The notes beneath the pieces were generated by a model. That model worked only from the letters and a program-made list of their open reading frames with translations. It made no database searches and was not told the DNA's origin. From positions 1-47,248 of the forward strand of contig CALWTY010000014.1 of assembly GCA_944384585.1 (NCBI GenBank): a stretch of 47,248 bases of DNA. Reading direction: 5' to 3'. A program made the translations under genes and the position numbers. Below are positions 1 to 47,248 of the stretch, in pieces (position 1 is the first letter of the stretch; the number at the start of each line of letters is the position of its first letter). Source of the DNA: an uncultured Clostridia bacterium. Lineage in GTDB: Bacteria > Bacillota > Clostridia > Oscillospirales > CAG-272.

Positions 1-68
1 GATTCGCCGCTCTGATTTCATTTTTCGCCGTTGAATCGCAAAATTTAATACTGGGAACAAATTTTTAG

Positions 69-602
69 AGGTTCCCTGTATATAAAAACGCTCCGCGCAG
101 AGCCGGTCTTTCGGTTCGCGCTCATATCATCACGGGGCTTTGCGACGGCTGCGGCAGCCTCGGACGCCTCATCAGGCGTGCAGACGGATATTTCTGCCGA
201 TCCTGCCTGACGACCGCTCCCTCCCCCTCCCAACCCCCGGAGGAACGTATCCGCTGTGAAACGGCCCCCTTCCTTGAGGCGCAGTTCGGTCAGAAACTGC
301 TGCCGGAGACGGTTGGCAGGAGAATTCTTCGCCCCGATCGGTTGAGCGTTGACGAGCTGATCTCGGGAATCGGCTGTTATGCCGGGCAGGAAGAGGAGCA
401 GAGACGGTTTTTGTCGGAGCTGATTGCCCGATGGGAATGTGACCCGCAGAGCGTCGGCTTCGGACGGCTCTGCCATGCTGCCGGGCTGATCCTGCGGCAG
501 ACAAGGAGAAAAACAAGACAAAAAGGGGCAAAGGCGCCGGCCTTTGCACCGAAGGAGGAGCATGAACCCAAACGAAAGAACGGCGGTACGCCGCTGCCGT
601 GA
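69..602 (+). CDS. Zinc-ribbon-like protein frame, start codon unclear
   Basis: The frame is open from just after a TAG at 66-68 to the TGA at 600-602. Two Cys pairs spaced like a zinc ribbon are visible: CDGC (codons 141-152) and CRSC (195-206), so the part upstream of the first possible TTG start (342) looks coding. No ATG, GTG or TTG lies between the TAG and the Cys pairs in this frame; only ATC codons (126, 129) are near. Either a rare start is used, or a frameshift or broken gene is present. The C-terminal end is basic and overlaps the next gene by 41 bases. The protein family is not recognised. Confidence 0.4.
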   Translation, partial: RFPVYKNAPRRAGLSVRAHIITGLCDGCGSLGRLIRRADGYFCRSCLTTAPSPSQPPEERIRCETAPFLEAQFGQKLLPETVGRRILRPDRLSVDELISGIGCYAGQEEEQRRFLSELIARWECDPQSVGFGRLCHAAGLILRQTRRKTRQKGAKAPAFAPKEEHEPKRKNGGTPLP

Positions 603-1689
603 ATATGATGCTGCCGCCTTGCTTCCGCTGCTGCGGGAGATGGCGCAGGGGCTCGGAATCGGAGAGGAGGAAATCCGCGGCAGGGTCGTGGCGATCAAGC
701 CCAATCTCCTGCTGGCCTATCCGCCCGAAAAAGCGGCCACCACCCATCCCGCCGTCGTCGCGGCGGCGGCGCGGCTCTTCTCGGAGTGGGGAGCCGCACG
801 GGTGTTGATCGCGGAAAGCCCCGGCGGGATCTATAACGAGCGCAATCTCGACCGCGTCTATACCGCGACGGGGATGAAGGAAGCGGCGGAGGAGAGCGGC
901 GCAGAGCTGAACCGGGATCTCGGATGGCTCGACTATCCGATTCCCGACGGAAGAGTCTGCAAGACCGTCAGCATCATCCGCCCGATCGCGGAGGCCGACG
1001 TGATCGTCAATCTCTGCAAGCTCAAGACCCACGCTCTGGCTGTCATGACGGCGGCGGCAAAGAATCTCTTCGGGGTGATCCCCGGCATCATGAAATTCGA
1101 AATGCACGCGCGCTTCAAGAAGCCGGAGGACTTCTTTTCGATGGTGATCGATCTTGACGAGCAGCTTTCCCGCACGCATACCCTGCTGAATCTCTGCGAC
1201 GGCATCGTCGGGATGGAGGGAGACGGACCTTCCGGCGGTACGCCGAAGGAGGCGGGGGTGCTGCTCATGAGCCGGAATCCCTTCTGCCTTGATCTGGCGG
1301 CCTCCCGCATCATGGGGCTTGAGGGCAGAGTGCCGCTGCTTGAACAGGCAGCCGAACGGGGGTTCTGTCCCCGCTCCCCGGAGGAGCTTGCGATCGTCGG
1401 AGAGGATCCGGGACGGCTTTCCTGCGCGTTTGCCCTTCCCGACGCGGCAAAGGGGAAGAAGTTTGCGCTGATTCCGCCCTTTCTTCAGCCCCGTCCCGTG
1501 ATCGACGGGCGGCTCTGCCGGGGCTGCGGAATGTGCGTCAAAAGCTGTCCCCGGAACACGATCGTCATGAAGAACGGCAAGGCGCTCATCCGACACGAGC
1601 GATGCATCCGATGCTACTGCTGTCAGGAGCTTTGCACCTTCCGGGCAGTCAAGATCAAAAAGAGTTTTCTTTACAGGTTGGTGGAATGA
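562..1689 (+). CDS. DUF362 domain protein with C-terminal 2x[4Fe-4S] ferredoxin domain
   Basis: 375 residues starting at the ATG at 562, which is preceded by a strong GGAGGAG ribosome site; an in-frame TTG at 544 is less likely. Residues 1 to about 300 match the DUF362 pattern, with VVAIKPNLL near the start and LCKLKTHALAVMTAAAKNLFG in the middle. The last 60 residues hold two ferredoxin clusters, CRGCGMCVKSCP and CIRCYCCQELC. This architecture is common in Clostridia, and an electron-transfer or iron-sulfur role is inferred; no substrate is known. Its stop overlaps the ispE start by four bases (ATGA), so the two genes are probably translationally coupled. Confidence 0.85.
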   Translation: MNPNERTAVRRCREYDAAALLPLLREMAQGLGIGEEEIRGRVVAIKPNLLLAYPPEKAATTHPAVVAAAARLFSEWGAARVLIAESPGGIYNERNLDRVYTATGMKEAAEESGAELNRDLGWLDYPIPDGRVCKTVSIIRPIAEADVIVNLCKLKTHALAVMTAAAKNLFGVIPGIMKFEMHARFKKPEDFFSMVIDLDEQLSRTHTLLNLCDGIVGMEGDGPSGGTPKEAGVLLMSRNPFCLDLAASRIMGLEGRVPLLEQAAERGFCPRSPEELAIVGEDPGRLSCAFALPDAAKGKKFALIPPFLQPRPVIDGRLCRGCGMCVKSCPRNTIVMKNGKALIRHERCIRCYCCQELCTFRAVKIKKSFLYRLVE

Positions 1690-2573
1690 AACGGTTTAAA
1701 CGGGAAAAAACGGCGGTGGAATCCGCCTTCGCCAAGATCAATCTCTGGCTTGAAATAACGGGCAGACGCCCCGACGGCTATCACGATATCAGAAGCGTGA
1801 TGCAGACGGTATCCCTCTGCGACACCGTGACGCTGCGCCTGACGGACGGAGGGGTGTCGATGACCTGCTCCGATCCCACCCTGTCCTGCGGGCGGGACAA
1901 TCTCTGCCTGCGGGCGGCGGAGGCGTATATGGCGGCCTGCGGGGAAGAATGCGGGGTATCGCTGCATCTGGACAAGGTCATTCCGCGTGAGGCGGGGCTG
2001 GGAGGAGGAAGCGCCGACGCGGCGGCGGTATTGAGGGCGCTCGATTCCCTGAATGCCGAGCCGCTCGGCGTTTCCGTTCTTCGTAGGATCGGAAGGACGC
2101 TGGGCGCGGATGTGCCGTTCTGCGTCGCCGGCGGTTCTGCGCTGGCGGAGGGGATCGGAGAACTGTTGTCGGAGCATCCGACCCTCCCCGACTGTCATAT
2201 CGTCATCTCCGGGGGGATCGGTCATATCGCAACGCCGGAGGCGTACCGTCGGATCGATTCGATCAAGCCGGCCGGGACTCCCTCCTTTCATGCCTTCAGG
2301 AGCGCCGCCGAGGCGCAGGAGCTGACGGCGGTTGCGTCGCAGCTCTACAACCGCTTTGAGGATGCCGTGCCGGAGGCGGAGGGGGTCAAGGCGATCCTGA
2401 TCGGAAACGGCGCGGCGGGGGCGCTGATGACCGGCTCGGGCGCGGCGGTTTACGGCCTGTTTGCAGCGAAGGAGGAGGCGGTAAGAGCGGCGGCCGCGCT
2501 GAAGGAGAATCGCTTGTCGGCATATCTCTGCCGCCCCGTCCCGGGGATCGGGGAGCGCGATCGGAAGGGCTGA
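1686..2573 (+). CDS. ispE: 4-diphosphocytidyl-2-C-methyl-D-erythritol kinase
   Basis: 295 residues, the usual length. IspE is a GHMP-family kinase that phosphorylates CDP-methylerythritol with ATP in the cytosolic MEP pathway to isoprenoids. The substrate-binding Lys region AFAKINLWLEI (15-25) with RPDGYHDIRSVMQ after it, and the GHMP ATP loop AGLGGGSADAA (103-113), are both present. The C-terminal glycine-rich motif MTGSGAAVYGLF is also seen. The start at 1686 overlaps the stop of the DUF362 gene. A strong hairpin terminator follows at 2671. Confidence 0.95.
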   Translation: MKRFKREKTAVESAFAKINLWLEITGRRPDGYHDIRSVMQTVSLCDTVTLRLTDGGVSMTCSDPTLSCGRDNLCLRAAEAYMAACGEECGVSLHLDKVIPREAGLGGGSADAAAVLRALDSLNAEPLGVSVLRRIGRTLGADVPFCVAGGSALAEGIGELLSEHPTLPDCHIVISGGIGHIATPEAYRRIDSIKPAGTPSFHAFRSAAEAQELTAVASQLYNRFEDAVPEAEGVKAILIGNGAAGALMTGSGAAVYGLFAAKEEAVRAAAALKENRLSAYLCRPVPGIGERDRKG

Positions 2574-2582
2574 TCCGCCGCT

Positions 2583-2681
2583 CTCACGCCGGCAGGCGGA
2601 ACAAGCTTCCGCGATCTCCCGCCGGCAGACGGAATAAACCTCCGCGGTCTCCCGCCGGCAGACGGAACAAGCCTCCCTGCC
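2583..2681. repeat. Three 33-bp direct repeats after ispE
   Basis: Units at 2583-2615, 2616-2648 and 2649-2681 share the core CGCCGGCAG(A/G)CGGAA. The last unit runs into the 5' arm of the terminator hairpin. No gene covers this stretch. A minus-strand frame across it is a by-product of the 33-base period. Confidence 0.75.
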
Positions 2682-2716
2682 GCGTCTGCAGACGCAGCAG
2701 GGAGGCTGCTTGTTTT
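2671..2716. terminator. Long GC-rich hairpin between convergent genes ispE and DUF3267
   Basis: GCCTCCCTGC (2671-2680) pairs with GCAGGGAGGC (2697-2706). The loop region is itself a palindrome, GCGTCTGCAGACGC (2682-2695). A TTGTTTT run follows on the plus strand, so it fits the end of ispE best. It may also stop the convergent gene. Confidence 0.8.
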
Positions 2717-2726
2717 ACGGGACGGC

Positions 2727-3314
2727 TTATTCGGCGGCGCAGTAGACGGTCATGGCGACACCGGTGTCGCGGACCAGGATGTCCCGCGGCATTTTGGTGA
2801 AGAGCCGGGAGACATAGAGATCGCCCGCCGCTCCCGACAGATTGAAGATCTGGATCAGATAGACCGGCCAGAACCAATTCTTCGGCAGAAGAATCAGAAG
2901 CACCGTGAGAACCAGCCCCCAGATGACGACGGGCGACAGGGAAATGACGAGATAGCTTTTCTTGTTGAAATAAGCGTTCTCGCTGCCGGCATAGGCGTAC
3001 AGCCCTGTGAAGCCGTATTTCGGCTTGACGCCGCTGAAGAGCTTCATAAAGACGCCGTGGGTCAGCTCATGCAGGATCGTGTACACGATGACGCCGATCA
3101 TCATGACGAGCAGCTGCAGACTCAGCATGCCGGCGCTCGGCGCGTCGTGGTAAAAACTGTTGAGGGGCTGGATCAGATGGCCGACTGCCAGCACGACAGC
3201 GAAGATAAACAGCGAGAGCGCGTTGACCAGCAGCGCTTTTTTTCCGTCTTTCTGAAGATCAAGCTGCAGACATTCGGTATAATGCCCGGGAAGGGTGGTG
3301 GTGTTGGCGATCAT
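2727..3314 (-). CDS. DUF3267-type membrane zincin metalloprotease-like protein
   Basis: 195 residues. The ATG at 3314 is chosen because AGGAGG sits just upstream; the frame itself extends further. Two hydrophobic segments near residues 30-50 and 64-82 precede the motif HELTH (82-86), a HExxH zinc-binding signature placed at the end of a membrane helix as in site-2-protease-like and DUF3267 proteins. Two more membrane segments follow at about 115-135 and 140-160. Function in this family is unproven; membrane proteolysis is an inference from the motif. It lies downstream of the HIT gene on the same strand and may be cotranscribed with it. Confidence 0.75.
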   Translation of the reverse strand: MIANTTTLPGHYTECLQLDLQKDGKKALLVNALSLFIFAVVLAVGHLIQPLNSFYHDAPSAGMLSLQLLVMMIGVIVYTILHELTHGVFMKLFSGVKPKYGFTGLYAYAGSENAYFNKKSYLVISLSPVVIWGLVLTVLLILLPKNWFWPVYLIQIFNLSGAAGDLYVSRLFTKMPRDILVRDTGVAMTVYCAAE

Positions 3315-3343
3315 CTTTGTTGTCCTCCTGATCGGATGTTCGG

Positions 3344-3679
3344 TCAATCCATCTTTTCGGAGAGCTTTTTCCCTCCGAGAAGATGAAAATGCAGATGCCG
3401 GACAGACTGACATCCGTCCTCACCGACGTTTGTGATGATGCGGTAGCCGTTTGTCAGACCGGCCTGACGGGCGATGGACGGGAGCGCGGTAAAGATCCGC
3501 GCGACCTCGGGAGCGGACGCTTCGTCGATCTCGTCGGCAGAGGCGAGATGGATCTTGGGGATGACGAGGATATGGACGGGTGCCTGCGGGTTGATGTCCC
3601 GGAAGGCGAGAATATGCTCGTCCTCATACACCTTGTCCGACGGAATTTCTCCTGCTGCGATTTTACAAAACAGACACAT
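3344..3679 (-). CDS. HIT family nucleotide-binding hydrolase
   Basis: 111 residues, typical for HinT-like proteins. The histidine triad is RHLHFHLL with His95, His97 and His99. The N-terminal CLFCKIAAGEIPS with CxxC and the VHILVIPKIH stretch are also typical. HIT proteins hydrolyse purine nucleoside phosphoramidates and related adenylates in the cytosol. GGAGG precedes the start. Transcription runs away from the DUF1858 gene, and the shared upstream region holds that gene's promoter. Confidence 0.9.
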   Translation of the reverse strand: MCLFCKIAAGEIPSDKVYEDEHILAFRDINPQAPVHILVIPKIHLASADEIDEASAPEVARIFTALPSIARQAGLTNGYRIITNVGEDGCQSVRHLHFHLLGGKKLSEKMD

Positions 3680-3731
3680 TTTAACCTCCGTTTCCGATGG
3701 AAAATTTACATCGGGTAAATCATTTAGATTA

Positions 3732-3760
3732 TTGACAAAAAGAGTAAGTTGCGATATAAT
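3732..3760 (+). promoter_or_regulatory. Consensus sigma-A promoter before DUF1858 gene
   Basis: TTGACA (3732-3737) and TATAAT (3755-3760) are both perfect, with 17 bases between them. The start codon at 3810 lies about 50 bases downstream. Confidence 0.85.
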
Positions 3761-3767
3761 GGATTCG

Positions 3768-3785
3768 TATATGGAATCGCATATA
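3768..3785. promoter_or_regulatory. Perfect dyad in the initially transcribed region, possible operator
   Basis: TATATG and CATATA form 6-base arms around GAATCG. The dyad begins about 8 bases after the -10 box of a consensus promoter, where a bound repressor could block transcription. This is an inference from position only. Confidence 0.4.
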
Positions 3786-3809
3786 TATTATAGCACATGG
3801 GGGGAAAAG

Positions 3810-4016
3810 ATGTCAATGGAAATTACAAAAGACACGATAATCGGCGATATTCTGGATCAGGATCCCGGTACGGCGCAGTTCTTCTTCGAGATCGGGATGC
3901 ACTGCCTCGGCTGCCCTGCCTCGCGGGGCGAGAGCATCGAAGCCGCCTGCATGGTTCACGGAACCGATGCCGACGAGCTGGTTGCCAGAATCAACGATTA
4001 TCTCAGCAAAAAATGA
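3810..4016 (+). CDS. DUF1858 domain-containing small protein
   Basis: 68 residues starting at the ATG at 3810, six bases before a second ATG, with a GGGGGGAAAAG site upstream. The sequence has ITKDTIIGDILDQDPGTAQFF and HCLGCPASRGESIEAAC, the typical DUF1858 pattern with a CxxC pair. Related domains occur beside hybrid-cluster and redox proteins, but the role of the stand-alone form is unknown. It has a very strong promoter for such a small gene. A hairpin follows it, so it is probably transcribed alone. Confidence 0.85.
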   Translation: MSMEITKDTIIGDILDQDPGTAQFFFEIGMHCLGCPASRGESIEAACMVHGTDADELVARINDYLSKK

Positions 4017-4065
4017 AGTGAGCGGCTGTCGGAATACGATTCAGCTTCATCCTCACGAATAGGGA

Positions 4066-4101
4066 CGGAGGGGCTGCCGCGGATAAGCGACAGCCCCTCC
4101 G
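4066..4101 (+). terminator. Hairpin between DUF1858 gene and trmK
   Basis: CGGAGGGGCTG (4066-4076) pairs exactly with CAGCCCCTCCG (4091-4101). There is no T-run after it, so it may be a weak terminator or an mRNA processing or stability structure ahead of trmK. Confidence 0.5.
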
Positions 4102-4116
4102 CCGATAGGGAGCAAC

Positions 4117-4824
4117 ATGAAAACGATTCAATTGGGTGCCCGCCTTGAAACCGTTGCGGCTTTGGTGCGGGAGGACGTCCTGCTCATCGACGTCGGAACC
4201 GATCACGGCTACCTCCCCGTCTCTCTTGCCGAGCGCGGGAAGCTGCGGAGGGCGATCGCGGCGGACGTCGCGGCGGGACCGCTTTCCAAGGCGATCCGAC
4301 TGATCGGGGAACGCCGCCTCCGGGAGACGATCGAGCCTGTTCTCGCCGACGGGCTGGACGGAATCGGAATCCTGCCGCCCTGCGATATCGTGATGGCGGG
4401 GATGGGGGGCGAGCTGATCGCCTCGATACTCGATCGGACGCCGCAGGTGCGGGACGACGGGGTGCGGCTGATCCTTCAGCCGATGACAAAGGCGGCGTTT
4501 TTGCGCCGCTATCTTTCGGAACACGGCTTTGATATCACCGAGGAGAGGCTGGCCTGCGAGGACGGAAGGCTGTATCAGATCCTTGCCTGCCGGTATACCG
4601 GACAGGTCTGCCGCTTGAGCGACTGCGAGCTTGAGATCGGACGGCCGGAGGGGCGGCAAAACGACCCGCTCCTCCTCCGCCTGATCGGTGAAAAGCTGGA
4701 GACGGTGAGGCGGATTGCAGAAGGAAAGCGATCGGCGGGGCTTGACTGCCGACGGGAGGACGAGCTGGCGGCGGCGCTGACGGCGCTTCTGTCCGACGGA
4801 AAGGAATGCGGGGAAACGAAATGA
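4117..4824 (+). CDS. trmK: tRNA (adenine22-N1)-methyltransferase
   Basis: 235 residues, normal for TrmK. The SAM-binding motif I is LLIDVGTDHGYLPV (22-35), followed by AADVAAGPL. The catalytic region IVMAGMGGELI and LILQPMTKAAFLRRYL are family hallmarks. The enzyme uses SAM to methylate A22 of certain tRNAs in the cytosol. The stop overlaps the Nif3-like gene by four bases, which matches the widespread trmK/Nif3-like pairing in Bacillota. Confidence 0.93.
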   Translation: MKTIQLGARLETVAALVREDVLLIDVGTDHGYLPVSLAERGKLRRAIAADVAAGPLSKAIRLIGERRLRETIEPVLADGLDGIGILPPCDIVMAGMGGELIASILDRTPQVRDDGVRLILQPMTKAAFLRRYLSEHGFDITEERLACEDGRLYQILACRYTGQVCRLSDCELEIGRPEGRQNDPLLLRLIGEKLETVRRIAEGKRSAGLDCRREDELAAALTALLSDGKECGETK

Positions 4825-5567
4825 CGGTTACGGAATTGTATCGGAGGCTGGAGGAGCGGATCCCTCCTTCTCTCTCCTGCGAATGGGATCACGACGGGCT
4901 GATGTGCTGCCCCGAGCCTTCCCGCCAGGCAAGCAAGGTGCTGCTTACCCTCGATGTCACGGAGGAGGCCGCAGCCTATGCGGCGGAGAACGGCTTTGAC
5001 GTGATCCTCTCCCATCATCCGATGATCTTCCGCCCCCTCCCCGCGCTGGTCTTGCCCAAGTTGATCCGCCTGGTGCGGGACGGGATCACCGTGATGTCCT
5101 TTCATACCCGACTCGATCGCCTTGACGGCGGAGTCAATACCGTTCTGGCGGAACGGCTGGGGCTGACGGATGCCGTCCCCTTCTCGGAGGAGGGCATCGG
5201 GCTGATCGGAACGCTGGAAGAGCCCGCCGATCCGGCCGTCTTTGCGAACCGCGTCAAGGCGGCGCTCGGATGTCCCTTCCTTGAATGGGTGGAGGCGCCC
5301 CGCCTCTGTTCCCGCGTTGCGGTGGTCGGCGGAGACGGGAAGGATTGCCTCTCCGATGCCGTGAGGGCGGGCTGCGATACCTATCTGACCGGCAGCATGA
5401 GCTACAATGCCATGACCGACGCGGCGGAGCTTGGGATCCATGTGATGACGGCGGGTCATTATTTTACCGAGAATCCCGTGCTGGACCGGCTCCGCGGGAT
5501 GCTGGAGGAAATCGACGGCTCGATCGTCAGCGAACGATTTGAATGTAATCTGATCAGGCAGCTTTGA
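4821..5567 (+). CDS. Nif3-like dinuclear metal-center protein
   Basis: 248 residues. The ATG at 4821 overlaps the trmK stop (ATGA) and is preferred to the in-frame ATG at 4806. Metal-ligand motifs of the Nif3/YqfO family are visible: ILSHHPMIF with His65 and His66, FHTRLDRLDGGVN, and the C-terminal AGHYFTENPVL. It is the short form without the inserted PII-like domain. The metal-binding fold is well established but the cellular role is not; GTP cyclohydrolase I type 2 labels for this family are unsupported. Confidence 0.9.
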   Translation: MTVTELYRRLEERIPPSLSCEWDHDGLMCCPEPSRQASKVLLTLDVTEEAAAYAAENGFDVILSHHPMIFRPLPALVLPKLIRLVRDGITVMSFHTRLDRLDGGVNTVLAERLGLTDAVPFSEEGIGLIGTLEEPADPAVFANRVKAALGCPFLEWVEAPRLCSRVAVVGGDGKDCLSDAVRAGCDTYLTGSMSYNAMTDAAELGIHVMTAGHYFTENPVLDRLRGMLEEIDGSIVSERFECNLIRQL

Positions 5568-5598
5568 GAGCGCTGCCGCATAAAGGAGCAATATAAAT

Positions 5599-7362
5599 AT
5601 GAGAAAAACCAAAATTATCTGCACTCTCGGTCCCGCGACCGATTCGGAGGAAAGAATCAGAGAGCTGATGCTTTCGGGCATGGATGTTGCCAGAATCAAT
5701 TTTTCCCACGGGGAATACAGCGAGCATAAGCATAAGGCAGACCTGGTCAAAAAGCTCCGCGCGGAGCTGAAGCTGCATACGGCGCTGCTGCTCGATACCA
5801 AGGGACCCGAGATCCGCCTCAAAACCTTTTCGTCGGGGCGCGTGACGCTGAAGGCAGGCAGCTGCTTCAGCCTTTATATGGACGACAGGGAAGGGAACGA
5901 GAAGGGTGTTTCGATCACCTATCCCGGTCTTTGGCGGGATCTTTCCTTCGGGAGCAGAATTCTGGTGGACGACGGACTGATCGAGCTGACGGTCGAGAGC
6001 GTTTCGGAAAAAGAGGTCGTCTGCCGCGTCAAGAACGGCGGCGTCGTCTCCGACCGCAAGGGCATCAACGTGCCGGGGGTCCGCCTGTCGATCCCCTTCC
6101 TCAGCGAGAAGGACAGGAGCGATATCGCCTTCGGCGTGAAGGAGGACTTTGACTTTATCGCCGCCTCCTTTACCCAGTGCGCAGAGGATGTCAGAAAAAT
6201 CCGGGACGAGCTGGACAAGAACGGATGCCACAATATCCGCGTCATCGCCAAGATCGAGAATTCCGCCGGCGTCGACAATATCGACGAGATCCTGAACGAG
6301 GCCGACGGGATCATGGTGGCAAGAGGCGACCTCGGGGCGGAGGTGCCGATGGAGAACATCCCCGTCATCCAGAAGCAGCTGATTTCAAAGTGCTACAATG
6401 CCGGCAAGCAGGTGATCACCGCCACCCAGATGCTGGAGAGCATGACCCATAATCCCCGCCCGACCAGAGCCGAGATCACCGACGTTGCCAACGCCATCTA
6501 CGACGGCACAAGCGCTACGATGCTGTCGGGAGAGACGGCGATGGGAGAGTATCCGATCGAGGCGGTCAAACGGATGGCGACCATTATCCTCCGCACCGAA
6601 AGCGACATCGATTACAAGAAGCGCTTTTTCGACTGCCGCTTCGGGGGCTTCGGCAATGTGACCGACGCCATTTCCCATGCCACCTGCACGACGGCGCACG
6701 ACCTCGGCGCAAAAACGATCATCACGGTGACGACTTCGGGCTTTACGGCAAGGCTGCTCAGCCGCTTCCGTCCCCAGACCGATATCATCGCCTGCTCCCC
6801 CGATCCCAAGGCCTGCCGCCATATGAATATGTCGTGGGGCGTTATCCCGATCCTGATGGACAAGGTGGAGGAAAGCTCCGAGCGGCTTCTTTCCCTGGCG
6901 GTTGATAAGGTCTACGGCGCAGGATACGTCAACTACGGCGATCTTGTGGTGGTGACGGCGGGGCTCCCCCTCGGCATCCCCGGCACGACGAATATGCTGA
7001 AGGTACAGATGGTGGGAGATGTGCTGCTGGCGGGCAAGGGAATCGTGGAGCAGTCGGTCTGCGGGCAGCTCTGCGTCTGCGCCAATGACGCGGAGGCACT
7101 TGAAAAGGCAAGAAACGGCGACGTGATCGTCGTCCCTACCGCCTCCGACAAGATCATCGGGGTGCTTCGCCATGCCAGCGCCATCATCTGCGAGCGGGGC
7201 GGGGAGGATTCCTACGCCGCCATCGTCGGCAAGACCCTGAATATTCCGGTGATCATCGCGGAAAACGCCACGAAAATCCTGAAATCCGGCATAACCGTGA
7301 CGGTCGACGGAAAGCGCGGAATGGTCTACTGCAATGAACGAAAGCCGGAAGAGCAGCGATAA
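5599..7362 (+). CDS. pyk: Pyruvate kinase with C-terminal PEP-utilising-like domain
   Basis: 587 residues, longer than the usual 470 because of a C-terminal extension found in many Bacillota. It transfers phosphate from PEP to ADP in glycolysis. The N-terminal KTKIICTLGPA, RINFSHGEYSEH, LLDTKGPEIR, VIAKIENSAGVDN and MVARGDLGAEVP all match the active-site elements. The last 90 residues resemble the phosphohistidine domain, but where such domains usually have TSHAA this one has DSYAA, so the His is absent and the domain is probably structural or regulatory. AAGGAG precedes the start. Confidence 0.96.
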   Translation: MRKTKIICTLGPATDSEERIRELMLSGMDVARINFSHGEYSEHKHKADLVKKLRAELKLHTALLLDTKGPEIRLKTFSSGRVTLKAGSCFSLYMDDREGNEKGVSITYPGLWRDLSFGSRILVDDGLIELTVESVSEKEVVCRVKNGGVVSDRKGINVPGVRLSIPFLSEKDRSDIAFGVKEDFDFIAASFTQCAEDVRKIRDELDKNGCHNIRVIAKIENSAGVDNIDEILNEADGIMVARGDLGAEVPMENIPVIQKQLISKCYNAGKQVITATQMLESMTHNPRPTRAEITDVANAIYDGTSATMLSGETAMGEYPIEAVKRMATIILRTESDIDYKKRFFDCRFGGFGNVTDAISHATCTTAHDLGAKTIITVTTSGFTARLLSRFRPQTDIIACSPDPKACRHMNMSWGVIPILMDKVEESSERLLSLAVDKVYGAGYVNYGDLVVVTAGLPLGIPGTTNMLKVQMVGDVLLAGKGIVEQSVCGQLCVCANDAEALEKARNGDVIVVPTASDKIIGVLRHASAIICERGGEDSYAAIVGKTLNIPVIIAENATKILKSGITVTVDGKRGMVYCNERKPEEQR

Positions 7363-7753
7363 TTCCCGAAACGGCAGGAAAACCGGCGAGCGCGGCGAGG
7401 AAGCCGCCTGCCGGTTTCTTGAGTCGGAGGGCTATACCATCCGTCAGCGCAATTATCGCGCGGGACACGACGAGATCGACATAATTGCCGAGAACGAGCA
7501 ATATATTGTGTTTGTCGAGGTGAAAACACGCACCTCCGATTGGGGAGGACGCTACGGAAGACCCTCCGCTGCGGTCGGGGCGAAGAAACGGCAGTGTCTG
7601 GCGCGGGCGGCACAGACCTATATAGGACAGTCCGATTCCCAGAAATTCTATCGCTTCGATGTGGTCGAGGTCACGGTTTCCCGCGTCGACGGCTCCTGCC
7701 GCTTCAATCATATGAAGGGCGTCTTCGGCGCCGAAGGGAAAATATGGGTTTAG
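7334..7753 (+). CDS. UPF0102 / YraN family nuclease-like protein
   Basis: 139 residues; the start overlaps the pyk end by 29 bases in another frame. The family core is present: GERGEEAACRFL, NYRAGHDEIDIIAE and FVEVKTR, where Asp49, Glu62 and Lys64 make a PD-(D/E)xK nuclease-like site. YraN proteins are thought to act on DNA, perhaps Holliday junctions, but this is not settled. It sits tightly between pyk and the dipeptidase gene, so the three are probably cotranscribed. Confidence 0.88.
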   Translation: MNESRKSSDNSRNGRKTGERGEEAACRFLESEGYTIRQRNYRAGHDEIDIIAENEQYIVFVEVKTRTSDWGGRYGRPSAAVGAKKRQCLARAAQTYIGQSDSQKFYRFDVVEVTVSRVDGSCRFNHMKGVFGAEGKIWV

Positions 7754-7764
7754 GAGGGCGTCGG

Positions 7765-8637
7765 ATGAAATTGTTCGATCTGCACTGCGATACGTTGAGC
7801 GAGCTTTATCGGCGGAAGGAGAGCCCGGAGGAAAACACCTGTCACGTCTCCTTCCGCCGCGCTTTTTCCCGCTTTGAGGAATACGGGCAGGTGACGGCGG
7901 TCTGGAGCCGGCATTCCCTCGACGGGGAGGAGAACTTCAGGCAGTTTGACGAGATCGTCGGGTATGCCGCGCCGATGCTGGTGCGGGAGAACTTTACCCC
8001 GATCCTTGCCGTCGAGGGAGGAAAGCTGCTCTGCGGCGAGCTTAGGCGGCTCGATTACCTCAGGGATCGCGGGGTCAGGATTCTCACGCCGGTCTGGCAG
8101 GGCGACTGCTGCATCGGCGGCGCTTTCGATACCGATCACGGGCTGACGCCCTTCGGGGAGGAAACGATCAGGAGATGCTTTGCCCTCGGCATCGTCCCCG
8201 ATCTTTCCCATGCCTCCGATCGCCTGTTTTGGGAGACGGCGGCGCTGGCGAAGGCTTGCGGCGGCACGATCATGGCCAGCCATTCCTGCTCCCGCGCGAT
8301 CTTTGATCATCCGCGGAATCTGACCGATGACATGGCGAAGCGGATTGCCGGATGCGGCGGCGTGATCGGGGTGAGCCTGGTGACGGAGCATCTCGGCGCG
8401 ACGACGCTGAATAAAGTCTGTGAGCATATTTTGCATCTGGCCGACACGGTGGGGGAGGACGCGGTCTGTCTCGGCTGCGACTTCGACGGCACCGACTCGC
8501 TTCCCGACGGGATCGGCGGGATCGAAGACCTTCCGAAGCTTTATGCGGCGTTGAGTGAAAGTCGATATTCCCCCGCCTTTGCCGATAAGGTTTTTTATAC
8601 AAACGCACGAAATTTTGCAATGAGCCATCTTTTATGA
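7765..8637 (+). CDS. Membrane dipeptidase (peptidase M19) family protein
   Basis: 290 residues, a little shorter than the typical 310-330. The ATG at 7765 has AGGAGG upstream; the frame extends further but overlaps yraN. Zinc-site motifs of M19 are visible: DLHCDTL at the start, AVEGGKLL (bridging Glu), DLSHAS, and IMASHSCSRA. CDFDGTDSLPDGI near the end is also typical. The family cleaves dipeptides; despite its name, this protein has no signal peptide or membrane segment, so it is probably cytosolic. Confidence 0.9.
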   Translation: MKLFDLHCDTLSELYRRKESPEENTCHVSFRRAFSRFEEYGQVTAVWSRHSLDGEENFRQFDEIVGYAAPMLVRENFTPILAVEGGKLLCGELRRLDYLRDRGVRILTPVWQGDCCIGGAFDTDHGLTPFGEETIRRCFALGIVPDLSHASDRLFWETAALAKACGGTIMASHSCSRAIFDHPRNLTDDMAKRIAGCGGVIGVSLVTEHLGATTLNKVCEHILHLADTVGEDAVCLGCDFDGTDSLPDGIGGIEDLPKLYAALSESRYSPAFADKVFYTNARNFAMSHLL

Positions 8638-8646
8638 TGACTTTTC

Positions 8647-8682
8647 GGCAAAAAATCATTATAATGATAATATGATTTTGCC
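8647..8682. promoter_or_regulatory. AT-rich palindrome holding a TATAAT-like box upstream of thrC
   Basis: GGCAAAAAATCAT (8647-8659) pairs with ATGATTTTGCC (8672-8682), allowing one bulge. The interior contains TATAAT. It could be a promoter lying inside an operator for thrC, or a weak end for the upstream gene. Confidence 0.4.
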
Positions 8683-8728
8683 GGCCGGATGACAGTCTGG
8701 CGGCAGCGAGTCCCCATGAAAGGAAGCG

Positions 8729-8750
8729 CCCTTGCGGGGCAAGGGCGGGT
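8729..8750 (+). promoter_or_regulatory. GC hairpin immediately upstream of thrC start
   Basis: GCGCCCTTG and CAAGGGCGG can pair across a 4-base loop, ending about 10 bases before the thrC ATG. No clear ribosome site is left outside the stem, so it could limit translation. No known riboswitch class was recognised. Confidence 0.35.
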
Positions 8751-8758
8751 AAAGCGAA

Positions 8759-10240
8759 ATGAAATATGTCAGCACAAGAGGCGGCGGGACGCCCTGTTCC
8801 TCCGCAGAGGCGATCAAAAAGGGTCTGGCGGAGGACGGAGGGCTTTATTTTCCGTCGGAAATCCCGACCCTGACCTCCGACGAGCTGTCGGAGCTTTGCC
8901 GTCAGGATTATCCGCACCGCGCGGCCGCGATCATGCATCGCTTCCTCTCCGATCGGTTTTCCTTGGAGGAGCTGCTCTCCGATTGCCGCGAGGCCTACTG
9001 CGAAAACAGCTTTCCGGGGGGCGCTGCGCCGGTGGTGCATCCGGGAGACGGGCTGTATGTGCTGGAGCTGTGGCACGGTCCGACCGCTGCATTCAAGGAT
9101 ATAGCGCTTCAGATCATGCCGCGTCTCTTTGTCCGTTCCGTCAAGAAAACCGGCGACACGAGACAGGCGCATATTCTCGTCGCCACCTCCGGGGATACCG
9201 GAAAGGCGGCGCTGGAGGGCTACCGCGATATCGACGGCGTGAAGATCTCGGTCTTCTATCCCGTCAACGGCGTCAGCCGCGTGCAGAAGCTCCAGATGGC
9301 GACGCAGGAAGGGAAGAACGTCCGGGTCTATTCCGTCATCGGGAATTTCGATGACGCGCAGAACGGCGTCAAGAAAATTTTCGGGGACGCCGAAATCAAC
9401 CGCGTCCTGGATCAAAAGGGAGAATTCCTCTCCAGCGCCAATTCCATCAACTGGGGCCGCCTTGTCCCGCAGATCGTCTACTATGTCTCGGCCTACTGCG
9501 ATATGGTGACAAGCGGCGCGATCCGTCCCTTTGAGGAGATCAACGTCTGCGTTCCGACCGGAAATTTCGGCAATATCCTGGCCGCCTATATCGCCAAATG
9601 CATGGGGCTTCCGATTCACAGCTTTGTCTGCGCCTCCAACCGCAACAACGTGCTGACCGATTTCTTCGAAACGGGGATCTATAACCGGAACCGTCCCTTC
9701 TATACCACCACCTCCCCCTCGATGGATATCCTGATCTCAAGCAATCTCGAGCGTCTTCTCTATCTCGTCTGCGGAAGCGAGATGACCGCCGGGTATATGA
9801 AAAGCCTGGCCGCCTGCGGCTGCTATACCGTCACCGATCCGATCCGCCGCGAGCTGAGCCATGTCTTCAGCGGCAGCTACTGCGGCGAGGAATCGACGGC
9901 GGAGGAGATCCGTCATATCTGGCAGACCTACCGCTATCTTGCCGATACCCACACCGCCGTGGGGCTTCACTGCGCGGAGGAGTATCTTGCCAAGGTGGAC
10001 GGCAAGCGGAAAATGCTGGTGGTCTCCACCGCCTCTCCCTATAAATTCGCGCCCGCCGTGCTGTCGGCGCTGGGAGGGGAGCTGCCTCAGAATGAGACGG
10101 AGGCCGCCGAACGGCTTCGCGATCTGACGGGAGTGCCCGTTCCGAAGCCCCTTGACGGTATTGCAAAAAGAAAGATCCGCTTTGATCCGGATCAGCCGAT
10201 CAAGGCGGAGGATATGCCGACTGTGGTAACGGAGGACTGA
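8759..10240 (+). CDS. thrC: Threonine synthase
   Basis: 493 residues, usual for the long type. It converts O-phosphohomoserine to threonine with PLP. The N-terminal YVSTRGGGTP, the PLP-lysine motif GPTAAFKDIALQ (Lys113), LVATSGDTGKAAL and the SANSINWGRLVPQIVYY stretch are diagnostic. The ATG at 8759 is the first residue of the conserved N-terminus. It has its own 120-base leader with two dyads and is followed by a strong terminator, so it looks like a one-gene transcription unit. Confidence 0.96.
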   Translation: MKYVSTRGGGTPCSSAEAIKKGLAEDGGLYFPSEIPTLTSDELSELCRQDYPHRAAAIMHRFLSDRFSLEELLSDCREAYCENSFPGGAAPVVHPGDGLYVLELWHGPTAAFKDIALQIMPRLFVRSVKKTGDTRQAHILVATSGDTGKAALEGYRDIDGVKISVFYPVNGVSRVQKLQMATQEGKNVRVYSVIGNFDDAQNGVKKIFGDAEINRVLDQKGEFLSSANSINWGRLVPQIVYYVSAYCDMVTSGAIRPFEEINVCVPTGNFGNILAAYIAKCMGLPIHSFVCASNRNNVLTDFFETGIYNRNRPFYTTTSPSMDILISSNLERLLYLVCGSEMTAGYMKSLAACGCYTVTDPIRRELSHVFSGSYCGEESTAEEIRHIWQTYRYLADTHTAVGLHCAEEYLAKVDGKRKMLVVSTASPYKFAPAVLSALGGELPQNETEAAERLRDLTGVPVPKPLDGIAKRKIRFDPDQPIKAEDMPTVVTED

Positions 10241-10243
10241 GGG

Positions 10244-10283
10244 GCCGTCCGTCCCGCCGTCCCCCCGGCGGGGCGGACGGCGG
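10244..10283. terminator. 16-bp GC stem between convergent thrC and DUF1540 gene
   Basis: The arm at 10244-10259 pairs with 10266-10281 with only one wobble pair around a short C-rich loop. There is no long T-run on either side. Its place between convergent genes suggests that it ends both. Confidence 0.65.
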
Positions 10284-10299
10284 GCTTGTATGCGCTCCC

Positions 10300-10506
10300 T
10301 TAAAGCGTTCTTGCCTTGAAGGAGGCGCAAACCGTATCGGCGCAAGAGGTGGCGAAGCTCGGTCCGACCGCGATCCGGTCGGCGGTGCAGTAGTTATCGC
10401 CGTCGTGATGGACGCAGTTCTTGACGTCGCATACGATCCCTTTTATGTGGTGCGAGGATTTCGGCCGGTTTTCCCGGACATCTTCATACTGATCTAAAAT
10501 ACCCAT
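10300..10506 (-). CDS. DUF1540 domain-containing small Cys-rich protein
   Basis: 68 residues starting at the ATG at 10506. The C-terminal half, from GIVCDVKNCVHHDGDNYC to CADTVCASF, has the evenly spaced Cys pattern of DUF1540, which is probably metal binding. Small proteins of this family are frequent in spore-forming Clostridia; function is unknown. The ribosome site is weak (GAGAGAAG). Confidence 0.85.
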   Translation of the reverse strand: MGILDQYEDVRENRPKSSHHIKGIVCDVKNCVHHDGDNYCTADRIAVGPSFATSCADTVCASFKARTL

Positions 10507-10640
10507 GATCTTCTCTCTTTCCCCGGACCCTGTGATTCGGACGCCGCCGGTCCGGCGGGCGGCGCTTTGTCCGATATCAGTATGAGCGGGATTCCCGGTT
10601 TTTATGCGGAGAAGGGGACGATTATCTGAAAGGAGCGGCC

Positions 10641-11351
10641 ATGGCGCTGTATTGCATCGCGGATACTCATCTGTCCCTTTCCGTCCCGAAATCCATGGAG
10701 GTCTTCGGAAACCGCTGGAAGGATTACACCGATAAGCTGATCCGGGGATGGAACGCCGTCGTCTCCGGGCAGGACACCGTCATCCTGCCGGGCGATATCT
10801 CGTGGGGGATGACGCTTGAGGAGGCGGGGGACGATCTGCGGCTGCTCGATAGCCTCAACGGAACCAAAATACTGCTGAAGGGCAACCACGATTATTGGTG
10901 GCAGACCCGGAAGAAAATCACCGATTGGTTTGAGGAAAACGGGATCACGACTCTGCGCCTGATGCAGAACGACGCTTACCGCTGCGAGGGCAGAATCCTG
11001 TGCGGCTCCCGCGGCTGGTTCTGCGATCCCAAGGGCTCGCCGGAGCAGGCCGACCCCGAAAAGATCGCGGCGCGGGAGGTGATCCGCACCGAGATGAGCC
11101 TCCGGGCGGCGCTGGCGCTCAGAGGAGATTCCGACGACGAGCTGCTGGCCTTCTTTCATTTTCCTCCCGTCTATCGGGGATTCGTCTGCCGGGGAATTGT
11201 CGATCTGCTCCATCGCTACGGAATCCGCCGCTGCTGGTACGGGCATATCCACGGGGTTTACGATCTTCCCCCGGTGTTCCGGTTCGAGGGAATCGAAATG
11301 ACCGTCGTCTCCGCCGATTATCTGCGGTTCCTGCCCCTTCGTATTGTGTAA
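10641..11351 (+). CDS. Calcineurin-like metallophosphoesterase
   Basis: 236 residues with GAAAGGAG before the ATG. All metal-ligand motifs of the fold appear in order: IADTHL, ILPGDISWG, LLKGNHDYWW and YGHIHGVYD. The GNHDYWW variant is typical of a Clostridia subgroup that is often placed near trigger factor or ribosomal genes. A phosphodiesterase or phosphatase activity is expected; the substrate is unknown. The next gene, tig, has its own promoter just after the stop. Confidence 0.9.
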   Translation: MALYCIADTHLSLSVPKSMEVFGNRWKDYTDKLIRGWNAVVSGQDTVILPGDISWGMTLEEAGDDLRLLDSLNGTKILLKGNHDYWWQTRKKITDWFEENGITTLRLMQNDAYRCEGRILCGSRGWFCDPKGSPEQADPEKIAAREVIRTEMSLRAALALRGDSDDELLAFFHFPPVYRGFVCRGIVDLLHRYGIRRCWYGHIHGVYDLPPVFRFEGIEMTVVSADYLRFLPLRIV

Positions 11352-11377
11352 AAAATGTTAATATTTTCGGTTATCTC

Positions 11378-11405
11378 TTGACATTGACGCAGAATTTGGT
11401 ACAAT
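11378..11405 (+). promoter_or_regulatory. Promoter of tig
   Basis: TTGACA (11378-11383) and TACAAT (11400-11405) with a 16-base spacer. The start codon of tig is 62 bases beyond. Confidence 0.8.
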
Positions 11406-11466
11406 AATAAATTGATTGTCTGATAAAATAGAAGATGCTACAACATACTGCTTGGAGGAAAACAGA

Positions 11467-12774
11467 ATGAGCTTAAAGAGCGTGAACAAGCCTGCGGGAA
11501 ACGAGACAGAGCTTGAGATTAGCATTGACAGGGAAAGCTTTGACAAGGCGGTCCTTGAGGCTTACAAAAAGAATGTCGGACGGATGAATATTCCCGGCTT
11601 CCGCAGAGGCAAAGCGCCGAAGGCGATCGTTGAAAAAATGTACGGCAAGGGTGTGTTCTATGATGACGCCCTCAACGCCCTGATCCCCGATGCCTTCGAG
11701 GAGGCGCTTGCCGAATCGGGCGAAAAGCCGGTCGGACAGCCGAAATTCGACGTTGTCTCCATCGAGGAGGAGATCGTCATCAAGGCGACCTTCCCCGTAA
11801 AGCCGGAGGTCACCGTCAAGGAGTACAAGGGCTTCAGACTCGACCGCACCGTCGCGCCTGCCACCGATGAGGAGGTTGATGCCGAGATCGCACAGGTCCG
11901 CTCCCGCAACTCCCGCATGGTGGACGTGACCGACCGTCCCGCCGCCGACGGCGATATCGCCGTGATCGACTACGAAGGATCGGTTGACGGTGTTCCCTTT
12001 GAGGGCGGGAAGGGCGAGAAGTACAACCTGACGCTCGGATCGGGTCAGTTTATCCCCGGCTTCGAGGCGCAGATTGTCGGCCACAACCCCGGCGATTCCT
12101 TCGACGTCACCGTGACCTTCCCGGAGGACTACCACGCCAAGGAGCTTGCCGGTAAAGAGGCGGTCTTCAAGACCCTGCTCCATGAGATCAAATTCAATGA
12201 GCTTCCCGAGCTTGACGACGATTTTGCCAAGGATGTTTCGGAATTTGATACCTTCGATGAATACAAGGCCGATGTGCGGGCGAAAATCACCGAGAGACAC
12301 GGCAAGGCGGCAGACGCCGAGGTGGAGGAAAAGCTCATCGACGCGCTGATCGAGAACCTTGAGGCCGATATCCCGGAAGCCATGTTCGTCAATGAAACCG
12401 AGAACCAGCTCCGCGATTACGACAATCGCCTCAGAATGCAGGGGCTTGATCTCGGAACTTATCTGAAATATACCGGGCTTGATCTCGATAAGATGAGAGA
12501 GCAGTTCAGACCCCGCGCCGAGCGGCAGGTCAAGACCAGACTTGCGCTGGAGAAGATCGCGCAGCTTGAGCAGATCGAGGTTACCTCCGAGGACGTAGAC
12601 GCCGAGATCGCCAAGATCGCCGGGTTGTACGGCATGGAGGAGGAAAAGGTGAGAGAGCAGATCTCCCCCGATATGCTGGAGGAGGATATCAAGGTCGGGA
12701 AGGCCGTTGAGCTTGTCAAGGCCAACGCCGTCATCACCGACAAGCTTCCCGAGGAAGCGCCGGCTGAAGCCTGA
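11467..12774 (+). CDS. tig: Trigger factor, ribosome-associated chaperone and peptidyl-prolyl isomerase
   Basis: 435 residues. The ATG at 11467 is chosen because GGAGGAA lies before it and the conserved N-terminus starts there. The ribosome-docking loop is GFRRGKAP (44-51). The FKBP-type isomerase domain covers about 155-245 (AVIDYEGSVDGVPFEGG, FIPGFEAQIVGHNPGD). The helical C-terminal chaperone arms follow. It binds nascent chains at the ribosome exit tunnel. Its place ahead of clpP and clpX is the common bacterial order, here interrupted by an SGNH hydrolase gene. Confidence 0.96.
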   Translation: MSLKSVNKPAGNETELEISIDRESFDKAVLEAYKKNVGRMNIPGFRRGKAPKAIVEKMYGKGVFYDDALNALIPDAFEEALAESGEKPVGQPKFDVVSIEEEIVIKATFPVKPEVTVKEYKGFRLDRTVAPATDEEVDAEIAQVRSRNSRMVDVTDRPAADGDIAVIDYEGSVDGVPFEGGKGEKYNLTLGSGQFIPGFEAQIVGHNPGDSFDVTVTFPEDYHAKELAGKEAVFKTLLHEIKFNELPELDDDFAKDVSEFDTFDEYKADVRAKITERHGKAADAEVEEKLIDALIENLEADIPEAMFVNETENQLRDYDNRLRMQGLDLGTYLKYTGLDLDKMREQFRPRAERQVKTRLALEKIAQLEQIEVTSEDVDAEIAKIAGLYGMEEEKVREQISPDMLEEDIKVGKAVELVKANAVITDKLPEEAPAEA

Positions 12775-12797
12775 CGCACAGGATACGGAGGACCGCA

Positions 12798-13457
12798 ATG
12801 GAACTGAAGGGGAAAAAGATCAATTTTCTCGGAGACAGCATCACCCAGGGGGTAGGCGCCTCCTGCCGGGACAACGTCTATCATCAGGTGATGAAGCGGA
12901 AGTTCGGGCTGGCTGAGGCAAGAAACTACGGGGTCAGCGGCACTCGCTATGCGAGACAGCTCGTCCCCACCGCCGAGCCCTGCGACCGTGATTTCTGTGA
13001 GCGCCTGCATCAGATGGACGACGACGCCGATGTTGTCGTCGTGTTCGGCGGCACCAACGACTTCGGACACGGAGACGCGCCGATCGGCACGCCGGAGGAT
13101 CGCGAACCGAATACCTTTTACGGCGCTTGTCACTACATTTATTCCCATCTGACGGAGAAATATCCCGATGCGCTGATCGTTGTGATGACCCCGCTCCATC
13201 GTCGGAACGAGAGCTTCACCGACGGGGATTCTCATCAGAAGGCCTGCCACAGCGGCGATCTCAGACGGTATGTCGGGATCATCCGCGAGGTCGCGGAGTA
13301 TTACAGCCTGCCGGTGCTGGATCTCTATGCCTGCAGCGGCATTCAGCCGAATATTCCGGTGAACTGTGAGCGTTATACCGTCGACGGACTTCATCCGAAC
13401 GATCGGGGGAATGCCCGGATCGCCGATCTGCTCGGCAACTTCCTCCTCCGTTATTGA
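12798..13457 (+). CDS. SGNH/GDSL-family hydrolase
   Basis: 219 residues with GGAGG before the ATG. Block I GDSITQG (12-18) holds the nucleophile Ser, [10 protein letters not shown] is block III, and DGLHPNDRG near the end holds the Asp and His. No signal peptide is seen, so it is probably cytosolic. The family includes esterases and acyl- or acetyl-hydrolases; the substrate cannot be told. It lies 23 bases after tig and is an unusual insertion in the tig/clpP order. Confidence 0.88.
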
Positions 13458-13466
13458 ATCAATATC

Positions 13467-13512
13467 GCGCGGAAGCGCGAAGGCTTTCGTTCTTCGTCTC
13501 CGCGCGCTTTTA
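13467..13512 (+). terminator. Hairpin between SGNH gene and clpP
   Basis: GCGCGGA (13467-13473) pairs with TCCGCGC (13499-13505). A smaller inner hairpin (CGAA/TTCG) and a CTTTTA tail are also present. It ends about 60 bases before the clpP start. Confidence 0.6.
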
Positions 13513-13570
13513 TCCCGGCGAAAGCCGGCTCGCTGCCCGGCGCGTCTGTCCGGGAGAAAGGAACGCGTTT

Positions 13571-14155
13571 ATGCCACTTGTACCAACCGTCATCGAACAG
13601 ACCAACCGAGGGGAGAGGGCGTATGACATCTATTCCCGCCTTCTCAACGACCGTATCGTGTTTCTGGCCGACGAGGTCAACGATGTGACCGCCTCCCTTG
13701 TGGTGGCGCAGCTTCTGTTCCTTGAGGCGCAGGATCCCGATAAGGATATCTGTCTCTATATCAACAGCCCCGGCGGATCGGTCACGGCGGGTCTTGCGAT
13801 TTACGATACCATGAATTATATCAAGTGCGATGTTTCGACGATCTGTATCGGCATGGCAGCCAGCATGGGCGCGTTCCTGCTCTCCTCCGGCGCAAAGGGG
13901 AAGCGTCTGGCGCTTCCGAACAGCGAGATCATGATCCATCAGCCCCTCGGCGGGATGCAGGGGCAGGCGTCGGATATCAAAATCCACGCCGATCATATCC
14001 TCCGCACAAGAGAAACCCTCAATCGGATCCTGGCGGAAAACACCGGGAAGCCCCTGGAGGTGATCGAGCGCGATACCGACCGCGATCACTTCATGTCCGC
14101 TGCCGCCGCTGCGGAGTACGGTCTGATCGACAAGGTCATCGACAAGAGAGCATAA
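13571..14155 (+). CDS. clpP: ATP-dependent Clp protease proteolytic subunit
   Basis: 194 residues, the standard length. The ATG at 13571 has AGAAAGGA upstream; the frame also extends further. The serine-protease triad is Ser98 (MAASMGAF), His123 (MIHQP) and Asp172 (RDTDRD). Conserved [19 protein letters not shown] lies before it. It forms the tetradecameric barrel that degrades proteins fed by ClpX, the product of the next gene 35 bases downstream. Confidence 0.97.
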
Positions 14156-14190
14156 GACTCCCTTCAATCTTTATTCCGAAAGGACAGCAA

Positions 14191-15468
14191 ATGGCAAATC
14201 ATCAAAACAGCGGAGAAGAGCAGGTCTACTGCGATTTCTGCGGCCGGCTTGAGAATCAGGTCCAGTATCTGATCCCCTCTCCCACCGGCCTGTTCATCTG
14301 CGATAAGTGTCTTGACGGCTGCAACCGGCTCGTTGAGGAGCATTTCAGGGCGGTGTCGGACAATGGCAAGGGGAAGAACGGTCTCTCCCTTGCGACGCTG
14401 CCCAAGCCCGCCGAGCTGAAGGCGGTGCTGGACGAATATGTCATCGGGCAGGAGGATGCGAAAAAGACGCTTTCCGTCGCCGTCTATAATCACTATAAGC
14501 GGATCCTGCAGGAAAAAAAGGATGAATCCGACGTGGAGATCCAGAAGAGCAATGTGCTGCTTCTCGGACCCACCGGCGTCGGAAAGACATTTCTTGCGCA
14601 GACGCTGGCCAAGACACTTAAGGTTCCCTTCGCTATCGCGGACGCGACAACGCTGACCGAGGCCGGCTACGTCGGAGAGGATGTCGAAAATATCCTGCTG
14701 CGGCTGATCCAGGCCGCCGACTACGATATCGAGCTGGCCGAAAAGGGCATTATCTATATTGACGAAATCGATAAGATTTCAAGAAAGAGCGAAAACCGTT
14801 CGATTACCCGCGACGTTTCGGGAGAGGGCGTGCAGCAGGCGCTTCTGAAGATCCTGGAGGGAACGCTCTCCAACGTCCCGCCGCAGGGCGGTCGGAAGCA
14901 TCCGAACCAGGAGTTCATTCAGATCAATACCGAGAACATCCTCTTCATCTGCGGCGGCGCATTTGACGGGCTGGAGAGCGTGATCGAGCAGCGGGCGGGC
15001 AAATCCACCCTCGGCTTTGAGAGCCGCATTCTGAAAAAAGCCGAAAAGGACGCTGTCGATATCTACAAGGACGTCACGCCTCACGATATCGTCAAGTTCG
15101 GTCTGATCCCCGAGCTGGTCGGCCGCCTTCCCGTGATCGTCGGGCTTCAGAAACTCGACAGGGCGGCACTGGTCCGCATCCTGAAAGAACCGAAAAACGC
15201 GATTGTCAAGCAGTATATGAAGCTGTTCGGCATGGACGGCGTGGAGCTCAGCTTCACCGCCGGAGCGCTTGAGAAGATCGCGGATCTTGCCATCGAGCGG
15301 GAGACCGGCGCAAGAGGGCTTCGCTCCATTGTCGAGGGCATCCTTCTCAACGTGATGTACGAGGTCCCCTCGATGAAGAATGTCCGTCGGGTGACCGTCA
15401 CGACTGCCACCGTGGCAAAGGGCGCGCCGCCGAAGCTGACAATGAACGACGGCCCCGAGGGGGAGTGA
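14191..15468 (+). CDS. clpX: ATP-dependent Clp protease ATP-binding subunit ClpX
   Basis: 425 residues. The N-terminal zinc finger has Cys14, Cys17, Cys37 and Cys40. Walker A is GPTGVGKT (126-133), the pore loop is GYVG (159-162), and Walker B is IIYIDEID (187-194). The ClpP-docking loop reads LGF instead of the usual IGF. It unfolds proteins with ATP and passes them to ClpP. GAAAGGA precedes the start, and a near-perfect terminator ends the clpP/clpX unit. Confidence 0.97.
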
Positions 15469-15483
15469 CACGATAACGGATCC

Positions 15484-15517
15484 TGCGGGACAGAGACGAT
15501 CTGTCCCGCATTTTTTT
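15484..15517 (+). terminator. Intrinsic terminator of clpX
   Basis: TGCGGGACAGA (15484-15494) pairs perfectly with TCTGTCCCGCA (15500-15510) around a 5-base loop and is followed by seven T. Confidence 0.95.
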
Positions 15518-15537
15518 CTTTTTCATTGAAAAAACTA

Positions 15538-15566
15538 TATACAAATCGGATTGTTTGTGATATAAT
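15538..15566 (+). promoter_or_regulatory. Extended -10 promoter before rlmB
   Basis: TATAAT (15561-15566) is preceded by TG at 15558-15559, an extended -10. The -35 (TATACA) is weak at 17-base spacing. Confidence 0.65.
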
Positions 15567-15618
15567 TAACGTTGGATTCCTGTCGGTAAAACGGCATTTT
15601 TTCTGAAAGGTTGCCAGC

Positions 15619-16416
15619 ATGAACGATCAATATAAAAGAAAACCGCTCCCGAAACGGGAACGGGAGGATTCCCCCTCCCGTACTCCCTCTTATGTGATCG
15701 GGCGCAATGCGGTCCTCGAGCTGCTGAAGAGCGGCAGGGAAATCGATAAGATTTATATCAAAAAGGGGGAGCGCACCGGCTCGGTGACCGTGATCGCGGC
15801 GGAGGCGGTCAGGAGAGGCATCCCGATTGCGGAGGTAGAGGTCTTTAAGCTGGATGCGATGGCCTGCGGTCAGCCGCATCAGGGAGTCGCAGCTTCTGCG
15901 GCGCTCAAGGACTATGCGTCGATCGACGATATGCTCCGTCTTGCTGAGGAACGGGGGGAGAAGCCGCTTCTTGTGATGGCCGACGGGGTGGAAGACCCGC
16001 AGAATCTCGGCGCGCTGATACGGGCTGCGGAATGCGCCGGCGCTCACGGCGTGATCATCCCCAAGCGGCGGGCGGTCGGTCTGACGGAGGCGGTCGGCAG
16101 AGCCTCCGCCGGCGCAATTGAGCATATGCCGGTGGCTAAAGTGGTCAATCTTGCCCGCACCGTCGAGGAGCTGAAGGAAAAAGGGCTCTGGATTTTTGCG
16201 GCGGAGGTGGGGGGACAGGCTTATTATGACAGCGATTTCCGCTGTCCTGCCGTTCTGATCCTCGGCAGCGAGGGCTTCGGGGTGTCCCGTCTTCTGAAGG
16301 AGAAGAGCGATTTTGTCGTTTCGATCCCGATGTACGGACAGGTCAATTCCCTCAATGTTTCGGCGGCTGCCGCCGTGATTCTCTGCGAAGCGGCGAGACA
16401 GCGCCGAACAGGTTGA
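15619..16416 (+). CDS. rlmB: 23S rRNA (guanosine-2'-O-)-methyltransferase, SpoU family
   Basis: 265 residues with GAAAGG upstream. An N-terminal substrate-binding domain (YVIGRNAVLELLKSG, QPHQGVAA) is followed by the knotted SPOUT domain with DGVEDPQNLGALIRAAECAG, LILGSEGFGVSRLL and IPMYGQVNSLNVSAAAAV, the three SpoU motifs. It methylates a ribose in 23S rRNA using SAM. RlmB and TrmH-like relatives share these motifs; the N-terminal domain favours RlmB. The gene may be cotranscribed with the following 961-residue protein. Confidence 0.9.
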   Translation: MNDQYKRKPLPKREREDSPSRTPSYVIGRNAVLELLKSGREIDKIYIKKGERTGSVTVIAAEAVRRGIPIAEVEVFKLDAMACGQPHQGVAASAALKDYASIDDMLRLAEERGEKPLLVMADGVEDPQNLGALIRAAECAGAHGVIIPKRRAVGLTEAVGRASAGAIEHMPVAKVVNLARTVEELKEKGLWIFAAEVGGQAYYDSDFRCPAVLILGSEGFGVSRLLKEKSDFVVSIPMYGQVNSLNVSAAAAVILCEAARQRRTG

Positions 16417-16444
16417 TATACCGTCGAAAGGAGAGCAAGAGTCG

Positions 16445-19330
16445 ATGGATAACAGGCATGATACCGATATCTCGGCTGACGATCTGATCGCCAAGCTGAA
16501 GGCGAATATCGGGCAGACCGACGATCGGCAGGGCGATCCCGCGCAGGAAGCCGATAGGAAAAAGAGATATAAGTTCAGACGCTCCGATAAAAGCGCCTCC
16601 GCCGTGACGGAGGACGACATTCTTCGTGAAATGCCGGAAAAAAGCGGATCGGGCTTTGTCAGCCCCGTCCCGAAATCCGAGATCGAGGGTCTCGATATCG
16701 ACGAGCTGATGAAAAAATACCTCCCGGAGAAGGAATATGAGCGGCTCTCGAAAAAGAAAGAGCCTGCCGACCGGAAGGGCGAGGAGGAATTTGTCAGAAC
16801 CCTGACCTCCCCGGAACGGGTGGCGGAAGATCGGGAGGAGTCCGCCGCTTCCGACGGCCAATCCCCTTCGGAGACGGAACGCTACGTCTACAAGGAAGGG
16901 TCGGAGGACTATACCGCGCCCGACGAGGCGCTCTTCACGACGCTCAGCGACGGAGGAAAGGTCTGCGATATTCCGGGAGAAGACGATCAGAGCGCCGAAA
17001 CCATCACCCGGGAGCCTGTCCGCGCCGGGAGCGGGGAGGCGGGGCAGACGCATGTCTTTTCCGCGCCGACCCTTCGGCAGCACGGCGGTGAGGAGAGGGG
17101 ACCGGCGACCGACGACGGAGCTGCGGCACCTTCCGCTCGCGTGAACGACGGCGTGACGACGGATTCCCCCGAACACGAAATGGTGCGGGCGGAGGCCGAC
17201 GAGGAGCTGCCGTCCGGAGAGAATGCGGATCTGACGAGGGTCATGCCCCCTGTCGGGGGCGGATCGGAGGCATCGGAAAAAACGATCGTTCTCCCCGCCG
17301 TGACCGACGGGGAGGGTTCGGCTCTCCGGGACGCGGAGGAGAACGCTCCTCCCGCCGCCGACGACCGGGAAGACGGAGCGCCGGAGAAAAACGGCGACGG
17401 GGAAATGCCTGCCGTCGGCGCTGCCGCCGCGGAGGAAGACAGTCCCGCCTTTGACGAGACCGATGCCAATCTCATGATCGCCTTCGGTATGGACGACGAG
17501 CTGGAAAAGGCGATGGGGAAGGAAAACGCAGACAAGCTGCGCTCCGATATCGAAAACCTCTATCCCGACGAGCCGGCTAAGCCGAAAAAGCAGCGGGAGG
17601 AGAGAAAGCGCCCCGTCAGGGAATACATCTCTCCCGTCGAGACCAAGGAGATCATGGAGAATTACAAGACCGCTTTCGGGAAGAATGCCCTTGCGCTCTT
17701 CGCGACGGCTGCCGTCGTCATGATTCTCTTCTTCTACGAAAATATCCCTGCCCTCGGCGGCACCTTGCCCGACGCCGTCAATCCCGCTTACTATCCTGCG
17801 GTCAATGTTCTGGTAGGGCTTCAGCTTTTGTTCCTCGGATTTGCGGTGAATTTCAGAAGCCTCGTCCGCGGCGTGGAGGGTCTGCTGGATCGGAAGCCCG
17901 TTCCCGAGAGCTTTTTGCCGCTGATCCTTCTGGTGCATATTCTGTATTCGGTTGCCGTCTGCTTTTTTGAGGCCGGAACCGTCCCGCTTTCCTTCGCCTT
18001 CCCCTCCTCGGTCTGCCTGCTGCTGACGGCGCTGAACGAGAGGATGAACCTGCGCCGGGAGATCATGACCTTCAATATCATATCCTCCAAGCGCACGAAA
18101 TTTGCGCTTGAGAAGCTGGAGCTGGATGACGCAGAGCTGGAATCCAAGGCATTCGATGAGTTCCTGCCCAAGCAGCCTTCGGTCTTTAAGATCAATAAGA
18201 CTGCCTTCATCGACGGCTATTTCCGCCGGACGGGGCAGTATCCCACCATCAAATATGTGCTGAAGGCATTCCTTCCCGTCTCGGCGGCCGTGATCGTCGC
18301 CGCCTTTACCTTCGGGCTTCTCTTCCTGAAGGATTGGCAGAGCGCCGTGATGCTCAGCTATACCGCCTTCTTCTTCACCCTCCCCGGTACGGTCTTTATC
18401 ACCTTCGGGCTTCCCGCCTTCCGCGCGGCAAAGCTGGCGTTTGCCGATCACAGCGCCTTTGTGGGGGAGGCGGCCCTTGACGAGTATACCTCCGCCGGTT
18501 CGATCTCCTTTGACGACCGCGAGGTCTTTCCGACCGGCGGCGTCAAGCTCCGCAGCGTGAAGGTCTTCGGAAGCGGTCGGATCGATATGGTCATCTACCA
18601 TGTCGCCAGCGTCTACTCTCTGCTCGGCGGCCCGCTCTCCGACGTGCTTCATGTAGCAACCGCCGATCTCGGCGTTTCGGAGGACGTGGAGATCCTCGCG
18701 ATCGAAAACGAGGGCGTGGAGGCGGTTGTCGACGGACGGCATCTCTATCTCGGAAAGGCCGATTTTCTCCGCAAAAAGGGCTATGTCCCGGTTTCCGATC
18801 CCGACGACGAAGACATTGCCGAGAGCGGCGAGATCAGCATGATGTTCCTGGTCTGCGACGACGAGGTGGTCGCCAAGCTGTATCTGCGGTATCGGATCGA
18901 TCCGGGATTTGAGGTGACGCTGAAGCGGCTGTATAAATCGGGGATCTGCGTCGGCATCAAGACCGTTGACCCCAACATCAACGACGAGATGCTCGGCACC
19001 AAGATCAAGCTGACGAAATATCCCGTCCGCGTTCTCAAATACAGCGATGTTTCGGAGAGCAGACGGGGGAGCGACAGAACCGACAGCGGAATCGTCTCGA
19101 AAAAATCCGCCAAAGCCCTGCTGCGCATCTTCACGCTCTGCGACAAGATCAAGCATGTGACGAAGGCCAACATCGCTGTCAATATCATCACGATGATCAC
19201 CGGCTGCATCATCTGCGGCGCGGTCGCAATTCTCGGAAATCCCGCCGGCGTAACCTCCCTGTACATGGCGCTCTTCCAGCTCTTCTGGATCATCCCCCTG
19301 TACCTGATGTCAAAATTCATGCTTCTGTAA
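16445..19330 (+). CDS. P-type-ATPase-like membrane protein with degenerate catalytic motifs
   Basis: 961 residues. About 390 N-terminal residues are acidic, low in hydrophobics and probably disordered. Membrane segments lie near 412-432, 448-470, 489-509, 515-532, 605-628 and 633-655, and a final pair near 907-955. The order after residue 540 follows a P-type ATPase: an actuator-like part, a helix pair, then SISFDDREVF (686-695) where the phosphorylation motif DKTGT should be. Next comes ENEGVEAVVDGRHLYLG (754-770), like the nucleotide domain, and GIKTVDPNINDEML where TGDN is expected. The GDGxNDxP motif is missing. Catalysis is therefore probably lost; a sensor or scaffold role is a guess. 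A GGAGAGCAAGAG site precedes the ATG. Two hairpins follow the gene. Confidence 0.7.
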   Translation: MDNRHDTDISADDLIAKLKANIGQTDDRQGDPAQEADRKKRYKFRRSDKSASAVTEDDILREMPEKSGSGFVSPVPKSEIEGLDIDELMKKYLPEKEYERLSKKKEPADRKGEEEFVRTLTSPERVAEDREESAASDGQSPSETERYVYKEGSEDYTAPDEALFTTLSDGGKVCDIPGEDDQSAETITREPVRAGSGEAGQTHVFSAPTLRQHGGEERGPATDDGAAAPSARVNDGVTTDSPEHEMVRAEADEELPSGENADLTRVMPPVGGGSEASEKTIVLPAVTDGEGSALRDAEENAPPAADDREDGAPEKNGDGEMPAVGAAAAEEDSPAFDETDANLMIAFGMDDELEKAMGKENADKLRSDIENLYPDEPAKPKKQREERKRPVREYISPVETKEIMENYKTAFGKNALALFATAAVVMILFFYENIPALGGTLPDAVNPAYYPAVNVLVGLQLLFLGFAVNFRSLVRGVEGLLDRKPVPESFLPLILLVHILYSVAVCFFEAGTVPLSFAFPSSVCLLLTALNERMNLRREIMTFNIISSKRTKFALEKLELDDAELESKAFDEFLPKQPSVFKINKTAFIDGYFRRTGQYPTIKYVLKAFLPVSAAVIVAAFTFGLLFLKDWQSAVMLSYTAFFFTLPGTVFITFGLPAFRAAKLAFADHSAFVGEAALDEYTSAGSISFDDREVFPTGGVKLRSVKVFGSGRIDMVIYHVASVYSLLGGPLSDVLHVATADLGVSEDVEILAIENEGVEAVVDGRHLYLGKADFLRKKGYVPVSDPDDEDIAESGEISMMFLVCDDEVVAKLYLRYRIDPGFEVTLKRLYKSGICVGIKTVDPNINDEMLGTKIKLTKYPVRVLKYSDVSESRRGSDRTDSGIVSKKSAKALLRIFTLCDKIKHVTKANIAVNIITMITGCIICGAVAILGNPAGVTSLYMALFQLFWIIPLYLMSKFMLL

Positions 19331-19348
19331 GGGGGAGCAAGCCTGCCG

Positions 19349-19375
19349 GTCGGCGGCGCTTCATGCGCTGCCGAC
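19349..19375. terminator. Hairpin after the P-type-like gene
   Basis: GTCGGCGGCGC and GCGCTGCCGAC pair with one wobble around TTCAT. It lacks a T-run and precedes a second, T-tailed hairpin. Confidence 0.5.
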
Positions 19376-19400
19376 TTGCGGCGTGCGGGGAAAAAAAACA

Positions 19401-19434
19401 GGTGCTGTCGCCGGAATCGGCAGCCCCTTTTTTG
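19401..19434 (+). terminator. Terminator before the radical-SAM gene
   Basis: GGTGCTG pairs with CAGCCCC with one mismatch, with an inner short stem, and is followed by TTTTTT. It separates the P-type-like gene from the radical-SAM gene. Confidence 0.7.
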
Positions 19435-19470
19435 CGTTATGACGTCTGAAAATTCGAAAGGACTTTCGCT

Positions 19471-21333
19471 ATGAAGGATCATGAAATGAGAAGAATACTG
19501 AAGCAGGTTCTCAAGCCGGGACGCTACACCGGCGGGGAATACGGCCAGGTAATCAAGGACAAGGACAAGGTCAAGGCGCGCTTCGCCTTCTGCTTCCCCG
19601 ATACCTATGAGATCGGGATGTCCAATCTCGGGGTGCGGCTGCTCTACGGTGTGCTGAACCGCGAGGAGGATATCTGGTGCGAGAGAGTCTATGCTCCGTG
19701 GGTGGATATGGAGCAGCAGATGCGGGAGAACGGTATCGGGCTTTTCGCCCACGAGAGCCGCGATCCCGTGCGGGATTTTGATATCGTCGGCTTTACGCTG
19801 CAGTATGAGCTGTGCTACACCAACGTTCTCAATATGCTGGAACTTGCCGACATCCCGCTGCTCAGCAAAGACAGGGGAGAGGACTGCCCGATCGTGGTCG
19901 GGGGAGGCCCCTGCGCCTATAATGCCGAGCCGGTGGCCGATTTCTTTGACGTCTTCAGCATCGGGGAGGGGGAGGAGGCGCTGGTCGAAATGACCCGCCT
20001 CTATATCAACATGAAGGAATCGGGCACCTATACGAGGAAGGAGTTCCTCCGCCGCCTTGCCGCCGTTCCGGGCTTTTATGTTCCGTCCCTGTACCGCGTC
20101 GATTACCGGGAGGATGGCACGATCGCTGCCTATACCCCCCTTTACGACGATATTCCGAAGCGGATCACCAAGCGGATCATCCGCGATATGGACAAGGCTT
20201 ATTTTCCCGACCGCCCGGTGATGCCTTATATCGAAACGGTGCATGACCGCATTGTTCTTGAGGTCTACCGCGGCTGTATCCGCGGCTGCCGCTTCTGTCA
20301 GGCGGGCATCATCTTCCGCCCCGTCCGGGAAAAATCGCCGGAGGTGCTGGACGCTCAGGCGAAATGCCTGTTCGAGAATACCGGATATGACGAAATCTCC
20401 CTTTCCTCGCTGAGCATCAGCGATTATTCCGAGCTGACAAAGCTGACGGATCTGCTGCTGCAATGGACCGAGGAATCGAAGGTAAGCCTCAGCCTCCCCT
20501 CCCTCCGGATCGACAGCTTCACCAAGGAGCTGATGGAAAAAATCTCGACCGTCCGCACCGGCGGGCTGACCTTCGCGCCGGAGGCCGGCACACAGCGGCT
20601 CCGCGACGCCATCAACAAGAATGTCTGCGAGGAGGATCTGATGCGCGCCTGCCGCACCGCCTTTGAGGCGGGGAAAAGCTCGGTCAAGCTCTATTTTATG
20701 AACGGGCTTCCTACCGAGACGCTTGAGGACATCGAGGGGATCGCGGTGCTTGCCAAGGCGGTTGACCGCGAGTACTATCCGCTCTCCCCCCGCCCGAAAG
20801 GAAAGCCGCCGATGGTCACCGTCAGCGTCTCCTGCTTCGTCCCCAAGCCCTTCACCCCCTTCCAATGGGAGGGACAGGATACGCTTGAGATGCTGGTGGA
20901 GAAGCAGAATCATCTCAGAGACTGTCTGAGAGGGGAGAAGCATATCCGCTACAATTGGCATGAGGCCAAGGTGAGCCGGATCGAGGCGGTCTTTGCAAGA
21001 GGAGACAGACGGCTGTCCGCCGCCCTGCTGGAGGCGCATCGGATGGGGATCAAATTCGACGGCTGGGACGAATTCTTCGACTATGACAAGTGGATGGAGG
21101 CGTTTTCCGGAGCAGGGATCGATCCGTCGTTCTACGCGAACCGTCATTTTTCCGTCGATGAAATTCTTCCGTGGGAGATCATCGACTGCGGGGTCAGCAG
21201 GGAATTCTTCCTGCGGGAGCGCGCCAAGGCCTATCGCTCGGAAACGACTCCCAACTGCCGTGAGCATTGCTCCGGCTGCGGCGCAAATAAGCTCGGAGGT
21301 GTCAGGTCATGCTGCCCAGGTCTGTCAGACTGA
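19471..21333 (+). CDS. TIGR03960 family B12-binding radical SAM protein
   Basis: 620 residues. An N-terminal Rossmann-like B12-binding domain (about 30-200, with CFPDTYEIGMSNLG and VVGGGPCAYNAEP) precedes the radical SAM core. Cys269, Cys273 and Cys276 form the CxxxCxxC cluster site (YRGCIRGCRFCQAG). A C-terminal part ends in REHCSGCGANKLGG, a CxxC-containing tail. Members always sit beside or are fused to a DUF2344 (TIGR03936) protein, as here. Radical chemistry is expected; the substrate is not established, though RNA-related roles are often suggested. Confidence 0.92.
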   Translation: MKDHEMRRILKQVLKPGRYTGGEYGQVIKDKDKVKARFAFCFPDTYEIGMSNLGVRLLYGVLNREEDIWCERVYAPWVDMEQQMRENGIGLFAHESRDPVRDFDIVGFTLQYELCYTNVLNMLELADIPLLSKDRGEDCPIVVGGGPCAYNAEPVADFFDVFSIGEGEEALVEMTRLYINMKESGTYTRKEFLRRLAAVPGFYVPSLYRVDYREDGTIAAYTPLYDDIPKRITKRIIRDMDKAYFPDRPVMPYIETVHDRIVLEVYRGCIRGCRFCQAGIIFRPVREKSPEVLDAQAKCLFENTGYDEISLSSLSISDYSELTKLTDLLLQWTEESKVSLSLPSLRIDSFTKELMEKISTVRTGGLTFAPEAGTQRLRDAINKNVCEEDLMRACRTAFEAGKSSVKLYFMNGLPTETLEDIEGIAVLAKAVDREYYPLSPRPKGKPPMVTVSVSCFVPKPFTPFQWEGQDTLEMLVEKQNHLRDCLRGEKHIRYNWHEAKVSRIEAVFARGDRRLSAALLEAHRMGIKFDGWDEFFDYDKWMEAFSGAGIDPSFYANRHFSVDEILPWEIIDCGVSREFFLRERAKAYRSETTPNCREHCSGCGANKLGGVRSCCPGLSD

Positions 21334-21920
21334 AATTTACAAAAACGGGATCGCTGCAGTTCATATCGCATCTCGATCTCAATCGCACGATGAAAAACGT
21401 GATGATCCGGGGGAAAATCCCGATCCATTATACCGAGGGCTTCAATCCCCACCCGAAGATGGTGTTCGCCCTGCCGCTCTCCATCGGAGCGGAGAGCGTC
21501 TGCGAATTTCTTGATATCAAGGTGGACGAAGAGCTGTCCGATGAGGAGCTTCGCGACCGTCTCAACCGCGCGCTCCCTCCCGAAATGCGGGTGCTGGAGG
21601 TCTATACTCCCGTGACAAAGTTTACTGAGATCCGCTATGCGGAATATGAGATCACAACGGAAGAGGCGATCGATCTGTCCCCTCTGTCGGAGGAGAAGAT
21701 CGTGGTCATGAAGCGCAGCAAAAGCGGGGTGAAGGAGAGCGACATCAAGCCGCTGATCCTCTCCTGCGACAGAACGGCCTCCGGGCTGGTCTGCCGCCTC
21801 TCGGCCGACAGCGCCGAATATCTCAATCCCGAATACATCGCTTCGCTTCTGCATCTGCGGGAGTACGGGATCCTCCGTCGCCGGGTGCTTTGCGCCGACG
21901 GCGTGACGGAATTCCGATGA
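21309..21920 (+). CDS. TIGR03936 / DUF2344 family protein
   Basis: 203 residues; it overlaps the end of the radical-SAM gene by 25 bases in another frame and has GGAGG upstream. The start SVRLKFTKTGSLQFISHLDL, and then IPIHYTEGFNPHPKMVFALPL, are the DUF2344 hallmarks. It is a known partner of TIGR03960 proteins, and in some genomes the two are fused. The function is unknown. Confidence 0.92.
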   Translation: MLPRSVRLKFTKTGSLQFISHLDLNRTMKNVMIRGKIPIHYTEGFNPHPKMVFALPLSIGAESVCEFLDIKVDEELSDEELRDRLNRALPPEMRVLEVYTPVTKFTEIRYAEYEITTEEAIDLSPLSEEKIVVMKRSKSGVKESDIKPLILSCDRTASGLVCRLSADSAEYLNPEYIASLLHLREYGILRRRVLCADGVTEFR

Positions 21921-21969
21921 TCGCGGAGCAGGCAGCTCTTCTCGGAAGCGTCGGCGATTCGCGGCGGAG

Positions 21970-22347
21970 TCAGATGATCGAGGAAAACCGAAGCGAATCG
22001 GAAACGCGGAGCGCCGTGACGGCCTCGATCAGCATCCTGCGCGCGGCGATATAATCGGCAGGCGTGCCGTTTTCATAAAAATCGCGGGTATTGCGGAGCG
22101 CCGTCGTCACGGCGGTGATATATCCGGCCTTTGCGGCGGCAAGCAGACGGGGACGGGATGACTCCCAGAGCGCCTCCGCCTCCAGAATCGCCGCCGACGG
22201 CGGTAGGATGCCCTCCTCGGCCTTGTCCGGGAAGCAGGCCTCAAGCGCCAGCAGCTTCCCCGTAAGACGGTCGATATAAAGGCAGTTGAGGACGGAGCTG
22301 ACCAGCAGAAGGGCCAGGATCACAAGCGAGGCGATAAAAGCCTTCAT
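21970..22347 (-). CDS. DUF4363 family small membrane-anchored protein
   Basis: 125 residues with one N-terminal membrane segment (about 4-25: FIASLVILALLLVSSVLNCLY) and a helical, soluble outside part. The ATG at 22347 overlaps the stop of the DUF421 gene by four bases. DUF4363 genes typically follow DUF421 genes in Clostridia, which supports the call. Function is unknown. Confidence 0.75.
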   Translation of the reverse strand: MKAFIASLVILALLLVSSVLNCLYIDRLTGKLLALEACFPDKAEEGILPPSAAILEAEALWESSRPRLLAAAKAGYITAVTTALRNTRDFYENGTPADYIAARRMLIEAVTALRVSDSLRFSSII

Positions 22348-22976
22348 TTCTTTTTCCTCTTTTCTTTTTCGATATAGTGAACCTGTGTTCCGTCGGTGGT
22401 CAGAAGAAAGATATCCTCCTTCCGCTTTTTTTCGGCAGCGAGTCTCGCTCTCAACCATGCCTCGTCCCTGCCGAGAAGCTTGAGAAAATGGGGATTCTCC
22501 TTGCCGTCGATGATGACGGGGAGGGTGAGGCCGTCGGCTTTGCCGAAGGCGGAAATCTGTCCGTTATGCTCAAGAAAGCAGAACGCCAGCCCGCTTATAT
22601 CGGCCACATCCTTCAGACGGAGGGAGCCCAGCAGTTCGTCGGCGCTCAGGCGCTGTTTTTCCAGCGCATGAAGATTGAGCTTTCCGCCGGAAATCAGGAC
22701 GGCGGGGGGCGGATCGAAAAATCTCTTGAAAAGAGGGGATTTGGTGGTCACAAACGAGATGATGATCTCCAGAGAGACCAGCAGAAGGATCGGAAGCGCC
22801 GCGTAGAGAAGCGGGATGTCGGGATCGGAGAGGGGCGCCGCCGCCACCTCTGAGATCAGGAAGGCGGTGATCAGCTCCGAGAGCTGCATCTCCCCCACCT
22901 GACGCTTCCCGGTCAGACGGATCGATGCGATCAGAATGATATAGATGAGCGCGGTTCGGATCAGGATCGGAAACAT
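22344..22976 (-). CDS. DUF421 / YetF family membrane protein
   Basis: 210 residues. The ATG at 22976 is chosen because AGGAGG lies directly upstream. Three membrane segments cover about residues 4-75, with the conserved SIRLTGKRQVGEMQLSELI between them. The soluble part holds LISGGKLNLHALEKQRLSADEL and the C-terminal VIIDGKENPHFLKLLGRDEAWL, as in YetF/YdfS proteins, which Bacillus work links to spore-coat or membrane roles. The function here is unknown. Confidence 0.9.
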   Translation of the reverse strand: MFPILIRTALIYIILIASIRLTGKRQVGEMQLSELITAFLISEVAAAPLSDPDIPLLYAALPILLLVSLEIIISFVTTKSPLFKRFFDPPPAVLISGGKLNLHALEKQRLSADELLGSLRLKDVADISGLAFCFLEHNGQISAFGKADGLTLPVIIDGKENPHFLKLLGRDEAWLRARLAAEKKRKEDIFLLTTDGTQVHYIEKEKRKKK

Positions 22977-23095
22977 GACAATTCCTCCTCTGCGGTTGTC
23001 GGGAATGATAATACCGATAGTATGGTCGGCGGAAGAAAAAATATGTGCCGCCGCTTCGGCGGAAGGCAAGACAAAGAAGGGAAACAGCTCAACCC

Positions 23096-23818
23096 ATGAG
23101 AAACGGAAGTATTTTCAAAACACTCGGAATTCTCGGCGGCCTCGGCCCGATGGCGACGGTCTATTTCTACGAGATGCTGACAGAGCATACCGAGGTTTCC
23201 TGCGACCAGGATCACATCAACATCCTGATCTCAAGCCGCGCGGACACGCCGGACCGCACCGACTTCATCCTCGGACGGAGCAAGAACAATCCTCTGCCCG
23301 TCATGATCGGGGAAGCGCGGCGGCTGGTGGCGGCCGGCGCCGATGTGATCGTGCTCCCCTGCAATACTGCGCACTACTTTTATGACGAGCTGAGCCGCGC
23401 GACCGGCGTTCCGATCATCAATATCATTACCGAGACGGTCTCCCACTGTGTCGGCTGCGGCATGAAAAAGATCGGACTGCTTGCGACGGAGGGAACGGTT
23501 CGCTCGGAAGCATACGGATCGGTCTGTCAGCGGCTCGGCATCGGCATCACCTATCCCTGCGAGGCGTCCCAGCGGCTGATCAACGAGATCATCTACGACG
23601 AGATCAAGCAGGGGAAGGCCCCCGATATGGAAAAGTTCGGGCAGGTGGCCTATGAGCTGCGGGAGCAGGACTGCGATACCCTCGTCCTCGGCTGCACCGA
23701 GCTGTCGCTTCTCAAGAAAAGCGGACATCTCGGACGGTATTACACCGATTCGCTGGAGGTTCTGGCGTCGGTGACCATCCGGAGCTGCGGAAAAACACCG
23801 ATCGGCTTTGAGCTTTGA
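23096..23818 (+). CDS. Aspartate/glutamate racemase family protein
   Basis: 240 residues starting at the ATG at 23096. It starts with LGILGGLGPMATVYFYE. Cys89 (VLPCNTAHYF) and Cys200 (VLGCTELSLL) are the two catalytic cysteines of PLP-independent amino-acid racemases. Aspartate racemase or a broad-specificity racemase is more likely than MurI, since the dedicated MurI start and a second conserved segment differ. It would make D-amino acids for the cell wall. It is divergent from the DUF421 gene, from which it is separated by about 120 bases. Confidence 0.88.
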   Translation: MRNGSIFKTLGILGGLGPMATVYFYEMLTEHTEVSCDQDHINILISSRADTPDRTDFILGRSKNNPLPVMIGEARRLVAAGADVIVLPCNTAHYFYDELSRATGVPIINIITETVSHCVGCGMKKIGLLATEGTVRSEAYGSVCQRLGIGITYPCEASQRLINEIIYDEIKQGKAPDMEKFGQVAYELREQDCDTLVLGCTELSLLKKSGHLGRYYTDSLEVLASVTIRSCGKTPIGFEL

Positions 23819-24031
23819 GGGAGGAGGGGATCCGGATCGCCGCTTCGATGATGTGAGATTCCGCCCCAAATGACAATTTCATGATGCGAAATGACGAAAA
23901 TCCTCCCGGTTTCGAATTGGCTGATGTCGCGTTCCGATAAATCGACGGCATGAAAACGGCGGCGTCCGGCAGCGGAACGGCAGAATCGACGGGAAAGGCG
24001 GCAGAATCTGTGTTTATGCCGACGCCGTATC

Positions 24032-24040
24032 CTGCTATAA
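24032..24040 (+). promoter_or_regulatory. Extended -10 element before the GH43 lipoprotein
   Basis: TGCTATAAT (24032-24040) has the TGn extension. No good -35 is seen. The 270 bases between the racemase and this gene hold no other gene. Confidence 0.5.
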
Positions 24041-24088
24041 TGAAAACGGGACGCAGTTCCCGCAAAAACGAAAAACGAGGAGACGGAT

Positions 24089-25198
24089 TTGAACAACAGA
24101 ACCCCCCGAATCGGAAGAATGCAGAGAGGACTTGCCGTGCTTTTGCTTTTCAGCTTGATTCTTTCCTGCGCCGCGGGCTGCGCTTCCGAGCAAAAAAATC
24201 CCCAGCAAACCAATGGTACGACCAAGGAGGACAGCGAAACGATGGCAAATGAACCGGGCAGAAAGCCCATGTACGCCGACTTCAAGAACCCGATCGCAGA
24301 CCGTGCGGCAGACCCGTACGTCACACAGCTTGAAGGCAGATACTATTACTGCTATGCCGTAGGCGGCGGCGTCGCCGTCAAGGCGATGGATCGCATCACC
24401 GACATTGAAAAGGACGGCGTGACGGTCTGGAAGGCGCCTGAAGGCACCCCGTATTCAAAGGAAATCTGGGCGCCGGAGCTTCATTTTATCGACGGCGCAT
24501 GGTATATCTATCTCGCGGCGGATGACGGTGATAATGTCAATCATCGGATGTACGTTCTGAAGCGGGAGGATAAGAATCCCGTCGGTCCCTTTACCTTTGT
24601 CGGCAAGATCACCGATCCGACCGATAAATGGGCGATTGACGGAACGGTCATGCAGCTCGGCGGAGAGCTTTACTTCCTCTGGTCAGGTTGGGAAGGGGAC
24701 ACCAACGTCTCGCAGAATATCTACATCGCTCATATGTCCGATCCCTGGACGATCGACGGGGAGCGCGTCCGTCTTTCCCATCCCATGTACGATTGGGAGC
24801 AGAAGGGAAGACCTCATGTCAACGAAGGCCCTGCCGTGCTTCAGCATGACGGAAAGACCTTTATCGTTTACTCGGCAAGCGGAAGCTGGACCGACGATTA
24901 CTGCCTCGGGATGCTGACGCTCGTCGGGGAGGATCCCCTCAGCCCCTCCTCCTGGAAAAAATCGTCCACGCCGGTCTTCCGTAAGAACGGAACCGCCTAC
25001 GGCCCCGGCCATTGCTCCTTCACAGAGGCGATTGACGGATCGGTGATGATGTTCTATCACGCCAATCTGACCTCCGGAACAGGCTGGAGCGGCCGCTCCG
25101 GCTGGATTCAGCCGATCCAATGGGACGAGGACGGAATACCGGTGTTCGGCGCTCCCTCCGAGAAGGTTTCCATTCCGTATCGCTGGTCGGACGAATAA
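24089..25198 (+). CDS. Secreted GH43-family-like glycosidase lipoprotein
   Basis: 369 residues from a TTG at 24089 with GAGGAG ahead of it; an ATG at residue 11 is an alternative. An N-terminal signal is followed by a lipobox-like CAAGC (Cys31, or Cys27 in ILSC). The five-bladed propeller catalytic residues can be placed: Asp75 (AADPYV), Asp184 (WAIDGTVMQ) and Glu246 (NEGPAVL), i.e. base, pKa modulator and acid. GH43 enzymes release arabinose or xylose units from plant glycans. The exact subfamily is not assigned. It is expected on the outer face of the membrane. A strong terminator follows. Confidence 0.85.
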   Translation: MNNRTPRIGRMQRGLAVLLLFSLILSCAAGCASEQKNPQQTNGTTKEDSETMANEPGRKPMYADFKNPIADRAADPYVTQLEGRYYYCYAVGGGVAVKAMDRITDIEKDGVTVWKAPEGTPYSKEIWAPELHFIDGAWYIYLAADDGDNVNHRMYVLKREDKNPVGPFTFVGKITDPTDKWAIDGTVMQLGGELYFLWSGWEGDTNVSQNIYIAHMSDPWTIDGERVRLSHPMYDWEQKGRPHVNEGPAVLQHDGKTFIVYSASGSWTDDYCLGMLTLVGEDPLSPSSWKKSSTPVFRKNGTAYGPGHCSFTEAIDGSVMMFYHANLTSGTGWSGRSGWIQPIQWDEDGIPVFGAPSEKVSIPYRWSDE

Positions 25199-25239
25199 GC
25201 TGCATTCCGGGCAGTGCCGGGAAATACTGTCGGTATCAC

Positions 25240-25271
25240 AGCCGCAAAGGACAGCCTTTGCGGCTGTTCTT
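25240..25271 (+). terminator. Terminator of the GH43 lipoprotein gene
   Basis: AGCCGCAAAGG (25240-25250) pairs perfectly with CCTTTGCGGCT (25255-25265) around ACAG and is followed by GTTCTT. Confidence 0.8.
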
Positions 25272-25303
25272 GCGCTTAATACGTCGACTTTAACAAATTT
25301 GTG

Positions 25304-25332
25304 TTGACAAAAAAAGAAAAAAAGGGTACAAT
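25304..25332 (+). promoter_or_regulatory. Consensus promoter of the AraC gene
   Basis: TTGACA (25304-25309), 17 bases, then TACAAT (25327-25332). The GTG start lies 42 bases after it. Confidence 0.85.
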
Positions 25333-25373
25333 AAAGATATCGCAACGGTTATTCTGTTCTGGAGAGGTCATTT

Positions 25374-26159
25374 GTGGAAAACAGAGAAAACGCATCGCTT
25401 CTTATATCGGAATTTTCCCTTCGCCATATGACGTTCGATTCCCAGCATTTCTGCGACGGCTCTGCCGGCAAGATCCATACCAGCTTCGGCTATGTGGTCA
25501 GAGGCTCTACCCACATCACAACGGGCAACGTTTCGCTGGATCTGGCCGAGGGGAGCTTTTTCTTCCTGCCTGAAGGAATCCGATATCGTTCGGAATGGGT
25601 CGGCGCGCCGAGAATCGAATACTATATGCTTCATATGCTGCTGACTCCGCAGGAGAAGCAGAAATATATGCCCTCCGAGATCAAGGCGCTCTCGGGACAG
25701 GAAACGCTTCAGATCATCCGACGGATTGAGGCCGAGCTGAAGGCGGGAGGGGTGGAGCAGTTTTCCGCTGTCGGACGTCTCTATGCCCTCTGCGCCTCCG
25801 CCATTCCCCTTCTCACCCCGTGGAAGGATCACCACGATAACCCGGCCTTGTCGAAGGCCATTGAATATATCAAGGAAAATTTTGACCGCGATTTTACCAT
25901 GGCGGAGCTTGCCAAGCACTGTTTCCTCAGCGAGTCAAGGCTCTATCATCTGTTCAAGGATGAACTGAATACCTCCCCTCTTCAGCTCCGCAATGAGATA
26001 CGGGTCAATAAAGCGGTCTCCATGATCAAGCTGGGCAGAAACAATACGAGGGATATCCTCATCGAGACCGGCTTCAGCTCCGCCTCCTACTTCAGAAAAA
26101 TCTTCAAGGAACAGACCGGGATGTCGTTTTCCGAGTATGATAAGCTCATGACGAGATAA
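25374..26159 (+). CDS. AraC-family transcriptional regulator
   Basis: 261 residues from a GTG with GGAGAGG upstream. The N-terminal half is a cupin-like sensor domain (about 40-100), and the last 100 residues are the double helix-turn-helix: YIKENFDRDFTMAELAKHCF with SESRLYHLFK, then ILIETGFSSASYFRKIFKEQTGMS. AraC regulators with this sensor usually activate sugar-use genes. Its position between the GH43 gene and the oxidoreductase/surface-protein series suggests it controls that region. Target sites may be in the repeats downstream, but this is untested. Confidence 0.92.
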   Translation: MENRENASLLISEFSLRHMTFDSQHFCDGSAGKIHTSFGYVVRGSTHITTGNVSLDLAEGSFFFLPEGIRYRSEWVGAPRIEYYMLHMLLTPQEKQKYMPSEIKALSGQETLQIIRRIEAELKAGGVEQFSAVGRLYALCASAIPLLTPWKDHHDNPALSKAIEYIKENFDRDFTMAELAKHCFLSESRLYHLFKDELNTSPLQLRNEIRVNKAVSMIKLGRNNTRDILIETGFSSASYFRKIFKEQTGMSFSEYDKLMTR

Positions 26160-26226
26160 GCCCCCCGGATTCTCTGCGTACATCGAGGCTTCCTCCGGGG
26201 AGCTGAAGCTGCCGACGCAGCATATA

Positions 26227-26262
26227 AACCGCCGACTCCGACAGAGGAGCCGGCGGTTTTTG
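26227..26262 (+). terminator. Terminator of the AraC gene
   Basis: AACCGCCGACTCC pairs with GGAGCCGGCGGTT with one mismatch and ends in TTTTT. Confidence 0.8.
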
Positions 26263-26940
26263 CGTCCGCAGGAAAAAACAGCAGTTTCGTTACTTTTTCA
26301 CAAGGCGCGCCGGAGTAAGGGAGAGCCGATGCTTTTCTTTGATCAATCGGTAAAAGGAAAGCGCCGACGATGGGACTCAAAGAAGCAACAGAATGAAGAA
26401 AACAGCAGATTCGGTACTTCCGGCGGCTCTCCGTACGGCAGGGCGCGGGACAAGAGGACGGAGAGCGCGCTGCCATGACAAAGACGGGAAACGCAAGCGC
26501 CGAAGAAGGGGGCAAAACGGCTGAATAAAGGTGAAAATCAGTCAATATCGCACTTCGGAGGCGATGCGGACTGCGAAAGGAGAGGCATCGGAGCGGGAGC
26601 GCTTCTCTTCGATAAGACGGAAAAACAGCCGCGTCGACGCAGGTAAATAACGGCGGCTGCAGGAGAAAGACAGCAGATTCGATGCTTCATCCGCTTTTCC
26701 GCCGCTTGGCTGCGGGCGGAGGCGAGGAGGACGCTTTTCTGCGCTGAAGCGGGAAAATGAAAGCGATGACGGTGGGGGAACGCGGCGGAGGAAAGAAAAA
26801 AACAGCAGATTCTGTACTTTCTGATGCCTGAAACGGGGCGGAAAGGGCGCAATCGGAAGGGGAGAAACGGTGGTTTTGGGAGGGTTTCCCGCCGCGCCGC
26901 AGCATTCTTCGGCAAAAATACGGCAGGAAAACGAGAGTTG
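26263..26940. repeat. Gene-poor stretch with five spaced copies of a short direct repeat
   Basis: The core ACAGCAGATTCGGTACTT or close variants occur near 26278, 26402, 26670 and 26803, with a weaker copy near 26538. Spacing is about 124, 136, 132 and 132 bases. Shared but weaker sequence also precedes several copies (GAAAGCG...GATG(G)GG). The rest shows no gene I can support. Frames read on the minus strand repeat RICC and are by-products. It is not a CRISPR: the units are too short and the spacers too long. Confidence 0.6.
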
Positions 26941-26978
26941 GCAGCAGAATTTATCTGTTTTTTACGAAAGATTTACGA

Positions 26979-26984
26979 TATAAT
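26979..26984 (+). promoter_or_regulatory. Perfect -10 box before the MDR gene
   Basis: TATAAT with no good -35, 34 bases before the TTG start at 27018. A weak -35 fits a promoter that needs an activator such as the AraC protein. Confidence 0.5.
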
Positions 26985-27017
26985 AGTATCAAAATGTATA
27001 TAAAAGAGGGATGAGTT

Positions 27018-28043
27018 TTGCAAACTAAAGGTATTGTTTTCACAAGTCCGAATACGGCCGAGCTGATCGGCGTGGAGCTGCCGGATGATATCGAGCGCGG
27101 CAAAGTGCTTGTTAAAACCGTCATCAGCACCATCAGCCCCGGAACAGAGCGTGCCGTGATTACCGACGCGCCCAACTGCGGTGGATTCCGTGATCATGTT
27201 TTTCCGAGACGGAGCGGCTATTCCTCGGCCGGGTACGTCGAGAAGGTCGGAGATGGGGTTAAAAGCGTAAAGCCCGGCGATCGCGTCATCGTCTTCTGGG
27301 GAACCCATTCGTCCTATAACCTGGTCCCGGAACGGCAGGTGGTCAAGATCGAGGATGAAGTCTCCTTCGAGGAGGCAGCCGTCGTCTTTATCTCCACCTT
27401 TTCGCTTGCGGCGATCCGTAAGTGCCGCCTTGAAATCGGGGAATCGGCGCTGGTGATGGGCTGCGGACTGCTCGGGCAGTTTGCGGTGAAGCTGCTTCGC
27501 TGCGCCGGAGCCGCACCGATTGTCGCGGTCGATCCCGTGGCCTCCAGACGCGCAGAGGCGCTGGCAAACGGCGCGGATGCCGCCTTTGATCCGAACGAGC
27601 CCGATTTTGTCAAAAAGGTCAGGGATCTGACGGGCGGCGGCGCTAAAGTCGTGATCGAGGTCACCGGTGTCGGAGCGGGTCTTGACGGCGCGCTTGACTG
27701 CACCGCCCGCTTCGGAAGAGTCGCGCTGCTCGGCTGCACGCGGGACAAGAACTTCACGATCGATTATTACCGCAAGGTGCATACGCCCGGTATCACCATG
27801 ATCGGCGCGCACACAAACGCAAGACCGGAGCGCGATTCCGCTCCCGGATGGTTTACCCAGCGGGAGGACATTACCTCGGTGCTTCGGCTGATTGCGGCGG
27901 GAAGACTGAATTTCAAGAGCATTATTCCGGAGGAGCCTTACTCCCCCGCAGAATGTGCCCGTGTCTATGAGAAAGTCATCAACGACCGGTCCTTCCCCAC
28001 GCTGGCACAGTACTCGTGGGAGAAACTTCAGGAGGAAAACTGA
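27018..28043 (+). CDS. Zinc-type alcohol dehydrogenase-like (MDR) oxidoreductase
   Basis: 341 residues from a TTG start with AGAGGGA upstream. The N-terminal substrate domain (ISPGTERAV, SSAGYVEKVGDGVKSVKPGDRVI) is followed by the Rossmann NAD(P) domain with ALVMGCGLLGQFAVKLLRCAG. The usual catalytic zinc ligands are not clearly seen. It is close in style to the MDR half of bi-domain MDR/Gfo-Idh proteins, and its stop is one base away from the following Gfo/Idh gene. Sugar or sugar-acid oxidation is a likely role. Confidence 0.82.
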   Translation: MQTKGIVFTSPNTAELIGVELPDDIERGKVLVKTVISTISPGTERAVITDAPNCGGFRDHVFPRRSGYSSAGYVEKVGDGVKSVKPGDRVIVFWGTHSSYNLVPERQVVKIEDEVSFEEAAVVFISTFSLAAIRKCRLEIGESALVMGCGLLGQFAVKLLRCAGAAPIVAVDPVASRRAEALANGADAAFDPNEPDFVKKVRDLTGGGAKVVIEVTGVGAGLDGALDCTARFGRVALLGCTRDKNFTIDYYRKVHTPGITMIGAHTNARPERDSAPGWFTQREDITSVLRLIAAGRLNFKSIIPEEPYSPAECARVYEKVINDRSFPTLAQYSWEKLQEEN

Positions 28044-28044
28044 A

Positions 28045-29052
28045 ATGGAAAAGATCAAAATCGGACAGATCGGCGCGGAGCACGACCACGCCGGCGAAAT
28101 CATGCGGACGCTTCTGAAGCTGACTGACATCTTCGAGGTGGTGGGATTTGCCGTGCCGGAGGGCGAGAAGATCGTCAATCCCAAGCCCTATGAGGGCGTT
28201 CCCCAGTTGTCGGTTGAGGAGCTGCTGGCGGTACCGGGGCTCCGCGCGGTGACGGTGGAGACCTATGAGCTTCACCTGACCAAATACGCACAGATGGCGG
28301 TGGACCGCGGGCTGGCCGTCCATATGGATAAGCCCGGCGGCGCCGATCTCGGAGACTTCACGAAGCTGATCGAAACGGTCAAGCAGAAGGGAACGGTCTT
28401 CCATACCGGCTATATGTACCGCTACAATCCCGCCGTGCTGAAGCTGAAGCAGGATGTCGATAACGGACGTCTCGGGGAGATCTACAGCGTCGAGGCGCAT
28501 ATGGATTGTTGCCACAGCCCTGCCAAAAGAGAGTGGCTCGGCGGCTTCCCGGGCGGCATGATGTTCTTCCTCGGCTGCCATCTGATCGATATGATCTGCT
28601 TCTTCCGCGGCTTGCCGGAGGAGGTCATCCCCTTCAACGCCGCTACCGGCATTGCCGATGTCAAGGCGGAGGATTACGGCTTCGCGGTACTTAAGTACAA
28701 GAACGGCGTTTCCTTCGCGAAATCCTGCGCGGCGGAGCGGGGCGGCTATATGAGACGGCAGCTCGTCGTCTGCGGACGGCACGGAACGGTGCAGCTCCTC
28801 CCCTTCGAGGCGTCGATTGACAACAACACGACCGATATCTATACCGGCGTGCGGGAGGCGCTTGATCCGAAGCGGAGCTGGAATTATGACGGCTTCCGCT
28901 ACACCACACGCTCCTTTGACCGCTATGAGGGAATGATGAAGGGCTTTGCCCGCTATATCAACGGCGAGGCAGAGAATCCCTTTACGCCCGATTATGAGCT
29001 GGCGGTCTACAAAACGGTTCTCCGCGCCTGCGGCGTCAGCATTCCCGAGTGA
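28045..29052 (+). CDS. Gfo/Idh/MocA family oxidoreductase
   Basis: 335 residues with GGAGG before the ATG. The N-terminal Rossmann start KIGQIGAEHDHAGE, the catalytic motif MDKPGGADLGDF (the family usually has EKP) and HTGYMYRYNPAVLKL are family features. The C-terminal alpha/beta domain has FLGCHLIDM with the active His/Asp pair. Such enzymes oxidise or epimerise sugars, inositols or sugar acids. The one-base gap to the upstream MDR gene implies coupled translation and a shared pathway. Confidence 0.9.
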   Translation: MEKIKIGQIGAEHDHAGEIMRTLLKLTDIFEVVGFAVPEGEKIVNPKPYEGVPQLSVEELLAVPGLRAVTVETYELHLTKYAQMAVDRGLAVHMDKPGGADLGDFTKLIETVKQKGTVFHTGYMYRYNPAVLKLKQDVDNGRLGEIYSVEAHMDCCHSPAKREWLGGFPGGMMFFLGCHLIDMICFFRGLPEEVIPFNAATGIADVKAEDYGFAVLKYKNGVSFAKSCAAERGGYMRRQLVVCGRHGTVQLLPFEASIDNNTTDIYTGVREALDPKRSWNYDGFRYTTRSFDRYEGMMKGFARYINGEAENPFTPDYELAVYKTVLRACGVSIPE

Positions 29053-29112
29053 TGCCCGGCTTGCCCCGTGAGCGTTAAACCGAATATGATGAATAATTAA
29101 AGAGGAAATGGC

Positions 29113-30102
29113 ATGAAAGCAGTATTGATTGAAAAAAACGAAGCAAGAAGCCTGATTTGGGCGGATGTTCCCGATCCCGTCACGAAAGCGGGCGAGGTCA
29201 AGATCCGCGTGGAATATGCGGCGCTCAACCGCGCTGACCTGATGCAGCGCGAGGGTGATTATCCCCCGCCTCCCGGATGCCCCGAATGGATGGGGCTTGA
29301 GGTCTCCGGTGAGATCGTCGAGCTGAGCGAGGAGGCCCGGGAAAAGTCCTCCTTCGCCGTGGGAGACAAGGTCTGCGCGCTGCTCGGCGGCGGCGGCTAT
29401 GCCGAGTATGTCACCGTGCCCTACGGCATGGTCATGCCGATCCCGGAAAACACCACGATGGTGGAGGCTGCCGCGATTCCCGAGGCGTTTGCCACCGCCT
29501 ACCTCAATCTGTTCTATGAGGGACACATCGAGGAGGGCAACACCCTGCTGATGAATGCGGGGGCATCGGGTCTTGCCAGCGTGATCATTCCGATGGCGAA
29601 GGCCTTCGGTGTCCGGGTCATCACCACGGTGATCGAGGACGAGAAGATCGACGCGATCGCGCACCTCGGCGCCGATATCGTCATCAATACCAGAAAGACC
29701 GATATCGTCGAGGTTCTGAAAAAGGAACTTGAGGCGGGCAGAGGAGTTGATGTCGCCATCGACTGCCTCGGCGGCGAGGTGCTGGGCGAGTGCATTCACT
29801 ATCTGACCCACGGCGCAAGATGGATTGTCATCGCGGCGCTCGCCGGACAGTATGCCAAGATCGATCTGAAGAATATCTATAAGCGCAACGTTCGCATCGT
29901 CGGCTCCACCCTTCGTTCCAAGACGCCGGAGCGGAAAGCGCAGATCCTTTCCGAACTGGTCGAGATCGTTTGGCCGAAGGTGGCGGCGGGGCTGGTCAAG
30001 CCCACCATCTACCGCGTCCTTCCCATTACCGAGGCGGAAGCGGCCCATGCGATTCTGGAGCGCGGCGAGAACGCCGGCAAGGTGGTTCTGAAGGTTCGCT
30101 GA
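29113..30102 (+). CDS. NAD(P)H quinone oxidoreductase-like MDR protein (PIG3 type)
   Basis: 329 residues with AAGAGGAAATGGC upstream. ALNRADLMQREGDYPPPPG is the QOR/PIG3 signature, LMNAGASGLASVIIPMAKA is the cofactor-binding loop, and GADIVINTRKTD and ERGENAGKVVLKV follow as in the family. It is a zinc-free MDR enzyme. Within the operon it may reduce an enone-like sugar intermediate, but this is an inference. Confidence 0.87.
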   Translation: MKAVLIEKNEARSLIWADVPDPVTKAGEVKIRVEYAALNRADLMQREGDYPPPPGCPEWMGLEVSGEIVELSEEAREKSSFAVGDKVCALLGGGGYAEYVTVPYGMVMPIPENTTMVEAAAIPEAFATAYLNLFYEGHIEEGNTLLMNAGASGLASVIIPMAKAFGVRVITTVIEDEKIDAIAHLGADIVINTRKTDIVEVLKKELEAGRGVDVAIDCLGGEVLGECIHYLTHGARWIVIAALAGQYAKIDLKNIYKRNVRIVGSTLRSKTPERKAQILSELVEIVWPKVAAGLVKPTIYRVLPITEAEAAHAILERGENAGKVVLKVR

Positions 30103-30266
30103 ACGCGAACACGACCAATGTGTGAGAAACGGGGGATCAGGGCTCCTGCGCCGGCCGGCAGCCCCTCCCGGCGCAGAACTCGATCCCGCGCAGGCCGCAG
30201 CCTGTTCCCGGATATGCAAAGGCAGACGGCGATTTCCTGCGGCATTATTACAGAAAGGGTCTTGAA

Positions 30267-31184
30267 ATGAAAAACGTACTTTTGATCGGCGGCGGAGGAA
30301 CCCTCGGCACCTATACCGCCGAGGAATGTCTCAGTCTCGGCTATCGCGTCGATGTGATTTGTCTGGAGGACAAGAACTCTTCCAATGAAAACCTGCGGTA
30401 TTTCAATGCCCCCGCAACGACTGAATATCTGCAGGAACTGTTCCGCCGTGAGCATTACGACGGTATCGTGAACTTCATCCACTATCCGGATGCGAAGGAC
30501 TATATCCCTTATCATGAGCTGCTTTCGAGAAATACCGGACATCTGATCTTCCTTTCCTCCTACCGCGTGTATGCCGACCTTGAGCATCCGATCACGGAAA
30601 ACGCTCCGCAGCTGATCGACGTCATTCGGGATGATCCGCAGTTTTTGGAGCAGGAAGACTATGCGCTGGCAAAATCGAGAGCGGAAAAATACCTGAAGAA
30701 TAACGACTGTCCGATGAACTGGACGGTGGTACGGCCGGTCATTTCCTTTTCTGCGGCGAGACTTGACATCAACATGGTCTCGGGTCATACCGTAACGGAG
30801 GCCGCGAAGAAGAACAAGGCCGTTCGCCTCCCGGTTGAGGCAAGGAATCTGACTGCGGGGCTGGATTGGGCGGGCAATTCCGGCAAGCTGATCGCAAGGC
30901 TTCTCTTCAAGGACAATACCACATCGGAGGCGTATACCGTTTCGTCGGCGCAGAATCTCACCTGGGGCGAGGTTGCCGATATTTACTCGGACCTGCTTGG
31001 TGTCAGATTCGAGTGGGTGCCTGCTAATTATCCGCGAAATACCTGGTCCTGGTACTACGACAGGTCTTACGACAGAAAAATCGATAATTCCAAGATCCTG
31101 AAGGCAACGGGGCTTACGGCTTCCGATTTCACCCCGATTCGGGACGGCGTGATAACGGAACTGAAAAAGCTCGGGGCGCTCTGA
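30267..31184 (+). CDS. NAD-dependent epimerase/dehydratase-like protein
   Basis: 305 residues with GAAAGGGT upstream. The start LLIGGGGTLGTYTAEE is the nucleotide-binding glycine-rich motif, and Tyr132/Lys136 (DYALAKSRAEKY) fit the YxxxK catalytic pair. LSSYRVYA supplies the Ser. It resembles extended SDRs that act on nucleotide sugars and isoflavone-reductase-like relatives. The exact reaction is unknown. It lies in the same-strand series after the MDR/Gfo genes. Confidence 0.85.
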   Translation: MKNVLLIGGGGTLGTYTAEECLSLGYRVDVICLEDKNSSNENLRYFNAPATTEYLQELFRREHYDGIVNFIHYPDAKDYIPYHELLSRNTGHLIFLSSYRVYADLEHPITENAPQLIDVIRDDPQFLEQEDYALAKSRAEKYLKNNDCPMNWTVVRPVISFSAARLDINMVSGHTVTEAAKKNKAVRLPVEARNLTAGLDWAGNSGKLIARLLFKDNTTSEAYTVSSAQNLTWGEVADIYSDLLGVRFEWVPANYPRNTWSWYYDRSYDRKIDNSKILKATGLTASDFTPIRDGVITELKKLGAL

Positions 31185-31371
31185 TGCGGAGTCGGCGCTT
31201 CTTTCAGGAGAACCGTCGAAATGCTCATCCTTAATATGACCACGGCGCAGGATGGCGTTCAGATCGCCTGCGATCCCGGAGCACGGAGGAATGTCCGCGG
31301 ATGCTTCTTCGGACGCTGGCGGGAAGGATCCCATCCGAATCCGAATACAATTTAGAAGGAGAATAGCAACC

Positions 31372-32853
31372 ATGAAAAAACTATCGGCGCTCTTACTTGC
31401 CCTGATCATGCTGTTGGCGGTAGCGGCTTGCGTCAAGCAGCCTGCCAAGAATCCGACCGGCACGACCGGAGGCGCGCAGACCGATGACGGAGAGGAATAT
31501 GACAACAATGGCTTCCTCAAGGATGACCTTCCGAGCCTGAACTATAACGGGCAGGCTTTCAGAATCCTGTATCCTGCGGAAACCGTCAACGAATTCTTCT
31601 GTGAAGATCCCGGCAACGACATCGTCGACGAGGCGGTGTATACCGCGAATCGCCGTGTCATGGATCGTCTCGGCATCACCTTTGAGGTGACTACCCTGAA
31701 CGGAATCAATGTGCCGGCAGACCGCGACAGTTATGCCCAGACGGTCATCAACACCTATTCCGGCGGCGACGATCGCTGGGATGTGGTCGCACAGCATATC
31801 GGATCGATGGCGACGACGATGGTCAGCGGTGCGTTTATCGATATCAATACCGTCGATTATATCGATCTGGAAAAGCCGTGGTGGCTTGCCCGCCTGACGG
31901 AGGATGCTACCGTGAACGGACGCCTGTATCTTGTCGCCGGCGACGCCTCCCTCTCTCTGCTGAAAAACACCAACTGCCTCTTATACAACAAGCCGCTTGC
32001 CGATGACCTTCAGGTGGAGGATCTGCAGGAGCTTGTGCTCAACGGCGGCTGGACCAAGGAAAAACTGCTGCAGTATACCCGTCATGCCTATATGGCGGCG
32101 GATCAGGCCAATCCCGATATCGCAACCGACCGCTTCGGCTTCGGTCTTCTGAACGATAACCACCTTGAGGCGTTCAAGGCCGCCTTCGATTTCCCGATCC
32201 TCTCCAAGGACAACAGCGGGGAATTCGTCTTCACCTACGACAGCGAGCGTGCCGTTGACGCCTGCGAATGGCTTGTCAGCTTCGCCAATTCCGATAACAG
32301 CGTCTACCTTGCGAGAACCAGCGCGGATGTTAAGGCGGCCCAGGATGCCTTCCGTGAGAAGAGAATGCTCTTCGTTTCCGGTACCTTCAGCTTCGCAATC
32401 GACATCTTCAATGACATCAACGAGGACTTCAACGTGATCCCGCTTCCGAAGTGGTCGGAGGACGAGGAGTATTCCACTCTGCCGAGAGGAACCTATTTCG
32501 GATTCGGCATCATGAGAACCACGCCTCACTATGATTTTGCCGGCGCGGTTCTGGAGGCAATCGGCTCTGAGGGCTACCGTCATATCGCTCCCGAATATTT
32601 CGAGCGTGCGCTGAAGGTGAAGTACACCGACGCGAGCGAGAACACCAAGGAAATCTTCGACCTGATCAGAAATTCCGTCATCTATGACTTCGGCTATACC
32701 TTCTCCCCCTTCTTCGGTCTTGACGGCGCGATCAAGCAGCTTGTGTACGCCAATCTTCCCAACTGGACCTCGCTGATCAATTCGCAGAAGGATAAATTCA
32801 TGACCAACCTAGACGATTTCATCTCCCGGGTCTCCAAGCTGGAGGATGAATGA
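31372..32853 (+). CDS. Extracellular solute-binding lipoprotein (ABC-type)
   Basis: 493 residues starting at the ATG at 31372, with AGAAGGAG in front. The signal peptide MKKLSALLLALIMLLAVAAC ends in a lipobox (VAAC, Cys20). The mature part resembles family 1 sugar-binding proteins (DIVDEAVYTANRRVMDRLGI, FNVIPLPKW). No permease or ATPase gene is in view, so uptake would need subunits coded elsewhere, or the protein only captures glycan fragments at the surface. It is part of the same-strand series. Confidence 0.82.
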   Translation: MKKLSALLLALIMLLAVAACVKQPAKNPTGTTGGAQTDDGEEYDNNGFLKDDLPSLNYNGQAFRILYPAETVNEFFCEDPGNDIVDEAVYTANRRVMDRLGITFEVTTLNGINVPADRDSYAQTVINTYSGGDDRWDVVAQHIGSMATTMVSGAFIDINTVDYIDLEKPWWLARLTEDATVNGRLYLVAGDASLSLLKNTNCLLYNKPLADDLQVEDLQELVLNGGWTKEKLLQYTRHAYMAADQANPDIATDRFGFGLLNDNHLEAFKAAFDFPILSKDNSGEFVFTYDSERAVDACEWLVSFANSDNSVYLARTSADVKAAQDAFREKRMLFVSGTFSFAIDIFNDINEDFNVIPLPKWSEDEEYSTLPRGTYFGFGIMRTTPHYDFAGAVLEAIGSEGYRHIAPEYFERALKVKYTDASENTKEIFDLIRNSVIYDFGYTFSPFFGLDGAIKQLVYANLPNWTSLINSQKDKFMTNLDDFISRVSKLEDE

Positions 32854-32869
32854 GAGATCGGGGAGCGAC

Positions 32870-33889
32870 ATGAAACAAAGCTTCAAAAATAAATTGGTTC
32901 GTGCTTTGCTGCTCGGGCTGACCGTCACGGCGCTCGGCTCCTGCGCCTCGACCCCCGGAGGAGGAGAGACCTCCTCCTCCGGGCTCAAGCCCGGCGAAAC
33001 GGGAGGGGTTGCTTCCTCCGGGGCTTCCACGGAGCAGCCCGACCCGTCGGAGGGGAAGGCCAAGGTGATTATTCTCGCCGGCCAGTCCAACGCGGTCGGA
33101 CAGAGTTACTGCAATTTCCTGAATCGTCAGACCTTTACGGAGGATCGGTATCGGGTGGCGGAAGCCGGATATCCCGACACCATGATTGCCTACAACGTCA
33201 ATCCCTTTACCGATCGCCCGGTTTTCTGCGGCGACTTTGTCAATGTGAAATTCGGACAGGGAAGGGAAACGATCGATAAGCAGTATATCTCCTTCGGGCC
33301 GGAAATCGGGATCGCGGAATATCTCTCGGAGGCATTCCCCGGAGAAACCTTTTACATCATCAAATCCGCAACGGGCGGAACCGATCTCTACGATCGCTGG
33401 AATCCCACCCGCAAGGCCGACAACAACCTCTATCACAATATGGTGGGCTTTGTCGGAGACAGCCTGAAAAAGCTGGAGGAGGAGGGACTGACGCCCGAAA
33501 TCATCGCGTTCTGCTGGATGCAGGGGGAATCGGATTCCGGGATCGTCGGGAAGAGAAATCAGTATGAGTATCTCTTCACCCGCCTGATCTCCGATTTCAA
33601 AAAGACCTTTGCTGAGTATCTGCCTGAAACGGGGATGTCGGTGATCCAGCCCGGAATCACGAGCGTGTGGAATTCCTATGCCGATTTGAATGCGATCAAG
33701 AGCGGGATGGCGAAGAGGTCGAACAAGTGGTACTATTTTGAAACCACGGATCTCAAGACGGGAACCGACCCCAACTCCGACCCCTATCATTATGTCGCGG
33801 ACGATATGATTATCCTCGGCAGACGATTCGGGGAATATATTCAAAAGGTAATCGGGACTCTGGGCGTCCCGGAGGTCACCGAATCATGA
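32870..33889 (+). CDS. Sialate O-acetylesterase-like (SASA) lipoprotein
   Basis: 339 residues with GGGGAGCG upstream; an ATG at 32846 inside the previous gene is less likely. A signal peptide with a lipobox-like LGSC (Cys23) is followed by a Gly/Ser-rich linker. The SGNH-like core starts with VIILAGQSNAVGQSY (Ser nucleophile), continues with WMQGESDS, and reaches DPYHYVADDM near the end, the likely Asp/His. Such esterases remove acetyl groups from sialic acid or xylan-type sugars. The nearby GH43 genes make plant xylan or arabinoxylan a more likely target; this is an inference. Confidence 0.82.
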   Translation: MKQSFKNKLVRALLLGLTVTALGSCASTPGGGETSSSGLKPGETGGVASSGASTEQPDPSEGKAKVIILAGQSNAVGQSYCNFLNRQTFTEDRYRVAEAGYPDTMIAYNVNPFTDRPVFCGDFVNVKFGQGRETIDKQYISFGPEIGIAEYLSEAFPGETFYIIKSATGGTDLYDRWNPTRKADNNLYHNMVGFVGDSLKKLEEEGLTPEIIAFCWMQGESDSGIVGKRNQYEYLFTRLISDFKKTFAEYLPETGMSVIQPGITSVWNSYADLNAIKSGMAKRSNKWYYFETTDLKTGTDPNSDPYHYVADDMIILGRRFGEYIQKVIGTLGVPEVTES

Positions 33890-33956
33890 CAGGAGCTTCC
33901 GGCTTCCGCCGGCATATGCTCTGACCAAATCGTCGAAAGACGGAAAAGAGGAATAT

Positions 33957-35255
33957 ATGAACAAAAAAATTCTTGCCCTTTTGATTACAAGCCTTTCGCT
34001 GCTGCTTGTTTTGCTGGTGTTTCCCCTTGCAGGCAATGCGGAAGGCCGCACCGTCGTCTATCTGACGGACGGCGGCGCAGGAACGAAGGACGGCAGCTCC
34101 GCGGAGAATGCGGCGGGCAGTCTGTCCGAGGCGCTTTCGCTTCTTGATCTGACGCAGGACTGTACCGTCGTTGTCTGCGGCCCTGTCTTCCTGTGGGACG
34201 AATGGGACTACGGCGTTGATTACACGGGATCGGTTACCTTTACTTCGGTTTATGATAAGGTGGACTGGCGCTCCGTCAACGACGCAGGTTTAAATTTTAT
34301 GTTTATAAACTTCGTCCTTCGCGGCGCTACGAACTTTGAATATATCAAATTCAATTGCGTCAGCGGCACCGGCGGAGTTCATATCAACTGCGGCTTCAAT
34401 CCTCTGACCATCGGGTACGGCGTTGAGGTGTCAGGCGATCAGCTCACCGGTCTTTCCGACAGCAAGTCGATCTTTATCGTCGGCGGCTATCAGCAGGGAC
34501 GCGGCGACTATGCCGAGGGTGTGAGCAGCACCGAAAAGAACGTCGATATCAAATGCTATTCCGGCACCAATATCCTGATCAACGTCTGGTCGCGCGGTAC
34601 CATGAACGAGGAGTACACCGGCGAGGCGAATGTCGTGATCGGCGGCGATGCCAACATCGGCTCGATCTTTGTTGCCGGTCTGAAAACCCAGAACAGTATG
34701 TACGGCAAGACCAATATCACCGTCGAGGGCAACGCGACCGTCCAGAATATCTACAGCAGCGCTTCCGTCACCGCGACGGTTCAGGCGCTGAATGTCAACT
34801 GGTACGGCGGCTCGCTGCTGTCCTGTCTCGATAATCTCCGCGAGGACGAGAATGTGGTGACCTATACCGAGGGCAAGAACCTCTTTGCCTCCGCCGCTGC
34901 CAAAGCGACCGAGAACTACTCCGCCGTTGCCGCATTCTTCACCTCCGAGAAGGAGGTCACCGCCCCCGAAACGACTCCCCACACGCCCCCTGTCATTGAA
35001 GTGACCCAGACCGAGCCCCCTGTCACCGAGCCTCCTGTTTCCGACACGAAGCCTGATGACGAGACGAAGCCCGACGAAACGACTGAGCCTGCCTCTTCCG
35101 GCACGACGCCCTCCGGCGATGTAACGACAAGCGGCACTTCGTCGCCTTCGGAGCCTTCTTCCTCCCCCGTTATGCTGATTGTCGGGATTGTGGCGGTTGT
35201 CGTGATCGCCGCGGTCGTTGTGGTCATTGTGATTGCCAAGAAAAAGAAGAAATAA
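33957..35255 (+). CDS. Secreted beta-helix-like surface protein with C-terminal membrane anchor
   Basis: 432 residues with AAGAGGAAT upstream. The signal peptide ends near residue 28 (AGNAEG). The next stretch VVYLTDGGAGTKDGSS resembles the N-cap of right-handed beta-helix (DUF1565-like) domains. Gly/Asn-rich strands continue to about 330. A Pro/Thr/Glu-rich linker follows, then a membrane helix and KKKKK, without LPXTG. The linker and anchor are almost identical at DNA level to those of the next gene. Carbohydrate binding is a guess from the fold. Confidence 0.72.
   Translation: MNKKILALLITSLSLLLVLLVFPLAGNAEGRTVVYLTDGGAGTKDGSSAENAAGSLSEALSLLDLTQDCTVVVCGPVFLWDEWDYGVDYTGSVTFTSVYDKVDWRSVNDAGLNFMFINFVLRGATNFEYIKFNCVSGTGGVHINCGFNPLTIGYGVEVSGDQLTGLSDSKSIFIVGGYQQGRGDYAEGVSSTEKNVDIKCYSGTNILINVWSRGTMNEEYTGEANVVIGGDANIGSIFVAGLKTQNSMYGKTNITVEGNATVQNIYSSASVTATVQALNVNWYGGSLLSCLDNLREDENVVTYTEGKNLFASAAAKATENYSAVAAFFTSEKEVTAPETTPHTPPVIEVTQTEPPVTEPPVSDTKPDDETKPDETTEPASSGTTPSGDVTTSGTSSPSEPSSSPVMLIVGIVAVVVIAAVVVVIVIAKKKKK
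35010..35255 (+). repeat. Linker/anchor module, copy 1
   Basis: Aligned without gaps to 36384-36629 (offset 1374). It is identical over 95 bases (35050-35144) and more diverged in the membrane-helix part. The beta-helix parts of the two genes are not alike at this level. Confidence 0.85.
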
Positions 35256-35309
35256 TTCGCACGGATGATTTCACCGTTTGGTGAAAAACTACTATTTGGG
35301 AGGTTTACC

Positions 35310-36629
35310 ATGAAAAAAACACTGAGTTTGATCATTGCAATCGTCATGGTCGCTGCCATGGCAGTTTTCCCCGTATCGGCAGCTTCCGCTGATCTTTACG
35401 TCAAGGCCGGAGGAACGGGAGACGGATCTTCCGAGAGCAATGCGTTCGGTTCTTTGACGGATGCGTATAATGCCGCCGCTGCCATGACGGAGGATGTTAC
35501 CATTCATGTGGTCGGAACGCTCGACATCCAGATGGCGGAGTCGGTCGGCAGCGCCGATACCTTTATCGCGCCGGAGCATGCCAACACCATCACCATCACC
35601 GGCGGCAAGCTGAACGACATTCAACCGAAGGGCTGGTTCTGGGTTCTCGGCGGCAAGACCGTCATCGATAACACCGAGATTGCTACCGCCAACGGCATCT
35701 TCTTCATCACCGACTTCTATGATTTCACGGTGGGAACCGGCGTAACGACGACCGGTAAGATCAGCGTCGGCGCGACCGCCGCCAATTCCTCCCGCCATCT
35801 TGACATCTTTACGAAAACCTATACCGGCAACGCCAGAATCACGCTTCTCTCCGGCACCTACGGCGATGTGTCGATCATGCGTCAGAATTCCAAGGGCGTC
35901 GTGATCAACGGCTCCTCCATCATCACCATCGGCGGAACGGCTGTGGTCGATAATCTCGTGACGGCGCGCAATATGCTCGCGACGATCGAGAACTCCACGA
36001 TTATTCTGGACGGCGGAAAGGTCAACCGCTTCGTCGGTAACTGCGACAGAGCTGCCGCGAATCTGACCGCTCCCACCTATGTCTCCGGTGCAACCGGCAC
36101 CTTCAAGGTCATTGTGACCAAGAACTTCAAGATCGCAGATTCCTTCAATCAGGAAAACGGCTCCACCTTCTTCGGAATCTCCGGCGTGACCGCTGCGACC
36201 ATTGCGGAGGCCGATCAGGAAACGCTGATCGGTAAGGCGGAATATATTCTGCAGATCGCGCCCGAGGTCTATGACGAGGTAACCGCTGCCGCCGATAAGG
36301 TGCAGACCATCTCCTTTGACTCCGTTGTGAACAAAACGCACACCGCAGAGGATGAGCAGCTGCCCGAAATCGAGCCTCCGGTGACCGAGCCCCCTGCCAC
36401 CGAGCCTCCTGTTTCCGACACGCAGCCTGATGACGAGACGAAGCCCGACGAAACGACTGAGCCTGCCTCTTCCGGCACGACGCCCTCCGGCGATGTAACG
36501 ACAAGCGGCACTTCGTCGTCTCAGGAGCCTTCTTCCTCTCCTGTTATGCTGATTGTCGGGATCGCAACGGTTGTCGTTGTGATTGCGGCGGTTGTGATCA
36601 TTGTGGTCGCCAAGAAAAAGAAAAAGTAA
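35310..36629 (+). CDS. Secreted beta-helix-like surface protein with C-terminal membrane anchor (paralogue pair)
   Basis: 439 residues starting at the ATG at 35310 with GGGAGG ahead. The signal peptide MKKTLSLIIAIVMVAAMAVF... ends near residue 25. DLYVKAGGTGDGSS begins the helix-type domain; HSNTITITGGKLND-like and VINGSSIITIGG-like strands recur. A Pro/Thr/Glu linker, a membrane segment and KKKKK end it. It is closely similar, along the whole helix domain, to the product of 40595-41752. No LPXTG is present. The role is unknown. Confidence 0.72.
   Translation: MKKTLSLIIAIVMVAAMAVFPVSAASADLYVKAGGTGDGSSESNAFGSLTDAYNAAAAMTEDVTIHVVGTLDIQMAESVGSADTFIAPEHANTITITGGKLNDIQPKGWFWVLGGKTVIDNTEIATANGIFFITDFYDFTVGTGVTTTGKISVGATAANSSRHLDIFTKTYTGNARITLLSGTYGDVSIMRQNSKGVVINGSSIITIGGTAVVDNLVTARNMLATIENSTIILDGGKVNRFVGNCDRAAANLTAPTYVSGATGTFKVIVTKNFKIADSFNQENGSTFFGISGVTAATIAEADQETLIGKAEYILQIAPEVYDEVTAAADKVQTISFDSVVNKTHTAEDEQLPEIEPPVTEPPATEPPVSDTQPDDETKPDETTEPASSGTTPSGDVTTSGTSSSQEPSSSPVMLIVGIATVVVVIAAVVIIVVAKKKKK
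36384..36629 (+). repeat. Linker/anchor module, copy 2
   Basis: See copy 1 at 35010-35255. The identical run is at 36424-36518 in this copy. Confidence 0.85.
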
Positions 36630-36642
36630 AGAATAGGAACAG

Positions 36643-39600
36643 ATGAATCAAATAAGGTACACTCATATAAACAACAACTGCCCCGAACGGGCAGGCAAAA
36701 AGCGTATCTTTATGCTGATTGCCGCCGTCCTTGCCGCCGTTCTTACGGCGGCCGGGATGTTCTTCACCGTTTCGGCACAGGAAGATACCGTTTATCTTGA
36801 TGCGGCGGGGGGAAATGACGCAAATGACGGCTTTTCCGCTTCGACCGCCAAGAAGACCCTGAATGCCGCCATCCGGGCGTTGTCCGATCGGGACGGTACG
36901 ATCCTGCTTCTTTCCGATTATACCGTCAGCGGCGAATACACCGAGCCCTCCCATCGGGGAACGATCACCATTTCCTCCGGGCGGAGCGGTGCGGAGCTGA
37001 TCCTCGCTGCCTCTTCCGTCTATCGGATGCAGGGACCGATGATCTGGGACGATATGACCGTTCAATGCAGCGGAACGACGGTTCTTGCAGCACAGTTCAA
37101 CCGGATCGAGTTCGGGGAAGACCTGACGATATCCGGCGGACTGAGCAGCTTATTCGTCAACGGAGGCTATGAAAAGCCCTCCTCCAAAAATCTTCCCGTC
37201 AACCGCGATTCCAACATCGTGATCAACGGCGGCGAGTTCCGCTCGGTCTGCGGCTTTACCCGTACCAAAGGCGTTGCGACCGCCTATTACACCGGCGTTT
37301 CCAACATCACCGTCAACGGCGGTAGGATCGCCGCGCTCTTCGGAGGCCCGCTCTACAATCATGCCGGCGGAAGCACCGTCATCACGGTCAACGACGGTAC
37401 GATCGACGAGCTGAATACCGGAGGCGATGTCACAAGACGCCTTGACGGCTCCGCTGCCGTGATCCTGAACGGCGGTGGCGTCGGTAAACTTAACATCAAC
37501 AACGTCATCGGCGATGCGTCCGTCGAATTCAACGGCGGCTCATTCAACAGCGTCGCAATCACCTACGGCAACGATACGCTCAAGGAATCGGCACAGAATG
37601 CCGGCTCGGTCAAAACCGCAAAGTACAATCTTCTTCGCTACACCGAGCAGCAGATCCGCAGCATCATCGAGCTGTTTGACAGCACCGAAAACCGAACCGT
37701 TGTCCGTGTTTCGGGCAGCGGAGCGGGAGAGCCCGGCACGGTTGCCACCCTGCAGGAGGCGTTCTCGCTTCTGAAGGTGGCGGGCGGCGAGATCCTTGTA
37801 AGCGGCAGAGTCCGCTGCGAGGCGGGCGTGCTGCCGGAAGCCGGCGGGCCGATCACCGTTTCGGGTGACGGAACGGCGGAGCTGGTCTTCGGCCCGACGG
37901 GAGAGATGACCTTCTCCTCCCCAGTCGTGCTTCGCAATCTTGCCATTGTTTCGCAGGGGACGCTGACGGTGAAGAGCCTCGGCTCTCTGACGGCGGAAAA
38001 GGATGTCACCGTGGAAGGCATCGTCAACCTTGACATTGCCTCCGACAAAGGCAAGCTGACACTGGCCGGCGGACAGTATGCCGGGATCACGCTTTCCGGC
38101 AAGGAGACGGAGGTCTTGGTGGAAGGCGCGAAGATTGCATCGATCGGCGGTTCCCCCGCTCTCTTCACCATGACGGAGGGGGAGCTGACGGAGGTTTCGC
38201 TGACCGCCGGCGAGGGGGCGATCTATCGTCTCTTCGGCGGGGAAATCGGCAAGCTGACGCTGTCGGGCGGCGCATTTACGCTTTATCTCGGCAACGCCGC
38301 GATCGCAGAATATGACGGATCGGGACTGACCGGGGATGCCTCCTCGCGCACCCTGCTCAAGGGTCGGAATGCATCGGAAGCGGCGGCTGCTCTCTTCGGA
38401 AGCGGCTTCGGCAGCGTGAGTGAGGCCAATCTCGTGTATCTTGCCGACGGCGGCAAGGGCGACGGTTCGTCTCCCTACTCGCCGCTCGGAAGCCTCAGCG
38501 ATGCCATCAAGGCTCTCGGCGGGGACGGCAGAGTCGTTCTCTGCGGCGACTACACTCATACGACCATGCGCACCACGCTCTACGACTACAAGCTCACCCT
38601 GTCGGCAAACGACGGTATGACGACCTATGACGCTTCGCTGCGCATGAATGCTTCTCTGTCGTTCGGCGGGGAAACGCTGATCGAAAAACTCCGATTCGCG
38701 GTTGCCAAGTCTGATGTGACGATCTACGGCATGGGGCATCCGCTGACCATCGGAGAGGGGGTAAGTACCATCCTTGAAAAGGGTAACACCTCCTATATCA
38801 ACCTCTGCGGCGGCAGTGCCGACGCAAACGTCAAAACCGATATTTCCCTCACCGTGTCAAGCGGGGAGTGGGGATGGCTCAGAGGCGGATCGGTCAATTC
38901 CGGCGCTGTCACCATGAACAGCCAGAAGGTCTCAATTGTGATCAACGGGGGCAGCTTCCGCCGCTATGTGGCGCTCTCCGCCTACGGATATTCCTACGGT
39001 TCGGCCTCGCTGATCGTCAACGGCGGTACCTTCTACGGCGGAATCTACGGGGTCATGTCCGACACCGAGCTGAGCCACAGCATTGATTGGGATTTCACCA
39101 TCGAGCTGAATGACGGAACTGTCTACTTCCAGATCGCGCCGGCGCTTCAGCGCTCCACGCAGCTCAGAGGCAGCTATAAGGTCATTCTCAACGGCGGGGA
39201 TTATTCCCATCTGACCGATCTTCTCGGCGCAGAGAAGTTCGCCGGCAATATGACCTCCGAGCTTGTCGTCGGGGACGGCGTCGATCTCACTGCCAAGGAG
39301 ACCGGAGAGATCGATTTCACAAACTACCTCCGTCCCGGCGCCGACCCGTGGCTCTTTACCCACGACGGGTACTACTACTACGCCGCGACGGGCGGCATCC
39401 TCCACAAGGTTGCGAATCTTGCGGATCTGGCCTATTCCACAGGCTACAAGATCTATAACCCCGTTCGGGGCACGCCTTACGGCCACCGGATGTGGTCTCC
39501 CGAGATTCACTACTTCTCCGCCGAGGAGGTCGGGGAGGAGTATGCCGGCTGGTATCTCTTCATCTGCTGTGACGACGGCAGCGTGGAGACGACGGAAAAG

Positions 39601-40548
39601 CTGCGCGCCTATGTGCTGAAGTGCCTTGACGGAGACGATCTGCTCGGTCGTTGGGGACACCCCATCACCGGCGAGGTCAACGTTCCCGTTCAGATGTACA
39701 ACGAGGACGATCCGTCCGTCAACAACAATAACGCCCTCTTCGGCGGAATGTCGGTTGTCCGGATCGACGGCGTGCCGTACATCACCTTCATCTCGGAGGT
39801 GGGACGCGGAACTGCCGATTACTATCAGACCATCAGCATCACGCGGATGAAAACGCCCTGGATCATGTACGGCGAATCGACGGTCATCTGTAAGCCGGAA
39901 TATGATTGGGAAAAGGGCGGCTACGGCAAAGCCGAGAACGAGGACAAGTGGTGGCCGATGGTGGTGGAGGGAAGCACCGCTGTCTACGGAGACAACGGTG
40001 AGGTCTTCATCGTCTATTCCGGAAGCGGCTATTGGACGACCGAGTATAATCTCGCGCTCCTCACCTATACCGGCGGCGATCCCCTTTCGGCGTCGAGCTG
40101 GAAAAAGGCGACCAAGCCCTTCCTGTACAAGTCCGACAGCATCAACGGCTGCGGACACGCCTCCTATATCACCGACGTTGACGGACAGCGCTGGGTTTGC
40201 TATCATGCCTATACCGGCAGAGATACCTCCAGCGGACGGTTCATCTTCGTTGAGCCCTACACCATCGACAAAAACGGTCTGACGGTCGGAAACGGAAGCG
40301 GACATCCCAATGACATCGATACCGTCTACACGGTCAACGTCAATCCGAAGTCCCTTTCCGAGAAGATCGACGGCTTTGTTGCCGAGCCCGAGAAGCCCGC
40401 CGAAAGCGGAAGCGACTCTGTCTCGGAGAGCGAGCCCACCGCCGACAGCGATAACGGCACGGTGCTGTTTATCGTGATCTGTGCGGTGATCGCGGTGGCT
40501 GCCATCGGCGCTGTCGCCTTTGTCCTGCTGAGCGGGAAGAAAAAATGA
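36643..40548 (+). CDS. Giant surface protein: beta-helix regions fused to a GH43-like domain
   Basis: 1301 residues. A signal or membrane segment lies at about 22-44. Two beta-helix N-cap-like sequences occur, TVYLDAAGGNDANDGF (about 49) and LVYLADGGKGDGSS (597), each followed by repeated NGG-rich strands. From about 890 a GH43-like propeller is read: Asp901 (GADPWLF) and Glu1109 (VVEGSTAV) match catalytic positions, but the second Asp is replaced (LFGGMSVV, Gly1034, where the lipoprotein has IDGTVM). A linker, a membrane helix (about 1273-1295) and KKK end it. It could be a surface binder or a weakened enzyme. It is 13 bases after the preceding gene. Confidence 0.72.
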   Translation: MNQIRYTHINNNCPERAGKKRIFMLIAAVLAAVLTAAGMFFTVSAQEDTVYLDAAGGNDANDGFSASTAKKTLNAAIRALSDRDGTILLLSDYTVSGEYTEPSHRGTITISSGRSGAELILAASSVYRMQGPMIWDDMTVQCSGTTVLAAQFNRIEFGEDLTISGGLSSLFVNGGYEKPSSKNLPVNRDSNIVINGGEFRSVCGFTRTKGVATAYYTGVSNITVNGGRIAALFGGPLYNHAGGSTVITVNDGTIDELNTGGDVTRRLDGSAAVILNGGGVGKLNINNVIGDASVEFNGGSFNSVAITYGNDTLKESAQNAGSVKTAKYNLLRYTEQQIRSIIELFDSTENRTVVRVSGSGAGEPGTVATLQEAFSLLKVAGGEILVSGRVRCEAGVLPEAGGPITVSGDGTAELVFGPTGEMTFSSPVVLRNLAIVSQGTLTVKSLGSLTAEKDVTVEGIVNLDIASDKGKLTLAGGQYAGITLSGKETEVLVEGAKIASIGGSPALFTMTEGELTEVSLTAGEGAIYRLFGGEIGKLTLSGGAFTLYLGNAAIAEYDGSGLTGDASSRTLLKGRNASEAAAALFGSGFGSVSEANLVYLADGGKGDGSSPYSPLGSLSDAIKALGGDGRVVLCGDYTHTTMRTTLYDYKLTLSANDGMTTYDASLRMNASLSFGGETLIEKLRFAVAKSDVTIYGMGHPLTIGEGVSTILEKGNTSYINLCGGSADANVKTDISLTVSSGEWGWLRGGSVNSGAVTMNSQKVSIVINGGSFRRYVALSAYGYSYGSASLIVNGGTFYGGIYGVMSDTELSHSIDWDFTIELNDGTVYFQIAPALQRSTQLRGSYKVILNGGDYSHLTDLLGAEKFAGNMTSELVVGDGVDLTAKETGEIDFTNYLRPGADPWLFTHDGYYYYAATGGILHKVANLADLAYSTGYKIYNPVRGTPYGHRMWSPEIHYFSAEEVGEEYAGWYLFICCDDGSVETTEKLRAYVLKCLDGDDLLGRWGHPITGEVNVPVQMYNEDDPSVNNNNALFGGMSVVRIDGVPYITFISEVGRGTADYYQTISITRMKTPWIMYGESTVICKPEYDWEKGGYGKAENEDKWWPMVVEGSTAVYGDNGEVFIVYSGSGYWTTEYNLALLTYTGGDPLSASSWKKATKPFLYKSDSINGCGHASYITDVDGQRWVCYHAYTGRDTSSGRFIFVEPYTIDKNGLTVGNGSGHPNDIDTVYTVNVNPKSLSEKIDGFVAEPEKPAESGSDSVSESEPTADSDNGTVLFIVICAVIAVAAIGAVAFVLLSGKKK

Positions 40549-40594
40549 CCACTGCGCCGGGATCGGCGTAACAAATATATTCAGGAGGAACATC

Positions 40595-41752
40595 ATGAAA
40601 AAAACATTGTGTATGATCATTGCGATTGTCATGGTCGCTGCCATGGCAGCATTCCCCGCATCTGCCGCTTCGGTGGATCTCTACGTCAAGGCCGGCGGAA
40701 CCGGTGACGGCTCTTCCGAGAGCAGTGCGTTCGGTTCTTTGGCGGATGCGTACACGGCTGCCGCCTCCAAGAACGGGGATGTTACCATCCATGTTGTCGG
40801 TACGGTGGATCTCAACTTCGGCACTAAGACCTATATCGCCCCCGAGCATTCCAACACCATCACCATTACGGGCGGCAAGCTGAACGATGTTTATACGGCG
40901 GGCTGGTTCTGGGTTCTCGGCGGCAAGACTGTCATCGAGAATATCGAGATTGCCACTGCGAAGGGAATCTACTTCATCACCGATTTCTATGATTTCACGG
41001 TGGGAACCGGTGTGACGACGACCGGAAAGTTCTATGTCGGCGTGACTGCATCCAATGCGTCGCGTCATTTGGACAGCGACACCAAAACTTACACCGGAAA
41101 CGCCAAAATCACGCTTCTTTCCGGATCATATACCGACGTGTCGATCATGCGTCAGAATTCGAAGGGAACCAAGATTGTAGGCTCCTCCACCATCACCATC
41201 GGCGGAACGGCTGCGGTCGATAACCTCGTGACGGCGCGTAATATGGCCAATGGAACGATTGACAACAGCACGATTATTCTCGACGGCGGAAAGGTCAACC
41301 GCTTCCTCGCAAACTGTGACAGAGCCGCCGCGGATCTGGTCAAACCCGACTATTTCTCCGGCGCAACCGGCACCTTCAAGGTCGTTGTGACCAAGAACTT
41401 CAAGATTGCCGATTCCTTCAAGGAGGAAAACGGCTCCACCTTCTTCGGAATCTCCGGTGTGACCGCTGCGGCCGCTACCGCGGAGCAGCAGGAAGCCCTT
41501 CTCGGAAAGGGTGTGTTTACCCTTGAGATTGACAGCGAGGTCTACGACGAGGTGATCGCCGCTACCGATAAGATTCAGAGCATCACCTTCGATACCATCG
41601 AGAAGAAGACTGCCTCCGCCGGAAGCGACGAGAATCCGGAAGTGCCCACCGATCCTGTTGTTCCGCCTACGGCTGACTTTGTCTCCGCTGCAATCGCCGC
41701 CGGACTCCTGGCAATCGGCACGGTTGTCGTGATCGGCAAAAAGAGACGCTGA
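40595..41752 (+). CDS. Secreted beta-helix-like surface protein, paralogue of 35310-36629
   Basis: 385 residues with AGGAGG before the ATG. The signal peptide MKKTLCMIIAIVMVAAMAAF, the DLYVKAGGTGDGSS cap and most of the helix domain closely match the protein of 35310-36629, at both protein and DNA level. The end differs: a short linker (NPEVPTDPVVPPT), a membrane helix and KKRR instead of the Pro/Thr linker and poly-Lys. A terminator follows, so it is probably the last gene of the series. Confidence 0.75.
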   Translation: MKKTLCMIIAIVMVAAMAAFPASAASVDLYVKAGGTGDGSSESSAFGSLADAYTAAASKNGDVTIHVVGTVDLNFGTKTYIAPEHSNTITITGGKLNDVYTAGWFWVLGGKTVIENIEIATAKGIYFITDFYDFTVGTGVTTTGKFYVGVTASNASRHLDSDTKTYTGNAKITLLSGSYTDVSIMRQNSKGTKIVGSSTITIGGTAAVDNLVTARNMANGTIDNSTIILDGGKVNRFLANCDRAAADLVKPDYFSGATGTFKVVVTKNFKIADSFKEENGSTFFGISGVTAAAATAEQQEALLGKGVFTLEIDSEVYDEVIAATDKIQSITFDTIEKKTASAGSDENPEVPTDPVVPPTADFVSAAIAAGLLAIGTVVVIGKKRR

Positions 41753-41830
41753 TTCCAACAAACCGATGACGAAAGCCGTCGGGAAACCGCACGGACGATC
41801 GTCGGAATAAACGACGAAACGATCATCAAA

Positions 41831-41862
41831 AGGAGCTTCGCAATTTGCGAAGCTCCTTTTTC
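41831..41862 (+). terminator. Terminator of the surface-protein series
   Basis: AGGAGCTTCGCAA pairs with TTGCGAAGCTCCT around a T-rich loop and ends in TTTTTC. Confidence 0.9.
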
Positions 41863-42267
41863 ATGCGCGCTCCGGGGGACGATCATCGCACAGGTTCTGA
41901 TTCCGATGGGCTGCCGCGTCGGGCGATCGGACGGGAGGGGGACTGATTTCAAGATCAGATCGGACGGGATGCGCCGTGCAGGGCGGCATCCTGCGCTCTC
42001 GCCCTCGGATTTGCCGCAGAAGGAGGGTTGATCCGTCGGGCGGGCTTACCAGCCGTCTGCGCAAATAAGACGCAAATACGGCTGCTTAAGGGGACAGGAG
42101 CGGGAGGCTGAAAAAGGCCGCGATCCGCTCCCCGAAAAACGATTCGCCCGCCGGGTACGCGGCGGGCGCGCTTGGGGAAGGGGAATTGAGGCGATGCCGC
42201 TCTCTTCCTTTCGTGAAGACCACAGAAGGCCTTGACCCGAAACGGAAAGGGAAGGGCTTCTGATGCA
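41863..42267. other. Gene-free stretch between the surface series and ftsZ
   Basis: No supported gene. A hairpin CGCCCGCCG/CGGCGGGCG lies at about 42147-42170. Minus-strand frames here look like shadows with no known motif. Confidence 0.6.
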
Positions 42268-42304
42268 TTTGAAAAAAATCGGAGCAAGCAAGATGCTTGC
42301 TCCG
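42268..42304 (-). terminator. Terminator of ftsZ
   Basis: On the minus strand GGAGCAAGCA pairs with TGCTTGCTCC and is followed by GATTTTTTTC. Confidence 0.9.
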
Positions 42305-42371
42305 ATCAACGGCAGGAGTGCGTCCTCCCGCCGCAGCAGAGGTTCTGTCAGCGAGGCGGAAGGGATCCCGA

Positions 42372-43484
42372 TCAGCCTCTCTTTTTCTTTGTGATGTCGA
42401 GGATATCCTTGAAGAAATCGTAATCGTCAGAGCCTTCCTCCGCCTCATCGTCGGAGGTCTCCTTCTTTTCGGGCTGGGGCTTGGGCTGTGCCGGCGCAGC
42501 TTTGATCTCCTGCTTGATCTCCTTGCGGTCGCCGTCAAGACCGGTGGCGACGACGGTGATCGACATGGTGTCCTCAAGCGAATCGTCGAAGGCAGCACCC
42601 CAGATAATCTGCGCATCGGGATGCGCTTCCTCCGTGATGATGGTGGAAGCGGTATCGATCTCTTCCATTCCGATATCGGGGGAAGCGGTGATGTTGACGA
42701 GAATGCCTCTTGCGCCCTCGATGGAAGTCTCGAGCAGGGGGCTGGAGATCGCCATCTTGGCGGCTTCCGTTGCCTTGTCCTTGCCGGAGGCGCTTCCGAT
42801 TCCCATATGGGCAGAACCTGCGTTCTGCATGACGGTGGTGACGTCGGCAAAGTCGAGGTTGACGATTCCCGGGACGTTGATCAGATCGGAGATGCTCTGA
42901 ACGCCGCGGCGGAGGACGTTGTCGGCCTCGGCAAAGGCGTTGGCAAAGGTGATTCTGGTGTCGGAGATCTGCTTTAGTCTCTCGTTGGGGATGATGATCA
43001 GGGAATCCACGGTCTCACGGAAGCGTTCGATCCCGCCGAGCGCGGCCTCCATTCTCTTTCTGCCCTCAAAATTGAAGGGCTTGGTCACGATACCGATGGT
43101 CAGAATATTCATGTCACGAGCCAGCTTGGCCACAATGGGAGCAGCGCCTGTCCCGGTGCCTCCGCCCATACCGGCGGTGATGAAGACCATATCGGTCCCC
43201 TTGAGCGCCGCAGCGATCTCCTCCTGGCTTTCCTCTGCGGCTCTTGCGCCGATTTCGGGATTTCCGCCGGCTCCGCGCCCTCTGGTGATCTTGTCGCCGA
43301 TCGGGATCTTCTTGGGGGCAGCCGAACGCATCAGCGCCTGTTTATCGGTGTTGATGACGATAAACTCGACCCCGCGGATGTTGGTCTCGATCATGCGGTT
43401 GACGGCGTTGCTTCCGCCTCCGCCGACCCCTACGACCTTTATGTTAACGCCGATGTCATAGTTTTCTTCGAGCTCGAATGGCAT
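42372..43484 (-). CDS. ftsZ: Cell division protein FtsZ
   Basis: 370 residues. The tubulin signature GGGTGTG (107-113) follows [14 protein letters not shown] near the start; NADFADV-type and [11 protein letters not shown] motifs are present. The GTPase polymerises at mid-cell into the Z ring. The last residues, [14 protein letters not shown], form the C-terminal peptide that binds FtsA or similar partners, here with a basic end rather than the common LDIPxFLR. GAGGAGG precedes the start. It has its own promoter-like element and a terminator. Confidence 0.97.
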
Positions 43485-43567
43485 AGAAATATCCTCCTCA
43501 AAACTTTGTTAGACCCTCATTTTATTTGTAACTTATACAAGTGCCTGTAAACAAGTATACACTAATA

Positions 43568-43596
43568 ATGATAATATTTTTTAGAAAAGTATGCAA
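43568..43596 (-). promoter_or_regulatory. Promoter-like element before ftsZ
   Basis: On the minus strand TTGCAT, 17 bases, then TATCAT. The 150 bases before ftsZ are AT-rich and hold no gene. Confidence 0.55.
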
Positions 43597-43638
43597 GGGT
43601 TTTTGCGAAAATTAACTATATGTTCACAATTTTCCCGC

Positions 43639-44502
43639 TTAAGGAAAGGTGAAAGGCTCCTCCTGCTTCAGAACGATGACCGACGTCAGATACTCGACGT
43701 TGAGGGACGCGATGGTGTCGTCGTCAAATTCCTCCTCCATGACCTTCAGCACGAAGCGGAGCTTGGCTTCCAGGTTGTCGGAGGTGCCGAGTGCGATCCG
43801 ATAGCGGCCGTTTCCGGAATAGAGCGTGATATGATAGCGGTCGGCGGTGTCGACGGCATCAAGGGGCAGGGCAGGCTGAAAGCCGTCAAGCTCCCGCAGA
43901 AAGGACACGGTGTAGTCGTAATCGGAGAGCTTGGTGAAGCGGACCCGATCGCCCGCCACGGCATAGTCCACCTCTGGCAGACGGATATAGGTGAGGGAGA
44001 GCTCCAAAAGCTCGATCTCCTCCTTCAGCTCGTACCGGGAGATGATCCGCAGATCCTCCGACAGCACGAACCAGTCCCCCGCGATTTCGGTGTACCAGAC
44101 CGGCACATCCTCCGTCACGGTGATGATCAGCGTGGAGGGAAGCGCCCGCTTGAAGGTGACGGAGCGGATGTAGGGGAAGCGCTCGGTGATACGGCGCTCC
44201 GCTGCCGCAAAATCGATTCCGAACAGGTTTGTTTCCTCGTCAAATTCGCAGACAGACAGAATCTCATCGCCGGAATACTTCTCGTTTCCTCTGATTTCAA
44301 CATCCTTCAGCCCGAAAAAAAACACAACGCAGATCACGCCGACGACCGCGCAGAGAAACAGCGACAGAAACAGATAAAATATTTTTCTGCGGATCTCCTT
44401 CCGGCGCTTTTTGGATTTCAGCCGCTCGAAGGAATCCTTATTGATCAGCTCGGCGTTGTTTAAGCCGCCCTGAATTTCCGCGTTTTCACCGGCACTGTAC
44501 AT
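43639..44502 (-). CDS. ftsQ: Cell division protein FtsQ/DivIB
   Basis: 287 residues. A basic cytoplasmic start (LKSKKRRKEIRRK) precedes one membrane helix (about 41-64). The POTRA domain follows (LKDVEIRGNEKYSGDEIL), and then the FtsQ/DivIB beta domain with PSTLIITVTEDVPVWYTEI. It links FtsL and FtsB to the division machinery. No clear ribosome site is seen at the ATG. A strong promoter lies upstream, overlapping the murG end. DivIB is the name used in Gram-positives. Confidence 0.85.
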   Translation of the reverse strand: MYSAGENAEIQGGLNNAELINKDSFERLKSKKRRKEIRRKIFYLFLSLFLCAVVGVICVVFFFGLKDVEIRGNEKYSGDEILSVCEFDEETNLFGIDFAAAERRITERFPYIRSVTFKRALPSTLIITVTEDVPVWYTEIAGDWFVLSEDLRIISRYELKEEIELLELSLTYIRLPEVDYAVAGDRVRFTKLSDYDYTVSFLRELDGFQPALPLDAVDTADRYHITLYSGNGRYRIALGTSDNLEAKLRFVLKVMEEEFDDDTIASLNVEYLTSVIVLKQEEPFTFP

Positions 44503-44569
44503 GATACGATGAGGTGCGCCGCAGCGCGAAATCCCTTCCGATATTTACCGCGTGTTTCGGCATAAGAAT

Positions 44570-44598
44570 AGTATATCACATTTTTAACGGATTGACAA
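44570..44598 (-). promoter_or_regulatory. Promoter of ftsQ, overlapping the murG 3' end
   Basis: On the minus strand TTGTCA (44598-44593), 17 bases, then TATACT (44575-44570), with a TG one base before the -10. Its -35 and spacer lie inside murG. Confidence 0.65.
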
Positions 44599-45697
44599 GT
44601 TTTTTTACTTCATTATATATCAAAAAATCTGCATTTTTTATGGCAAAACTGCCGAAATTTTCGGAGAGTTGTCTTCTTTTGACCCGATCACGGAGGAGGG
44701 AATCGACGGTGTCGGAGAGCAGAGCGCCGTGAAGCTCCTTTTCCTCAAGCATGACGACGGCGTCTGCGTCGGCAAGCACCTTGGCATTTTTGTACTGATG
44801 ATTATCGGTGACGTTCGGGGAGGGGATGAGGATCGCCGCCTTTTTCAGCATCGCAAGCTCCGAGATGGTCATCGCGCCGGCGCGGTTGATGACGAGATCG
44901 GCGGCTGCCAGACGGAGCGGCATATCGTAGATGTAATCGACAAGCGACAGGTTCGGGAAGCGGTCAAGCCCCAATCGCTGAAATTCCGCCCGCACCGCCG
45001 GATAATTGCCGACGCCCGCCTGATGAAGATGGTGGAGCTCCGGATGGGCGGAGGAATAGTCCGCCATCATGCGAAGGACCTCCTCGTTGATCTTCTCCGC
45101 GCCGAGGCTGCCGCCGCAGGAGAGGATGGAATAGCGGTAGCACCCCTCAAAGCCGAGGCGTTCCCTCGCTTCCTCGTGGGAGATCCCGGAAAATTCGTTC
45201 TTCAGCGGATTTCCGACATGAACGATCCTCTTGCAGCCCGGAAGCTGCGCGGCGGTCTCCTTGAAGTTGGTGAAGACGATGTCGACCTGACGGGAGAGCA
45301 TTTTGACGGCGACACCCGCCAGTGCATTCGATTCGTGAAGCGCCGTCGGGATCTTCATCTCGGTGGCTGCGCGGATGAGAGGCCAGCAGACATAGCCGCC
45401 CGTTCCGATGGCGATATCGGGGCGGAATTCCCGGATCAGTTTTTTGGCCTTTCCGACCGAGGTCAGCATCAGCTGCAGGGTTTTGAGATTGGAGAGGGAG
45501 AGGCTTCTCTTCAGTCCCCTCATCTCGATGTGATACAGCCGGAAGCCCTCCTTCGGGACAAGGCGGTTCTCCATGCCGCGGGAGGTGCCGACAAACGCGA
45601 TCTCGGAGTCGGGCTCGTAGCGAAGAATCGTTTTGGCAATGGCGATTGCCGGATTGATATGGCCTCCGGTTCCGCCTCCGGTCATGAGTACACGCAT
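44576..45697 (-). CDS. murG: UDP-GlcNAc:lipid I N-acetylglucosaminyltransferase
   Basis: 373 residues. The start MTGGGTGGHINPAIAIA holds the glycine loop GGGTGGH (7-13). IAIGTGGYVCWPLIRAA, HESNALAGVAVKML, CGGSLGAEKINE and INRAGAMTISEL are diagnostic motifs. It adds GlcNAc to lipid I, making lipid II at the inner membrane face. It lies 24 bases after ftsW, so the two are probably cotranscribed. Confidence 0.97.
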   Translation of the reverse strand: MRVLMTGGGTGGHINPAIAIAKTILRYEPDSEIAFVGTSRGMENRLVPKEGFRLYHIEMRGLKRSLSLSNLKTLQLMLTSVGKAKKLIREFRPDIAIGTGGYVCWPLIRAATEMKIPTALHESNALAGVAVKMLSRQVDIVFTNFKETAAQLPGCKRIVHVGNPLKNEFSGISHEEARERLGFEGCYRYSILSCGGSLGAEKINEEVLRMMADYSSAHPELHHLHQAGVGNYPAVRAEFQRLGLDRFPNLSLVDYIYDMPLRLAAADLVINRAGAMTISELAMLKKAAILIPSPNVTDNHQYKNAKVLADADAVVMLEEKELHGALLSDTVDSLLRDRVKRRQLSENFGSFAIKNADFLIYNEVKKLVNPLKM

Positions 45698-45721
45698 TGT
45701 CGGGCTCCTTTCGGCAGGGAT

Positions 45722-47248
45722 TCAAAGATTTATCTGATAGGAATAGCGGGAGATCGACAGGATGATCCCCATCTCTGCCAGCTGCACCAGAAGCGCCGTC
45801 CCGCCGTAGCTGAAGAAGGGAAGACTGATACCGGTGTTGGGGATGGTGTTGGTGACGACGGCGATATTGAGGATCGCCTGGATCGCGACCTTGCTGGTCA
45901 GGCCGATGACGACGAGGGAGGAGAAGGTGTCGGGCGCCTTCAGCGCGATGACAAAGCCCCGCCAGATCAGCAGCATGAAGAGAATGATGACGAGAACGGC
46001 GCCTGCGAAGCCCAGCTCCTCCGCAATGATGGAGAAGATGAAGTCATTCTGCGGCTGCGAGACATAGAGATGCTTCTGTCGGCTGTTGCCGAGTCCCACG
46101 CCGAACAGACCGCCCGACCCGATCGCGTAAAGCCCCTGCAGGGTCTGCCAGATCTTGCCGGTCGGATGATAATTTTCGGGGTGCAGCCACATATCGACCC
46201 GCTCCTTGGCGTAGGGAACGAACATGATGGCGGGGATGATGATGGCGGAGGCGGCAGCGCCCGCGCCGATAAACCAGCCCTTACGCGCACCGCCAGCGAA
46301 GATCACGACCATGCCGATCAAAAAGACAATGATCGTGCCGGAGAAATGCTTTTCCAACGCAATCAGGATGCAGACAACGCCCACGATGACGGAGGGAATG
46401 AACATTCCGTAGACAGAGGACTGCCAGAAGTTGCGGTAGTTGGTGATCCGATCCTGATTTCGCGCGACATAGAGCGCCAGGAGAAGAACAAGCGCCGTTT
46501 TCATGAATTCCGACGGCTGGATGGTGTAATTCCCGATTCTGATCCATCGCTGGGCAACGCCGCTTGCGATTCCGCTTACCAGCACGACAATGAGCAGGGC
46601 GATGACGACAAGGAATGCCGGCACTGTGACCTTTCTCATCCAGCGATAATCGAAATGCATCGCGACGAACATGGCAACAAAGCCCGCCAGCGCCCATACC
46701 GCCTGTTTTCTGACAAAGTGAAAGCTGTCCCCGGTGCTGCTGTAGGCATAGGCGTAGCTGGCAGAGAAGTCCATGATCAGACCGAACAGAGTGAGGATAA
46801 TGACCAGAATCAGCAGGATACGGTCGTAGCTGCCCTTGATGCGGACGATATCGGTCGGCTTGATGAAATCGTTTTTACTGCGCCTCCGTTTGCGGGGGGA
46901 GGAGGCGCGGTTGCCGTCGTTCTGCTGTGCCGCGTTGAGGGAGAGCCGTCCCGTCGGCTCTGTGTTTACGGGAGAGGAGGGGGGCGCAGCGGGGCGGGGA
47001 GCGCTATGCTCTCCGGCACGATTTGGCGTGACGGGCACGGGACGCGCCTTCCCGCGGGCTAAAGGGCGGGGGGCAGTCTTGGCGGGAGCAGGGGCGCTCT
47101 GCCGGTCGACGGGGCGATTCTGACGGGGGGCCGCCTGAGAAGGGATCTCGTTTTGGATATGGGATTGCCTCTCGGAGGGCGTGTGGACAGGACGCTCCGG
47201 ACGGCGGAGCGCTCGGTTTTTTGCCCCTTCGCGGGTGATGTCGTCGCG
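45722..47248 (-). CDS. ftsW: FtsW/RodA/SpoVE-family peptidoglycan polymerase, 5' part may lie outside the window
   Basis: A FtsW/RodA/SpoVE protein with about ten membrane segments. Motifs seen include MDFSASYAYAYS, ASGVAQRWIRIGNYTIQPSEFMK, GSGGLFGVGLGNSRQKH and TGISLPFFSYGGTALL near the end. The N-terminal part is rich in Pro, Arg, Gln and Ser; the frame has no stop up to the window edge. A GTG at 47038 with GGAAGG upstream gives 438 residues and is the only good start inside. The gene before murG in a division block is usually ftsW; SpoVE cannot be excluded. Confidence 0.85.
   Translation of the reverse strand, partial: RDDITREGAKNRALRRPERPVHTPSERQSHIQNEIPSQAAPRQNRPVDRQSAPAPAKTAPRPLARGKARPVPVTPNRAGEHSAPRPAAPPSSPVNTEPTGRLSLNAAQQNDGNRASSPRKRRRSKNDFIKPTDIVRIKGSYDRILLILVIILTLFGLIMDFSASYAYAYSSTGDSFHFVRKQAVWALAGFVAMFVAMHFDYRWMRKVTVPAFLVVIALLIVVLVSGIASGVAQRWIRIGNYTIQPSEFMKTALVLLLALYVARNQDRITNYRNFWQSSVYGMFIPSVIVGVVCILIALEKHFSGTIIVFLIGMVVIFAGGARKGWFIGAGAAASAIIIPAIMFVPYAKERVDMWLHPENYHPTGKIWQTLQGLYAIGSGGLFGVGLGNSRQKHLYVSQPQNDFIFSIIAEELGFAGAVLVIILFMLLIWRGFVIALKAPDTFSSLVVIGLTSKVAIQAILNIAVVTNTIPNTGISLPFFSYGGTALLVQLAEMGIILSISRYSYQINL

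Follow-up and report, generated by a model that had tools for sequence, protein, structure and literature searches.

A probable pseudo-P1B-type ATPase with an acidic tail, kept across one order of Clostridia

What does a protein do that is built like a P-type ATPase but has none of the signatures by which such pumps work? The question is raised by a 961-residue ORF in the 47,248-nucleotide stretch of clostridial DNA analysed here (the window). Read from its letters alone, the ORF had been described in a first-pass annotation as a degenerate, catalytically dead P-type relative used as a sensor, adaptor or carrier. It is a real gene, present as a single copy in its genome and running over the coordinates given in Table 1 without an internal stop; a 934-aa minus-strand ORF that overlaps it (16352-19156) was taken as a shadow frame.

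The P1B-type body and its altered motifs

Single-sequence searches place the protein only loosely: it has no match in Pfam, its NCBIfam matches are all sub-threshold heavy-metal P-type ATPase models (TIGR01525, ATPase-IB_hvy, E 4e-6 for the single protein, at 26 bits under a curated cut-off of 346 bits), and a PDB search reached Cu-ATPases at E ~2e-3. TIGR01525 is likewise matched weakly by 64/78 family members, and an Rfam search of the window returned nothing. Profiles and structure prediction are far clearer. AlphaFold2 modelled residues 386-961 from 78 sequences with pLDDT 93.7 and pTM 0.88, the best Foldseek match of this core was LpCopA (4bbj, E 5.7e-16), and the best 12 rows of VIA-align were all P1B pumps, headed by LpCopA 3rfu (Z 22.3, 474 residues aligned). 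The family profile found the LpCopA sequence at E 3.4e-10, and a profile-profile comparison (hhalign) with ten intact P1B pumps gave E 9.6e-39 over 550 columns. That alignment spans helices MA through M6 and so puts the beginning of the P-type body near residue 397; the body holds all eight membrane helices of a P1B pump together with the A, P and N domains, and residues ~397-961 are a full-length homologue of the P1B heavy-metal P-type ATPases. Thus the P-type order of helices and soluble parts read earlier from the letters is borne out by homology and fold, but its start at residue 540 is not. In a tree the split between this family and other P-type ATPases has support 1.0 on a branch of length ~1.0. 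Resemblance to P-type ATPases on this scale goes well past what chance would give.

Table 1. Positions of the gene, its parts and its neighbours in the window
Feature	Position	Strand	Remarks
rlmB (23S rRNA Gm2251 methyltransferase)	15619..16416	+	upstream, 28 bp away; TIGR00186 8.5e-67
Pseudo-P-type ATPase gene	16445..19330	+	961 aa, whole ORF including stop
Acidic cytoplasmic tail, residues 1-390	16445..17614	+	mostly disordered; 24.6% D/E, net charge -44
Tail motif 1, DISADDLIAKLKAN, residues 8-21	16466..16507	+	predicted helix 11-23; form conserved across order
Tail motif 2, GLDIDELMKKYLPEKEY, residues 82-98	16688..16738	+	predicted helices 85-103
Tail motif 3, FDETDANLMIAFGMDDELEKAMG, residues 336-358	17450..17518	+	predicted helices 338-372; subset of members
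First four membrane helices, residues 397-546	17633..18082	+	MA, MB, M1, M2 of P1B pumps; AlphaFold2, hhalign
Shrunken A domain, residues 549-600	18089..18244	+	TGE phosphatase loop absent; 71 aa in this region, P1B 136
M3 and M4, residues 601-667	18245..18445	+	L-P647-G in place of CPC; prolines 647, 657 conserved
SISFDDREVFP, residues 686-696	18500..18532	+	DKTGT site; family motif D691-x-x-x-F695-P696; D690 in catalytic Asp column
N-domain-like region, residues 713-816	18581..18892	+	G728-G729-P-L replaces SEHP; glycines 757/764/770 kept
P domain, second half, residues 820-888	18902..19108	+	lacks ~34 aa bearing GDGxND
T840-V-D842-P-N-I845	18962..18979	+	TGD site
M5 and M6, residues 889-961	19109..19327	+	P1B YN and MxxSS positions replaced; Q945-x-x-W948 conserved
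TIGR03960 B12-binding radical SAM protein	19471..21333	+	downstream; part of order only

The established P-type mechanism requires KTGT, TGE, GDGxND and SEHP for the handling of Mg/ATP and for dephosphorylation, and in every member examined each of these has been changed or deleted. The motifs quoted in the first-pass annotation are as it had them (SISFDDREVF at 686-695, TVDPN at 840-844, GDGxND absent). In both profile alignments the catalytic Asp of DKTGT is paired with D690 and its Lys with D691; the motif reads DDREV here and is absent from all family rows searched, so that a local sequence error in this one protein is refuted. What the family has at this site is D-x-x-x-F-P: in the order-wide set the catalytic Asp position itself varies (690 is D in 11/39 rows), with 691 being D in 35/39, F695 kept in 32/39 and P696 in 30/39. 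At the TGD site, T-x-D-P-N, the Thr and Asp survive as T-V-D, and order-wide the reading is mostly T/S-x-D, with D842 in 38/39. In the N domain x-G-G-P-L stands in place of SEHP and Y816 occupies the position of an invariant P1B Asp, while the TGE loop of the A domain falls in a gap of the profile alignment (stray TGE tripeptides occur in some members, none of them in the window protein's core). The metal site has gone as well, with CPC in M4 changed to x-P-x and both YN in M5 and MxxSS in M6 replaced.

Spacing between motifs was compared in 46 members and 10 P1B pumps. The DKTGT and TGD sites lie as far apart in the family as in pumps (median 153 vs 154.5 aa). The A-domain region, however, is 71 aa long against 136 in pumps, and from TGD to M5, the part that bears GDGxND in pumps, there are 55.5 aa against 89. 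About 65 and 34 aa, respectively, are missing in 46/46 members, and aligned in this way the two losses look like shared, ancient deletions.

Distribution, selection and the acidic tail

A relative was found in 58/59 related genomes from 24 families of the window's order, nearly always as one full-length copy. Our first alignment of fetched loci had 55 rows. A further 80 loci, all metagenome-assembled and mostly named Clostridia, Clostridiales or Oscillospiraceae, came from an alignment-based scan through named genomes; since that scan is biased by its own [GCA][IV][KR]TxDPNI pattern, the order-wide statistics rest on a broad profile (A3). With it, 144 of the 148 order genomes of at least 95% completeness carry a single match with an E value of at most 1e-50, and ~750 genomes outside the order, drawn evenly as class and phylum samples, gave nothing better than 1.4e-39. 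These outside matches are partial and cover the part of the profile that P1B pumps also match; twelve of the loci were fetched and proved to be P1B pumps with DKTGT, TGE, CPC, SEHP, TGD and GDGxND intact. The two P1B pumps of the window genome have these motifs intact as well, save that no SEHP was found in one of the two. In these samples, then, the family is confined to one order and nearly universal in it. Peptide-pattern scans of genome and viral contigs with the single protein found nothing. One clostridial family locus, with rlmB and TIGR03960 beside it, sits under the name 'Candidatus Colimorpha enterica' (L081, JAGHTD010000015.1), a genus of Bacteroidales in the NCBI taxonomy; it is probably mislabelled or from a mixed bin.

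Within close pairs dN/dS is 0.03-0.07, indicating strong purifying selection and hence a maintained protein. The residues that stand in for the catalytic motifs are themselves conserved, and so are the prolines of M4 (P647 in 33/39 and P657 in 30/39 order-wide) and two residues of M6 (Q945 in 26/39, W948 in 35/39), from which we take the membrane core to be still constrained. Taken as a whole this pattern speaks against decay and in favour of a new function taken up at the former active face. 'Degenerate' was therefore apt as to the dead active site but understates the case, because motifs replaced and then conserved order-wide are the mark of a repurposed family.

The ~390 acidic residues noted ahead of the core are indeed there, and the charge is concentrated in them (net -44 in the tail vs -1 in the core). 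Across the family these tails run from a few dozen to more than 800 residues, with a median of 28% acidic. An EM motif finder applied to 105 non-redundant tails returned a helix-like N-terminal motif with a score of 762 (186-192 for shuffled tails), which reads DISADDLIAKL in the window protein and SDKFSLDDILEEY in distant members; the second motif is DIDELMKKYLPE and the third, confined to part of the order, TDxNLMxAFGM. In the full-length model the tail is disordered save for predicted helices at these three sites and two short ones. Conservation and predicted helicity together suggest that the motifs are putative docking motifs. Several distant members have the N-terminal one in weak form or not at all, and four loci (L033, L180-L182) have just 24 to 45 residues ahead of the core profile, so not every member needs a long tail.

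In the genomes scanned by pattern, the N-terminal motif was almost private to this family, and we rejected the idea of a widespread targeting tag on that ground. We did observe an ABC-2 export permease (L195, G402:C1 near 2266700) that opens with the same motif, SDKFSIDDILAEIG, in a disordered-looking extension; since homologous permeases in other genomes lack that extension, we infer no pathway from it.

Related systems and a proposed role

Pseudoenzymes are well known among the kinases and phosphatases. Among P-type ATPases the FUPA families comprise functionally uncharacterised members whose substrate is unknown; our family is like them in being P-type-related with an unknown substrate, but FUPA members generally keep DKTGT and ours do not. 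With the P1B ATPases (LpCopA 3rfu/4bbj, ATP7B, ZntA, CopB) it shares eight helices in the same order, the A/P/N layout, the glycine pattern of the N domain and the DKTGT-to-TGD spacing, but it lacks DKTGT, TGE, GDGxND, SEHP and CPC, its A domain is halved, ~34 aa of its P domain are deleted and a long acidic tail takes the place of metal-binding domains. Judged by the features that define P1B ATPases it is not one of them, although the two share their descent. A limited search of open-access literature found no description of a bacterial pseudo-P-type ATPase. Going by its published description, the nearest analogue we found may be human TMEM94/ERMA, for which one study detected neither ATPase activity nor phosphorylation (PMC12134183), although others hold it to be an ER Mg2+ ATPase (PMC13322241) and its status is disputed. 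Both have a P-type-like body without the TGES loop; however, TMEM94 is eukaryotic, is nearest to SPCA and not to P1B pumps, and has ten helices (PMC12134183) against the eight predicted in the bacterial, P1B-derived family.

We conclude that the protein is almost certainly a pseudo-P1B-type ATPase and, to judge by its motifs, very probably runs no pump cycle. As nearly every member of the order keeps exactly one copy with conserved features of its own, it probably has a new, non-pumping job. The explanation that we favour overall, at a probability of roughly 0.55, is descent from an ancient P1B metal pump that gave up its ATP-driven phosphorylation cycle and stayed on as an order-wide core protein, a pseudo-P-type ATPase serving as a membrane sensor or scaffold with a docking tail. 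The eight-helix body would be embedded in the membrane, either fixed or switched by a ligand. The former catalytic face (D691/F695-P696, Y816 and T840-x-D842-P-N), whose residues should be spatial neighbours if they lie as their P1B equivalents do, might bind a partner domain or ligand or lock one conformation, acting without phosphoryl transfer; D690 and D691 leave an Asp near the catalytic site and may thus permit some unusual residual chemistry. The disordered acidic tail would work as a fishing line, the helix motif near its N-terminus docking a cytoplasmic partner at the membrane. We put forward this more specific picture, of an adaptor or sensor anchored in the membrane whose tail helix holds a partner and whose gene is a single-copy core gene of one Clostridia order, more tentatively, giving it slightly less than an even chance. 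Among the roles first suggested (sensor, adaptor or carrier), the conserved docking-type motifs favour the adaptor or sensor, but a metal carrier is disfavoured by the loss of every P1B metal-site motif.

If an order-wide, single-copy and strongly conserved dead pump is what we have here, the P-type fold has been retained for a task other than active transport, and such a family would help in reading the disputed TMEM94/ERMA case. The gene would in addition be a functional target in a gut-bacterial order where it is close to universal, and it is a caution to annotation pipelines that assign weak 'heavy metal ATPase' matches to such proteins.

Alternative readings and the gene neighbourhood

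The rival that survives best, though we consider it unlikely, is a passive channel, facilitator or carrier of lipids or small molecules, in which the path along the M4 kink is kept and ATP is unused. It would account for the conserved M4 prolines and M6 Gln and Trp, and it recalls TMEM94, which is P-type-like and holds a lipid near M4 (PMC12134183); however, the P1B metal ligands in CPC, YN and MxxSS are replaced, the polar membrane residues E432 (20/39) and Q460 (15/39) are not conserved order-wide, and a conserved tail motif is left unexplained.

Two readings that we regard as improbable, to about the same degree, name a partner. In the first the protein is a regulatory subunit of an active P1B ATPase, that is, the inactive member of a heteromer. 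Its own genome does encode two such pumps with intact catalytic motifs, but P1B pumps are near-universal, which makes their co-occurrence uninformative, and the conserved neighbours include no recurring pump gene.

The neighbour that does recur is rlmB, and the second of these readings gives the protein a role linked to translation, for example in tethering a step of ribosome assembly to the membrane. Upstream on the same strand in 43/45 loci (the next ORF in 41, one ORF further away in 2) and at a median gap of 50 bp, rlmB is likely to be co-transcribed with the family gene. Moreover, the four order genomes that lack the family gene (G850, G858, G864 and G342, two of them of one genus) also lack a good RlmB match, with only distant paralogues in two. 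We rejected this joint absence as proof of functional coupling, since with the genes adjacent it is inseparable from a single deletion or assembly gap; in addition, the genes are unlinked in one genome (G036), RlmB is general and, to our knowledge, needs no membrane partner elsewhere. Downstream the genes vary, with TIGR03960/TIGR03936 radical SAM proteins in one part of the order and an EF-G-like GTPase, so labelled by reading its sequence, in another.

A working pump with divergent catalysis, phosphorylated at D690 or D691, is very unlikely. The window protein does have D690 at the catalytic Asp, the T and D of TGD survive and D691 is well conserved, but the Asp at 690 is a minority residue order-wide and KTGT, TGE, GDGxND and SEHP, needed by the established mechanism, are all gone. 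The idea that the gene is a pseudogene in decay, or that sequencing or assembly went wrong, has nothing beyond the altered motifs to recommend it and is negligible as an explanation, being refuted by the recurrence of the same motifs in genomes assembled independently and drawn from more than 20 families, by order-wide conservation and by the low dN/dS in close pairs.

Elsewhere in the window, Pfam gives no match at 1e-5 for four long + strand ORFs within 31252-36629 and 44669-47062 (beginning at 31252, 33957, 35265 and 44669); in a 1301-aa ORF that lies between them, at 36643-40548, a GH43 domain sits close to the C-terminus. The ClpP frame at 13454-14155 (+) begins ~39 codons ahead of its family match, and its true start is probably internal.
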